From: Pseudomonadales bacterium | GTDB lineage: Bacteria > Pseudomonadota > Gammaproteobacteria > Pseudomonadales > JAHRWD01 | Reading direction: 5' to 3' | Assembly (NCBI GenBank): GCA_016763075.1 | Contig: JAESUM010000050.1 | Location: 1-64,000 of the forward strand | DNA: 64,000 bases | The notes under the pieces: model-generated | The model's input: only the letters and a program-made list of their open reading frames with translations | Database searches by the model: none | What the model was told of the DNA's origin: nothing | Made by a program: the position numbers and the translations under genes | Shown: one piece after another, positions 1-64,000 of the stretch | Layout: each line of letters begins with the position of its first letter | Numbering within the stretch: the first letter of the stretch is position 1

Positions 1-1205
1 CGCGCCAAAGTAGATTTCCCCGAGCCGCTACGGCCAACAATGGCTACTTTTTCGCCGGCGTTAATTTTAAAACTTACGTTACGGATGATGGGGCGATCTT
101 TTTGGTAGTGAAAGCTAACGTTTTTAAATTCAATTGGTAGTGAGCCGGAGCCTAATATTTTGGCATCAGCGCGGTCTTTCACTTTGGGCGTTTGGTCCAG
201 CAATGCAAACATGGTGGTGACATCAGCCAGCGCAGCTTTTATCTCGCGGTATACAAAGCCCAGCGCATTGAGCGGGATGAACAGTTGAATCATAAAGGCA
301 TTCACTAGCACCAAGTCGCCAAGAGTCATATTGCCTGCGGCAACGTCCCGCGCCGCCAACACCATCATTACAGTAATACCTGATGCGGTAATAAGTGCTT
401 GCCCGGAGTTCAGTAATCCCAACGACAGGCGGTTTTTTACCCGTGCAGATTCCCATGACGTGAGGCTGTTGTCGTAAAGATTTGCCTCATATTCTTCATT
501 GCCAAAATATTTTACCGTCTCATAGTTGAGCAGCGCATCGATTGCTCTTGAGTTAGCTTGGCTATCCAGCAAGTTTGCTTTGCGTACAAAACCTGTACGC
601 CACTCGGTTGCGAAAATAGAAAACGATACGTATGCAACCACGGATACCAATGCAACGAGCGCATAAACACCACTGTAGTTAACAAATAAAATGACGGTGA
701 CAAGGGTTATTTCGAGCAGCGTTGGGATGATATTGAATAGCCCAAAACGTAGTAGAAAGTTGACCCCGCGGGTACCGCGTTCGATATCGCGGGTCAGGCC
801 GCCAGTACGTTTGGTGAGATGAAATTCCAAATCGAGGTTGTGAAGGTGACGAAATACCTCCAAGCCGATTTTTCGCTGAGCGCGTTCGTTGACCCGTGCA
901 AAGACTGTATCGCGCATTTCGGCAAGAAAGACGTTGAAAAATCGCAATGTGCCGTAAGCGATGAGCAGCGCAATGGGTACGATAATAACTTCGATCCCTT
1001 TGGTTGCCAGCAACGAAGGGTCCATTCCATCGATAACTTGTTTGAGCACCAAAGGCATGCCGACACCGGATAGCTTGGCAAGAATCAGCAACGTTAACGC
1101 AAGCGTTACACGGCCTTTGTACTCCACCAAATACGATCCAAGTTTACCGAGAACGCTCCAGTTTACAGTGCCTTCGGTGGTGGGTTCGGCTACAAAAGAT
1201 CGCAT
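1..1205 (-). CDS. Atm1/HMT-type ABC exporter, permease plus start of ATPase domain (partial, runs off left edge)
   Basis: Reverse-strand reading from ATG at 1203-1205: MRSFVAEPTTEGTVNWSVLGKL... includes LEFHLTKRTGGLTRDIERGTRGV (typical of Atm1-like exporters) and Walker A VAIVGRSGSGKSTL at the window edge. Confidence 0.85.
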   Translation of the reverse strand, partial: MRSFVAEPTTEGTVNWSVLGKLGSYLVEYKGRVTLALTLLILAKLSGVGMPLVLKQVIDGMDPSLLATKGIEVIIVPIALLIAYGTLRFFNVFLAEMRDTVFARVNERAQRKIGLEVFRHLHNLDLEFHLTKRTGGLTRDIERGTRGVNFLLRFGLFNIIPTLLEITLVTVILFVNYSGVYALVALVSVVAYVSFSIFATEWRTGFVRKANLLDSQANSRAIDALLNYETVKYFGNEEYEANLYDNSLTSWESARVKNRLSLGLLNSGQALITASGITVMMVLAARDVAAGNMTLGDLVLVNAFMIQLFIPLNALGFVYREIKAALADVTTMFALLDQTPKVKDRADAKILGSGSLPIEFKNVSFHYQKDRPIIRNVSFKINAGEKVAIVGRSGSGKSTLA

Positions 1206-1367
1206 TCAGTGTTCCTTAAAACGGTATGATTTGTTGTGAGAGGCAGCTTTGACTCGAGTTTAAAACCGACCAATTTTTACATGAATTACAGCGTATTTCC
1301 GCACGCGTTTGCGGTTATTCGGTCTACACTTAATGGATTCAGATAAATACCAATTAAGGGGACGACC

Positions 1368-1688
1368 ATGGTCTTGACTGGGCGAAATAATTTTAGTGAA
1401 GCGGGTGAGTTAAGTGAAATTCACAACTACTACGAACGACTGGTTATTGAGCACGCGTTGGTTGTGCTGGGCAATACCGGAGATGATGTTGAGCTCCTTC
1501 CCGACGTAGTTTGTGTTGCGTTAAACCATTTGCCGCCACGTTATGTTAGGCATGATGTAGATGCCAGTTTCTACCTTTCCCCTCAGGAACGAGATGAAAT
1601 GGAGCGGCGAATCCAAGAAGCCGTGAAGGACGCAATTGAATACGTGCGCTCATCCGTTGCGCGCCGTTCGCTCGATAGCGAAGAATAA
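1368..1688 (+). CDS. ComFB-domain (late competence development-like) protein
   Basis: 106 aa; NYYERLVIEHAL...LPDVVCVALNHLPPRYVRHDVDASFYLS matches the ComFB signature. Confidence 0.75.
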   Translation: MVLTGRNNFSEAGELSEIHNYYERLVIEHALVVLGNTGDDVELLPDVVCVALNHLPPRYVRHDVDASFYLSPQERDEMERRIQEAVKDAIEYVRSSVARRSLDSEE

Positions 1689-1723
1689 ATGACCAAATAA
1701 AACGTTTCGATGGAACCGAAAGG

Positions 1724-3091
1724 TTAAGCGAAGGATACCTTCAATAAATCATCGATCATGTTGTTGAGCTGCTTGATAGTGCTGCATTCACTCACTAGAT
1801 GGCAGTAAGGTCGGTATTTATCCATTTCTGAATCACCCGTATTCCAGCTGATTTTGGGTTCAGGGTTTAACCAAATCACTCGTTTTGCACGCTGATAAAC
1901 TAATTTGAGAATATCGGTTCTTGGATCACCGTAGTTATTACGGGCATCTCCCAAAATAATTACACTGGTTTTGTTGTCGATATTAAGTAGGTTATTGGAA
2001 TTTTCTAAACGATCACGCTTTAAGTCCATAAAGGTTTGACCGTAATCTGTAGAGCCTCCACCGCCTTCTTTTAGGGCGACTTCAATCGCCTGTTCTACAG
2101 CGTAATCTTCAAATATTGTATTCACATCAACTAGGCTACTTGAGAATGCAAAGCTGTCTATACGGCTAAGTACATCTTTAAGGCTATAAAGAAATAACAA
2201 TAAAAAACGCGAGTAATCACTGACGGATCCGCTGACATCACAGATAGCAACAATTTTGGGTTTATCGACATTTTTGGTGCGCCAAAAAGTCTCGAAGGGT
2301 ACACCGTCATACGCAACATTTTTACGCATGGTTTTACGGAAATCGAGCTGGCCACGTTGGGTTTGTTTACGTTTCTTGGAGTAGGTATCACTCATGCGCT
2401 TTGCCATCTTACGCACGATTTCATGCATACGGTGAAAGTCGCGGCGCTCGATATTAGACAACCTAGCGTTGGTCAAAAACTCTTCGCGTAAGCGTTTGTT
2501 GGTATTAGCACCATAAATAGACAGTTGCTGCTCAACAAAGCCCTGAACTTCACTTTGTAGCGTTTTGCGAACTTGCCGTAGTTGGTTAGCTTGCGCCATT
2601 GCCGTTGGGCAAGTGCCGCCAGAAAGCGCAGCAATCTCTTCGCCAATTTGGGCGCTGCCCATTTGTTTCATGATTTTTTGCGAGTAAATACCCTTTTGGG
2701 TGAAAAACCAGATGTCGGTAATACCGATTTCGCGGGCCGCTTTTTTCATTTTATTAGAAAGCGCTACTTGGTCTTTCGCGAGCATCATTTTCACAAGCTC
2801 TGAATCACCTTGGTATTCACCAAGTTCTTGTTCAATTTGCTTTTTTTCTTCGGCTTGTTCGGTACGTTCTTTAAAACTTTCGAAGGAGAAAAAGCCATCG
2901 AAACATTTCGAAAAACTTTCTCTTTCTTCAAGGTTTTTTGCAAGCGTTGCTGAAAGGGCATATTTAAGAATCTCGCGACTCTCAAAACCGATTAATTCAA
3001 ATGTATGGCCGGCTTCGATACTTTCCGCAGACGAAACGGTGATGTCGTGACTACGTACAGCTTTTAAAAAATCTTCAAGGACGGCCTGCAT
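1724..3091 (-). CDS. VWA (CoxE-like) domain protein
   Basis: 455 aa; MIDAS-like DVSGSVSDYSRF; paired with MoxR ATPase immediately upstream. Confidence 0.85.
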   Translation of the reverse strand: MQAVLEDFLKAVRSHDITVSSAESIEAGHTFELIGFESREILKYALSATLAKNLEERESFSKCFDGFFSFESFKERTEQAEEKKQIEQELGEYQGDSELVKMMLAKDQVALSNKMKKAAREIGITDIWFFTQKGIYSQKIMKQMGSAQIGEEIAALSGGTCPTAMAQANQLRQVRKTLQSEVQGFVEQQLSIYGANTNKRLREEFLTNARLSNIERRDFHRMHEIVRKMAKRMSDTYSKKRKQTQRGQLDFRKTMRKNVAYDGVPFETFWRTKNVDKPKIVAICDVSGSVSDYSRFLLLFLYSLKDVLSRIDSFAFSSSLVDVNTIFEDYAVEQAIEVALKEGGGGSTDYGQTFMDLKRDRLENSNNLLNIDNKTSVIILGDARNNYGDPRTDILKLVYQRAKRVIWLNPEPKISWNTGDSEMDKYRPYCHLVSECSTIKQLNNMIDDLLKVSFA

Positions 3092-3108
3092 AGAATTTCT
3101 CCCGTGTA

Positions 3109-4053
3109 TTACTCAGCTGAGTGAACGCTTTCAAGCAAGCTATCAAGTTGTTCGTTGACTGCTTCAATATCATCTTCGAATTTGAGCACGGTGTTGAGTG
3201 TGGTTTCGACAAATTCTTTGTCGAGCTCTTCGGCATGAAGAAGTACCAGTACTCTAGCCCAGTCAATGGTTTCGCTGATGGACGGTGCTTTTTTCAGATC
3301 CATATCACGGAGCTTATGAATAAAATCAACCAGGTTTTTCTGCAAGTTTTCGCTCAGTTCAGGAACTCGGCTATTAAGAATTCGGCGTTCGAGATCAGCC
3401 TCAGGGTAAGGCACATTGAGGTGCAAACAACGACGTTTGAGCGCATCGCTCATCTCGCGGTTGTTATTACTGGTCAAAAATACGAAGGGTTTTACATCAG
3501 CAGTGAGTGTGCCGATTTCAGGAATAGAGACCTGGAACTCCGACAAGATTTCGAGCAGAAAGGCTTCGAATTCGTGATCGGATTTATCGACTTCATCAAT
3601 TAGAAGTACGCAACCGGCTTTTTCTTTCAAGGCTTTGAACAGTGGTCGTGGCTCAAGGAAATCTTCAGAGAAGAATAAATCTTCTTTGCTATGTAGAACT
3701 GCCATGGATTCTTCCATGGTTTCTGCATCGCCCATGAAATCATTGAGTTTTTCTTTTAGAAGTTGGGTATACAGAAGCTGTTTACCGTATTTCCATTCGT
3801 ACAATGCTTTGGACTCATCAAGGCCTTCGTAGCACTGCAATCTAATCAATGGCACACCAAGAATTTCTGCGGTGGTTTTAGCCATTTCGGTTTTACCGAC
3901 ACCCGCTGGACCTTCGACCATCATTGGCTTTTGAAGGTTGTAAGCAATGTACAGGCAAGTGGCAATCTCTTTGCTGCAGATGTACCCGCCTTTCTCGAAC
4001 TCGTCTTGAATCTCTTCCACCGACTGAAACCGGTGGCTATACATATTTTTCAT
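3109..4053 (-). CDS. MoxR-family AAA+ ATPase
   Basis: 314 aa; Walker A EGPAGVGKTEMAK, Walker B VLLIDEVDKSD, sensor FLTSNNNREMSDALKRR. Confidence 0.9.
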   Translation of the reverse strand: MKNMYSHRFQSVEEIQDEFEKGGYICSKEIATCLYIAYNLQKPMMVEGPAGVGKTEMAKTTAEILGVPLIRLQCYEGLDESKALYEWKYGKQLLYTQLLKEKLNDFMGDAETMEESMAVLHSKEDLFFSEDFLEPRPLFKALKEKAGCVLLIDEVDKSDHEFEAFLLEILSEFQVSIPEIGTLTADVKPFVFLTSNNNREMSDALKRRCLHLNVPYPEADLERRILNSRVPELSENLQKNLVDFIHKLRDMDLKKAPSISETIDWARVLVLLHAEELDKEFVETTLNTVLKFEDDIEAVNEQLDSLLESVHSAE

Positions 4054-4082
4054 TGGAGGTTCTCGGTAATTTTAATGATTAG

Positions 4083-4376
4083 CTAATTCGCGCCAGCTTG
4101 AGCCAGTGCATCCTTGTACTCTTTATTGCAGGCGTGCTGGCTTACAATTCTGTGCAGGCTCTCACCACGCGTGTTAGTGGCGTTGATATCACGACCTGCT
4201 TCGACATAGAACCCTACGAACCGACTGAATTTTTCAGCCTCCATTCCTCGGTATGCGCTTAACAGTATGTGGAAATCAGCAGACTCGCCCGCAACTGGCT
4301 TAATATCTAAAAAGCCTTTGACGCGCTCGTCGCTCCACTCTTCCCCTAATACTTTTACTTTGTCTTTCTTAACCAT
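4083..4376 (-). CDS. PA4642-family small protein
   Basis: 97 aa; KVLGEEWSDERVKGFLDIKPV...SADFHILLSAYRGM resembles the conserved PA4642 family. Confidence 0.6.
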   Translation of the reverse strand: MVKKDKVKVLGEEWSDERVKGFLDIKPVAGESADFHILLSAYRGMEAEKFSRFVGFYVEAGRDINATNTRGESLHRIVSQHACNKEYKDALAQAGAN

Positions 4377-4518
4377 GGTTTATCTATTTCTTTATTTCTG
4401 ACCAAAGCCGAACATTGTAGCCTTTCCTATCGTATTCTGCATATTCTTTGTTCATGGACGGCTGTTAAAACGGTTCTAACGTCCGGTATAGATGAGCTGA
4501 TGGCAGATCGCCGCGCAG

Positions 4519-5280
4519 CTAATCACCTCGCTTGGGCATGAACAACGTTCGAAGCCAACCCCAAAAACTATTGCTGGATAGCAGGCGTTTGTCCATTTCA
4601 AGCAGCTGCTGTTCCAGCTTAGGGTTGTCTAATAGCTCCTTTCGGGTCACTAGCGGAATATCTGGATCGAGCTTTTTAACGACTTTTGCCGGGTTTCCAA
4701 CCGCAATGGAGTTGGCTGGGATATTGCTGGCAACCACTGCACCTGCGCCAATGATGCTGTTTTCGCCAATCGTTACGCCTTTGCAGACCAATACGCTGTC
4801 GCCAATCCAGACGTTATCTTCAAGCACGATGGGGGATGCGTTGCCGATGGGCTGGGTGCGGTCATAAATCCCATGCCAGTCGGCATCGGTTAAATAACTG
4901 TGACTGGCTACCATACAGTTGTTACCAATTTTTATGGATGCGGCGGAAGAGATGCGCACCGATGGGCAGATCAAAACGTAATCGCCTAACTCGATCGAGC
5001 CTTCGCCCAGTACCGTGAAGCGGATTTTGTCTTCGCTGTTGGAGATGAGGTGTACCGAGTCGCCAATGCGGATTGGTGCACCGTAGATTTCGATAGACCA
5101 GGGTTTGAGCATGGCGTAATTTTTGCCAAGTTGAGTGAACTGAGGCTCGATAAAATGGCGGATATAGAAACGCTGGTGCCATTCGAATAGTCTTTTAATA
5201 TAGTGCGGGCGGTGTTCTTTGATCACGGATTTGGCCTTATTATTTGATCTGTTCGGCAACGTGTCGATTAGAGCGGTCAT
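4519..5280 (-). CDS. Hexapeptide-repeat (LbetaH) acyltransferase
   Basis: 253 aa; repeated hexapeptides (IGDSVLVCKGVTIGENSIIGAGAVVASNIPANSIAVGNPAKVV). Confidence 0.85.
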   Translation of the reverse strand: MTALIDTLPNRSNNKAKSVIKEHRPHYIKRLFEWHQRFYIRHFIEPQFTQLGKNYAMLKPWSIEIYGAPIRIGDSVHLISNSEDKIRFTVLGEGSIELGDYVLICPSVRISSAASIKIGNNCMVASHSYLTDADWHGIYDRTQPIGNASPIVLEDNVWIGDSVLVCKGVTIGENSIIGAGAVVASNIPANSIAVGNPAKVVKKLDPDIPLVTRKELLDNPKLEQQLLEMDKRLLSSNSFWGWLRTLFMPKRGD

Positions 5281-5458
5281 CGCATTCTAGCGGCTTATCC
5301 ATTAGAATCACACGCGAAATAACAATATTCGCAATGCTTAAACCTTGCCCGAAACCGCTGTATATCCCTTTTGCCGATAGCCTGGCAGAACGATTTTATG
5401 CGTGGCTAATAGGACTGTTGGCGCGGCAAAAAAAGACTAATAAAGAGGCACTACCCCG

Positions 5459-6718
5459 ATGTTTTACGGATGGAGACTACTGGCTGTACTGGCGTTTGTT
5501 TATTTTCTTTCGATAGGATCTATTTTCTACGGTTTTTCGGTTGTTATGCCGCAAATGATTGAAGCTACCGGCTGGTCCCGCGCGCAAGCCAGTGGCGGTT
5601 TTTCTGTGGTAACGCTTGCGCTTGGGTTTGGCGGGCCGTTAGTCGCGTACTTGATTCGGAGATTTAGCGCCCGGCTGACGATGACCGTTGGTGGCGGTGT
5701 TATCGCGTTGGCCACCACTTGGCTGTATTTTACCGATGGCCTTACTGCATTTTATATCGGATTGGCAATTTTGGGTGTCGGGATGGCCATGCAGACTGTC
5801 ATACCCGGCACTCAATTAATCACCAACTGGTTTACTAAACGACGCGGGCTGGCGATTGGTATTTTCATGGGAGCGTCGGGTTTAGGCGCTTTTGTTGCCG
5901 CGCCGACCTATGTTTGGGTGATAGAACAATACGGCGATTGGAAAATCGTGTGGGGATTAATGGGTGCTTCGGCGCTGATTTCATCGTTAGCGATCGCTAT
6001 TGTAGTGAGAGACCGGCCCGAGGATGTGGGTACATTCATAGATGGCATCGATCCAGCAACCATTGAAGAGCCCGGAGAGACTAAAACCGAAGTGGTGTCG
6101 CGCTCAAAAGTATTTCGCTCGACTGAAACATGGACAGTAAAAGAAGCCATTAGAACCTCTACGTTTTGGATTATCGTGCTGGCTGCGGCGATGGCGGTAC
6201 TGGGCAGCATGATTGTCAGCAGTCAGGCTGTATTGCATATGAAAGACCTTGGCTTATCTCAAGTGATAGCTGCGGCAGCGCTGGGTATTAGTGGGCTCGT
6301 GGGCACATTTGGCCGATTAGCCTCCGGTGGTTTAGCCGACCGGTTTGACCCTAGGTTCATGCTGGCAGGGGGTTTGTTTCTAGAGTTAATAGGCATTTGC
6401 ATGTTGGCATATGCCGACACCACGATGATGGCATATGCCTGTGCTGCGGTATTTGGCTTAGGCTATGGCTTGGCTTCGGTATCGAGTCCATCGTTGATCG
6501 CCAACTATTTTGGCCCAAGTAGTTACGCTCCGTTGTTTGCAACAAGAGGCGTGATGGTGACGGTATTGGGTGCATCTGGACCAATATTGGTGGGCGCTGC
6601 GTACGATGCCACTAACAGCTACAACGCTTCTTTCTTCACCTACTCGGCACTGGCCTGCGTATTTGTAGTATTGGCATTCTGGATCAAACCACCGGTTAAA
6701 AAGCAGGTGGCGGTTTAA
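5459..6718 (+). CDS. MFS transporter (OFA/monocarboxylate-like)
   Basis: 419 aa, multiple hydrophobic segments, FYGFSVVMPQMIEATGWSRAQASGGFSVVTLALG. Confidence 0.8.
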   Translation: MFYGWRLLAVLAFVYFLSIGSIFYGFSVVMPQMIEATGWSRAQASGGFSVVTLALGFGGPLVAYLIRRFSARLTMTVGGGVIALATTWLYFTDGLTAFYIGLAILGVGMAMQTVIPGTQLITNWFTKRRGLAIGIFMGASGLGAFVAAPTYVWVIEQYGDWKIVWGLMGASALISSLAIAIVVRDRPEDVGTFIDGIDPATIEEPGETKTEVVSRSKVFRSTETWTVKEAIRTSTFWIIVLAAAMAVLGSMIVSSQAVLHMKDLGLSQVIAAAALGISGLVGTFGRLASGGLADRFDPRFMLAGGLFLELIGICMLAYADTTMMAYACAAVFGLGYGLASVSSPSLIANYFGPSSYAPLFATRGVMVTVLGASGPILVGAAYDATNSYNASFFTYSALACVFVVLAFWIKPPVKKQVAV

Positions 6719-6964
6719 TTTTAACAGTGGTTTTACGCTAGGTATTTGGCTTGTTGATAAGGTGATCAGCAAGCCAGCAGGCATCTTGTATATTCGCGAG
6801 GCTGTCTGTTAAAAAGCGCGACGTCATTAGGTGCAGAGGGATGGCGGTACCGAGTGACTTATATCTTGCAAGGTTGTATTTTTTTGAGGTTATGTCCTGC
6901 GGGGTTATTGCCTTTGCGAGGGTTGCTGAGCAGGTGTGTTCGACGAAACTCATCGATAGTCTGA

Positions 6965-6998
6965 TGCTAAAACAGCAGGTTCAGCGCTGAACCTGCTC
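6965..6998 (-). terminator. Rho-independent terminator of ffh
   Basis: Perfect palindrome AGCAGGTTCAGCGCTGAACCTGCT (6974-6997) just downstream of the ffh stop; on the minus strand followed by GTTTTAG. Confidence 0.75.
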
Positions 6999-7006
6999 TA
7001 ATGACG

Positions 7007-8374
7007 CTAGAAGCGTGGTATTCCGCCGCCGCCACCCATGCTGCCCATCTGCTTCATCATGTTGTCCATGGCACCTTTTTTGTTCATCTTCTTCATCATT
7101 TTTTGCATCTGTTTATGTTGTTTTAGCAGGCGGTTAAGATCTTGAACCTGAGTGCCTGATCCCGAGGTAATACGCCTTTTACGAGAGGGGTTGATGCTGT
7201 CGGGAAAGCGCCGTTCTTTGGGTGTCATCGAGTTGATCAACGCAGACATCTGAACAAAGTTCTTTTTGGCAGAGTCCTGTTCAATGGCATCTTTCATGCC
7301 TCCCATGCCTGGCATTTTTTCGAGTAGACCACCAATACCACCCATGTTTTGCATCTGTTCAAGCTGATCGCGTAGGTCGTTTAGGTCAAACTTCTTACCT
7401 TTTTTGAGTTTCTTGGTAAGTTTTTCAGCCTTCTTTTTGTCGATGGTGCGTTCGGCTTCTTCAATCAGCGACAGAACGTCGCCCATGCCAAGAATACGCG
7501 ATGCAATTCGATCGGGGTGAAAGGGTTCGAGCGCGTCAATTTTCTCGCCCATACCGATGAATTTAATCGGCTTGCCAGTAATTTGGCGTACAGAAAGGGC
7601 CGCGCCGCCTCTGGCATCACCGTCGGCTTTGGTCAGTACTACACCCGTCAGCGGTAGCGCTTCATTAAACGCTTTGGCCGTGTTGGCGGCATCTTGGCCA
7701 GTCATGGAGTCGACGACAAACAGTGTTTCTACCGGTTTAATGGCGCTGTGTAGATCGGTGATTTCACCCATCATTTCAGCATCGATGTGCAGCCGGCCGG
7801 CGGTATCGATGATCAGAACGTCGGCAAAGTTTTTGCGTGCTTGCTCTAACGCGCTGTTGGCAATATCAATGGGCTTTTGGTCACTACTGCTGGGGAAGAA
7901 TTCGGCCCCGACTTCGCTGGCTAGTCGTTCTAATTGTTTGATAGCAGCAGGACGATAGACGTCTGCGCTGACGACCATGACCTTTTTCTTGTCGCGGGTT
8001 TTAAGTAAGTGCGCAAGTTTGGCTACCGTGGTGGTTTTACCCGCACCCTGTAGGCCGGCCATTAAAATGACGGCGGGTGGTTGAGCCGAAAGGTTGAGGG
8101 TTTCGCAGGCATCCCCCATGGTGTGAACCAGCTCGGCTTCGACGATCTTTAGGAAAGCCTGGCCTGGGCTGAGGCTGTTCATCACCTCCGCGCCAATGGC
8201 GCGTTGTTTTACCCGTTCGACAAAATCTTTGACGACAGGCAGGGCAACGTCGGCCTCTAGCAGGGCCATACGTACTTCGCGCAGGGTCGCTTGAATATTG
8301 TCTTCGGCTAATCGGGCTTGGCCGGTTATACTTTTAAGCGTTGACGTAAGGCGGCCGCTAAGATTGTCGAACAT
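7007..8374 (-). CDS. ffh: Signal recognition particle protein Ffh
   Basis: 455 aa; GLQGAGKTTTVAKLA, DTAGRLHID, Met-rich M domain at the C-terminus. Confidence 0.97.
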   Translation of the reverse strand: MFDNLSGRLTSTLKSITGQARLAEDNIQATLREVRMALLEADVALPVVKDFVERVKQRAIGAEVMNSLSPGQAFLKIVEAELVHTMGDACETLNLSAQPPAVILMAGLQGAGKTTTVAKLAHLLKTRDKKKVMVVSADVYRPAAIKQLERLASEVGAEFFPSSSDQKPIDIANSALEQARKNFADVLIIDTAGRLHIDAEMMGEITDLHSAIKPVETLFVVDSMTGQDAANTAKAFNEALPLTGVVLTKADGDARGGAALSVRQITGKPIKFIGMGEKIDALEPFHPDRIASRILGMGDVLSLIEEAERTIDKKKAEKLTKKLKKGKKFDLNDLRDQLEQMQNMGGIGGLLEKMPGMGGMKDAIEQDSAKKNFVQMSALINSMTPKERRFPDSINPSRKRRITSGSGTQVQDLNRLLKQHKQMQKMMKKMNKKGAMDNMMKQMGSMGGGGGIPRF

Positions 8375-8498
8375 GGTGGAATATCCGCTTGTTTCAGTTA
8401 AGCAAAGAGGGGATTATAACCAATCCCGAATACGCAACCCAGTCTGGTTTTGCATTCCAGAGAACTCGGGCCTATTTAATTCTAAATAAAACTTATCG

Positions 8499-9293
8499 AT
8501 GACAGCTTTTTACTTCGGTGCTGGTGCAGGTTTCTTCTATGTTTTGGGCGTTTTGTTCCAAGGCCTAGATCTGCGTGGAAAAGAGCAAAATCATAAGTAT
8601 AGAGTTTGGGGTCTGTGTATCGGCGCGGTTTTACTGCACAGCGTGTGGTTGTATCGTCAAGTTTTCATCGCCGAAGGTGTTCACCTGGGGTTGTACAATA
8701 TATTTTCTTTAATCAGTTGGCAGGTCGTTATTCTGGTGCTGCTAGGGTCTGTTTACGCTCAGCTTGAAAATTTGCTGATTTTGGCTGCACCCGTGGCAGT
8801 ACTGTCGATTGTACTGGCGATGCTGCCAAACGAGGCATACCAACCGCGACAATTGATCGATACCGGTATCGCGCTTCATATTTTGGTTTCTATTTTAGCA
8901 TATTCGGTGCTGTCGCTGGCTGCGGTACAGGCGTTGCTGTTAGCGTTTCAAAATAGGCAGCTTAAGCAGCGTCACCTTGGTGGTGTTATTTCAACATTAC
9001 CACCGATCGAGAAAATGGAATCACTGCTATTTGTGATGATCTGGATGGGCGTTGTGCTGTTATCCGGTGCGATTATCAGCGGTTACCTATATTTAGACGA
9101 TATGTTTGCTCAGCACGTGGTGCATAAAACGGTACTGACACTGATCTCATGGGTGGTATTCATGATATTACTTTGGGGCCGCCACCAGTTAGGTTGGCGT
9201 GGTGTAGTCGCCATTCGGTGGACTTGGGTGGGTTTTTCTATCCTGATGGTCGCCTTTCTTGGCAGCAAACTCGTGGTCGAAATCGTCCTGTGA
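8499..9293 (+). CDS. CcsA/YpjD-like cytochrome c assembly protein
   Basis: 264 aa polytopic membrane protein, divergent from ffh (common arrangement), LHILVSILAYSVLSLAAVQALLLAFQ. Confidence 0.8.
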   Translation: MTAFYFGAGAGFFYVLGVLFQGLDLRGKEQNHKYRVWGLCIGAVLLHSVWLYRQVFIAEGVHLGLYNIFSLISWQVVILVLLGSVYAQLENLLILAAPVAVLSIVLAMLPNEAYQPRQLIDTGIALHILVSILAYSVLSLAAVQALLLAFQNRQLKQRHLGGVISTLPPIEKMESLLFVMIWMGVVLLSGAIISGYLYLDDMFAQHVVHKTVLTLISWVVFMILLWGRHQLGWRGVVAIRWTWVGFSILMVAFLGSKLVVEIVL

Positions 9294-9342
9294 TTAGCGG
9301 TTTTCGCTAGTCACCATTACATAATAAGGTTCTGTCTTCTCT

Positions 9343-10626
9343 GTGGAAAACCTACCACCGTCATTTTTGATTGTTGTATTGTTGATTTTGGTGGTGGTAT
9401 CCGGATTTTTTTCCGGCTCTGAAACCGCCATGATGGCGCTCAACCGGTATCGGCTTAAGCATTTGGCGTCGCTGAATAACCCAAGCGCGAAGCGTGTGCT
9501 GAAGCTATTGCAACGGCCTGATCGGCTTATTGGCCTGATATTAGTGGGTAATAATTTCGCGAATAATCTTGCCGCATCGCTAGCCACGTTACTGGCTATT
9601 CAGCTGATGGGTTCGGATCACATCGCTTTGGCAGCCAGTGTCGCGACTATCTCTCTCACGCTGGTATTACTTATTTTCGCTGAAGTAACCCCTAAAACCG
9701 TTGCTGCGCTGCATCCTGAGCGGATTGCATTCCCCGCTTCATTTTTGCTGACGCCATTGATGATAGTACTGACGCCCGTTGTCGCGACTGTAAATTTCAT
9801 CACCAATAACTTACTGAAGCTTTTTGGCGTAGACGTGACCGATGCTACAGACGATCACCTAAGTGCGGATGAATTACGCTCTTTGGTGCATGAGTCGGGT
9901 TCGTTGATTCCACCTCGCAGGCAAAAGATGCTGCTGCGTATTCTTGATCTAGAGAAGCACAGCGTTGAAGATATTATGATCCCGCGAAACGAGGTCGTGG
10001 GTGTAGATTTAGACGATGATTTGAGCTTTATCGTTGACCAACTACGCACATCAGTACATACCCGGTTGCCCATTTTTCGCGGGGACATTAATAATATTAT
10101 CGGGATTTTACACCTGCGTAATACCGCACGGTTTCTGTTGCAAGACGATTTAACTCACGAAACCTTGGGAGAAGTGGCTAGAGAGCCCTATTTTATCCCG
10201 GAAGGTACGCCGCTCCATACCCAGCTATTCAATTTTCAGCATGAAAAACGCCGTATTGGTATCGTTGTGGATGAATACGGTGATGTTCTGGGTATTGTTA
10301 CCTTAGAAGATATTCTCGAAGAAATTGTCGGGGAGTTCACGACTAACTTTGCCGATACCAATAGCCAACAATTGGTGGCGGATGAGCAAGGTTATTACTT
10401 GATAGACGGTACGGCAGCGCTTCGCGAGATTAACCGAATTCTTGACTGGGATCTGCCGCTAGAAGGCCCGAAGACGTTAAATGGTCTAATTATCGAACAC
10501 TTTCAAGCGATACCAAGCGCCAACATATGTATGGAAACCGGCGGGTATTTGTTTGAAATACTGCAGGTGGTAGATAACAGGGTTCGAAAGGCTAAGGTGA
10601 GACCAGTAAGGCGTACGCTGAAATAA
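9343..10626 (+). CDS. HlyC/CorC-family transporter (DUF21 + CBS domains)
   Basis: 427 aa, GTG start; SGFFSGSETAMMALNRYRL and VEDIMIPRNEVVGVD, IGIVVDEYGDVLGIVTLEDILEEIVGE. Confidence 0.92.
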   Translation: MENLPPSFLIVVLLILVVVSGFFSGSETAMMALNRYRLKHLASLNNPSAKRVLKLLQRPDRLIGLILVGNNFANNLAASLATLLAIQLMGSDHIALAASVATISLTLVLLIFAEVTPKTVAALHPERIAFPASFLLTPLMIVLTPVVATVNFITNNLLKLFGVDVTDATDDHLSADELRSLVHESGSLIPPRRQKMLLRILDLEKHSVEDIMIPRNEVVGVDLDDDLSFIVDQLRTSVHTRLPIFRGDINNIIGILHLRNTARFLLQDDLTHETLGEVAREPYFIPEGTPLHTQLFNFQHEKRRIGIVVDEYGDVLGIVTLEDILEEIVGEFTTNFADTNSQQLVADEQGYYLIDGTAALREINRILDWDLPLEGPKTLNGLIIEHFQAIPSANICMETGGYLFEILQVVDNRVRKAKVRPVRRTLK

Positions 10627-10683
10627 CGCGGCTGTATGTCTTAACGTAGATGGTCTAAATAGATGGTATTAGAAAGAGCTATA

Positions 10684-10736
10684 CCGCCAAACCTTATAAC
10701 GCGCTGACTGCGGACGCAGGCAGCTATGGTTGGCGG
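10684..10736. repeat. Long imperfect inverted repeat between convergent genes
   Basis: CCGCCAAACC...GCTGaCTGCGgaCGCAGgCAGC...GGTTGGCGG nested stems. Confidence 0.6.
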
Positions 10737-10759
10737 ATTGGCGTACTACTTTTTTGTGA

Positions 10760-11086
10760 TTAGCTGCTAGGTGCTTCCATCGCATCAGTAACTAGCGTCT
10801 TAAGTTCACCGCTTTCGTACATTTCGACCAAGATATCACATCCGCCGACAAGCTCTCCAGCTACGTACAGCTGCGGGAATGTAGGCCAGTTGCCATATTT
10901 TGGCAGGTTTGAACGAATTTCAGGATTGGACAGGATATCGACATAGGCAAATTTTTGACCGCATGCCATGAGTACCTGAGATGATTTGGATGAAAATCCG
11001 CACTGAGGTGCTTCTGGTGAACCTTTCATATACAAAATGATGGTGTTGCCTTCAATTTGCTCTTTGATGGTCTGCATAATGTCCAT
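10760..11086 (-). CDS. grxD: Monothiol glutaredoxin, Grx4 family
   Basis: 108 aa; KGSPEAPQCGFSSKSSQ, WPTFPQLYVAGELVGGCDI. Confidence 0.93.
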   Translation of the reverse strand: MDIMQTIKEQIEGNTIILYMKGSPEAPQCGFSSKSSQVLMACGQKFAYVDILSNPEIRSNLPKYGNWPTFPQLYVAGELVGGCDILVEMYESGELKTLVTDAMEAPSS

Positions 11087-11145
11087 AAATCTACCTCTGT
11101 GTTTTCAATAATACGTATAAGGGCCATTCTAACCTATTTGTAGCG

Positions 11146-13560
11146 CTAGAACAGCTGCTCTACGGTTTCGGGGCTTGATTCTTGGAGGCCCTCTGACGAG
11201 TCGCCAGGCTCAGCAAGAATCTCCTTCGGGGCATTTTCGGTTTTGAATAGTTCCAAAATAGCATTTTCTTGGCCTGCGGTTGCGCGTTTACCGGTGGTTG
11301 GGTCTATTCGTACGACTACCATTTCATCAGGTTGCGCCATCATGATCTCGGGTTGGCCATCGAGTGCCGCGCGCATGAAATCTATCCAGATTGGGAGGGC
11401 GGTTTTGCTGCCGTATTCCCTTGCCCCAAGGGTTCGAGGTTGGTCAAAGCCTACCCAAACAGTGGTGACTAGATTGCCATTAAAGCCAGAGAACCAGGCA
11501 TCAAACTGGTCGTTGGTTGTGCCGGTTTTACCGGCTAAATCGTTTCTGTTGAGTATGCGAGCTTTAGTGCCGGTGCCTCGGCGAATAACATCTCTTAGCA
11601 TCGAGTTTATCAAGTACGCTGTGCGTTCATCGACGACGCGCGGGGCCATAACCGGAACGATTTGCGGTGGTTTAGTGTTAGCGTTGCTTGTTTGTGCATC
11701 AGCGGTTAGAGCGCATGACGGGCAGACGATTTTGGGTTTGGGGCGATAGACCGTACGTTGATCTCGGTCACGAATTTCATCGATGACATAAGGGCTGACT
11801 TTGTAGCCGCCATTTGCAAATACACTGTAGCCGGTTGCGATATCGAGTGGGGTTAACGCAGCGCTGCCAAGTGCAAGCGACAGATCTTTAGGCATCGATT
11901 GGGTATTGAAGCCAAAACGTTCGACGTAATTGATCGCTTTTTTTGGCGTGAGTGCTTTGAGCAGGCGAATCGATACAAGATTTTTTGAGCGGTATAACGC
12001 CTGGCGTAAGCGGGTTGGCCCGCCAAATTTACCGCTAGAGTTTTGAGGCCGCCAACTATCTTCGAGATTGCTGTCATCGAATACCAGCGGTGCGTCATTG
12101 AGCAAGCTGGCAGCTGTGAACCCGTTCGTCAGCGCCGACGCATAAATGAATGGCTTGAAGTTGGATCCCGGTTGGCGGGTAGCTTGAGTTGCCCGGTTAA
12201 AATGACTATGGCGGTAGTTTATGCCGCCGACCAGCGCTTCGATGGCGCCGGTATTGGGGTTCATTGAAATCAATGCGCTTTGAACGATGGGTTCTTGGCT
12301 GAGCGCCCAATCTTTGTTTGCTTGTTTTCTAACGTATATCAGTTCGCCGATGGAAAGGATTTCACTACTGGTGGTGGGCTTAGGCCCTTTTTTGTTGGTA
12401 GTGATAAATGGTCGCGCCCATTTTAGTCCGTCCCATTGAATCTTGATTTCATCACCGTTTTTTAGCAGACAAGCCGCTGAGGTTGGCCCAAGACTTAGCA
12501 CAACAGCTGCTTCGAGCCCGTCAAAGCGTGGTCTTTTTCGGAGAATAGCTACCAGTTTTGAGGGCCGGTGTAGCGCAAATTTCGGAACTTGTTCGCCGGT
12601 GCTTAGGTATCCGTGCCGGCGGTGATAACTTTCTATTCCATTCAAAGTGGCTTGGTGTGCAGCAAACTGGTGATGACTGTTAATGGTGCTGTACACCTTG
12701 TATCCGTCGGAATATGCGTTTAATCCGTATCGGCGAATCATCTCTCGGCGGATCATTTCGGCTACGTGAGGTGCGTGTAGTTCTGTTTTGGGGCCGTGAT
12801 AACGTGCGGTGACAGGTGTTTTTACCGATTGCTCAAATATCTTGGCGTCGATATACCCGAGGTTTTTCATCCGGTTAAGAATCCAATTCCGACGAATAAG
12901 CGCTCTTGATGGATTTGAAATGGGATTGTATGAGGAGGGGGCTTTAGGCAGGCCGGCAATCATTGCAAGTTGCGCTGTATCGAGCTCGTTGATCGATTTG
13001 CCGTAATATACCTGCGCCGCTGCTTCGATTCCATAGGAGCGATGCCCAAGATAAATCTTGTTGATGTAGAGTTCTAGAATTTCTGGCTTGGATAGTTGTT
13101 GCTCAATTTGAACAGCGAGAAGGATCTCGTTGAATTTACGAGTGAAGGTCTTTTCCCTGCTTAAGAAGTAGTTTCGAGCGACTTGCATGGTGATGGTGCT
13201 ACCGCCAGTTTGCATTTGGCCAGTTTGAATGAGCTGCATGATTGCGCGGCTAATGCCAATCGGATCAATGCCAAAATGCTGCATAAAGCGGCTGTCTTCT
13301 GCTGCCAATATAGCTTTGATAAAGGTGTTTGGAATTTCGTCGTGGCTTATGGGTGTCCGCCTTTTTTCACCGAATTCACCAATGAGCTTTCCATCATTTG
13401 AATAGATTAAAAGCGGCGTTTGTAACTTGATTTGCTTGAGCGTTTGAATATTTGGGAGGCGCGGCTGAAAATAGACAAAAAGCCCTGAAAAAATCAGCAC
13501 TGACGCACAAAATGAGCACAAGAGTAGTGACAGAAATTTGTTTTTGGTATTGCCAATCAT
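11146..13560 (-). CDS. mrcA: Penicillin-binding protein 1A
   Basis: 804 aa; transglycosylase ILAAEDSRFMQHFGID, GGSTITMQVARNYFL; transpeptidase SNFKPFIY, SKN, KTGTTND; directly divergent from pilM. Confidence 0.95.
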   Translation of the reverse strand: MIGNTKNKFLSLLLCSFCASVLIFSGLFVYFQPRLPNIQTLKQIKLQTPLLIYSNDGKLIGEFGEKRRTPISHDEIPNTFIKAILAAEDSRFMQHFGIDPIGISRAIMQLIQTGQMQTGGSTITMQVARNYFLSREKTFTRKFNEILLAVQIEQQLSKPEILELYINKIYLGHRSYGIEAAAQVYYGKSINELDTAQLAMIAGLPKAPSSYNPISNPSRALIRRNWILNRMKNLGYIDAKIFEQSVKTPVTARYHGPKTELHAPHVAEMIRREMIRRYGLNAYSDGYKVYSTINSHHQFAAHQATLNGIESYHRRHGYLSTGEQVPKFALHRPSKLVAILRKRPRFDGLEAAVVLSLGPTSAACLLKNGDEIKIQWDGLKWARPFITTNKKGPKPTTSSEILSIGELIYVRKQANKDWALSQEPIVQSALISMNPNTGAIEALVGGINYRHSHFNRATQATRQPGSNFKPFIYASALTNGFTAASLLNDAPLVFDDSNLEDSWRPQNSSGKFGGPTRLRQALYRSKNLVSIRLLKALTPKKAINYVERFGFNTQSMPKDLSLALGSAALTPLDIATGYSVFANGGYKVSPYVIDEIRDRDQRTVYRPKPKIVCPSCALTADAQTSNANTKPPQIVPVMAPRVVDERTAYLINSMLRDVIRRGTGTKARILNRNDLAGKTGTTNDQFDAWFSGFNGNLVTTVWVGFDQPRTLGAREYGSKTALPIWIDFMRAALDGQPEIMMAQPDEMVVVRIDPTTGKRATAGQENAILELFKTENAPKEILAEPGDSSEGLQESSPETVEQLF

Positions 13561-13727
13561 ATGATTTAAGTACGTGGGAGGGCTGAGGACTGTATGTAAA
13601 ATGATCTTATTGATTATAGCAGCATGGTAAGTAAATTATTTGTTTGAAGCGTTTGCGCAAATGGAGGTCTTGATATTTAATTAGAGGATTAGTGCCAAAA
13701 ATCGTGTCTATAAAAGGTTAACAAGTC

Positions 13728-14784
<1,057 letters not shown>

Positions 14785-14785
<1 letters not shown>

Positions 14786-15336
14786 TGTCACAGATTAATT
14801 TACTGCCATGGCGCGAAGAACTTCGTGAAGAGAAGAAAAAAGAATTTTTTACAGTTTTGGTTGGAGTAGTGATCATCGCCGCGGGAATTGTATTTCTCGC
14901 TGGCCGTTCAATGGGTGTTGATATTGAGCGTCAAACTGGAAGAAACAGCTACTTGGTCAAAGAAATTAAGAAATTAGACCAACAAAACTTTGAGATTAAT
15001 CAGCTTGAACAGAAGCGTGAAGAACTAATCGAGCGAATGGGTGTAATTCAATCGCTACAGGGTAACCGGCCTGTTATCGTGAGGTTGTTTGATGAGCTGG
15101 TCCGTACCCTTCCTGACGGCGTGCATTATACAAGCGTTACTTATAAATCAGGATTGCTCTCTATAAAAGGGTTAGCTAAATCAAACAACCGTGTATCTGA
15201 TTTGATGCGCCAATTGGATCGCTCCGATTGGTTTTCTGGCCCGAATTTGAGTTCTGTGAAAGCAAATCCAACGTATGGAGCGCAGGCGAGTGAATTCGCG
15301 CTGACTGTGAAATTAACCGCTCGCGAAACTAAATAA
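14785..15336 (+). CDS. pilN: Type IV pilus assembly protein PilN
   Basis: MSQINLLPWREELREEKKKEFF; ATG at 14785 overlaps the pilM stop. Confidence 0.95.
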
Positions 15337-15339
15337 GGG

Positions 15340-15975
15340 TTGGCTGAAAATCAAATGGCTACTATAGACTTAACAAATATTACTGAAAAACTGCGTGAGT
15401 TTGATATCAATGATCTCGATATCAACAATGTAGGTATTTGGCCTGCCCCGATTAAAATTATTGCAGGCTGTTTGCTGTTTTCGTTGGTGCTGGCTGGGGG
15501 TTATTGGTTTTACTATCAGGATCTGCAAAATCAGTACGGTACACTTCAGAAAAAGGAGCTTACGCTCAAAAAAAGCTATGAAACAAAGGCGCGTAAAGCA
15601 TCAAACCTTGAAGCATATAAAGTGCAGATGACTGAGATGGAGGCGTCTTTTGGCGCGCTACTAGAACAATTACCTAAAGATACAGAGGTTCCCGGATTGT
15701 TAGAGGATATCACTCGTGCAGGTAGTAGTTCAGGTCTTGATTTTCAGAGTATTCGTTTAGAGTCAGAAAACGTCCAAGAATTTTATGTTGAATTACCTAT
15801 TCGTATTCAGGCGAGCGGGCCTTACCATGATATCGGTAGCTTTGTGAGTGGCGTGGCAAATCTTCCTCGAATTGTGACATTGCATGACTTCAAAATTAGT
15901 GCAGCGACGGCTGGAGTGCTGAATCTTTCCATTACAGCAAAGACTTATCGATACAAAGAACGGGCGGGCGAATAA
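15340..15975 (+). CDS. pilO: Type IV pilus assembly protein PilO
   Basis: 211 aa; position in pilMNOPQ operon, single TM and coiled segment; start TTG 15340 or ATG 15355. Confidence 0.93.
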   Translation: MAENQMATIDLTNITEKLREFDINDLDINNVGIWPAPIKIIAGCLLFSLVLAGGYWFYYQDLQNQYGTLQKKELTLKKSYETKARKASNLEAYKVQMTEMEASFGALLEQLPKDTEVPGLLEDITRAGSSSGLDFQSIRLESENVQEFYVELPIRIQASGPYHDIGSFVSGVANLPRIVTLHDFKISAATAGVLNLSITAKTYRYKERAGE

Positions 15976-16521
15976 ATGATGTATTTAGTATCGAAAGTTC
16001 GTTCAATTGGGTCTTCGTTTTTGGCGCTGTTAGTCTTGGCAGGGTGTTCTGCTGACGACAGCACTCTAGATTTGAGCGAATTTATGGAAAAGGTCAACAA
16101 TAAGCCGCGGACCGCAATAGCCCCTTTACCACCGTTTCAATCATATGAATCGTTTTCATACAAAGCTGCTCGCTTGCGAGATCCCTTCTCGCAAGCGATT
16201 GAATTTGATGAAAGTTCAAAGAGATCGACACAAATCGATTTGTCGATCTCGCCGGATTTGAATCGTTCCAAAGAGTATTTGGAAAGATTTAATTTGGCCG
16301 CGCTACGGATGGTCGGAAGTATTGAAAAAAACTCCAATGTTTGGGCCCTAATTAACGATAGCGAAGGCGGAATATATACAATAACCGATGGTAACTACCT
16401 GGGGCGTAACCATGGTAAAGTGACCAAGACTCATGACGGTTATGTGGATATCGTAGAGATCGTTCCTGATGGGCAAGGTGGGTGGCTTGAACGGCCGCAA
16501 CGTCTTGCTGTGGATGAGTGA
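15976..16521 (+). CDS. pilP: Type IV pilus lipoprotein PilP
   Basis: Lipobox VLAGC; RDPFSQ; position between pilO and pilQ. Confidence 0.93.
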   Translation: MMYLVSKVRSIGSSFLALLVLAGCSADDSTLDLSEFMEKVNNKPRTAIAPLPPFQSYESFSYKAARLRDPFSQAIEFDESSKRSTQIDLSISPDLNRSKEYLERFNLAALRMVGSIEKNSNVWALINDSEGGIYTITDGNYLGRNHGKVTKTHDGYVDIVEIVPDGQGGWLERPQRLAVDE

Positions 16522-16546
16522 GCAATTAAATATCAATGGACATAAA

Positions 16547-18577
16547 ATGAATTGCACAGGTTATAAAGGTATGCGGTTAATGTATCAGATAAAAGGCATG
16601 ATCAAAGTGTTGCTGTTGATCTTTGTCACAGTGTCGGCAGCTGAGGCAGCCAACACTGCAGTTAAAAATATCGAGTTTTCATCTCTGCCAAACGATCTGT
16701 TTGAAATACATCTTACATTTGACGCAGTGCCTCCTGAGCCGAAAGGGTATACCATTGAAAAACCCGCTAGAATCGCGCTCGATTTGGTTGGAGTATCAAG
16801 TGATTTAACCAAAAAAAATCATAAGCTTAATTTCGCAAATGCTCGAAGCGTTACAGTGCTTGAAGCGAAGAACCGAACTCGTGTAATTATTAGTTTGGAT
16901 CGGTTAGATCAGTATTCAACGCGCATAGAAGGAAATCACTTATATGTTGTAGTGGGCGGAGCTGGCAATGCCGGCAGCGCTAATACGGTTCAAAATTCGT
17001 CAACCACGCCAACTGCGAATGGCGGATTGGCGAGCATGGAAGATATTGATTTCCGGCGTGATGACACGGGAGGAGGGAAAATTATTGTTCGTTTATCTGA
17101 CTCTAACGTCAATGTAGATGTTCAGGAGGAAGGTAGTAATATTCTCATTCGGTTTTCAGGTGCACAGTTGCCAGAACGTTTACGCCGTAAGCTAGATGTG
17201 ACGGACTTCGCAACGCCGGTAGTGTCATTGGATGCGACGGTCGAGAACGGCCGACCTGTCATTAGAGTTCAACCGAAAGGGGAATTCCAATATCTGGCGT
17301 ATCAAGTGGATAATATATTCACGTTAACCGTTACGCCTGTAGCGGAAGATGAAGTGAAAACCCGACGGATTGGCCAGTTGATTTATGTTGGCGAGAAGTT
17401 GTCACTAAACTTTCAAGATATTGAAGTGCGGTCTGTGCTGCAGTTGATCGCTGATTTTACCGATTTAAATTTGGTTGCGAGTGATACCGTCTCTGGGCGA
17501 ATTACACTTAGGCTCAAAAACACGCCATGGGATCAAGCGTTAGATTTGATTCTAAAAACTAAAGGTCTTGATAAGCGCCAAAACGGAAATGTATTGATGG
17601 TTGCTCCAGCTGCTGAGATAGCGGCGAGAGAGAAGCTAGAACTGCAAACTTTGAAGCAGGTTAAGGAGCTAGCACCTCTTTATACAGAGTTCATTAGCGT
17701 TCGCTATGCGAAAGCTAGCAATATTCTGCCTTTGCTGATTGGGAAAAAGGGAGTGCTATCTAGCCGAGGCACTGCTTCGGTGGATACTCGAACCAATATT
17801 TTAATTATTCAGGATATTGCTCAAAAATTGGCGGAAGTACGAGACCTACTGAAAGAGCTTGATATACCGGTCCGACAGGTATCCATCGAAGCGCGGATTG
17901 TTGTAGCAAACGCTGATTACAGTAAGGATCTTGGGATCAAATGGGGCGGGAATTATGCTGGTGCCTCAGGAAATAACGCGTATACCGCTGGCGGTAATGC
18001 AGCTAGCGGGTTGATTGTTGATCTCGGTGTTGATAAGGGCAGTCAAAGCACATTTAGATTAGGGTTAACACGAGGTATAAACACCTTAGCTTTGGAACTT
18101 TCAGCTCTAGAGGACTCCGGCAATGGTGAGGTTGTATCTCAACCGAAGATACTTACGGCAGATCGGCAAAAAGCGCGAATTGAATCGGGTACAGAAATCC
18201 CATATCAGGAAGCCTCTTCTAGCGGTGCAACTTCTACCTCGTTCAAAGCGGCGGTTTTAGCCCTTGATGTTACCCCTCAAATAACGCCTGACGATCATAT
18301 TATTATGGACCTAATCGTAAGTCAGGATTCAGTAGGTGCATTGACTAGCGGCGGCGTGCCAACAATTGATACGAACGAAATAACGACACAAGTGCTGGTC
18401 AAAAATGGAGAAACTGTGGTGTTAGGCGGTGTGTTTCGAACCGAGGATGTTCAGACTGAAACAAAAACACCATTTCTTGGCGACATTCCATACCTTGGTG
18501 CATTTTTTAAGAAGACCTCTACTCGAACACAGAAGACAGAGCTGTTGATATTTATTACGCCCCGTATAGTCGACTAG
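16547..18577 (+). CDS. pilQ: Type IV pilus secretin PilQ
   Basis: AMIN and secretin domains; VPTIDTNEITTQVLVKNGETVVLGGVFRTEDVQTETKTPFLGDIPYLGAFFK; start site inferred (upstream GTG at 16469 also in frame). Confidence 0.95.
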   Translation: MNCTGYKGMRLMYQIKGMIKVLLLIFVTVSAAEAANTAVKNIEFSSLPNDLFEIHLTFDAVPPEPKGYTIEKPARIALDLVGVSSDLTKKNHKLNFANARSVTVLEAKNRTRVIISLDRLDQYSTRIEGNHLYVVVGGAGNAGSANTVQNSSTTPTANGGLASMEDIDFRRDDTGGGKIIVRLSDSNVNVDVQEEGSNILIRFSGAQLPERLRRKLDVTDFATPVVSLDATVENGRPVIRVQPKGEFQYLAYQVDNIFTLTVTPVAEDEVKTRRIGQLIYVGEKLSLNFQDIEVRSVLQLIADFTDLNLVASDTVSGRITLRLKNTPWDQALDLILKTKGLDKRQNGNVLMVAPAAEIAAREKLELQTLKQVKELAPLYTEFISVRYAKASNILPLLIGKKGVLSSRGTASVDTRTNILIIQDIAQKLAEVRDLLKELDIPVRQVSIEARIVVANADYSKDLGIKWGGNYAGASGNNAYTAGGNAASGLIVDLGVDKGSQSTFRLGLTRGINTLALELSALEDSGNGEVVSQPKILTADRQKARIESGTEIPYQEASSSGATSTSFKAAVLALDVTPQITPDDHIIMDLIVSQDSVGALTSGGVPTIDTNEITTQVLVKNGETVVLGGVFRTEDVQTETKTPFLGDIPYLGAFFKKTSTRTQKTELLIFITPRIVD

Positions 18578-18607
18578 AAATAAAATTACAAAAACGTACT
18601 TTTTAAG

Positions 18608-19141
18608 GTGGTTATGAAGGAGCGTATATTTCTTGTTGGGCCTATGGGTGCTGGTAAAAGCACCATTGGGCGTATGCTAGCGAAACGGTTAGGTTTGGAG
18701 TTTAAAGATTCAGATCATGAAATCGAAAGCCGGACGGGAGCTGATATCCCGTGGATTTTCGATGTAGAAGGCGAAGAAGGGTTTCGCCGGCGTGAACAAG
18801 ATGTTCTGGATGAGCTGACGAACCGATCAGGTATTGTCTTGGCAACCGGTGGTGGGGCGATATTAAAACCTGAGAATCGCGAGAAACTGAGGGTTCGTGG
18901 CAGTGTAATTTACCTGAAACTCTCGGTAGATCAACAAACTGCTCGGACGGCTAAGGATCGAAACCGCCCACTTTTACAGACCGACGACCCTCGAGCTGTG
19001 CTCGAAACACTATTTCTTGAGCGTGATCCATTGTACTGCGAAGTAGCTGATTTTGTGATCAATACTGACTATAAAACAGCAAGAGCCGTGACCGACCAAA
19101 TCGTGGTTGAGCTAAGCGCTAATCAATTGATTTCATCATAA
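18608..19141 (+). CDS. aroK: Shikimate kinase
   Basis: [33 protein letters not shown]. Confidence 0.96.
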
Positions 19142-19401
19142 CCAGATTTATTCTCAGTACCTTTCCTTCCTGTCAACAAATATATATTAAATTAACGCCC
19201 ACGCGATTTTTGCCATTCCCTCCTGCAGTTGATGCCATCTTCAACTTGGCTAAGTTACAATACATTTTCAGATATGACCTTACCTTTTAGGTCATGACGC
19301 TGCTCTGTATTTTCGATCTGTGCTTTTACTTATTACGTCGAAAAGAATCGCCATAGAGCTAGCTATTTCAATATAATTTCCCTGTAGGGCGTTTAACACG
19401 A

Positions 19402-20475
19402 ATGAAACAACTGAATGTGGATCTTAACGAGCGATCCTATCCAATTTATATTGGCCAAGATATTCTGGATAGATCTGATTTATATCGCCCGCACATTAAA
19501 GGGCGGCAAATACTCATCGTCACCAACCAATTGATTGCTCCGCTATATCTGCAGCAGCTTTGCGAAGCACTCAGCGAATTTTCTGTTTCGACATTGGTAT
19601 TACCCGACGGTGAGCAATATAAGACCATCGAGACCGTTGAATCGGTTTTTAATAAGCTGCTAGAAGAAGGCCATAATCGTACCACCACGTTAATAGCTCT
19701 GGGTGGTGGAGTCATTGGTGATATGACCGGTTTTGCCGCGGCTTGTTATCAGCGTGGCGTGGCTTTTATACAGGTACCTACAACGTTGCTTTCACAGGTT
19801 GATTCTTCAGTGGGTGGAAAAACCGGCGTAAACCATGCGTTAGGCAAAAATATGATCGGTGCTTTTCATCAGCCAAAGGCGGTGATCATCGATATTGATA
19901 CCCTCAAAACTCTTCCGGCTAATCAGCTTTCCGCAGGTTTGGCCGAGGTAATTAAATACGGATTAATCCGTGATCTTGAGTTTTTTGCTTGGCTTGAAAG
20001 TAATATTTCGCAACTGCTAGCTTGCGACAGCGATTACCTGATCGAGGCGATTTACCGGTCGTGTAAGCACAAAGCCGAAGTGGTTGAACAAGATGAGCGC
20101 GAATCCGGTGTTCGAGCAACACTGAATTTAGGGCATACGTTTGGTCACGCCATTGAAGCGTGCCAAGGGTATGGGAGCTGGCTGCATGGCGAAGCCGTGT
20201 CTGCCGGAACAATCATGGCTGCGGATTTATCACGTAGAATGGGATGGCTTGCGCGGGCCGATGTCGAACGCATAACTAAGCTGTTCGAGAAGTGTAATCT
20301 GCCGGTGAATGCCCCATCTGATATGAGCCCAGAAGACTTCATACAAAAAATGGTTTTAGACAAAAAAGTAATAGACGGTACCCTGCGGCTCGTGCTGCTT
20401 AAATCCCTTGGAGATGCTCATGTATCTGGAGATATCGATCAAAATTTACTCAATGAAACACTCTCTGCGGTATAA
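19402..20475 (+). CDS. aroB: 3-dehydroquinate synthase
   Basis: 357 aa; [45 protein letters not shown]. Confidence 0.97.
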
Positions 20476-20513
20476 ACTGGGCCACTAGCGAACTCAATTT
20501 ATCGATATAACAT

Positions 20514-21926
20514 ATGGAATATTCTTCAGATCATATCGACCAAGATGCGCAGCTGCAGCAAGCGCTGCATTTGGTCCATTATGGTGACGCTGTTTTGGTG
20601 GTTAACGGGCCAGATTCCTCCGCCAAATCAGCTTGGTTGAGCGAATTCGAATTTCGTTGTGTTGAGGATCAGCTAGATCTTTGCTCAATCGAATTATCCG
20701 GCCCAACCAACGATATCGAAATGTTGTCGATGATAGCGCTGGGGTTCGGTATAGATTACCAGCGTTCTGATCTTCATATGTTGACGGGGTCCTTGCTTGA
20801 ATTTCAACGCAGCGCATTACGTACAGCGAAGTCAGTGGTCTTTATTACGCAGGCGCAATTCCTCGACCCTTCAACGCTAGTTCAAATTCAAAAACGCTCT
20901 GAACCTCACGAAACCCTGCAGCCGTTTCAGTTTGTATTGATATACGATTCTACAGAAATGGTTGTAGAGCCTGCATTAGGCGCACTGCCATCACTGTTTG
21001 AATTTCAAATGGAATCTGCCTTCGAGTCAAGCGAAGAAAGTGTCCTAGGCAATAGCCAGACTCCTGCTGTAGCGCAGCCTTCGTCGTTTCAAGTGCAGCT
21101 TGATCAAGCTGCCCAGCAAGTGCGCGTTAAAGGGCGGCAATCTGCGAATTTTTTCAGACTGTTTCTAGCTGCAATGAACGAGAAAACAGTCTTCGGTTTT
21201 CCCCGCGCTCATTTAATGGTGTTATCTATCGTGATTGTGGTTTCTATCTTTGCGCTATTACTTGCGCAACAAGAGGCCGGGCAAGAAAATATGCCGCCAA
21301 TATTGGTTGAGCTTGAGGTTCCCAAATTAGTTGGCGATTTTGATGAATTGGCTACTCAATCAAGCGATAAACTCGCGGTGCCTAGCGCCCCATCATCAGC
21401 TAGTAGCAAAAATACAAATCGTAATTCTAGCGCCGAAAGCGTTGTGCCATCTGTTGAGGCCGCACCTTTGAAAGTAGCTAAAGTCGATGTTGCGAAACCT
21501 GTGCAGCATAAGAAACCGCCGGTCGCTGTAGTACCGGTAGTGCCAGTAGTTCAGGTTAAACCGATGGCAGTAGCGCCAAAGCCAGCCAAAAAAACCGTAA
21601 AACGAGTATTAACGCAACTAGATCAGTACGAAAAGCAATTATTAGCTCTGTCGCCAGCTCAGTACACACTGCAATTATTTGGTACGCATGACGCCAATAA
21701 AGCACGTGTTTTTCTCCAAAAATACGCCGGTATTTCCGAGCTCCGCTACTATAAAGGGCAGCACAAAGGAAAACCCTGGTACATGGTGGTTGCAGGGGTC
21801 TATGTGAATTCTACGAGTGCTGCTAACGGAGTTAATCGTCTTCCAAAAGCTTTGAAGCGTATGAAACCATGGTCGCGTAAGTTGGAAGCCATTCAGTCCA
21901 GCATTCGTCAGCATCAAACTCAGTAA
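20514..21926 (+). CDS. DamX-like SPOR-domain protein with AAA-type N-terminus
   Basis: 470 aa; downstream of aroKB, single TM, C-terminal SPOR-like region YTLQLFGTHDANKARVFLQKY...WYMVVAGVY. Confidence 0.8.
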   Translation: MEYSSDHIDQDAQLQQALHLVHYGDAVLVVNGPDSSAKSAWLSEFEFRCVEDQLDLCSIELSGPTNDIEMLSMIALGFGIDYQRSDLHMLTGSLLEFQRSALRTAKSVVFITQAQFLDPSTLVQIQKRSEPHETLQPFQFVLIYDSTEMVVEPALGALPSLFEFQMESAFESSEESVLGNSQTPAVAQPSSFQVQLDQAAQQVRVKGRQSANFFRLFLAAMNEKTVFGFPRAHLMVLSIVIVVSIFALLLAQQEAGQENMPPILVELEVPKLVGDFDELATQSSDKLAVPSAPSSASSKNTNRNSSAESVVPSVEAAPLKVAKVDVAKPVQHKKPPVAVVPVVPVVQVKPMAVAPKPAKKTVKRVLTQLDQYEKQLLALSPAQYTLQLFGTHDANKARVFLQKYAGISELRYYKGQHKGKPWYMVVAGVYVNSTSAANGVNRLPKALKRMKPWSRKLEAIQSSIRQHQTQ

Positions 21927-22110
21927 CGGATCACCGCGTCATATAGCGTCAAATGAGGCCGGAAAGTTTCAATTTTTTGCAGGAATTGGCCGTCATTTGA
22001 GCAAGATTGCATAGCCGTGTAGAATAGCCCTCCATTTTTGCGTCCTAAAAACTTGCTCGTTTGAGTTTCTTAGACCTATCTTTTTGATTTGAAAGGAAAG
22101 TTTGCACATC

Positions 22111-25100
22111 ATGCAGCAGCCCTCTAACGGTTTATATCACCCTGATGAATTCAGGGATAATTGTGGTTTTGGTTTAATCGCCCATATTGAAGGCAAGCCA
22201 AGCCATAAATTAGTTGATACTGCTATACGTTCATTGGCCTGTATGACGCACCGTGGTGGTATTGCGGCAGACGGTAAAACCGGTGACGGTTGCGGTCTAT
22301 TGATGCGCAAACCCGATTCGTTCTTAAGAGCCGTGACCGACGGCCTGTTCGAAAAACCATTGGGAGAGCTGTACGGCGTTGGTATGGTTTTTCTGAGTCA
22401 AGATTCAGAAAAAGCCCAACATGCCCGAACCTGCCTTGAAGCCGAATTTGTTGCCCAAGGATTAAAGGTGATGGGTTGGCGTAGCGTGCCGGTAGATACG
22501 GCACCTTGTGGCGAAATCGCGCGAGCTAGCGTGCCAAACATTGAGCAAGTATTCATCGACGGCGACAATCTGGTTGAGCACATACTCAACGTCAAATTGT
22601 TTGTCGCTGGGCGTAAAGCCGAATTAGTATTGGCTGATGACGAAGATTTTTATATCCCGAGTCTCTCTTCCAATGTGCTGTGTTACAAAGGACTCGTGAT
22701 GCCGGCAGACTTGCCGGAGTTCTATTTAGACTTAAAAGATACACGAATGGAAACGGCCATTGTTACGTTTCACCAGCGCTTTTCTACCAATACTCAGCCA
22801 CGTTGGCCTCTAGCCCAGCCATTTAGATTGCTGGCCCACAACGGCGAAATTAACACCATTCAAGGTAACCGAAACTGGTCTGTTGCGCGTACCGCAAAGC
22901 TCAGCTCAGAATTACTACCGAACCTTGACCAAATCACCCCATTGGTAAACCAGACCGGTTCAGATTCTTCTTCAATGGATAACATGCTGGAATTTTTGCT
23001 GGCAGGCGGCGTAGATTTGTACCGAGCCGTGCGAATGCTAGTGCCACCGGCATGGCAAAACGATGAAAGCATTGACCCAGAGCTAAGAGCATTCTACGAA
23101 TTTAATGCGTTACAAATGGAAGCCTGGGATGGCCCTGCCGGTGTCGTCATGACCGATGGCGACCATGCCGTCTGTGTGCTTGATCGCAACGGACTTCGCC
23201 CCGCTCGCTGGGTGATCACCGACGATGGCTGCATAACCGTGGCTTCTGAAATTGGTGTGAACGATTACAAACCCGAAGAGGTGGTTGCCAAAGGCCGATT
23301 AGGCCCAGGCGAGATACTATCGGTCGATATTCATGCCGGAAAAGTGCTGCACACCGAAGATATCAACCAATTGCTGAAATCAGCACACCCGTATAAACGG
23401 TGGTTGAAAGCGAATTTGGTACATATTGAATCGTCCCTCACGGAAACCGTAGTGGAAGATGTACCGGCGGTTGATGCTGCATTGCAAAAAGCCAGCATGA
23501 AGCTGTTTCAAGTTTCGCTTGAAGAGCGCGACTTAGTGCTCAGAGTATTGGCAGAAACCGGCCAAGAAGTGACAGGCTCTATGGGTGATGACGTACCCAT
23601 GGCTGTGCTGTCGAAACAAGTAAGGCCGCTATACGATTATTTTAGGCAGCAATTTGCTCAGGTTACTAACCCGCCAATCGACTCCTTGCGTGAAGGTGTG
23701 GTGATGTCTTTAGAGACAAACCTTGGCCGCGAAATGAACCTTTTTAATGAAGTTCCGGATATCGCTAAGCGTATTGTTCTGACCTCTCCGGTGCTTTCTA
23801 CGGCTAAATTTACGCGCCTTAAAAACCTAGATCGACCTGAATTTTCAATGAAGAGCATTGAATTGAACTACGGCAGCGAGTTCACTTTAAAAGGTGCGAT
23901 TGAAAGCATTTGTGACCAAGCCGAGCAAGCAACACGCGACGGCCACACTATGTTAGTGCTAAGTGACCGAGGCATTAGCCAAGAGCGTTTAACCGTTCAT
24001 GCATTGCTGGCAACCGGCGCGGTTCATCACCGATTGATCAAAAAAGGACTGCGTTGCGACACCAATATCATTGTAGAAACCGGGTCGGTACGCGATACTC
24101 ACCAATTTGCCACGCTGTTTGGCTTTGGCGCGACTGCGGTATACCCATACTTAAGCTATGACGTGATCGATGCATTGGTCGAAGATGGCACCTTGCTTAT
24201 CGACAAACGTTCGGCACGTAAAAACTATCGTAAAGGCCTCAACAAAGGGTTGCTTAAAATTCTCTCGAAAATGGGGATTTCAACCATGGCATCGTATCGT
24301 GGCGCGCAATTATTTGAAATTGTCGGGCTAGATTCAGACGTAGTCGACCTGTGTTTCGTGGGTGCCACCAGCCGAATTCAGGGCGCAAGCTTCACCAATA
24401 TTGAAGATGACCATAAAAAATTAGCACGTACTGCTTGGATTGAACGCAAACCCCTTGCGGTGGGCGGCATGCATAAAGTGATTCACGGTGGTGAGTTTCA
24501 TGCGTTTAACCCCGATGTCGTAAACAGTTTGCAGGATGCAGTGCAGACTGGTGAGTTCTCAAAATTCCGCATCTATGCGGATGAAGTGAACCAACGGCCG
24601 GTTGCGGCTATTCGTGATTTACTCAATTTACGTAGCGATATCACGCCTATTTCTCTCGATAAAGTCGAGCCGATAGAATCAATTATCAAACGGTTTGACT
24701 CTGCAGGCATGTCGCTTGGGGCGTTATCGCCAGAAGCACACGAAGTACTAGCTACCGCAATGAACCGCTTGGGCGGTCGTTCAAATTCAGGTGAGGGCGG
24801 TGAAGATATCGCCCGCTACGGCACCGAAAAAGTATCAAAAATCAAACAAGTTGCCTCGGGTCGTTTTGGCGTTACGCCGCACTACTTGGTCAATGCTGAA
24901 GTTATTCAGATCAAAATTGCTCAGGGCGCAAAGCCAGGTGAGGGCGGCCAGCTGCCCGGCGGAAAGGTTAATGACCTGATTGCCAAATTACGTTACTCGG
25001 TTCCTGGTGTTACGCTGATTTCACCTCCGCCACATCATGACATCTACTCTATTGAAGACTTGGCGCAGCTCATTTTTGACCTCAAGCAGGTTAATCCGGA

Positions 25101-26556
25101 AGCGTTGGTGTCGGTTAAACTGGTGTCAGAGCCAGGAGTCGGTACGATCGCGGCGGGCGTCACCAAGGCATATGCAGATTTAATCACCATTTCTGGTTAT
25201 GACGGCGGAACTGCTGCAAGCCCACTGACTTCTATTCGCTATGCGGGTTCGCCCTGGGAACTGGGTTTAAGCGAAACACACCAAGCACTGCGTAGTAACG
25301 ATTTACGTGGCCGGGTTCGAGTACAAACCGATGGTGGTTTGAAGACCGGTCTTGACGTGATCAAAGGCGCTATTTTAGGTGCTGAAAGCTTTGGTTTTGG
25401 CACTACCCCGATGATAGCCATGGGCTGCAAATACCTACGTATTTGTCACCTTAATAACTGCGCCACCGGTGTTGCCACTCAGCACGAGGGGCTACGCGAA
25501 GAGCAGTTCATTGGTGATGTTGAAATGGTGATGAATTTCTTCAAATTCGTCGCAATGGAAACCCGCGAATGGATGGCCAGCTTAGGTGTCGCCAGCTTAG
25601 AAGAATTAATTGGCCGCACAGAGCTACTTACCATCGCCGAAGGCTTTACTGATAAGCAGAAAAACCTCGATCTTTCGCCGATCTTAGAAAGCCACGAATC
25701 TGCACATGGCAAACCACAGTTTTGCCAGCAGCCACGTAACGAGCCCTTTGATAAAGGGTTATTGGCAGAACAGATGGTGAGCGACATACTACCGGCTATT
25801 GAAGCCAGTAGTGGCGGCACCTATTCTTATGACGTGACCAACTGCGATCGTTCGATTGGTGCGCGCTTATCCGGCGAAATAGCCCGCCGTCACGGTAACC
25901 ATGGAATGAATGACAACCCAATTACACTTAAACTAGACGGTATAGTGGGTCAGAGCTTTGGTGTTTGGAATGCCGGTGGTGTACACATGTACCTGTCTGG
26001 CGATGCGAACGATTTCGTCGGAAAAGGTATGGCTGGTGGTAAACTCGTTATTGCTCCGCCTAAAGGTAGCCGCTTCAAAAGCAACGAAACACCTATTGTT
26101 GGTAACACCTGCCTCTATGGCGCAACCGGTGGCAAGCTATTGGCAGCAGGCTGCGCAGGTGAGCGTTTTGGTGTACGAAACTCCGGCGCGCATGCGGTAG
26201 TCGAAGGGGTGGGCGATCACTGTTGTGAATACATGACCGGCGGGGGAATTACCGTACTGGGTGAAACCGGCGTCAACTTTGGCGCAGGCATGACCGGTGG
26301 TTTTGCTTATGTGCTGGATATGGAACATCAGTTTGTAGATCGTTACAATCATCAGTTGGTTGATATCGACCGCATCCGAAATGACTTTATGGAAGGCCAC
26401 CGTACGTATTTACGCGGCGTAATCAGCGATTTCGTGAATGAAACAGGCAGCGAATGGGGCCAGCAAATTCTCGAGAGCTTTGAAGACTACGTGCCGCATT
26501 TTTGGCTCGTTAAACCAAAGGCATCGAACCCGCTTATGCTTCTTGGTGGGCTGTAG
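22111..26556 (+). CDS. gltB: Glutamate synthase (NADPH) large subunit
   Basis: ~1481 aa; [14 protein letters not shown]-terminal Cys amidotransferase, [28 protein letters not shown]. Confidence 0.98.
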
Positions 26557-26675
26557 CCACAAGAATAGCTGCTTGGAACACTTGAACAATCACGTTCATG
26601 GAATGAATAAACATGTGGGTAGTTAGTCGCAGGCTGACACTCAACGCAGTCTGGAATACAGGCCCACAAATTTGA

Positions 26676-28106
<1,431 letters not shown>

Positions 28107-28114
28107 TCTAACCC

Positions 28115-29185
28115 ATGGCAAATACTGAATTAAAAAACGATCGTTTTCTTCGTGCTTTGCGGCGCGAACCCGTTGATGTGACACCGGTTTGGATGATGCG
28201 CCAAGCTGGGCGTTATTTGCCAGAATACCGAGCAAGTCGCGCTAAAGCTGGCGACTTCATGAGCCTGTGCAAAAACCCGCAATTGGCCTGCGAAGTGACC
28301 ATGCAGCCGTTGGAGCGGTATCCTTTGGATGCTGCGATTCTGTTTTCAGACATTCTTACCATTCCAGATGCCATGGGCCTTGGGTTATATTTTTCCGAAG
28401 GTGAAGGGCCAAAATTTAAACGGCCGCTTAATAATTTGGCTGATATCGAAGCTTTGCCAATGATCGACCCATTGGATGACTTAAGCTACGTAATGGACGC
28501 TGTAAGCGTGATTCACAAAGAGCTGGCAGGCCGTATGCCGCTTATTGGGTTTTCCGGAAGTCCCTGGACCTTAGCAACCTACATGATTGAAGGCGGCGGC
28601 AGTAAAGACTTCCGCAAAGCGAAGCAGTTGATGTTAGATCAACCAGAAGCGATGCACCTGCTGCTGGAAAAACTAGCCATTACCGTTGCCGCCTATTTGA
28701 ATGGCCAAATTCAAGCTGGGGCTGAAACCGTTCAGATTTTTGATACCTGGGGCGGCCTACTGACCACATCCGGCTACGAAGAGTTTTCACTGCAGTACAT
28801 GCGTAAAATCATCCAGCAACTCAAACCCGGTGCTGATGGCAAGAAAGTTCCAGTAATCGTATTCACCAAAGGCGGTGGATTATGGCTTGAGACCATGGCA
28901 GATTCTGGCGCAGACTGTTTAGGCCTAGATTGGACCATCGATATCGATGTGGCGCGAAAGCGCGTAGGCAGCAAAGTAGCGCTACAGGGCAATATGGACC
29001 CAACGATGTTGTACGCTAGCCCCAAACGCATCCGCGAAGAAGTGAAGAATATTTTGTCGAAATACGGCAGTGGTACCGGCCATATTTTTAACCTTGGCCA
29101 TGGTATTACCCCCGAAGTGAAGCCTGAAAACGCCGGTGCCTTTATTGAAGCGGTGCACGAGTTTTCGGCGATTTATCACCAGTAA
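28115..29185 (+). CDS. hemE: Uroporphyrinogen decarboxylase
   Basis: 356 aa; [38 protein letters not shown]. Confidence 0.98.
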
Positions 29186-29243
29186 TTGCGTACCCTTCGG
29201 TAATGATTTACAAAGAATGTAATCAACGTTATCGAGTGAAGGC

Positions 29244-31391
29244 ATGATGAAAAATCTAAAATTGTGGATACTGATTCCAATATCGGTATTCACAGCGTTA
29301 CTGCTTGTTTTTGTTCTACTTACGCTGCTGGTTGATCCAAACGATTATCGTGACGAGATTGAGCAGGCCGCGCAATCCAATACCAATATCGACGTTCAAA
29401 TAAAGGGCGATATCAGCTGGTCGCTGTTCCCTTGGATTGGTTTTGATATAAACCAACTCGATATTTACCTCCGTAATTCAAGCCAAACCAAACCTATACT
29501 GCAACTCGCTACGGCATCCGCTTCGTTAAAAATAGCGCCCTTACTCAGCGGTGATTTTGAAGTTGGCGCGTTGGTACTTAAGGGCCTTACCCTTAACCTT
29601 GTTCGCGATGAAAATGGCCATGGCAATTGGAATGCATTATTTCCTGAGGTGCCATCTAGTGTTAAGCCGCAACGGTCCCAGAGCAGTGATTCAAATATAA
29701 GCTTGCAAAACGGCGCGGCCAAAAAACCGCCTAACACTTCGGGTTTTAGATTTTCAATGGCTCGGATTGAAATTGAAAACGCCCAGCTTCATTTTAAAGA
29801 CCAGCAAACATCACAGCAGCTTAATCTTGAGCTGAAATACCTGCGCGCCCGTGATATCAACTCGGACAATACCTTTCCAATCAGCATGGCATTTAAGGTT
29901 GTTCACAGGGGCCCTTCGCTGGTATTGGATGCCCAGTTGGACAGTATGATGGGTATTAGCCGTGGTGGTTACGCGTTCTATTTTAAAGAGCTACTGATCC
30001 AGGGCGGCATTTCAGGTGCGCTGTTTAATGCACAAACGGTTCCGTTAACACTCAGTGCTGACCTGGCCATTGATAGAAAATCCGATAGCTTCAATATTAA
30101 AGCGCTTGCACTCAAAATAGCGCAGCTACCCATCGTGCTTAAATTGACGGGTAAAAATATAAGCACTCACCCGATGTACGAAGGCTCTGTGCGCATTGCG
30201 CAGTTTAACCCGCAGGATTTTATCGCCGCGTTGGGGCAGCCTATTGCGGCGCTTGCTGGCCCGCAAGCCTTGACGAATCTTGCTATGAAAGCTAATTTTG
30301 TGGGTTCGGTAGATCAGTGGGTGCTGAACGATTTTAAACTCAAACTAGATACCTCAACGATGGTTGGGCAATTGAAGCTTGCAGAGCTTAACAATCCTGG
30401 TTTTGATAACTCGGCCTTAGGCGGTGCTTTGTCTTGGGAGCTGGCGTTAGATCATTTGAAACTGGATGACTACATGCCGAGCCCTAGCGATCCTCAAACG
30501 CCGCCGAGCGCTGAAGTAAACATACAGCCCATAGAGCGCGGTATTTCGGTCGAGTTATTACAGGGGTTGAAGTGGGCAGGAAACTTGCGTGTCGAATCCT
30601 TCGAATATAGCAATATTGAGCTATCCAATATTGTGCTTAATACCACGGCAAGCAATGGTCTGATTCGAATAAACCCGTTAAAAGCAGATCTTTATAGCGG
30701 CCAAGTTATTTTCAAATTGGCAGTAGATGCACAAAGTACACTACCAAAGCTCACGGTGGAATCCGTAGCAACGGGGCTGGATCTGCCCCCTTTATTTGAT
30801 GCGGTTACCGAGCTAGAGCGACTAGAAGGTACTGCACGAATGAACGTAGCGCTGCAAACCCAAGGGTTTACGCGCCAAGCGCTGTTGCAAAATCTGGATG
30901 GCACTGGTCAATTTGAAATAATCGACGGGCAAATTTTGGGCGTGAACTTCACCCGTAAAGTGTGCGAAGGCATCGCAAAACTAGCAGATGAAAAACTGCC
31001 TGCACATAGCTGGAGCGAGAACAGCGAGTTTGAGCAAATTGCCGGAACCTTTGTCGTGAACCAAGGCAAAGTGACCACGGATGATATGACGGTTGACCTA
31101 CAAAGCCTCAGCGTCAATGGTGCTGGAATTTTGGATATACCAAGCGAGCAGATTGATTACCGACTGGCTTTGAGAGTTAAAGGCGAGCAACGCTTAGATG
31201 AATGTGAAGTACCCCAAAAGTGGCAAAGCTTCCGATGGCCGATACGCTGCCGGGGTAATTTAAATGAGTCGCCGGCAACTATTTGTAAACTAGAAACCGC
31301 CGAAATCAGCCGCCAACTGGGCGCAAAGGTCGAAAATAAATTGAAGAAAACCTTAAATAAAAGACTTAAAAAACTCTTCGAAGGGCACTAG
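29244..31391 (+). CDS. AsmA-family protein
   Basis: 715 aa; N-terminal TM, FEIIDGQILGVNFTRKVCEGIAKL. Confidence 0.85.
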   Translation: MMKNLKLWILIPISVFTALLLVFVLLTLLVDPNDYRDEIEQAAQSNTNIDVQIKGDISWSLFPWIGFDINQLDIYLRNSSQTKPILQLATASASLKIAPLLSGDFEVGALVLKGLTLNLVRDENGHGNWNALFPEVPSSVKPQRSQSSDSNISLQNGAAKKPPNTSGFRFSMARIEIENAQLHFKDQQTSQQLNLELKYLRARDINSDNTFPISMAFKVVHRGPSLVLDAQLDSMMGISRGGYAFYFKELLIQGGISGALFNAQTVPLTLSADLAIDRKSDSFNIKALALKIAQLPIVLKLTGKNISTHPMYEGSVRIAQFNPQDFIAALGQPIAALAGPQALTNLAMKANFVGSVDQWVLNDFKLKLDTSTMVGQLKLAELNNPGFDNSALGGALSWELALDHLKLDDYMPSPSDPQTPPSAEVNIQPIERGISVELLQGLKWAGNLRVESFEYSNIELSNIVLNTTASNGLIRINPLKADLYSGQVIFKLAVDAQSTLPKLTVESVATGLDLPPLFDAVTELERLEGTARMNVALQTQGFTRQALLQNLDGTGQFEIIDGQILGVNFTRKVCEGIAKLADEKLPAHSWSENSEFEQIAGTFVVNQGKVTTDDMTVDLQSLSVNGAGILDIPSEQIDYRLALRVKGEQRLDECEVPQKWQSFRWPIRCRGNLNESPATICKLETAEISRQLGAKVENKLKKTLNKRLKKLFEGH

Positions 31392-31393
31392 TA

Positions 31394-32473
31394 TTGCAAT
31401 CGCCTGCACTGTTTTATCAGCCAGTCTTACAGTGGCACCACGAACACGGCCGGACCAGTTTGCCTTGGCAGCAGGATATTTCGCCGTATCGAGTTTGGTT
31501 GTCGGAAATCATGCTGCAGCAAACACGTGTTGAGACCGCCATTCCATATTTTCTGAATTTCATCCAGCAGTTCCCAACGTTACAGGCTTTAGCTGGCGCA
31601 TCGGAAGACCAAGTGCTGCATCACTGGACAGGTCTTGGTTACTATAATCGTGCGCGTAATATGCGCCGTGCAGCACAGCATGTGGTCGAACAACATGAAG
31701 GTGCGCTACCCGAAACCCTCGATGAATTAGTGGCATTGCCAGGAATAGGGCGCTCAACCGCAGGTGCTATTTTGTCGATCTCGATGAATCAGCGAGCGGC
31801 TATTTTAGATGGCAATGTGAAGCGAGTATTGGCCCGTTATCATCGCGTAGAAGGGTGGCCAGGTGGCGGCAAGGCGCTTAAGGCGCTATGGGAGATGGCA
31901 GAGCATTACACTCCGCCGGAACCTACTGACGGCAGCGAGCCTTCGCCATCGGGGCGCTACAGTCAGGCAATGATGGACCTTGGCGCAACACTCTGCACGC
32001 GCCATAAACCACAATGCCAAATATGCCCACTGGCAAAGCAGTGTGAGGCTCTACAGTTCGACGAAGTTGCACTGTACCCTCAGCCCAAACCGCGAAAAGT
32101 ATTACCGGTTAAAGAGATTCAGTTTTTACTGCTAAGTAATGCCGAGGGCGATATTTTGCTCGATAAGCGCCCGGCGGTGGGAATATGGCCGGGCCTATGG
32201 TCATTGCCAGAGCTACCGGTTGGAAGCTCGGTTGAGCAGTACTGTTTAGAGCGCTTTGGCAAAGGGGCATCGGCGGTTCAAGAGGGTAAGCCTTTCACCC
32301 ATACCTTCAGTCATTTTAAGTTAAATATACACCCAGTGGCAGCGTTGATCGAAAATGCATCGGCACATGTGATGGAGTCCGAACAAAGCTTCTGGTATAA
32401 CCACCACCAACCAACAAAACAGGCGGGGCTTCCGGCACCGGTTAAGAAATTGTTGTTAAAGCACTTTGAATAG
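31394..32473 (+). CDS. mutY: A/G-specific adenine glycosylase
   Basis: 359 aa; [26 protein letters not shown], 4Fe-4S Cys motif [17 protein letters not shown]. Confidence 0.97.
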
Positions 32474-32483
32474 GAATAGCGAG

Positions 32484-32756
32484 ATGTCACGAACGGTTTT
32501 TTGCAAAAAGTACAAACAAGACAAGCCAGGCCTTGAGCAGCCACCTTACCCTGGCCCAAAAGGCGAAGAGATTTTTAATCATGTTTCGGCTCAAGCGTGG
32601 CAAGAATGGCAAAATTATCAGACCATGTTAATCAACGAAAAGCAGCTGACAATGGCGAAATCCGCAGACCGAAAGTTTTTAGCCGCCGAGATGGATAAGT
32701 ACTTCGCTAACGAAGCGGTTGAAGTGGTTCAAGGGTACGTTCCACCAAGCGCCTAA
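32484..32756 (+). CDS. yggX: Oxidative damage protection / Fe(2+)-trafficking protein YggX
   Basis: [42 protein letters not shown]; adjacent to mutY as in E. coli. Confidence 0.96.
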
Positions 32757-32779
32757 AAACGTATTAAAAGTTATAAGGG

Positions 32780-32808
32780 TTGACTTAAAACCCGTTTTCG
32801 GGTTTAAT
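32780..32808 (+). promoter_or_regulatory. Sigma-70-like promoter of tRNA-Phe overlapping a hairpin
   Basis: TTGACT (32780-32785) - 17 nt - TTTAAT (32803-32808); stem AAACCCG-TTTT-CGGGTTT at 32788-32805. Confidence 0.55.
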
Positions 32809-32828
32809 TTCGCCTCGTTTTTGATGCT

Positions 32829-32904
32829 GCCCAGATAGCTCAGTCGGTAGAGCAGAGGATTGAAAATCCTCGTGTCGATGGTTCGATTCCGTCTCTGGGC
32901 ACCA
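32829..32904 (+). tRNA. tRNA-Phe (anticodon GAA), CCA encoded
   Basis: GCCCAGATAGCTCAGTCGGTAGAGCAGAGGATTGAAAATCCTCGTGTCGATGGTTCGATTCCGTCTCTGGGCACCA; cloverleaf arms pair. Confidence 0.96.
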
Positions 32905-33239
32905 AAAAACCATCCCCGCTTCAATTGGATGCTCTCAGCACCCGCAAGAATAGCGCCTCACGCTATTCATCGTTCAGCTTCTATTTTTTATTCCTCTATC
33001 CAAATTATTAATCCGCTGTCGCGTGTATTTTTTTGCCTGCGTGTTGGCTTTTGCGTGGCCGGCTCTTTTAGATTTTACATGGTTGTTAGGCTTCAGAGGT
33101 CATAACAGCGCTTAACAGACATCACGCTGACAGCCGGTTTATTTTAGGCAAAAAAAAGCGCCGGTCATTGCTGACAAGCGCTGTTTAATGATCGGTGCTG
33201 CAGTTACAAGCTAGTTACGAACCAGTCGTGAGCGCCGAG

Positions 33240-34457
33240 TTACTTTGAATAACTTTGGAATACCAGTGAGGCATTGGTACCACCAAAGCCAAAGCTGTTA
33301 GACATTACGCGGTTTAGCGTAACGTTGTCTTTACGTTTGGTGATAATAGGAAAGCCATCTGCGCCTGGGTCAAGCTCTTCGACATTGGCAGAAGCCGCGA
33401 TGAAGTTGTTTTGTTGCATCAATAGGCTGTAGATCGATTCCTGTACACCGGCGCCGCCAAGCGAGTGACCCGATAACGATTTGGTCGCGCTGATCGCAGG
33501 GATGTCATCGCCAAATACATTTTTGATTGCACCTAACTCACAGATATCGCCCGCAGGGGTACTGGTGCCGTGGGTGTTGATGTAATCAATAGGGCCATCT
33601 ACGGTAGACAATGCTTGCTGCATGCAGCGAGTTGCGCCTTCGCCTGAAGGTGCGACCATGTCGTGGCCATCGGAGGTTGCGCCATAACCAACCAGTTCAG
33701 CGTAGATGTTCGCGCCACGGGCTAATGCGTGCTCGAGCTCTTCAATGACCAATACACCGGCTCCACCAGCGATCACAAAACCATCACGGTTGGCATCATA
33801 AGTGCGTGATGCTTTTTCAGGCGTGTCGTTGTATTTAGACGACAGCGCGCCCATCGCATCAAACAGATAAGACATTGCCCAGCTGCATTCTTCGCCACCA
33901 CCGGCAAATACAATGTCTTGTTTGTTGAGCTGAATTTGCTCCATAGCGTTACCAATACAGTGCGCGCTGGTTGAGCAAGCAGAAGATATTGAGTAGTTAA
34001 CGCCTTTGATTTTAAACGGTGTGGCCAAGCAAGCAGAAACCGTGCTGCCCATGGTTTGCGTAACGCGGTATGGCCCAACTCGGCGAATACCTTTTTTGCG
34101 CAAAATATCAGCCGACTCAACTTGGTTGATCGGTGAAGAACCACCAGAACCCATGATGATACCGGTACGGGGGTTTGAAACTTGCTCATCAGTTAGGCCA
34201 GAATCTTCAATAGCCTGCTTCATAGAGATAAACGAAAAGGCCGCGGCATCACCCATAAAGCGCAATTGTTTACGGTCAATGTGTTCAGAGAAATCGATAT
34301 CGACGGTGCCAGCGATGTGGCTTCGCATGCCCAGTTCTTCGTATTCGGGTTGGAACTTAATGCCGGATTTCCCTTGTTGAAGAGATTCCAAAACAGCTTC
34401 TTTATCGTTTCCGAGGCAAGAAACAATGCCTATTCCTGTGACGACAGCTCGACGCAT
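33240..34457 (-). CDS. fabB: Beta-ketoacyl-ACP synthase I
   Basis: 405 aa; [14 protein letters not shown] active-site Cys, [30 protein letters not shown]. Confidence 0.96.
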
Positions 34458-34547
34458 GGTGTGATCCTATATTGATGTGTCAAAAATTACGGTATTGCTA
34501 ATACACCGTAGCGTTCATCGCTACGGCGGTGATAACCAGTAACGGCT

Positions 34548-35063
34548 TTAAAAGTTTTCCGTGCTGGTAAATAACCCAACGCGTAGATCTTTTGTGGTGT
34601 AAATGACTTTACCATCTACCTTCATGACGCCATCGCCAATACCCATTACCAGCTTACGTTCGATCACTCGTTTCATGTTGATGTGGTAGGTTACTTTTTT
34701 TGCAGTTGGCAGTACTTGACCGGTGAATTTAACTTCGCCTACGCCCAGCGCACGCCCGTGCCCAGGGTTGCCTTTCCATGCAAGGAAAAAACCGATTAAC
34801 TGCCAAAGTGCATCCAAGCCTAAACAGCCAGGCATGACAGGGTCGCCAGGGAAGTGGCAATCAAAGAACCACAGGTCAGGGTTGATATCGAGCTCAGCGA
34901 TGATTTCGCCTTTGCCAGCTTCGCCACCATCCGCTGTGATACTGGTGATTCGGTCCATCATTAGCATGTTGGGGGTAGGCAATTGTGCATTGCCGGGGCC
35001 AAACATTTCGCCGAGACCACATTTGAGTAAATCTTCGCGATCAAAAGAGCTGGGTCTGTTCAT
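34548..35063 (-). CDS. fabA: 3-hydroxydecanoyl-ACP dehydratase/isomerase
   Basis: 171 aa; [25 protein letters not shown]. Confidence 0.97.
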
Positions 35064-35355
35064 ATAGGTACTTTTTATTAGGTTGAAAAAGGTATTAACC
35101 GGCCAATTATACGTGGGATAGTAGGGGGTTATCCAGTCTTAGTTATAGCGCAAAAATCTTGTTGTTTGAGGCTGTATTCACCTACACGATGCCGATGTTT
35201 GTTAAACAACGTTCGGTGCTGAATCCGGTGTGCTCACCTCCATTGCAAAAATAGATGCGGGCTAAGGGTCATCAAGCCACGTAGTAAGTTCCAACGACTA
35301 TAATAAAGCGACAATATTACAACGATAATTATAATAGTTTGGGTTGCCGCAATAA

Positions 35356-37638
35356 ATGAACGCAAGACTAGCCAATTGGTTGATAGACAAACGTTGGAGT
35401 TTAGCGTGGCTGTCCTGTGCGCTGTTAATGGTGTTGGCAGTGGGCTGCAAGCACCTTTATTTTGAGTCGAGTTACCGGATTTTCTTTAATCAAGACGACC
35501 GGTTTTTGCTGGCCTTTGATCAAATAGAAGACACTTATAGCCGAGAAGACAACCTGATTTTTGTGTTGGAGCCTGAGAACAAACAGGTATTTTCGCGCCA
35601 AACACTGGCCCTGGTGTTAGCACTCACCGAAAGAAGTTGGATGCTACCGTATTCGCATCGCGTCGATTCCATCACCAATTACCAGCATACAGCGGTAGAG
35701 GGCGACGAGCTTTTTGTTAGCGATTTGATCGAAGAGCTTCACGTGCTTTCTGACCAGCAGCTTCAGCAGCGCAAACAAATTGTGCTAAATGAGCCAGAAG
35801 TTCTGCATAAACTGATCTCCGCCAAAGCCGATGTTACCGCAGTGTACCTGCAGCTGCAGTTTCCAGACAACGGGGGCGCCAATGAAAAAGAAGTACAACA
35901 AATAGTAGCTGCCAGCCGTGTGTTAATAGACGAACTAACGGCGCAGCATCCAGGTTCAAAAATACACCTGACCGGCAACAGCGTGATCACCAATGCCTTT
36001 CAAGAGTCGGCCTTTTCGGATGGTCAAACACTAATACCACTGATGTTTGTAGTAGTAGCACTGTTAATGGCCTACCTTCTTGGCTCGGTTTACGCCGCGC
36101 TCATTTCAATGGTGATTGTGGGCTTTAGTGTATTGCTGGCAATGGGAGCCGGTGGCTGGTTGGGCTTTGCCATCAACCAAGTCAACGTATCCGCGCCGAC
36201 TATTATTCTTACCCTTGCGGTTTGCGATTGTGTACACCTGTTATCCACCTACTTACAACGTTTAGCAACCGGCGAAGAAAAGGCAAAAGCCATGCTCATA
36301 AGTCTTGAGCAAAATATGAAGCCTATTTTCATCACCAGCTTTACCACCGCTATTGGGTTTTTCAGCATCAACTTTAGTGATTCTCCACCACTGCGTGAGT
36401 TGGGTACATTGGTAGGGGTAGGGGTGATTGCTGCGTGGTTTTTCACCATGACATTATTGCCAGCGCTAGCATTAAAGTGGGTCACCAAAGCGCAGCCACG
36501 GGTTTTAAAATCGCAAAAAATATCGGGCTGGGTGAGTAACCTTGTGTTAACCCACCCTAAAAAACTGTTTTGGAGTGCGCTACCTATTATTGCGTTGTTG
36601 ATTTCAGCCGTACCATTGAACGAGCTAAACGACGATACCATCGCTTATTTTGACAAAGGCGTACCAGTGCGAGATGCCACCGACTTCACTGAAAAGCACT
36701 TAACCGGTGTGCATTCCTTGGTATTCTCGCTCGAAAGCGGCCGCGAAAACGGCGTGAATCAGCCAGAATTTTTACGCAAAGTCGAAGCCTTTAGTCATTG
36801 GTTGCGGGCTCAGCCTCAGGTGGCCCATGTCGCAACCTACACCGATACGCTAAAACGCCTTAATCGTACGCTCAGTAATGGCGATGCTCAGCAGTACCGG
36901 CTGCCAGAAACCTCCGCACTGGCGTCGCAGTACCAGTTGCTTTACGAAATGTCGCTGCCCTATGGGCTAGACCTAAACAACCAAATTAGTTTTGATCGCT
37001 CAGCGCTGAAAATAAATATTTCTTTAAGGGGGTTAAAGTCCCAAGGAATGGTGGATTTCAGCCAAAAGGCTTCACACTGGCTAGAGCAAAACGCGCCGCA
37101 GCTTGCTACCACTGGTTCCAGTATTTCAATCATTTTTGCTCAACTGGGCCAAAACAACATTCGCAGCATGATCGAAGGCTCCATCATCAGCTTGGGGCTT
37201 ATTTCACTTTGCTTGATATTTGCCTTGGGCTCTCTTCGTTATGGCGTAATTGCCGTGATTCCCAATATAGCTCCAGCAGCCATCGCCTTTGGCGTGTGGG
37301 GTTTGCTCGTGCAAGAAATCAACATGGCCGCATCGGTTATATTTAGTGTGTCACTGGGTATCGTGGTAGATGACACCGTGCATTTTTTAGGTAAATATAT
37401 TCATGCGAGAAAAAATAAAAGCCTAAGCTCGCGGCAATCTATTGCTTATAGCTTTGAAACGGTTGGCAGCGCACTCATTACAACCTCCGTTGTGCTGTCA
37501 TTGGGGTTTTTTGTACTCGCTTTGTCCAGTTTTGCGATAAACTCCATCCTTGGCTTAATGGTAGGCATGACCATTATCATTGCGATACTGTTTGATTTTT
37601 TTATTCTCCCCGTGCTTCTTCTAGCAATCGACGACTAG
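35356..37638 (+). CDS. MMPL/RND-superfamily transporter
   Basis: 760 aa; two 6-TM repeats, APTIILTLAVCDCVHLLSTY, FSVSLGIVVDDTVHFLGKY. Confidence 0.85.
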   Translation: MNARLANWLIDKRWSLAWLSCALLMVLAVGCKHLYFESSYRIFFNQDDRFLLAFDQIEDTYSREDNLIFVLEPENKQVFSRQTLALVLALTERSWMLPYSHRVDSITNYQHTAVEGDELFVSDLIEELHVLSDQQLQQRKQIVLNEPEVLHKLISAKADVTAVYLQLQFPDNGGANEKEVQQIVAASRVLIDELTAQHPGSKIHLTGNSVITNAFQESAFSDGQTLIPLMFVVVALLMAYLLGSVYAALISMVIVGFSVLLAMGAGGWLGFAINQVNVSAPTIILTLAVCDCVHLLSTYLQRLATGEEKAKAMLISLEQNMKPIFITSFTTAIGFFSINFSDSPPLRELGTLVGVGVIAAWFFTMTLLPALALKWVTKAQPRVLKSQKISGWVSNLVLTHPKKLFWSALPIIALLISAVPLNELNDDTIAYFDKGVPVRDATDFTEKHLTGVHSLVFSLESGRENGVNQPEFLRKVEAFSHWLRAQPQVAHVATYTDTLKRLNRTLSNGDAQQYRLPETSALASQYQLLYEMSLPYGLDLNNQISFDRSALKINISLRGLKSQGMVDFSQKASHWLEQNAPQLATTGSSISIIFAQLGQNNIRSMIEGSIISLGLISLCLIFALGSLRYGVIAVIPNIAPAAIAFGVWGLLVQEINMAASVIFSVSLGIVVDDTVHFLGKYIHARKNKSLSSRQSIAYSFETVGSALITTSVVLSLGFFVLALSSFAINSILGLMVGMTIIIAILFDFFILPVLLLAIDD

Positions 37639-37671
37639 ATTAAACGCCTACTAGCGCAACACTCCCTAATG

Positions 37672-37709
37672 CCGTGTAAGTACCGTGTAAGTACCGTGTA
37701 AGTACCGTG
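37672..37709. repeat. 11-bp tandem direct repeat, ~3.4 copies of CCGTGTAAGTA
   Basis: Read directly: ccgtgtaagta x3 then ccgtg. Confidence 0.95.
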
Positions 37710-37774
37710 CTGCTCAAATGTTCAGGGTAGCGGCTACTTTGATACGCGATTGGTGGTAGATGATGGCTTATAAG

Positions 37775-37790
37775 TGGCTGGCCTTGTGCA
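37775..37790 (+). promoter_or_regulatory. Weak sigma-54-type -24/-12 candidate upstream of prsT
   Basis: TGGCTGGCCTTGTGCA; GG-N10-GC spacing correct, three mismatches to TGGCACGN4TTGCA. Confidence 0.35.
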
Positions 37791-37857
37791 CTGGCATGTT
37801 TACAAAATGTTTGTTTTAACTTTTATTCGAATTTTATTGATATTTTTTGGTGACATT

Positions 37858-40626
37858 ATGGTATTCAGGAAAAAAACCACAATTTGTTTAATGGCCCTAG
37901 CCATTGCGCTAGCAGGCTGTGCAGATAACTTAACTGCGCCGGAGCATATTGCGCGAGCCAAAGAATTCTCGCAAAGTAAAGAATATAAATCTGCAGAAAT
38001 CGAACTCAAAAATGCACTCAAGAAAGCGCCTAACTCCCCAGAGGCACGCTTTATGCTCGGGCAGCTATACGCAACCACAGGCAACGCCGCCGGTGCCGAA
38101 AAGGAATTAGAGAAAGCACTAGAGCTGGGCGTATCCAAACTGTCGATAATTACACCGTATGCCAAAGCACTGCTGGCACAACGAAAATACCGAGAGCTGC
38201 TCGATGAAGTGGTTGAATTTGACGCACTGTCTGATTCCGAACGCGAACAGCTACACGTATATAGAGGTGAGGCTCACCTTGAGACCGGTGAGCTGGACCA
38301 AGCTGCTAAAGAATACGACCTGGCGACGGCGATTGTTTCAGGGTCAGTCTTTGCTACGCTAGGTCATGTCAAAATTGCTGACCGACACAATGACAGCGAT
38401 AAAATTGAGGAGCTGTTAGCGGGTTTGATAATTAGTGCGCCGAATGAGCCTTTAGTGTGGCGTTTTCAAGGCGATCTTTTTGTCAAACAGCAAAAACAAA
38501 AGCTAGCGGTTGGTAGTTATTCGCGCGTGATAGAGCTAAACGAGACTGACTTTTACGCGTTGGCGAGAAGGGCTTTGTTGTATGTTGAGCTTAGCGAGCC
38601 ATTAAAGGGCGATGCTGATATTGAAAGTTTGCTTAAAAAAGCCCCAAAATATTATTTGTCGTACTTTGTTGCCGGCGTCAGCCAATACAACAAAAAAGAT
38701 TTCCCCGCGGCGCAGGTGGCGCTGCAAGAATCTCTTACGTTAAGTGATGGGTATGCCCCCACGTATTATTATTTGGGCTTAACGCAATTGAGGTTATCCG
38801 AGTTGAGTCAGGCTGCTCAGAATTTGGGTGTCTTTTTGAACAGGTCGCCTGGTTCAATTGCTGGTCATCAAGCATTAGCTACCACGCAGTTTCGTTTGGG
38901 CGAACTAAAACGGGCCAAAACGACGTTAGAGCCTGTGCTGCGTCATATGCCTGAGTCACCGTTTGCAAACCAACTGATGGCACGTATAGAAATTGGATTG
39001 GGTAATAGTTCAACCGGCTTGGAGTACTTGGAGCGTTTAGCGAAACTTGCACCGAACGAAATTATTGCCCATACCCGCCTTGGGCTTGCTCAGCTAATGG
39101 CAGGGCAAGGGGATCTTGCAATTGCGTCACTAGAAAAAGCCCTACTGATTAATCCAGAAGTCGAGCGTAGTCAAGAGCTCGTGGCCTTTTCATATATCCA
39201 TCAAAAACGCTATGAAGAAGCGTTAAAGATCGTTGAACATATTCGAAAGAAATACCCTGAAAAGCCTACAAGTTGGAACCTTGAAGGTGTTATGTATTGG
39301 GACCAACAACAGTTTTCTAAAGCGAGTTTATCGTTTCGTGCCGCTCTAGATAAACAACCAGGTATGCCCGGGCCTTCTTACTATTTGGCTCAGTTATTGC
39401 TGTTGGAAAATAAAAGAGCAGAGGCTAGTGAAGTTTATTATCAAGTTTTGAAGAAACACCCAGGCCACTATAAAACAGAGCTAAAACTTGCAGAGCTTGA
39501 AGCTGCTGAAGGTGACTTGGCTGGACTGGAGTCTCGATTAACTCCGTTAATAAATGCGCACCCTGAGCAATTAGAGCCACGGCTATTGTTGGCTGGGTAC
39601 TATTTGCGGTTTGAGAAAACCGCATTAGCGCTATCTCTGTTACGAAATGCAAACCCCGCAGCTCACGATAGTCCCGCATTACTGGCATTGCTGACTGAAG
39701 CTGAGTTGAGTAGTGGCCAAAGCGCCGCCGCACGCGAAACCGCGCAGAAGTTAATTTCGAAATCTCCTGAATCGCCATTTGCTCATTTTTTGTTAGCAAA
39801 AGTGTATCAAGCAAACCGAGATTTAAAGGAGTTTAAAGCGGCATTAAGCCGTACCTTGGCGTTAGACCCGAGCCATAAACTGGCTAACGTGGCGAGGGTT
39901 CGCTTACTGACATATGAAGGTGATCAAGAACCCGCGTTAGCGCAATTGACACAGCTACTGGAGCAATATCCCAAAGACCACGAGGTGCTTTCGCTTGCGG
40001 GTTGGCATGCGTTGAATAGTGGTGAAGCATCACAAGCTGAGGCTTATTACCGCCAGTCTTTGGATTTATACCCTTCTACCTCTACAGTGTTGGAGCTAGC
40101 TAAAACGCAACAAGCTCAGGGTAGTGTCGATAGAGGTTTAGCTACACTGGTTAAATGGAACGAAAAATACCCACAAGATGTGCTGGTACGTTATGGCCGC
40201 TCTGCCTTTCATCAAACATTAGATCAGTTAGATGGAGCCGTAGAGCAGCTAGAAATCATCCTGAAGCAAGAGCCGACATACCCTTATGCCCAAAATGATC
40301 TGGCCTGGTTGATACGTAATAAAGACCCAGAGCGGGCACTTGTGCTTATTACCAAGGCAGCAAAACAGCTTCCGGCAATGGCTAGCGTAATGAATACATA
40401 TGCGGTTGTGTTAGCGTCAAATGGTCAATTTGGTCAGGCACTTCGTATCGCTGAACAGCTGTTACAGCGGTACCCTCAGAATCTCAATTTTCGCTATTAC
40501 CATGCGTTGATACTGCACAAGAAAGGCAACGTTAAGCGCTCGAAGGAGCTGTTAGGGCAGTTGTTAACTGAAGGGCAGTCGTTTCGTGAAATGGCCAATG
40601 CAAATAAGTTGCTCAAAGCGATGTAG
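37858..40626 (+). CDS. prsT: PEP-CTERM system TPR-repeat lipoprotein PrsT
   Basis: Lipobox ALAGC; YKSAEIELKNALKKAPNSPEARFMLGQLYATTGNAAGAEKELEKALELGV is characteristic of PrsT (TIGR02917-like); next to exosortase locus. Confidence 0.9.
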   Translation: MVFRKKTTICLMALAIALAGCADNLTAPEHIARAKEFSQSKEYKSAEIELKNALKKAPNSPEARFMLGQLYATTGNAAGAEKELEKALELGVSKLSIITPYAKALLAQRKYRELLDEVVEFDALSDSEREQLHVYRGEAHLETGELDQAAKEYDLATAIVSGSVFATLGHVKIADRHNDSDKIEELLAGLIISAPNEPLVWRFQGDLFVKQQKQKLAVGSYSRVIELNETDFYALARRALLYVELSEPLKGDADIESLLKKAPKYYLSYFVAGVSQYNKKDFPAAQVALQESLTLSDGYAPTYYYLGLTQLRLSELSQAAQNLGVFLNRSPGSIAGHQALATTQFRLGELKRAKTTLEPVLRHMPESPFANQLMARIEIGLGNSSTGLEYLERLAKLAPNEIIAHTRLGLAQLMAGQGDLAIASLEKALLINPEVERSQELVAFSYIHQKRYEEALKIVEHIRKKYPEKPTSWNLEGVMYWDQQQFSKASLSFRAALDKQPGMPGPSYYLAQLLLLENKRAEASEVYYQVLKKHPGHYKTELKLAELEAAEGDLAGLESRLTPLINAHPEQLEPRLLLAGYYLRFEKTALALSLLRNANPAAHDSPALLALLTEAELSSGQSAAARETAQKLISKSPESPFAHFLLAKVYQANRDLKEFKAALSRTLALDPSHKLANVARVRLLTYEGDQEPALAQLTQLLEQYPKDHEVLSLAGWHALNSGEASQAEAYYRQSLDLYPSTSTVLELAKTQQAQGSVDRGLATLVKWNEKYPQDVLVRYGRSAFHQTLDQLDGAVEQLEIILKQEPTYPYAQNDLAWLIRNKDPERALVLITKAAKQLPAMASVMNTYAVVLASNGQFGQALRIAEQLLQRYPQNLNFRYYHALILHKKGNVKRSKELLGQLLTEGQSFREMANANKLLKAM

Positions 40627-40721
40627 CAAAGAGCCGGAATGAACTGTCAGCTTTTTTTACATATTTAGCTGCTCTCTTTCTGCTTAATTTGTAAGTCATT
40701 GATATTTAAGGTGATATAACT

Positions 40722-40738
40722 TTGGCACAATGTTTGCT
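40722..40738 (+). promoter_or_regulatory. Sigma-54 (RpoN) -24/-12 promoter of the PEP-CTERM gene
   Basis: TTGGCACAATGTTTGCT: TGGCAC-N5-TTGC with correct GG/GC spacing, ~47 nt upstream of ATG. Confidence 0.8.
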
Positions 40739-40784
40739 TTGTTTCTGGTGAGTATCAATTAATTATCCACGAGGTGGTTTGGAA

Positions 40785-41699
40785 ATGAAAAATTATAAAA
40801 GCAGTGTAGCGATAGTAGCTCTTAGTAGCTTTGCGCTACTGGGTGCAAATGCAGCACAAGCAGATGTCCTTGCAACATCTGTATTAAAACTCGATAACCT
40901 TACATTTTATAAGAGCGGAACTACGGATGTAATCACGGCAACTGATTTCACAGCTCTTTTTTACACAAGTTCTGCAGATGTAAATGCTAGTTTAAATGGC
41001 ACTTTGGTTGGTTCTGATGACGATACCGCTAGTGCAGCGGCTATTGATCTTGCTCCAGCATGTGTAGGTGATTGCCCAGCTATTACGGATAATGCGTTCC
41101 CAATAATTACTAGTACTGGCGGCGCTCCAAGCGCACATTTTGCCGCGTCTGATCAATATCAAGCCGGTTCACCGATTGCCGGCCTTGGCGTTTTTCTGGG
41201 TGCTAACATCCAGTCTGCTGCATATGTTTCTCTTCTTGGTGAATCATCAGGTACAAGTGGCGCGAACAACGAACTAGGTAGTGATTTCATATTTTCTGGA
41301 TACAGCGGTGGTATTGCAGCAGCATTTGATTTAACAGCCTATGTTGAGGCATTTGCGACAGCTGATTCAATTTTCCCTTCAAAAGCAGCGGCTTCGTTCT
41401 CTATCGTATTTACGATTACTGATGCTAATCAAACTGAGCTTTTCAAATACGAATTTGCTGAAACTCGCTCTAATACCTCACCGCTTAGCTATGGCGATGC
41501 AAAAGTATTTGCAACACCTGGTTCTATTGCTCTAGGTTTTGACACAGGCGATATTTTTGACGCAGGCGAAATTTATACATTGAGTGCTCGTACCACTGTG
41601 AATGCTGATGCGACTATGGTTCCAGAACCAGGCATGATTGCACTTTTGGGTGCTGGACTGCTAGGTCTTGGTTTTTCAAGAAAGCGTCGTGACGCTTAA
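40785..41699 (+). CDS. PEP-CTERM sorting-domain protein (exosortase substrate)
   Basis: Signal peptide SSVAIVALSSFALLGANAAQA; C-terminus VPEPGMIALLGAGLLGLGFSRKRRDA (PEP motif, TM, basic tail). Confidence 0.95.
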   Translation: MKNYKSSVAIVALSSFALLGANAAQADVLATSVLKLDNLTFYKSGTTDVITATDFTALFYTSSADVNASLNGTLVGSDDDTASAAAIDLAPACVGDCPAITDNAFPIITSTGGAPSAHFAASDQYQAGSPIAGLGVFLGANIQSAAYVSLLGESSGTSGANNELGSDFIFSGYSGGIAAAFDLTAYVEAFATADSIFPSKAAASFSIVFTITDANQTELFKYEFAETRSNTSPLSYGDAKVFATPGSIALGFDTGDIFDAGEIYTLSARTTVNADATMVPEPGMIALLGAGLLGLGFSRKRRDA

Positions 41700-41713
41700 T
41701 TGAAATAACCTCT

Positions 41714-41738
41714 GTTAACCCTGATAGTTGGGGTTAAC
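41714..41738 (+). terminator. First of two hairpins downstream of the PEP-CTERM gene
   Basis: GTTAACCC-tgatagttg-GGGTTAAC. Confidence 0.45.
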
Positions 41739-41756
41739 TAGAAGTAAAGATTGAAG

Positions 41757-41790
41757 AAAAAAAGGGGAGCCGATTTGGCTCTCCTTTTTT
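41757..41790. terminator. Rho-independent terminator after the PEP-CTERM gene
   Basis: AAAAAAAGGGGAGCC-GATTT-GGCTCTCCTTTTTT. Confidence 0.85.
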
Positions 41791-42801
41791 GTGCCTGCGA
41801 ATAACACATTTGGCTTGGTGGAAACGTACGTGGAACAAGGTATTCATCGGAATAATGTTCAGGTCAAATATGTACTAAACTTAGCGTCATATTTAAAAAA
41901 ACGATGGCTAAAAAAGGAGATTGCGGTGCCAAGTGTCGCGATGCTAAAAATACTACTGTTTGAGCTGCTAGGGGCGAAAGCAAAACCACGAAAACCAGAA
42001 CCCGATCTGGTGATGGATGACCCAGAAAAGGTAGCGGCCTACACCAAAGCAGGCAGAGTGGACGGAGTAATGGCGCCGGTATATTTGCACCACTGCGCGC
42101 AAATAAGTGAAGTGATTCGCCCTGGCGACAAAGTGCTCGATTTAGCCTGTGGCCCTGCAACTCAATTGGCCATGGTGGCTCAGCTTCACCCCAACTGCCA
42201 ATTTACCGGTGTCGATTTATCCGAACCCATGCTTGGTAGGGCAGAGGCGCACATTGCAGATTTGGGCTTGAGTAATGTCGGTTTTGTGCGCTCAGATATT
42301 TCTAAATTAGAATCGTTCGAAGACAACAGTGTTGATGCAGTGTTTTCTACCGTTGCGCTTCATCACCTGCCCGATGTAGCTACTCTCAAGCGAACATTTG
42401 AAGAAATTGCACGGGTATTAAAACCCGGTGGCGGCGTGTATTTGGTTGATTTTGGTAGGCTTAAATCACAACGTACGATCGAATATTTTGCATACCAATA
42501 TGCAGATAAACAAGCCGAGCTGTTTACACTGGATTACCTGTATTCGTTAGAAGCCGCTTTTAACAAAAGTGATTTTGAAAGCGCTGTATCGGGTAATCTT
42601 TCTACTTACGCAACGCTATATTCTAGCTTTTTGGTACCCTACAACGTTGCGATAAAAAGCCCGAGACGAGCAGAGTTTGATGCAGAGCTAAAGCTCAAGT
42701 TGAAAGCACTTCGTTCTGCGCTTCCGGCTTATCACAAGCGTGATATTAACGATCTTATTTTTTCATTTAAGATGTCGGGTATGACAAGCCGGCTGCTATA
42801 A
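41791..42801 (+). CDS. Class I SAM-dependent methyltransferase (start uncertain)
   Basis: VLDLACGPATQLAMVAQLHPNCQFTGVDLSEPML (motif I/II), VFSTVALHHLPD; the GTG at 41791 abuts the terminator so a downstream start is likely. Confidence 0.85.
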   Translation: MPANNTFGLVETYVEQGIHRNNVQVKYVLNLASYLKKRWLKKEIAVPSVAMLKILLFELLGAKAKPRKPEPDLVMDDPEKVAAYTKAGRVDGVMAPVYLHHCAQISEVIRPGDKVLDLACGPATQLAMVAQLHPNCQFTGVDLSEPMLGRAEAHIADLGLSNVGFVRSDISKLESFEDNSVDAVFSTVALHHLPDVATLKRTFEEIARVLKPGGGVYLVDFGRLKSQRTIEYFAYQYADKQAELFTLDYLYSLEAAFNKSDFESAVSGNLSTYATLYSSFLVPYNVAIKSPRRAEFDAELKLKLKALRSALPAYHKRDINDLIFSFKMSGMTSRLL

Positions 42802-42814
42802 ATCCTTCCATTGG

Positions 42815-44797
42815 CTATTGCGAATGATGGGTTAAATCTGACAGTGGTTTTCGGGTAGAGCGAGAGGTGGCAATACTGGCCCGGCCAATGCGCCCGGCAA
42901 ATACCAAATTTTGCGGTGTTTCGGGCGCAACTAACCTTGCAAGCTGGTCGCGCAGTTTTTCAGCGGTACGGATGTATTTTTTTGAGGTAGAGAACGTAAC
43001 ACCGTCGTTAATATATTCCGAGAAAATCAACGGTGTCATTTCCGGTTGTAATTGTAGCCCAAGCTGAGTGGCAGTAAGCCAAAACCGCTGAGTCGCTATA
43101 CCTGCGTTTATAAAGTCTTGCGGTGTTTGTGGTGGTTGATCTGCAGCTATAAAAAAATGCGCGCCGCTCATTAAGCTTGGGATGATATCCATTTCTAACC
43201 GCGCTGCGTAGCTGCCACCCAAATAATTATTGAGCAGTTTTACTCGGCTGAAGCTGTGCAGGCTCCATTGCATCAATTTTCTAGTAATAGGGTTTACGCC
43301 CAAGGCTTGGTCGGGGATTTTATCTTCGCTGAACTGGGCATTCCATTCTATGTTTTGGCTATGTGTAGCGTAAGCTTCCGGCAGTTTTAAGCGCAATCCG
43401 GCGTTCTTATACAGCAGTTTTGTGATGGCTCTTTTGGCTGAACCGCCTTCAATCCAGATAAGATGGTAACCCTCCGGAATAGCTTCACTGAGTGCGCTTT
43501 TTTGGCGAGTATTTAGTGGGGCTGCCGAGTATGGCTTACGGTTGACGGAGCGGGTTTTGATGTGCGAGTGCAGTGGGTCAGCGGTGATGGCAGCATCAGC
43601 AATAAACTGAATATTGATGGAAGGAGATTGCCCGGTTGCTGAGTTAATGATGCTCCAAGAAGTTGCTAGCCCAAAGTGTGTGGCTGCAATGCGGATGTTT
43701 TCTAGCATGGTGCCGGTAGACAGCTGGCTTGCATGACCTTGTAGGTCGTATACGCAATGGTCGCGAGTGTCTTGTGTGTGTAAGTTTAGTTGGTGTTCGT
43801 TGATGATTTCAAACCGGCATACTTGGCTGTTGTCACCACTTGGCGCCCAGCGCGCAATATCTAATATTTGGTCGATTGGGCGGGTGTATTGCGTTGCTGC
43901 AGGTTGTTCAACCGCTGGCTCATCATGGATGATTTTTTTTGCTAGAACAATAACCGCGCGCTGTAACGGGTTACGGTTGCCAAAGGGCCGCCAGGTCTTT
44001 TTCAGTTTGTTGAGATAAGCATCGTAGTGGAGGCCGTGTGGCGCTGCGGGTACTCTACCGCGGTTTAGCAGAAGTTTTAGCGACATAGATGCAGCAAACC
44101 CGGCACACAGCTCGCACCCAATAGGGGTTGATGATGCCTTGCGCTGGTTGAAATTGACCGCTGAAGGTTCGATGAGGTATTTGCGCTGAATGGCCGAAGG
44201 GGTTAGTCCAACCAAGAATCGAATGAGTTGTTCTTGCTCATCTTTACCTTCGAGCTGGAAATATTCCTCGAAGGTCATTTTGCCCGGTAAAAATGCCAGT
44301 AAACCAGCACCCATGCCAATTGGGGCTGCGGTAATAGCCGGAATTCCCAGTTCTTCGCAGCGTGCAAATACCTTGCGGCGGATATCGAGGGCGAAAAAAT
44401 CTAAAGCATCGACGTAAATATCGACGCCATCCAGGAAATCATTGAGGTTTTCATCGGTCAGGCCCTGCTCAAATATCCGAATATCCAATTCAGGGTTGAT
44501 CTGTTTAGCCATTTTTTCCATAACGGCTGTTTTGGGTTCGCCAATTGACTCCATATTGGCGCCGGACTGACGGTTAAAATTGTGCAGGTCAAAGTGATCG
44601 AAATCAGCAATGTTGAAGTTGGATATCCCAAGCCTGGTGTGGGTTAGCAGGTGAATCCCGCCGACACCGCCCATCCCGGCAATGGCGACTCGTTTAGTGC
44701 GAATGAGCTGTAATTCAGCAGCGGTAAGCCAGCCAACGGTGCGGCTAAAGGCGGTGTTGAAATCGAACGTGGGATTATTGCTCATCGAATTTTTCAC
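42815..44797 (-). CDS. ThiF/HesA-type E1-like adenylyltransferase fused to a nitroreductase-like domain
   Basis: 660 aa; N-half GMGGVGGIHLLTHTRLGISNFNIADFDHFDLHNFNRQ (E1 ATP-binding) and GCELCAG; C-half ARWAPSGDNSQVCRFEI (nitroreductase FMN motif). Confidence 0.85.
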   Translation of the reverse strand: MKNSMSNNPTFDFNTAFSRTVGWLTAAELQLIRTKRVAIAGMGGVGGIHLLTHTRLGISNFNIADFDHFDLHNFNRQSGANMESIGEPKTAVMEKMAKQINPELDIRIFEQGLTDENLNDFLDGVDIYVDALDFFALDIRRKVFARCEELGIPAITAAPIGMGAGLLAFLPGKMTFEEYFQLEGKDEQEQLIRFLVGLTPSAIQRKYLIEPSAVNFNQRKASSTPIGCELCAGFAASMSLKLLLNRGRVPAAPHGLHYDAYLNKLKKTWRPFGNRNPLQRAVIVLAKKIIHDEPAVEQPAATQYTRPIDQILDIARWAPSGDNSQVCRFEIINEHQLNLHTQDTRDHCVYDLQGHASQLSTGTMLENIRIAATHFGLATSWSIINSATGQSPSINIQFIADAAITADPLHSHIKTRSVNRKPYSAAPLNTRQKSALSEAIPEGYHLIWIEGGSAKRAITKLLYKNAGLRLKLPEAYATHSQNIEWNAQFSEDKIPDQALGVNPITRKLMQWSLHSFSRVKLLNNYLGGSYAARLEMDIIPSLMSGAHFFIAADQPPQTPQDFINAGIATQRFWLTATQLGLQLQPEMTPLIFSEYINDGVTFSTSKKYIRTAEKLRDQLARLVAPETPQNLVFAGRIGRASIATSRSTRKPLSDLTHHSQ

Positions 44798-44821
44798 TAC
44801 GTTACTTAGGGTTTGTTTGTA

Positions 44822-45571
44822 CTACCCTAATTGTGGTCGAAATTGGTCAATAAGCACATTATTGATGCCTTCCAATAAGTTTTGTGTGTCTTCGGATATG
44901 TTGCGTTCGTTGCTGGTTTTGAATACGTATGGTGCTCGGGAGCCATGGTATTCAACAAGTGGCCCAGCTTGTTCAAACGATAGACCAAAGCGTTTGATGT
45001 TTCGAGCAAGGCGCGGTTCAGTCACCATGAAAATGGTATCTAGCTCGTAATAGGTGTGGCAATAAAGCGCGAGAGAAAAAGCCGATAGATAAAGCCCAAC
45101 GTTGATAAGCGGGAATGCGCGTTTTAAGTGTTCTTGTTCTTCTGCGTTATCGGTTAATCCGACCGGGCTGTTGCGGTCGTTGGCGCGTTTACGAAAATCA
45201 CGGTGAACGGCAAGTCTGGATAATTCGGCATATCTGCCGTGAGTAAGCGTGCTGGGGTCTAGTATGTTTTTGTCGAGTATATCGAAGAAGTGCTCTTCGA
45301 TTGGAAGAGGGGTGTTGGGCTGCCCGGGGGTGGGTAGGATGAGCCGTATGCAGCCAGCATATTTCCCCGTGCTGTTGTGCTGTATTAGGAAATGGTGGGA
45401 GTATTCGTCGTATTCATCTATTTCGATATGGTCTATATTTTCGGCCTCAAACCCAAATTCGTCGCAATATACTTCATGCCGTATGCTGTACACCTCAGCT
45501 TTTAGCGCTTCGGTGTTGGCATAAACCGGTGTGAAGTACAGAAAGAATTGATCTCTAAGAGATGGACGCAT
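44822..45571 (-). CDS. PEP-CTERM/exosortase system-associated acyltransferase (FeeM/LuxI-like fold)
   Basis: 249 aa; AEVYSIRHEVYCDEFGFE, HHFLIQHNSTGKYAGCIRLILP, YAELSRLAVHRDFRKR; resembles TIGR03694 family. Confidence 0.85.
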   Translation of the reverse strand: MRPSLRDQFFLYFTPVYANTEALKAEVYSIRHEVYCDEFGFEAENIDHIEIDEYDEYSHHFLIQHNSTGKYAGCIRLILPTPGQPNTPLPIEEHFFDILDKNILDPSTLTHGRYAELSRLAVHRDFRKRANDRNSPVGLTDNAEEQEHLKRAFPLINVGLYLSAFSLALYCHTYYELDTIFMVTEPRLARNIKRFGLSFEQAGPLVEYHGSRAPYVFKTSNERNISEDTQNLLEGINNVLIDQFRPQLG

Positions 45572-45852
45572 TAATTTATTTCGAATGGATCAGGTGAGAG
45601 TATAGCGATAGCAAGAGGCTCGAACCTTGTTGGTTTCTTTGAGTAGCAGCTGGATCCAACAGTAACATATCTTAAATTAAAGCTCTAACAGCGAGACGTT
45701 TCAATGTTGTGACTCAATAGATGTATGCGATATGGGCTGTAGAGTATACATTCTGTGTGATATGCATCCATTGTCATCTAAAAGTGTGACGCGTGGTATT
45801 TATGCTAAAATTACCTGTTAGATTTGTTCCGAATTGGAGAAATGTGGAATTC

Positions 45853-46500
45853 ATGAATAATAAAAAACTGTTTGGCCAGCTGTCGCGGAAAATGATGCTT
45901 ACGTTGTCTGCACTTACTTTGGTGGGTTGCGCTTCTGATAAGCCAATGTTGCCTGCAGCGCAGATGTTTGCGCCTTCAACGACTGAGTCATCTAACTACC
46001 ACTATTTGGTAGGCCCTGGGGATTCCCTGAGTATCTTTGTTTGGAATAACCCGGAGGTTTCCACTACGGTGACCGTTCGTCCTGATGGGATGATCAGCAC
46101 CAACTTGGTTGAAGATTTAAAGGTAACGGGGCAAACGCCAACTCAAGCTGCGCGTCAAATTGAGCAAGTCCTGAGTAAGTACATTAAAGAGCCGATCGTT
46201 ACCGTGATTGTGGGTGGTTTTATTGGGCCTTATTCTGAGCAGGTAAGAATATTAGGCGAAGCGACATCCCCGCAAACATTAGCGTATCGGCAAAACATGA
46301 CGGTGCTAGATGTCATGATACAAGTTGGCGGCATTACTGATTTTGCCGACGGAAACAAAGCTTCTATCGTTCGAGTTGTAGGCGGTTCTCAGAAGGAATA
46401 TCGCGTCCGATTAGATGATCTAGTACGAGATGGTGACATCAGCGCAAATGTTGAAATTCTTCCAGGTGATATTTTGATCATTCCTGAAGCGTGGTTCTAG
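45853..46500 (+). CDS. XrtA-associated polysaccharide export lipoprotein (Wza-like)
   Basis: Lipobox TLVGC; YLVGPGDSLSIFVWNNPEVSTTVTVRPDGMISTNLVEDL. Confidence 0.92.
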   Translation: MNNKKLFGQLSRKMMLTLSALTLVGCASDKPMLPAAQMFAPSTTESSNYHYLVGPGDSLSIFVWNNPEVSTTVTVRPDGMISTNLVEDLKVTGQTPTQAARQIEQVLSKYIKEPIVTVIVGGFIGPYSEQVRILGEATSPQTLAYRQNMTVLDVMIQVGGITDFADGNKASIVRVVGGSQKEYRVRLDDLVRDGDISANVEILPGDILIIPEAWF

Positions 46501-46552
46501 TTTTTACACTGATGATTACCTTAGCCAGTTCAAAGATCTTTAACCTTTTTGG

Positions 46553-48097
46553 GTGGAATACAGTTTGTTGCAAGAGCAAATAGAATTAGTACTGTCGTAC
46601 GCGCACAACCTCTGGAATAAACGCTGGTGGATGGCAGGCATTACGTGGCTGGTGTGCTCCGTAGGTTGGATTTCTGTATACAACCTGCCTGACGAGTATG
46701 ACGTAAGTGCGCGTGTGTATGTTGACACCCGGAACTTGTTGAAGCCGTTATTAAGAGGCTTAACCATTCAAGGTAACAGCGAGCAACAAATTAGATTAAT
46801 GGAGCGAACGCTCTTCAGTCGCCCGAATTTAGAAAAAATTGTCCGGATGGCGGATTTAGACCTTACCGTCAGTGACGATGCCGGTTTTGATCAACTGATT
46901 ACTGAGGTCAAAAAATCGATCTCAATGAGAAAAGACAGTAAAGATAATCTTTACACCATTCATTATTCTGACCCTGACCCAGAAAAAGCAAAAAGATTGG
47001 TTCAAGCGGTATTAACGACATTCGTCGAAAATACAATCGGCGAGGCTAGGGGTGATACCGCAGCAGCGCAGCGATTTATTGATAAGCAAATTGGCGAATA
47101 CGAGCGGCGTTTACAGGTATCTGAAAACGAATTAAAGCTATTTAAGCAAAAAAATGTTGCTTATTTGTCTGAGTCGGGGAGTTTTTACTCGCGACTAAAA
47201 GGTGAAAAGGGACGACTCGAATCGTCAAAACTTGAGCTTGCTGAAGCAGAGCAAAAAAGAGTGACTATTTATAACGAGGTCGAAGGCGAAGAACCGGTCT
47301 TTATCCCCGAATTGGCTGAGGTTGACGAGCCCACAACGAAGTTTGATGCAAGGATACAAAACCTCACATCCCAATTAGATAGTTTGTTGTTGAAATATAC
47401 CGAGCAGCATCCCAATATTATTTCTATTAAACGGACACTCGCAGACCTTGAGTCAAAGAAAGAACTAGAGCTAGCTGAAATGGATTCTGGTGTAGGTATG
47501 TCGGCAGCAGCCTACAGCGGTAGTAACTATTACCAGCAATTAAAATTGACCCTATCACAATTGGATGCATCGATAGCGTCGCTAAAAGTTCGAGTTAAAA
47601 GCTATCAGGAACGAGTAGATAAACTCAGTGGCCAAGTAAATACAGTTCCCGAAGTAGAAGCGCAGCTTAAGTCATTAAATCGTGACTACGGCATTGTTAA
47701 GAAAAAACACGATGAATTGTTAGTGCGCAGAGAGCAAGCCATACTTTCTCAGCAGGCGGATCAAAGTTCTTCAGAGATTAAATTTCGGGTAATTGATCCA
47801 CCGCGTGTGCCGTTAGAGCCAACAGGGCCAAACCGAGCGATCTTTGCCAGCATTGTATTGGTCGTTGGCTTTATCGCGGGCACGGGGTTCGCGTTTGTAA
47901 TGGGGTTGGTGACACCTACTTTTAATAGTGCATTCCTATTGACACAAGCCACTGGATTACAGCTATTAGGTACGGTTTCGTTAAGCCCTAATGAAGAGCG
48001 AACTAAAGAGCGGAAAAAGCAATTAATCTATTTTGTAGCGCTGATATCAGCGCTACTTGGCGTTTATGGGGTTCAAATGAGCCTATTGCTAAGATGA
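46553..48097 (+). CDS. XrtA system polysaccharide chain-length determinant (Wzz-like)
   Basis: 514 aa; two TMs flanking a coiled coil; VYVDTRNLLKPLLRGLTIQ, VIDPPRVPLEPTGPNRAIF; GTG start. Confidence 0.9.
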   Translation: MEYSLLQEQIELVLSYAHNLWNKRWWMAGITWLVCSVGWISVYNLPDEYDVSARVYVDTRNLLKPLLRGLTIQGNSEQQIRLMERTLFSRPNLEKIVRMADLDLTVSDDAGFDQLITEVKKSISMRKDSKDNLYTIHYSDPDPEKAKRLVQAVLTTFVENTIGEARGDTAAAQRFIDKQIGEYERRLQVSENELKLFKQKNVAYLSESGSFYSRLKGEKGRLESSKLELAEAEQKRVTIYNEVEGEEPVFIPELAEVDEPTTKFDARIQNLTSQLDSLLLKYTEQHPNIISIKRTLADLESKKELELAEMDSGVGMSAAAYSGSNYYQQLKLTLSQLDASIASLKVRVKSYQERVDKLSGQVNTVPEVEAQLKSLNRDYGIVKKKHDELLVRREQAILSQQADQSSSEIKFRVIDPPRVPLEPTGPNRAIFASIVLVVGFIAGTGFAFVMGLVTPTFNSAFLLTQATGLQLLGTVSLSPNEERTKERKKQLIYFVALISALLGVYGVQMSLLLR

Positions 48098-48172
48098 GTT
48101 TTTTAATTGACACGCCAATGTTATTTCCTAAATATGCTGTTGTTAAGCAGGGTTTTCTGCGGGGCGAACGCG

Positions 48173-49090
48173 ATGAGTAGTATTGAAAAAGCGCTGAAAA
48201 AAAGTAAATCTGAATCAGCTGGTGCGAAGAAATTACCAGCGAATGTTGTGTCTGACAGTAGTAAACCTGAAAGCGCCGTATCATCGACCCTGGAAAATGC
48301 TGCAGCTGCTGCAAACGCAAAGCCAACAAAAAACCGACAGCAAGCTCGGTCGGTTCGGTTCTGCGATATTGATCTAGAAGGTTTGGAACAAAAAGGCATT
48401 ATCACTCCCGGTTCAGTACGTTCACGCTTTAAAGAAGAGTACAGGCTTATAAAAAGGCCTTTGTTAGACCGTGTTTTTGGAGAAGGTAAAAGCCGCAGTG
48501 GTAAACCGAATAACGTAATTATGGTGACCAGTGCTACGCCAGGAGAGGGCAAAACGTTTAATGCAATTAGTTTAGCAATCAGTATCGCCGACGAGCAAAA
48601 CCGGCGGGTATTGCTTATTGATGCCGATGTCGTCAACCCCAGCGTAGCCAGAACTTTTGGGGTAGAAGAAAGCGATGGATTGGTGGACTATTTGTCCGGT
48701 GATTTCGGCGATATATCCGAATTGTTATGCCAAACAAACATAGAAGACCTGACGTTTTTACAGGCAGGTAAACGACATCACTTGACCACAGAGCTACTAG
48801 CTAGCAAACAGATGGCACAATTAGTTGATGAGCTGTCACGGCGTTATCCTGACCGAATAATAATACTGGACTCACCTCCCCTAATGCATACCTCTGAGGC
48901 CGGTGTTTTGGCCAGCTTGGCAGGCCAGGTCGTACTGGTTGTAGCTGAGAATGCAACGAAACAATCGGACGTTAAAAAAGCAATAGCACGGCTTGGTAAT
49001 CGGCGTGATATAGGTCTAATTCTTAATAAAAGCCGCACCACCAACAGCAAGTACGGTTACTACTACGGATACGGTGAAGACCGTGAATAG
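48173..49090 (+). CDS. XrtA-associated tyrosine autokinase (CpsD/BY-kinase)
   Basis: MSSIEKALKKSK; Walker A VTSATPGEGKTFNAISLA, RVLLIDADVVNPS, Tyr-rich C-terminus KYGYYYGYGEDRE. Confidence 0.92.
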   Translation: MSSIEKALKKSKSESAGAKKLPANVVSDSSKPESAVSSTLENAAAAANAKPTKNRQQARSVRFCDIDLEGLEQKGIITPGSVRSRFKEEYRLIKRPLLDRVFGEGKSRSGKPNNVIMVTSATPGEGKTFNAISLAISIADEQNRRVLLIDADVVNPSVARTFGVEESDGLVDYLSGDFGDISELLCQTNIEDLTFLQAGKRHHLTTELLASKQMAQLVDELSRRYPDRIIILDSPPLMHTSEAGVLASLAGQVVLVVAENATKQSDVKKAIARLGNRRDIGLILNKSRTTNSKYGYYYGYGEDRE

Positions 49091-49188
49091 TGTTGGAAAT
49101 GCTCACTAGCGATCCGCTAAAGCATTTTTTAAGGTGATCTATTTTCTCATTTCTTCGACATCAACGGTTAGGTTTTAAAGTTAAAAAA

Positions 49189-50838
49189 ATGCAAAAATTA
49201 ACCGTTGCTTCTGTGCGTCAAAAATCCATCCAGCCATTAAACAAGCTTTTGGTGTGCGTGTTTGCGCCCCTATTGCTGAGTATTTCTGGCTGGCTCAGCG
49301 CCGCACAATGGACTACTCAAGCAAGTGTTTCTGTATCGGAATTTTATACCGATAACGTACGCTTATCGCAAAATAGCGAGGCTGATGATTTTATTACTGA
49401 GTTAACGACAGCATTTTCAGTTAAAGCTGATGGTGCGCGAATAGATGTCGACTTCAATTACTCGGTTAGCTATTTCGATTATAAACAAGACGATAATCTC
49501 GATGACTTACGTCAGGCGATGAGGCTATCGAGTAGTTTTAATCTGATCCCCAACAATTTGGTGCTCGAGGTTGATAGCGCAATAACTCAACAGCTTATCT
49601 CATCACGCTTGCAGGGTTCAGGTTCTGTTGTTGGGTCTTCAAATGTGTTGGATACCTTTACCAGTAGCGCCGAAGCTTTATGGAATAGCAAACTTGGAAA
49701 CTTTGCGGTGTTATCAGCGTCCTTTGAGCTGAATCAAGTGGATTACATTGCAGGCTCCAATTCTGGTGGAACAAGCACGTTTCAATCGGACAGTATTGGG
49801 CAAAAAGGCCGCTTCGTACTGGCTAACGCCGATGAACTTAAACGCATATTTTGGTCGGCGAACTATTTAGATAGCCGAATAGATTATGAAACCCAAGAGC
49901 AAGCTGGTGAACAAAGCGGCTCAGTTACCATTGGCTACCGGTGGGATCACGTCAGGGTTAACGCCGATGCCGGGTGGTCGCGTTATCGGTACCTTGTGTC
50001 TTTTGGCGGTGCACAACCTGATAATGACTTTACTGTTTTAAAAGCCACGTGGACACCTTCTCGTAAAGTATCGGTTGGTTTGTTTCAAACGGTTAGAAAT
50101 TATAGCCAAGGTACACTGGCGGCAGATGCCAAGCGAAAATCAGTTGGCGGCGATATAACCTGGAACCCAAGCGTAAGAACCAGCTTGCAGGCTTCTACCA
50201 GTAATGCTTTTTATGGTGACTCCTACGGTTTTAGCTTTACCCACAGAACCAAAAAAAGTAATTGGTTTGCAAATTATTCAGAGTCGGTGACTGACTCACG
50301 GCGCTTAATAACCTCTACCGGCGATTTTATCTCGGTTTGCCCCATCGGATCGTTAACCCCATTTGACCCGGGTTGTACGCCCAAATTACCGAATACGAAT
50401 ATAACTGCTGCAGTTATTGAAATTCCATTCAGGCTGTCCTCTTCGGATATTAGTGGCGAAGAGTTTATAAGCAAAAATGCAGTGATCGGTTATAGCTACA
50501 GTGCCGCTCGTACTACTATTGGCTGGTCCTTATTTCAGACCGAAAGAATTTACCTGACTTCGGTCCGAGAAGAAAAAGACAAAGGTATCCGTATGAATGT
50601 GACGTGGAATGTAGGGCGTTTTTCTACAGTGACGCTCATAGCCAATCAAACCCAGCGTGTGTTCGGCGATGGCACCGATGGCGATTTTCTGTCTTCCGAT
50701 CTCGTGTTTAATCGAAAAATAGGCCGTAAAACAAGTGCGTCCATAGTGTTACATGTCGCTGAAAATGTAGATGTATCATCGAATAATAGCTACAGCGAAA
50801 ACCATATACGCTTGCAATTAACAACCTCATTGAATTAG
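49189..50838 (+). CDS. PEP-CTERM system-associated outer-membrane beta-barrel protein (TIGR03016-like)
   Basis: 549 aa; signal peptide, SVSEFYTDNVRLSQNSEADDFITEL; locus position. Confidence 0.8.
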   Translation: MQKLTVASVRQKSIQPLNKLLVCVFAPLLLSISGWLSAAQWTTQASVSVSEFYTDNVRLSQNSEADDFITELTTAFSVKADGARIDVDFNYSVSYFDYKQDDNLDDLRQAMRLSSSFNLIPNNLVLEVDSAITQQLISSRLQGSGSVVGSSNVLDTFTSSAEALWNSKLGNFAVLSASFELNQVDYIAGSNSGGTSTFQSDSIGQKGRFVLANADELKRIFWSANYLDSRIDYETQEQAGEQSGSVTIGYRWDHVRVNADAGWSRYRYLVSFGGAQPDNDFTVLKATWTPSRKVSVGLFQTVRNYSQGTLAADAKRKSVGGDITWNPSVRTSLQASTSNAFYGDSYGFSFTHRTKKSNWFANYSESVTDSRRLITSTGDFISVCPIGSLTPFDPGCTPKLPNTNITAAVIEIPFRLSSSDISGEEFISKNAVIGYSYSAARTTIGWSLFQTERIYLTSVREEKDKGIRMNVTWNVGRFSTVTLIANQTQRVFGDGTDGDFLSSDLVFNRKIGRKTSASIVLHVAENVDVSSNNSYSENHIRLQLTTSLN

Positions 50839-50847
50839 AGCAGGGTT

Positions 50848-51906
50848 ATGTACGAAGAATTTTACGACCTTACCGCACAACCATTTCAGCTAAGCCCTGA
50901 CCCGCGTTTCTTTTTTGGAAGCAGAAGCCATAATCGAGCAATGTCGTATTTGAAGTATGGGCTTAATCAAGGTGAAGGTTTTGTAGTCATTACCGGCGGG
51001 GTTGGTACCGGTAAAACCACATTAATGAAAAATTTATTCGATGAGCTTGGCCGCGACGAATACATAGCCGCACAATTAGTCACCACTAATTTACAAGATA
51101 ATGACCTGCTTTGTGTTATTTCGATGGCGTTTGGGTTGTCAACTGAGAGCCTAACTAAAGCTGAAGTGCTGACGCAGTTTGAAACCTTTCTTCGCCATGC
51201 TGACCGCGAAGGAAAACGGGTTTTGTTGGTAGTGGATGAGGCGCAAAATTTACCGATGACCAGCGTTGAAGAAATACGCATGCTGTCTAATTTTCAAGTT
51301 GAAAACCGGCCATTGTTGCAAACATTTTTGCTGGGGCAAGAGGAGTTTAGGCCCGTTATTCAAGCTCCTCAAATGGAGCAATTGCGCCAGCGAATTATCG
51401 CATCGTGCCATTTGACCCCGCTAGATGAGCTGGAAACCAGAGCGTATATCGAACATAGGCTTAAGCTTGTGAGCTGGGAGCAAGACCCGGATATCACCGA
51501 CAGTGCTTTCCAGCACATATATAAGTTTACTGACGGTATTCCGCGCCGGATAAATGTATTTTGCGATCGCTTATTCTTGTATGGCTACCTTGAAGAACTA
51601 CATTGCTTCGATGCCACCGTCATAGAAGCTGTCGTGGCAGAGCTCAGAGAAGAAACCGCGCACCAAAAAATTGATGTGAATGCTCAAAGTTCGGTGTTTC
51701 ACGACCCGAACTTGCAACCTCATCGCGCACCTATTAGAGAAGTGTCTGGTAGTCAGACAACTGCTACCAACCGGAATTTGAATTTGACCGAACTACAGAA
51801 ACGAATTGTTGATGTTGAATACGTAATAGAAGAGCTAGAAGATACCTTTAACCGCAAAGTTGGTCTGCTTAAAGCCGTTGTAAATACATTGAAAAATAGC
51901 ACTTAA
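50848..51906 (+). CDS. XrtA-associated ExeA-like AAA ATPase
   Basis: 352 aa; MYEEFYDLTAQPFQLSPDPRFFFGSRSHNRAMSYLKYGLNQGEGFVVITGGVGTGKTTLM. Confidence 0.92.
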   Translation: MYEEFYDLTAQPFQLSPDPRFFFGSRSHNRAMSYLKYGLNQGEGFVVITGGVGTGKTTLMKNLFDELGRDEYIAAQLVTTNLQDNDLLCVISMAFGLSTESLTKAEVLTQFETFLRHADREGKRVLLVVDEAQNLPMTSVEEIRMLSNFQVENRPLLQTFLLGQEEFRPVIQAPQMEQLRQRIIASCHLTPLDELETRAYIEHRLKLVSWEQDPDITDSAFQHIYKFTDGIPRRINVFCDRLFLYGYLEELHCFDATVIEAVVAELREETAHQKIDVNAQSSVFHDPNLQPHRAPIREVSGSQTTATNRNLNLTELQKRIVDVEYVIEELEDTFNRKVGLLKAVVNTLKNST

Positions 51907-51984
51907 GCTGATGAATATCATAATATCTAGAATGGTTTTAGGCGCTATGCACCATGGTATATTTATTAGAACGGAGTGCATTAC

Positions 51985-52839
51985 ATGAATCAGCCTGGGC
52001 TTAACAGCGCTCCGAATAATGCAATGACGGTTGATGTCGAAGATTACTTTCAAGTATCTGCATTTGAAGACATTATTGCGCGGGATCAATGGGATGCTTT
52101 ACCGCTTAGAGTAGAAAATAATACTTACAGAATTCTCGAGTTATTTGAACAAAAGAAAATAAAGGCGACTTTTTTTACTTTGGGTTGGGTGGCAGAGCGG
52201 TGCCCCGGGTTGATTAAAGATATTGTCGCTCAGGGCCATGAGCTTGCAAATCATGGGTATTCCCATCAACGCGCAACCCAAATGAGCCAGAATGACTTTA
52301 GGGAAGATATTGCTAAAGCAAAAACCATTCTTGAAGACTTGTCCGGTGTACACATTAAGGGTTATCGCGCACCCAGTTATTCTATTGATAAAACAAACCC
52401 TTGGGCTCATGACGAAATACTCGAAACTGGGCACAGCTATAGTTCGAGTATTGTGCCAATCCATCATGATTTATACGGTATACCTGACGCGCCTCGGTTT
52501 ATGTATCGTTGCGAAAACGGATTGTTAGAAATTCCAATTACTACCGTGCGGGTATTCGATAAAAACTTGCCCTGCGGTGGCGGCGGGTATTTTAGGATGC
52601 TGCCTTATTGGGTTTTTCGTTGGGGCTTACGGCGCGTAAATAAGGTTGATCAGCAGTCCGCCATATTCTATTTCCACCCGTGGGAAATAGATCCCGATCA
52701 GCCGCGACAAACCAATATAGATATAAAAACACAAGTACGTCACTACCTTAATTTGGGAAAAAACCAGAGAAAAATCACAACGCTATTGGATGATTTTAAC
52801 TGGGATAGAGTCGATAGAGTGTTTCTCGACGCAGCCTAA
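51985..52839 (+). CDS. XrtA system polysaccharide deacetylase
   Basis: AMTVDVEDYFQVSAFED, FTLGWVAERCPGLIKDIVAQGHELANHGYSHQ, FYFHPWEIDPDQPR. Confidence 0.92.
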   Translation: MNQPGLNSAPNNAMTVDVEDYFQVSAFEDIIARDQWDALPLRVENNTYRILELFEQKKIKATFFTLGWVAERCPGLIKDIVAQGHELANHGYSHQRATQMSQNDFREDIAKAKTILEDLSGVHIKGYRAPSYSIDKTNPWAHDEILETGHSYSSSIVPIHHDLYGIPDAPRFMYRCENGLLEIPITTVRVFDKNLPCGGGGYFRMLPYWVFRWGLRRVNKVDQQSAIFYFHPWEIDPDQPRQTNIDIKTQVRHYLNLGKNQRKITTLLDDFNWDRVDRVFLDAA

Positions 52840-52865
52840 CTATTCAAATTGGAATACCTTTAAAC

Positions 52866-53900
52866 ATGTCTGAAGAATATACATTGGGGTACCTTGATGA
52901 ACGCTCCTGCGAGCGCTGGAATCGTTTTGTCGAAGGCTGTCCGAAAGCAACGTTCTTTCACCTTTCGCAATGGAAAGCGGTGATTGAGCAAGCATTTGGG
53001 CATAAAACATATTTTATGTTTGCTGAGCGCGCTGGCGAAATTCAAGCAGTATTACCGCTTGCGCAGGTAAAAAGTTTCCTATTCGGTAATGCCTTAACGT
53101 CCAGCCCATTTTGTGTTTATGGCGGTGTTGCAGCTAACGATGAGTCATCGCGCCGCTATTTAGAAGATCAAGCGTGTGAATTAGCCGATCGATTACAAGT
53201 TGATTACCTTGAAATGCGAAACTTAGAAAGATCTCGCGATGATTGGCCGTGTAAAGAACTGTACGTTACCTTTCGTAAAGAAATTTCTGAAGATGAAGAC
53301 GAGAATTTAAAGGCGATTCCACGTAAGCAACGTGCGGTGGTTAGAAAAGGAATAAAGGCTGAGCTACAGTCCGATATTGATCAAGATATTAACGATTTTT
53401 ACAGTGCGTATTCGACCAGCGTACGCAACTTGGGGACACCGGTATTTTCTAAAAAGTATTTTAGAGTATTGAAGGAAATATTTGGCGCAGACTGCGATAT
53501 TTTGACGATACGCAAAGATCAAAAATTGATTGCTAGCGTCATGAATTTCTATTTCCGAGATGAAGTTTTGCCCTACTATGGCGGTGGAACAGATGAAGCT
53601 CGGCAAGTAAAAGGCAACGATTTTATGTATTGGTCGTTGATGTGCCATGCAAGCAAGCGAGGCGTTAGAACCTTTGATTATGGCCGCAGCAAAATTGGGA
53701 CCGGACCATTTAGTTTTAAGAAAAATTGGGGGTTTGAACCTCAACCACTGTTCTACGAATACCATTTGGTGAAAGCGACAGAGATGCCCGATATCAATCC
53801 GATGAACCCCAAATATAACTTGATGGTAAATGCCTGGAAGAAACTACCCCTAGCGCTGAGCCAGTTTATCGGGCCGATGGTTTCAAAGTATTTGGGGTAG
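52866..53900 (+). CDS. FemAB-family XrtA/PEP-CTERM-associated protein
   Basis: 344 aa; FHLSQWKAVIEQAFGHKTYFMFAE, FDYGRSKIGTGPFSFKKNWGFEPQPLFYEYHL. Confidence 0.9.
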   Translation: MSEEYTLGYLDERSCERWNRFVEGCPKATFFHLSQWKAVIEQAFGHKTYFMFAERAGEIQAVLPLAQVKSFLFGNALTSSPFCVYGGVAANDESSRRYLEDQACELADRLQVDYLEMRNLERSRDDWPCKELYVTFRKEISEDEDENLKAIPRKQRAVVRKGIKAELQSDIDQDINDFYSAYSTSVRNLGTPVFSKKYFRVLKEIFGADCDILTIRKDQKLIASVMNFYFRDEVLPYYGGGTDEARQVKGNDFMYWSLMCHASKRGVRTFDYGRSKIGTGPFSFKKNWGFEPQPLFYEYHLVKATEMPDINPMNPKYNLMVNAWKKLPLALSQFIGPMVSKYLG

Positions 53901-53902
53901 TT

Positions 53903-55129
53903 ATGAAAGAGCCTTTACTATTTCTTAGCCATCGAATTCCATATCCACCGAATAAAGGGGATAAAATTCGCTCGTTTCACATTCTCAAGCACCTCTCTAA
54001 AAAGTATCGAATCTTTTTGGGTACTTTTGTAGATGATGAAAATGACTGGCAGTATATCGACGGACTTGAACCCTATGTTGAAGAGCAGTTGTGTTTGCCG
54101 CTAAACCCACTGTGGTCAAAAATCAAAGGCCTAACTGCATTTGCGCTAGGCCAACCCATTGCTAACCCCTATTATTTTGATCGGCGTTTACAGCGGTGGG
54201 TAGACGGCATTCTTGAAGCGCATAATCCAGCAAAGGTGTTTGTGTATTCGTCTTCAATGGCGCAATACGTTTTGGATTCAAAATATGACAGCCGTCAAAG
54301 AATCATCGATTTTGTAGATGTTGATTCAGATAAATGGCGACAGTATTCGCAAAAGAAGACAGGTGTCATGAAATGGGTGTATCAGCGAGAGCACCGATAT
54401 TTATTAGATTTCGAGCGCAAAGTGGCTGCCAGTTTTGATGCAAGTCTATTTGTATCGGTAGATGAAGCTGCATTGTTTAAACAGATGGCGCCGGAAAGCA
54501 CGGCTAAGATTGGCTCAGTTTCTAATGGAGTGGACCTCGATTATTTTGCAGATACTAATGGGCTACAAACACCCTACGAACATGAAGTCCCGGTTCTGGT
54601 TTTTACCGGAGCGATGGATTACTGGGCGAACGCAGATGCGGTTCAATGGTTTTGTGATGAGGTATTTCCGCTAATTAAACAGACGGTGGAAGCCGCTGAG
54701 TTTTATATTGTTGGCATTAATCCGTCTTCCCAGGTTCTCGCCCTCGGAGAGCGCGTTGGCGTTACGGTTACCGGCCGCGTAGAAGACATTCGCCCCTATA
54801 TACACTTTGCAAATGTAGCAATCGCTTCGCTTCAGATTGCTCGCGGCATTCAAAATAAAATTCTTGAGGCAATGGCCAATTCTACACCAGTTGTGGCTAC
54901 CGGCGCTGCGATGGAAGGTATCGCAATTCCCGAAGCGCTCAATCATTTAGTGCAAGACGTACCGGCTCAATTTGCTGACAAGGTGGTCGAGCTATTTGAT
55001 AGCGAATACGCACAGGTAACCGGTGCTCAGTGCCGCGAAGCGGTCGAGAAAAGCTACAGTTGGCAGGCCTGTTTGCAGCAATTAGACGCCGTGCTTGAAA
55101 ACCGTACCGATGGAGAGCAGTCGTTGTGA
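53903..55129 (+). CDS. TIGR03087-like PEP-CTERM/XrtA system glycosyltransferase
   Basis: 408 aa; LFLSHRIPYPPNKGDKIRSFHILKHLSKKYRIFLGTFVDDE. Confidence 0.9.
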   Translation: MKEPLLFLSHRIPYPPNKGDKIRSFHILKHLSKKYRIFLGTFVDDENDWQYIDGLEPYVEEQLCLPLNPLWSKIKGLTAFALGQPIANPYYFDRRLQRWVDGILEAHNPAKVFVYSSSMAQYVLDSKYDSRQRIIDFVDVDSDKWRQYSQKKTGVMKWVYQREHRYLLDFERKVAASFDASLFVSVDEAALFKQMAPESTAKIGSVSNGVDLDYFADTNGLQTPYEHEVPVLVFTGAMDYWANADAVQWFCDEVFPLIKQTVEAAEFYIVGINPSSQVLALGERVGVTVTGRVEDIRPYIHFANVAIASLQIARGIQNKILEAMANSTPVVATGAAMEGIAIPEALNHLVQDVPAQFADKVVELFDSEYAQVTGAQCREAVEKSYSWQACLQQLDAVLENRTDGEQSL

Positions 55130-56688
55130 GTAATGTCGATGCATCGAATCAGTCAAAATTGGATTCGAAAATTAAATTCCGCCTGATCGCTAGCGTATTC
55201 CTTTTGACCTTGCCGTTGATGCTGTACTGGCAAACCGCTTGGTCAATGGTAGAAATTTGGTGGCGTTCAGACACCTTCGCCCACGGCTTTATGATTCTGC
55301 CAATAGCGCTCTATTTGGTCTGGCAAAAACGTCATACCTTGGCAAAGCAACCCATCAATACCAACGGCTTAGGTTTGGTTTTGCTAGTTTTTTGCGGTGT
55401 GTTTTGGTTTCTTGCCAACCTAGTTGATATTGCAGTGATTCAGCAATTTATGTTCACTGCGATGATACCGGTGTTAGTTCTGACTTTATTTGGCTGGTCA
55501 GTCACTAAAACCATCCTGTTTCCGCTTTGTTTTTTGTTTTTTATGGTGCCATTTGGCGAGCGATTGATTCCTTCGCTGATTGATTTTACGGCATTTTTTA
55601 CCATCCGATCGATTCAGCTAACCGGCATTCCAATTTATTGGGAGGGCCACAATCTTAGCCTGCCTAGCGGGAACTGGTCTGTGGTAGAAGCCTGTAGTGG
55701 CATTCGTTACCTCATTGCTTCTGTTGCTTTAGGTTCTCTTTATTGCTACCTGACGTTTCATACTATTTTGAAGCGCAGCATCTTTTTCGGTTTGTTTATT
55801 ATTGTTCCGATTATAGCCAACGGCCTACGTGCTTTTATGATTGTGATGATCGGCCATTTCAGCAGTATGAAGCTGGCTACGGGCGTAGACCACCTTATTT
55901 ACGGTTGGGTGTTCTTTGGCGTCATTATGTTCATGATGTTTTACCTAGGTTCTTTTTGGGCAGATGAAGCGAAGCCCGAGCCAAAGAATGATTCGATAGA
56001 TACAGACGCAAACGATGGTTTAGCATCCACGCACATGCAATCGTTGTTTAGCGACTACCGAGCATCGATTTCGGTATGGTTAAGTGGGCTGATATTGGTT
56101 GTTGTTTGGCCGATTTTAGCCTATCAGGATCAATCGCCTTCAGGTGTTGCTCAGGTTTCAAAGTTAGCGGAATTACCAGAGCAGTTAGGGGCGTGGAAGA
56201 AGCAAAATGGCGCGCAAAAATTAGCTTCGTGGGAGCCATCCTACGTCGGCGCGACCGCAGAGCTTCATGCAGTGTATATGTTTGAAGGCCAGAGGGTAGG
56301 CGTGTTTTTAGAGCATTACCCGCAGCAGAGCCAGGGCGCAGAATTAGTGAACTCCCAAAATGTATTGATTCCAGAGTCTTCGCAGTGGCAGCAGGTTGAA
56401 GATACATCGGTTGCGGTTGTAGGTATTGAGGGTTTAAAGCGTGTAAAACAAGCACGTCTTAAGTTGGCCGATACTCGGCTGATTGTTTGGCATTGGTACC
56501 ATATTGCAGGGGACAACACCGTTAATGACTACCTTGCCAAGTTGTATGGCGTACAAGGGAAGTTATTAAAAGACGATGAGTCAGCGACCGGCATAGTGTT
56601 GTATATGCCGTACGTTGATACTACCGAGAAGCAAACAGAAACAATGTCATCCTTTGCTAATGTTTTACTGCCTTGGTTTGCCGATTAA
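55126..56688 (+). CDS. xrtA: Exosortase A with C-terminal EpsI domain
   Basis: 520 aa; catalytic Cys VVEACSGIRYLIAS, Arg NGLRAFMIVMIGH; GTG start overlapping upstream stop; EpsI-like ELPEQLGAWKKQ... Confidence 0.96.
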   Translation: MSNVDASNQSKLDSKIKFRLIASVFLLTLPLMLYWQTAWSMVEIWWRSDTFAHGFMILPIALYLVWQKRHTLAKQPINTNGLGLVLLVFCGVFWFLANLVDIAVIQQFMFTAMIPVLVLTLFGWSVTKTILFPLCFLFFMVPFGERLIPSLIDFTAFFTIRSIQLTGIPIYWEGHNLSLPSGNWSVVEACSGIRYLIASVALGSLYCYLTFHTILKRSIFFGLFIIVPIIANGLRAFMIVMIGHFSSMKLATGVDHLIYGWVFFGVIMFMMFYLGSFWADEAKPEPKNDSIDTDANDGLASTHMQSLFSDYRASISVWLSGLILVVVWPILAYQDQSPSGVAQVSKLAELPEQLGAWKKQNGAQKLASWEPSYVGATAELHAVYMFEGQRVGVFLEHYPQQSQGAELVNSQNVLIPESSQWQQVEDTSVAVVGIEGLKRVKQARLKLADTRLIVWHWYHIAGDNTVNDYLAKLYGVQGKLLKDDESATGIVLYMPYVDTTEKQTETMSSFANVLLPWFAD

Positions 56689-56764
56689 TAGTAAAATTGC
56701 GGTAGACCGTGCATGCCTATTAATTTTTGAACTCAACATTACGTAAACATTAAGTAAACAATAG

Positions 56765-57313
56765 ATGAAATTTATTCCAACTAAGATTCCCGATGTCGTG
56801 ATTATTGAACCACAAGTTTTTGGTGATGAGCGCGGGTTTTTTATGGAAACCTGGAGTACCCGTGATTTTAAAGACGCGGGGTTGGATCTTGAGTTTGTAC
56901 AAGATAACCACAGCTCATCCACGCAAGGCATTTTAAGAGGCCTGCATTACCAAATTCAAAACCCACAGGGGAAGCTGGTCAGGGTCATTCGCGGAGAAGT
57001 GTACGATGTCGCAGTAGATATGCGCAGTACCTCCCCAACTTTTGGGCAATGGGTGGGTATTACCTTGTCTGAGCAGAATAGGCGTATGTTATGGGTGCCG
57101 CCGGGTTTTGCACACGGATTTTATGTCACCAGCGAAGACGCTGAATTTGTATATAAATGTACAGATTTTTACGCCCCAGAACATGAGCGCAGCCTGCTTT
57201 GGAACGATGCAGATTTAGGCATTGATTGGCCTATTGCACCAAGCGATACCCCCACACTTTCTGATAAAGACAAAAACGGCACACCGTTTAAAGTTGCGGA
57301 TAGTTATTCATGA
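56765..57313 (+). CDS. rfbC: dTDP-4-dehydrorhamnose 3,5-epimerase
   Basis: 182 aa; DERGFFMETWSTRDFKDAGL, QDNHSSSTQGILRGLHYQ. Confidence 0.96.
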   Translation: MKFIPTKIPDVVIIEPQVFGDERGFFMETWSTRDFKDAGLDLEFVQDNHSSSTQGILRGLHYQIQNPQGKLVRVIRGEVYDVAVDMRSTSPTFGQWVGITLSEQNRRMLWVPPGFAHGFYVTSEDAEFVYKCTDFYAPEHERSLLWNDADLGIDWPIAPSDTPTLSDKDKNGTPFKVADSYS

Positions 57314-58200
57314 GAACGTTGATTGTTGGTGCGAACGGCCAGCTTGGGCAAGAATTACAAGCCACTGCAAGCCAAACAAAAAACCACATCGAGCTGATTG
57401 CGCCAAAACTTGAACGACTAGACATCTGTAATCAAACACAAGTAGATTCATATTTTGCAGAATTTAAGCCTGCGCTAGTTATCAACGCAGCAGCGTATAC
57501 CGCGGTCGATCAAGCTGAGCAAGAATCAGAGCTTGCATTTGAAAGCAACCGCGACGGCGTGGCCAATCTTGCTAGCGCATGTAAAGCGCATCAAGCCCGG
57601 TTGATTCATATCTCGACTGACTTTGTATTTGATGGGCGTGCATCGGTACCCTATAAGCCTGCAGACATCGCGAAGCCGTTAAGCGTTTACGGTAGTTCAA
57701 AACTGGCTGGCGAAGAAGCGCTGCAGACTTCAGGTTTAGAGGACTATTTAATCCTACGAACTGCATGGGTATATTCGAGTTTTGGCGGCAATTTTGTCAA
57801 AACCATGTTGAAACTCATGGCACAAAGAGATTCGTTAGGTGTGGTAGCCGATCAAATTGGAACACCTACCTATGCTCGAGAATTCGCAAAGGCAATTTGG
57901 GCCATGGCGTTAAATACCGAGTTTCAAGGCCTTTACCATTGGACGGATGCAGGGGTCGCCAGCTGGTATGATTTTGCCGTCGCAATACAAGAAGAAGCAT
58001 TGGAAATAGGGCTTCTTAAAATCCCTATTCAAATCAACCCGATTGCAACCGCTGCCTACCCAACCCCGGCGCAGCGCCCAGCCTATGGCGTGCTGGATAA
58101 AACCGATACGTGGGACCAATTAAACTGCGCGCCTACCCACTGGCGGGTTCGACTGCGGGAAATGTTAAACACCTTGGCAAAGAGCAGCGGTAATTTGTAA
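57310..58200 (+). CDS. rfbD: dTDP-4-dehydrorhamnose reductase
   Basis: 296 aa; GANGQLGQELQ, VINAAAYTAVDQAEQE, HISTDFVFDG. Confidence 0.96.
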   Translation: MRTLIVGANGQLGQELQATASQTKNHIELIAPKLERLDICNQTQVDSYFAEFKPALVINAAAYTAVDQAEQESELAFESNRDGVANLASACKAHQARLIHISTDFVFDGRASVPYKPADIAKPLSVYGSSKLAGEEALQTSGLEDYLILRTAWVYSSFGGNFVKTMLKLMAQRDSLGVVADQIGTPTYAREFAKAIWAMALNTEFQGLYHWTDAGVASWYDFAVAIQEEALEIGLLKIPIQINPIATAAYPTPAQRPAYGVLDKTDTWDQLNCAPTHWRVRLREMLNTLAKSSGNL

Positions 58201-58273
58201 ATCGTATCGTGTTAATTTGTATTAAAACAAATTAAGTATTCAAAATAATATTCTATTCGAAGAGTTTTCAAAC

Positions 58274-59377
58274 GTGAGTAAAACACTACTGGTAACCGGC
58301 GCTGCCGGATTCATCGGCGTTAATTTTTGTAATTACTGGTTAGGCCGTTACGCTACCGACCGGATAATTGGTTTTGATATTCTCAGCTATGCCGGTAACC
58401 GCCATAGCCTAGAACAGGCTGAACTGAATGACCGTTTTGAATTTGTAGCAGGCGATATTCTTGATCAAACACTTATCGAGACGCTACTGCGTGATCAAAA
58501 AGTAGATGATATCGTGCATTTTGCAGCAGAAAGCCATGTCGATCGCTCCATCACCGCTCCAGACCTATTCTTAGAAACCAATATTATGGGCACCCACAGC
58601 CTGCTAAAAGCGGCGCGCCAAGTGTGGTTAACCGAGCAAGCAGATGGCCGCCACCGGTTTCATCATGTCTCTACCGATGAAGTGTACGGCACGCTTGCAC
58701 CGCAAGATCCGGCATTTTGCGAAACCACCGCGTACCAGCCAAACTCGCCATATTCGGCTAGTAAAGCAGCCTCGGATCATATGGTTAGGGCGTACCATCA
58801 CACCTACGGGTTGGATGTGACGACCAGCAATTGCTCGAATAATTATGGTCCGTTCCATTTTCCAGAAAAGCTAATTCCACTCTGCATCATCAATATATTG
58901 AATGGCAAAGCATTGCCGATATACGGCGATGGGCAGCAAATTCGTGACTGGTTATATGTCGAAGATCATTGCCGGGGCATCGATCTAGTCTTAACCAACG
59001 GCCGTGCAGGGGAGACCTACAATATTGGCGGCAACAATGAAAAAGCCAATATTGATTTGGTGAACGTGCTGTGTAAATTAGTTGATGAAAAATTCAACAA
59101 CAACCCAGAATTAAAGCAACGCTTTCCTGATGCGCCCGCCGCCAATCAGAAAACTAGCGATAGCTTGATTACTTACGTCAGCGATCGCCCGGGGCATGAC
59201 CGGCGGTACGCAGTGGATGTTAGCAAAGCACACAGCGAGCTGGGCTACGAGCCGAAGGAAACCTTTGAAAAAGGGCTTAGCAAAACCCTAAATTGGTATC
59301 TAGACAACGAAAACTGGTGGCGTACCGTGTTAGATGGCAGCTACCGCGAGTGGATAGATGAACAATATGGCAGCTAA
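58274..59377 (+). CDS. rfbB: dTDP-glucose 4,6-dehydratase
   Basis: 367 aa; VTGAAGFIGVNFCNYW, FAAESHVDRSI, HVSTDEVYGTL. Confidence 0.97.
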   Translation: MSKTLLVTGAAGFIGVNFCNYWLGRYATDRIIGFDILSYAGNRHSLEQAELNDRFEFVAGDILDQTLIETLLRDQKVDDIVHFAAESHVDRSITAPDLFLETNIMGTHSLLKAARQVWLTEQADGRHRFHHVSTDEVYGTLAPQDPAFCETTAYQPNSPYSASKAASDHMVRAYHHTYGLDVTTSNCSNNYGPFHFPEKLIPLCIINILNGKALPIYGDGQQIRDWLYVEDHCRGIDLVLTNGRAGETYNIGGNNEKANIDLVNVLCKLVDEKFNNNPELKQRFPDAPAANQKTSDSLITYVSDRPGHDRRYAVDVSKAHSELGYEPKETFEKGLSKTLNWYLDNENWWRTVLDGSYREWIDEQYGS

Positions 59378-60509
59378 ACCAGCCCACATTGTTCACATTA
59401 TTTTCCGGTTCGATATCGGTGGGTTAGAAAATGGTGTGGTTAACCTCATCAACCAAATGCCAGAGGATGAATATCGACATAGCATCGTCTGCTTAACCGA
59501 TTACAACCCTGAATTTTTCAAACGTATCATACAAGCCACCGTTAAAATCCACGCGCTGGATAAGCGTGATGGCAATGATATTGGTATGTTTATTCGCCTC
59601 TGGCGCTTACTGCGTAAAATTAAACCAGATCTCGTGCACACTCGAAATGTAGCAACACTTGAGACCCAATTAGTTGCTCTGCTTGCGGGTGTAAGCGCGC
59701 GAGTTCATGGCGAGCATGGCTGGGATATGGGCGACTTATCCGGCGGTAACCGCAAATATCAAATACTTCGCCGAGCTATAGCACCATTTGTATCCAAATT
59801 TATTGCATTGTCTCGCCAATCAGCTCAGTACTTGGAGCGCGATGTTAAAATCGCCGCTACTCGTATCGAACAGATTATTAATGGTGTGGATGCAAATTTG
59901 TTTACTGCAGCACCGCATCGACTCAAACATATTCCAGATGGGCTGCAAACCCAAGACTGTGTAATTTTTGGCACGGTTGGGCGTCTCGCAGCAGTTAAGA
60001 ACCAAAAATTGCTGCTCACGGCATTTATAACGTTGATGAAAGAGCAGCCACAATTTCAGCACAAAGCGCGTCTTGTTTTAGTTGGCGATGGCCCGGAAAA
60101 AAACGCGTTGTTAGCTATACTTAATCTTTCTGGTTTAGAGAGCAGCTGTTTCTTTATTGGCGCTAGCGATGAAGTCGCACAGTGGATGCGGTTGATCGAC
60201 GTATTTGTTTTACCCTCTTTAGCAGAAGGTATTTCGAACACGATACTCGAAGCCATGGCCACTGGCTTACCGGTGATCGCAACCGATGTTGGTGGGAATT
60301 CTGAACTGGTAATAGATGGTGAAACCGGTGCGTTGGTCCCAGTGAGCGACAGCAACGCGATGGTTGCCTGTATGAAAAAATACATCGACCAGCCTGAACT
60401 TATTGAGCAACACGGCGGAGCTGCTCGAACCCGTATAGAAAACTCTTTCAGTCTTGAGCATATGGTAGCGCGCTACCAGCATGTGTATACAAGCCTATTA
60501 GAAGGTTAA
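59358..60509 (+). CDS. TIGR03088-like PEP-CTERM/XrtA system glycosyltransferase
   Basis: 383 aa; AHIVHIIFRFDIGGLENGVVNLINQMPEDEYRHSIVCLTDY. Confidence 0.9.
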   Translation: MNNMAAKPAHIVHIIFRFDIGGLENGVVNLINQMPEDEYRHSIVCLTDYNPEFFKRIIQATVKIHALDKRDGNDIGMFIRLWRLLRKIKPDLVHTRNVATLETQLVALLAGVSARVHGEHGWDMGDLSGGNRKYQILRRAIAPFVSKFIALSRQSAQYLERDVKIAATRIEQIINGVDANLFTAAPHRLKHIPDGLQTQDCVIFGTVGRLAAVKNQKLLLTAFITLMKEQPQFQHKARLVLVGDGPEKNALLAILNLSGLESSCFFIGASDEVAQWMRLIDVFVLPSLAEGISNTILEAMATGLPVIATDVGGNSELVIDGETGALVPVSDSNAMVACMKKYIDQPELIEQHGGAARTRIENSFSLEHMVARYQHVYTSLLEG

Positions 60510-60531
60510 GAATAATATGAGTAATTACTAG

Positions 60532-62421
60532 ATGTGTGGAATTGCAGGAATATTTGATACCAAAGGTAAGCGCGAAATTAACCGCGAACTGCTTGCACGC
60601 ATGAATCAATCCCAGTTTCACCGCGGCCCAGATGAAGGCGGACATCATTTTGAGCCAGGCCTTGGTCTTGCTCACCGGCGGCTATCCATTATTGACCTAT
60701 CATCAGGTCAGCAGCCAATGTTTAATCAAGACCGAAGTGTCTGCGTGGTGTACAACGGCGAGATATACAACTTCCCAGAATTACGCAAAGAGCTTCAAAT
60801 ATTGGGTTTTTCTTTTAATACCCACTGCGATACCGAAGTAATTGTCCACGGGTGGACAGCCTGGGGCGAAGCCTGCGTGGATAAATTCAGAGGTATGTTT
60901 GCCTTCGCAATATGGGATAAAAACAAACGTTCGCTGTTCCTTGCCCGAGACCGCCTAGGAATTAAACCACTGTTTTATTCCATGTTGCCCGATGGTCAGT
61001 TTATTTTTGGATCAGAATTAAAAGTACTCAAATGCCATCCAGACTTACCCAAGAAAATGGACCCTACCGCGGTAGAGGATTACTTTGCGCTGGGTTATAT
61101 CCCTGAACCAAAAACAATTTATCAGTCTGTCTATAAGCTGAAACCCGGTCACACCTTAACGATAAAACAAGACCAAGGGCTGCCACCCACTCGAGAATAT
61201 TGGGATGTTCCATTTACCCCAGTTCAGTTTAGTTCTGAGCAAGCGCTTCAAGAAGAATTGATCGAACGCCTGCGCGAAGCCGTGGATATCCGAATGGTTG
61301 CAGAAGTGCCATTGGGAGCATTCTTGTCCGGTGGTGTCGATTCAAGTGCAATTGTTGCGATGATGGCCCAACTACAAGATAAACCAGTCAATACCTGCGC
61401 AATTGGTTTTGACGTAAAACAATATAACGAAACCGAATTTGCGCAGCAGGTGGCGGATCAATATAAGACCAATCACTTTAAAGATGTTGTTGGAAGTGAT
61501 GATTTTGAACTGATCGAAACATTAGCTGGTTTGTATGATGAGCCTTATGCTGATAGTTCAGCGATGCCAACGTATCGGGTTTGTCAGCTCGCGAAGAAGC
61601 GAGTTACCGTTGCACTTTCTGGTGATGGAGGTGATGAACATTTTGCTGGGTATCGACGTTATCGCTGGCATATGAATGAAGAAAAACTTCGTTCAGCGTT
61701 GCCACTAGGCATTCGTAAGCCAGTGTTTGGTGCGCTCGGAACGATGTACCCTAAGGCCGACTGGGCACCTCGTGTTTTTAGAGCAAAAACTACTTTTCAG
61801 GCATTGGCACGAAACTCGGTTGAAGCCTACCTTCATAGCGTATCTCATACCTCTGCAGAGCAGCGATCCGAGCTATTCAGCGATTCTTTGAAATCACAGC
61901 TCCAAGGCTACCGTGTCAACGAGGTATTTGACCATCATGCTCAAAACTCGCCTACCGATGATCCACTGTCGCTAATTCAATATATCGATATGAAGACTTA
62001 TCTGGTTGGCGACATCCTTACCAAAGTTGACCGCGCCAGCATGGCGCACTCGTTAGAAGTGCGCGTGCCGCTACTGGATCACAAGTTTGTCGAATGGGTT
62101 TCTGGCATTCCGTCTGGCCTAAAAATGAAGGGGCAGGAAGGGAAATATATTTTGAAAAAATCTCTTGAATCACATTTAAGTGATGACATTCTTTATCGAG
62201 ATAAAATGGGTTTTGCTATTCCTATTTCTAATTGGTTCAGAGGACCTCTTAAAAACAAAATTAAAGACTCTGTCCTGGGTGGCCGTTTGGTAGATACAGG
62301 GCTGTTTAATCACAAATACCTGACAACATTAGTCGAACAGCATCAGTCTGGGCAGCGCGACCACAGCGCTGCACTATGGGCCTTGATGATGTTTGATTTA
62401 ACCACTGCTGATATGGCGTAA
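60532..62421 (+). CDS. XrtA/PEP-CTERM system amidotransferase (asparagine synthase-like)
   Basis: 629 aa; MCGIAGIFDTKGKREINRELLARMNQSQFHRGPDEGG; ATP pyrophosphatase LSGGVDSSAIVAMM. Confidence 0.93.
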   Translation: MCGIAGIFDTKGKREINRELLARMNQSQFHRGPDEGGHHFEPGLGLAHRRLSIIDLSSGQQPMFNQDRSVCVVYNGEIYNFPELRKELQILGFSFNTHCDTEVIVHGWTAWGEACVDKFRGMFAFAIWDKNKRSLFLARDRLGIKPLFYSMLPDGQFIFGSELKVLKCHPDLPKKMDPTAVEDYFALGYIPEPKTIYQSVYKLKPGHTLTIKQDQGLPPTREYWDVPFTPVQFSSEQALQEELIERLREAVDIRMVAEVPLGAFLSGGVDSSAIVAMMAQLQDKPVNTCAIGFDVKQYNETEFAQQVADQYKTNHFKDVVGSDDFELIETLAGLYDEPYADSSAMPTYRVCQLAKKRVTVALSGDGGDEHFAGYRRYRWHMNEEKLRSALPLGIRKPVFGALGTMYPKADWAPRVFRAKTTFQALARNSVEAYLHSVSHTSAEQRSELFSDSLKSQLQGYRVNEVFDHHAQNSPTDDPLSLIQYIDMKTYLVGDILTKVDRASMAHSLEVRVPLLDHKFVEWVSGIPSGLKMKGQEGKYILKKSLESHLSDDILYRDKMGFAIPISNWFRGPLKNKIKDSVLGGRLVDTGLFNHKYLTTLVEQHQSGQRDHSAALWALMMFDLTTADMA

Positions 62422-62454
62422 GACTGAATATCGAACATTGGTTTTATATAATTT

Positions 62455-63675
62455 ATGATAGAAAATAGCGGCGGGATAAAACGGATTCTGGTAGCAACCA
62501 CACTTTATCCGAATGCCAATCAAAATAGACATGGAATTTTTGTTGAAACTCGGTTGCGCCAGCTATTAAAAACTGGCGAAGTTGAGGCGCGGGTGGTGGC
62601 TCCGGTACCTTGGTTTCCATTCAAAATTTCATCTATGGAGCAGTACTCGGTCTATGCCGACGTTCCAGTATACGAACAACGAAATGGTATCGAAGTATTT
62701 CACCCACGCTATCTGGTTATTCCTAAAATTGGAATGTTGCTTACGCCATTTTTTTTGGCGATAACGCTGTTTTTTTGCGCACGTAAGATTAGGAAAAACG
62801 GATTTAAATTTGAGTTGCTTGATGGGCACTATTTTTACCCAGATGGAGTGGCTACCGCATTAGTCGCGAAATTACTTAAAGTGCCGTACCTGATTACAGC
62901 TCGGGGCACCGATATTAATTTGATATCCAGCTATAAAATACCGAGAAAAATGATTCGATGGGCCGCTAAAAACGCAGCTGGAAACATAACCGTGAGTACA
63001 GCCTTAAAAGAAAAGCTGACGGATTTGGGCGTGCCGGCAGATAAAGTTCATGTCTTGCGGAACGGCGTAGATTCAGAGCTGTTCGTGATAGGTGATGCCC
63101 AAAAAATTCGTAAAGAGATGAAGCTGACAGGAAATGTGTTGGTTAGCGTCGGTAATTTGGTTGAACCCAAAGGCCATGCTTTAGTTATACAGGCTCTGAA
63201 GAACTTACCGGGTTTTCACCTGTTGATCATCGGTTTGGGTGAGCAACTTGGGGCTTTGCAAACGCTTGCGAATGAATTGGATGTGAGTGACCGAGTTCAA
63301 TACATTGGCGAACAGTCTCAGACGGATCTGGCAAAAATTTATAGTGCTGCGGATTTACTGATATTGGCTTCTAGTCGGGAAGGCTGGCCCAATGTCTTAT
63401 TAGAGTCTATGGCATGTGGCACTCCGGTAGTCGCCACCCGTGTGGGTGGGACACCAGAAATAGTTAAGGCACCAGAGGCGGGACAACTCATTGCAACGCG
63501 ATCATCTGATGCCATTGTTGCTGGTATTCAGCAGGTACTGAACTCGCCACCGCGACCTGAAGATACCCGAAAATACGCGCAAAAATTTTCCTGGGGGCAA
63601 ACGATTTCTGGGCTAACGGATCTGCTTGACAAGATAATGATCCATTCGACACCCAACACAGCTAAGAGTCAGTAA
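62455..63675 (+). CDS. Glycosyltransferase family 4-like protein
   Basis: 406 aa; RHGIFVETRLRQL, LVSVGNLVEPKGHALVIQAL, EGWPNVLLESMACGTPVVATRVGGTPEIV. Confidence 0.9.
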   Translation: MIENSGGIKRILVATTLYPNANQNRHGIFVETRLRQLLKTGEVEARVVAPVPWFPFKISSMEQYSVYADVPVYEQRNGIEVFHPRYLVIPKIGMLLTPFFLAITLFFCARKIRKNGFKFELLDGHYFYPDGVATALVAKLLKVPYLITARGTDINLISSYKIPRKMIRWAAKNAAGNITVSTALKEKLTDLGVPADKVHVLRNGVDSELFVIGDAQKIRKEMKLTGNVLVSVGNLVEPKGHALVIQALKNLPGFHLLIIGLGEQLGALQTLANELDVSDRVQYIGEQSQTDLAKIYSAADLLILASSREGWPNVLLESMACGTPVVATRVGGTPEIVKAPEAGQLIATRSSDAIVAGIQQVLNSPPRPEDTRKYAQKFSWGQTISGLTDLLDKIMIHSTPNTAKSQ

Positions 63676-63684
63676 ACAAAACGT

Positions 63685-64000
63685 ATGAAAATACTTTATC
63701 ACCACCGGGTTGCCTCAAAAGATGGCCAATATGTGCATATTGAAGAGATCGTAAGTGCGCTCAGAGAGTTAGGGCATGAAGTGATTATGTCTGAGCCAAC
63801 TTCTATCAATAGCAAAGATTTTGGTAAAAGCTCAGGGTTAGTTAAAAATATTAGAACCCTGCTCCCAGGTTTTGTGCATGAATTAATGGAATTTGTATAT
63901 TGCTTTTTCGACTACTTTAAACTGGTCAGGCTGATACGAAAACACAAACCCGATTGTATCTACGAGCGATACAACCTATTTTTCCCATCGGGAATTTGGG
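63685..64000 (+). CDS. Glycosyltransferase (partial, runs off right edge)
   Basis: MKILYHHRVASKDGQYVHIEEIVSALRELGHEVIMSEP...CIYERYNLFFPSGIW. Confidence 0.75.
   Translation, partial: MKILYHHRVASKDGQYVHIEEIVSALRELGHEVIMSEPTSINSKDFGKSSGLVKNIRTLLPGFVHELMEFVYCFFDYFKLVRLIRKHKPDCIYERYNLFFPSGIW

Follow-up and report, generated by a model that had tools for sequence, protein, structure and literature searches.

A Putative OxzAB-Type N-Acyl Oxazolone Pathway in an XrtA/PEP-CTERM EPS Locus of a Pseudomonadales Bacterium

Introduction

The window, a stretch of 64,000 nucleotides of DNA from a Pseudomonadales bacterium, raises the question of what an acyltransferase, a ThiF-nitroreductase fusion and a methyltransferase are doing between the PrsT/EDSAP-1 genes and the XrtA EPS cluster. 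An earlier note made on this DNA considered the module the strongest candidate in the window for an undescribed system, possibly producing or attaching a small molecule or a cap for, or signalling to, the sorting/EPS machinery. Based on sequence and predicted structures, we consider it very probable that these genes form an N-acyl oxazolone pathway of the OxzAB type within the XrtA/PEP-CTERM EPS locus, this degree of confidence referring to the identity of the oxazolone pathway.

Organization of the Locus

Profile searches placed all three genes where the earlier note had put them and confirmed the flanking PrsT, PEP-CTERM and XrtA genes. The gene of an OxzA-like N-acyl amino acid synthase (NAS; 44822–45571, minus strand, 249 aa) is followed on the same strand, after a gap of 24 bp, by that of an OxzB-like ThiF-nitroreductase fusion (42815–44797, minus strand, 660 aa as called). 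The fusion comprises a ThiF/E1-type adenylating (cyclase) domain (43994–44725, minus strand) and an Acg-type FMN nitroreductase-fold domain (42830–43876, minus strand); its more likely start is the ATG at 44785 (656 aa), the point where homologues begin. A SAM methyltransferase gene (41926–42801, plus strand) converges on the fusion gene, with 13 bp between them. The earlier note had drawn this ORF from 41791 to 42801, but the GTG at 41926 behind AAAAAAGGAG is the more likely start, giving 291 aa, the length of the homologues in genomes G169 and G061. A terminator-like hairpin with a T tract (41764–41790, plus strand), read off the sequence between the EDSAP-1 and methyltransferase genes, ends where the alternative GTG at 41791 sits. 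No Rfam RNAs were found in 37600–46600, and promoter and terminator scans gave scores not above those of shuffled sequence.

On one side of the module, the plus strand encodes an EDSAP-1 family PEP-CTERM protein, a predicted exosortase substrate (40779–41699; NF041538, 206 bits; C-terminal VPEPGMIALLGAGLLGLGFSRKRRDA), PrsT, a TPR protein of the XrtA system (37774–40626; TIGR02917, 591 bits), and an HAE3/MMPL-type RND transporter (35356–37638), a candidate exporter judging by its profile match and the position of such genes near oxzB elsewhere. On the other side lies the XrtA EPS cluster (45793–56688, plus strand), encoding an export protein, chain-length determinant, tyrosine kinase, OMP, ATPase, deacetylase, FemAB, glycosyltransferase and exosortase A. 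The cluster is complete (TIGR03027, TIGR03007, TIGR03018, TIGR03016, TIGR03015, TIGR03006, TIGR03019, TIGR03087 and XrtA TIGR03109).

Identity of the Acyltransferase and the Fusion Protein

The NAS scores 221 bits against TIGR03694 (exosort_acyl; cut-off 112) and matches the Pfam families FeeM, Autoind_synth and Acetyltransf_5. Its AlphaFold model (pLDDT 86) resembles LasI, TofI, BjaI and FeeM. The NAS encoded beside the OxzB-like gene of Pseudoalteromonas luteoviolacea also exceeds the TIGR03694 cut-off (124.9 vs 112); the two synthases share only 27% identity, so the amino acid and the chain length used in the window are not readable from this comparison.

The fusion matches PF00899 (ThiF, 130 bits) and, C-terminally, PF00881 (nitroreductase, 40 bits), as well as NF006077 (406 bits, cut-off 266) and NF011424 (380 bits). 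The OxzB-like protein of P. luteoviolacea, a congener standing in for P. rubra and the closest relative compared of the characterised Pseudoalteromonas enzymes, shares 44% identity with the fusion over 658 aa. The predicted model matches E. coli ThiF (1zfn, TM 0.78) and Acg (2ymv, TM 0.71), the two proteins with which TrzS was compared in PMC12856293. Residues D65, D67, R76, K89, D130 and D133 are conserved in the ThiF domain, and the FMN domain carries a WAPSGDNxQ motif, R469 and Q584. Of these, D133, R469 and Q584 are likely equivalents of TrzS D217, R540 and Q651, residues tested in the same study, the TrzS positions being deduced by way of a Rhodococcus homologue in which the Q651 column is His. 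Domain content, predicted folds and conserved catalytic positions thus agree with a biosynthetic module for N-acylation, adenylation and flavin redox chemistry, as the earlier note had proposed.

N-acyl oxazolones are described as products of OxzA/OxzB in P. rubra and of TyzABC and TrzAS in mycobacteria (PMC12856293, PMC10404671). OxzA/OxzB, as described there, resemble the window in having a separate NAS adjoining a ThiF-nitroreductase fusion of the same families; the window pair differs in being accompanied by a methyltransferase and surrounded by an XrtA/PEP-CTERM EPS locus. TrzA/TrzS of mycobacteria and Rhodococcus (PMC12856293) share the ThiF-FDO fusion and its fold matches. However, the window fusion is only ~25% identical to the Rhodococcus homologue and falls into a different subcluster, and the TrzA/TrzS loci have no exosortase. 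TyzA/TyzB/TyzC of M. tuberculosis (PMC10404671) likewise combine a NAS, a ThiF cyclase and an FDO, with a flanking MmpL gene, but as three separate genes and with no PEP-CTERM system. Since the module matches a recently characterised bacterial enzyme set, which couples a fatty acid with an amino acid and cyclises the conjugate to a reactive oxazolone, its chemistry is neither new nor undescribed; nor does anything in the analysis suggest that a cap is placed on a protein or polysaccharide.

Proposed Pathway and Its End Product

By family, the NAS would take a fatty acyl chain from an acyl-ACP or acyl-CoA donor and N-acylate an amino acid with it, probably one with an aromatic side chain. The ThiF domain would then adenylate the carboxylate with ATP, allowing attack by the amide oxygen to close a five-membered oxazolone, and the FMN domain with O2 would desaturate the alpha-beta bond, yielding a conjugated oxazolone. 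Water could reopen the latter to an N-acyl dehydro-amino acid. The pathway product may then be modified by a dedicated methyltransferase and exported by the MMPL/RND transporter. It would take part in EPS, biofilm or surface-protein functions or be a signal for them.

Alternatively, the pathway may end in an N-acyl dehydro-amino acid of the thalassotalic acid or stieleriacine type, open-chain and possibly methylated, with the oxazolone as an intermediate only; we regard this as unlikely, though the likeliest of the alternatives. The producers of these compounds have genes for a NAS, a ThiF protein and a nitroreductase, and no oxazolone was observed in them; some of the clusters also include a methyltransferase, which in one Stieleria cluster is UbiE-like (PMC12479983), as is that of the window. 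Their ThiF and nitroreductase genes are separate, unlike in the window, and exosortases are unmentioned in that paper. In addition, fused TrzS gave an oxazolone in vitro, and the ring was opened by acid and alcohol work-up (PMC12856293), so the open forms may be artefacts.

The earlier note had included the methyltransferase in the module. Profile searches show the enzyme to be UbiE-like; it belongs to a rare subfamily that sits at OxzB/NAS loci. It is linked both in the window and at OxzB loci of relatives: homologues at 55–62% identity lie near OxzB in 3/3 other genomes having one, and four more occur at loci L155, L160, L188 and L198, which were chosen by OxzB. However, with presence at 4 of the 26 OxzB genomes, it is an occasional partner outside the core, and its action in the pathway can be proposed tentatively. 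An MMPL-type transporter gene lies within 17.5 kb of OxzB in 12/26 genomes; in G242 and L168 it has a 4-bp overlap with oxzB. RND homologues with E < 1e-90 are present in 97 of the 274 genomes; their presence alone is therefore uninformative, and only position near oxzB carries weight.

Linkage to the XrtA System

The earlier note had made its proposal depend on the pair co-occurring in other XrtA genomes, which our neighbourhood check bears out. OxzB is present in 26/274 genomes of the window's class, and XrtA is found in 24 of these 26 compared to 26 of the 248 others (Fisher p 1.7e-18; p 2.7e-12 when counted by family). Among the 22 loci for which 15 kb or more of contig was present, EPS/XrtA, PrsT or PEP-CTERM genes lie within 17.5 kb of OxzB in 20, and a NAS does so in 20. 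In the combined set, XrtA-system genes are close to OxzB in 82/94 assessable loci. The arrangement recurs in ~20 taxonomic families, which is beyond chance. Genome context thus supports the link to the sorting/EPS system suggested earlier. A wider sample of the phylum contained OxzB in 5/160 genomes, two of them new: in G285 PrsT and a PEP-CTERM gene adjoin it, and in G376 neither lies beside it.

A NAS link to PEP-CTERM genes was published in 2011 (Craig 2011, cited in PMC4897644 and PMC11072679). The window NAS resembles these exosortase-associated synthases (TIGR03694) in its linkage, but the link as cited covers the NAS and not an oxazolone synthetase. In Methylomonas sp. LW13, disruption of the PEP-CTERM/exosortase NAS removed a polysaccharide band together with growth in a gradient, and complementation restored the band (PMC11072679). 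We found no paper joining oxazolone synthetase to XrtA in a search that covered neither the 2011 J. Bacteriol. paper nor the 2021 OxzB paper. What appears to be unreported is that most relatives of the oxazolone set sit inside an XrtA exosortase gene cluster.

The module could also be a free-standing secondary-metabolite cassette that shares a genomic island with the XrtA EPS locus and is functionally unlinked to it. The NAS-fusion pair and the EPS operon do occupy opposite strands, and OxzB-NAS pairs without nearby XrtA exist in P. luteoviolacea, where the 10 kb around the OxzAB-like copy (locus L201) contain no XrtA genes, and in G376. Several other OxzB loci on long contigs also have no XrtA gene nearby; together with the mycobacterial modules, these cases indicate that the link is not obligatory. 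However, the association spans ~20 families, with co-occurrence in 24/26 genomes and changing gene order, and the EPS cluster occurs at only 1/10 NAS loci without OxzB, within the stretch examined. In another phylum, a Nitratidesulfovibrio plasmid carries a fusion of separate lineage, in which FeeM, ThiF and nitroreductase domains form one 974-aa protein, encoded beside PrsT and PEP-CTERM genes. In addition, the P. luteoviolacea OxzB, here representing P. rubra as a congener, nests among XrtA-linked OxzBs including that of the window (0.997 for its local clade). A cassette without functional ties is thus rather improbable, and a functional link of the module to the XrtA system is moderately favoured.

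Other Readings of the Two Enzymes

Synthesis of a classical quorum signal by a LuxI-type acyl-homoserine lactone (AHL) synthase is suggested by Autoind_synth (PF00765, 47 bits) and by LasI and TofI as best fold matches of the NAS. We set this reading aside as highly improbable: the curated AHL synthase models stay far under their cut-offs (PRK13834 (TraI), 35 of 292 bits; NF052393, 26 of 250), the top curated family is TIGR03694, FeeM is also among the fold matches, and the ThiF-oxidase partner has no known part in AHL synthesis. The fusion might also act on a protein, or on a ribosomal peptide to form a heterocycle of TOMM or microcin-like type, rather than on a free N-acyl amino acid: E1-like and flavin dehydrogenase domains are known from peptide heterocycle pathways, and MccB and PaaA are among its fold matches. 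This reading was likewise set aside as very improbable, since no YcaO is among the assigned genes of 35356–58200 and the NAS is the usual partner of the fusion, joined to it in one protein in Nitratidesulfovibrio.

Biological Meaning

On the best reading, OxzAB would make either an N-acyl oxazolone or a dehydro-amino acid, and this product would serve EPS/biofilm of the XrtA type. More tentatively, we speculate that N-acyl oxazolones, or their reopened and possibly methylated forms, may be a metabolite of the XrtA system, a secreted lipid controlling, anchoring or maturing exosortase-dependent EPS and PEP-CTERM surface proteins; this role would be ancestral, and the free-standing Pseudoalteromonas pathway derived from it.

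The physiological role of oxazolones has been named a major unresolved question (PMC12856293), and why exosortases are accompanied by NAS genes has been a standing question since 2011. That the whole oxazolone synthetase is linked with the XrtA locus across the class brings these questions together and offers the two orphan systems a shared role open to test. In many EPS clusters, genes annotated generically as ThiF or as hypothetical proteins also gain a specific reading; in Rubrivivax gelatinosus, for example, ThiF entries adjoin an EPS export gene (PMC3684757) and are candidates for the oxazolone-synthetase type.

Gene Layout and Protein Families

The N-acyl amino acid synthase (NAS) gene (44822–45571, minus strand; passes TIGR03694) is followed after 24 bp by a gene encoding an OxzB-like ThiF–nitroreductase fusion (42815–44797, minus strand; passes NF006077), on which a methyltransferase gene ending at 42801 converges; the positions assigned to all three in an earlier note were confirmed. 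To the left, this module is flanked by an HAE3/MMPL-type RND transporter (35356–37638) located directly before PrsT, and by an EDSAP-1 PEP-CTERM protein; to the right lies a full EPS cluster with exosortase A (XrtA) as its last gene. By homology, the fusion start should rather be placed at 44785. The methyltransferase start should be moved from GTG 41791 to 41926, behind AAAAAAGGAG, because a terminator-like hairpin with a T tract (41764–41790), separating the EDSAP-1 and methyltransferase genes, ends right at that GTG.

The best fold matches of the NAS AlphaFold model (pLDDT 86) are LasI, TofI, BjaI and FeeM. Hits of the fusion to three further models (NF011424, the Rv1355c family and the Acg family) fall under the respective cut-offs. 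Structural matches to the fusion's predicted model (pLDDT 83) include E. coli ThiF (1zfn), with a TM of 0.78 by target, and M. smegmatis Acg (2ymv), with 0.71, the two structures also compared with mycobacterial TrzS (PMC12856293). The second-best hit in this fold search is AclA of Tenacibaculum discolor (9egb), a ThiF-type protein that stands alone and whose structure includes its substrate. TrzS has been demonstrated to use ATP for cyclising N-acyl tryptophan and O2 for desaturating it (PMC12856293). The biochemistry is of a known kind, and the earlier suggestion of an undescribed system does not hold in this respect. Residues D133, R469 and Q584 of the fusion are putative counterparts of TrzS D217, R540 and Q651, aligned through a Rhodococcus TrzS homologue (D200, R530 and position 641) rather than directly with the TrzS sequence; the R530-to-641 spacing of 111 in this homologue is the same as in M. 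smegmatis TrzS.

Association with the XrtA System

OxzB passes the NF006077 cut-off in 26 of 274 genomes evenly drawn from the class, and XrtA passes its own in 50; the two coincide in 24 (odds ratio roughly 100, p = 1.7e-18). Counted by family, XrtA occurs in 18/20 OxzB families versus 19/151 others (p = 2.7e-12), family-level sampling leaving some shared ancestry in these statistics. The expected co-occurrence of the acyltransferase/ThiF–nitroreductase pair with XrtA was thereby borne out. NAS passes its cut-off in 20 of the 26 OxzB genomes (p = 8e-17), and a purpose-built profile locates it within 17.5 kb of OxzB in 21.

The association is also positional. On contigs of at least 15 kb, 20 of 22 OxzB loci have one or more genes of the EPS/XrtA, PrsT or PEP-CTERM categories no further than 17.5 kb away (13, 17 and 18 loci, respectively; PEP-CTERM detection relied on simple pattern matching, and the contigs include short ones), and 20 carry NAS. 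Within a set of 80 named GTDB loci, XrtA-system genes lie within 10 kb at 40 of the 47 that span at least 20 kb, including those of Nitrosospira, Thiobacillus, Janthinobacterium, Massilia, Methyloversatilis, Alteromonas and Rheinheimera. An EPS cluster was present at only one of ten NAS loci without OxzB, within the stretch fetched. Two different NAS genes stand close together at OxzB loci L067 (genome G094), L062 (G242), L125 and L130, which suggests specificity for two different acyl groups or amino acids; a single NAS gene is present in the window.

Pseudoalteromonas luteoviolacea, a congener standing in for P. rubra, the source of the characterised proteobacterial enzyme pair OxzAB, has the same NAS–fusion pair (fusion 44% identical to that of the window over 658 aa; NAS 27% identical and exceeding the TIGR03694 cut-off); XrtA, PrsT and PEP-CTERM genes are all absent within 10 kb of it. 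A tree built from 110 ThiF domains places its protein with those of Colwellia and Pseudocolwellia (0.997), whose loci contain PrsT and PEP-CTERM genes; the Pseudoalteromonas lineage is therefore nested among XrtA-linked relatives, and P. luteoviolacea has apparently lost the linkage.

Independent support comes from Nitratidesulfovibrio vulgaris plasmid NZ_CP116248.1, where FeeM (150 bits), ThiF and nitroreductase domains are joined in one 974-aa protein (PRK14852; 5068–7992 of locus L205), flanked by a PrsT and TIGR03013 glycosyltransferase pair and by THxN PEP-CTERM genes. In Methylomonas sp. LW13, disruption of a PEP-CTERM/exosortase NAS abolishes a polysaccharide band, which complementation restores (PMC11072679). 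The Rubrivivax gelatinosus EPS/biofilm cluster table lists two UBA/THIF-type genes, candidate members of the OxzB family, directly before a polysaccharide export gene (PMC3684757).

Accessory Genes

Close methyltransferase homologues (55–62% identity) occur in three other genomes of the 274, each near OxzB. A 34% homologue lies at a locus with NAS, XrtA and EDSAP-1 (G091). Four further methyltransferase homologues stand at OxzB loci L155, L160, L188 and L198, mostly beside a PEP-CTERM gene. The enzyme could act on the product of the pathway or on a target associated with the PEP-CTERM protein. An MMPL-type transporter, of a family itself widespread, is encoded within 17.5 kb of OxzB in 12/26 genomes, and its gene shares 4 bp with oxzB in G242 and at locus L168; mmpL9 flanks the M. 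tuberculosis tyz cluster (PMC10404671).

No report of XrtA linkage for a complete oxazolone synthetase appears in the literature searched, which, given partial open-access coverage, is weak evidence of novelty. This linkage offers a way to test what oxazolones do.
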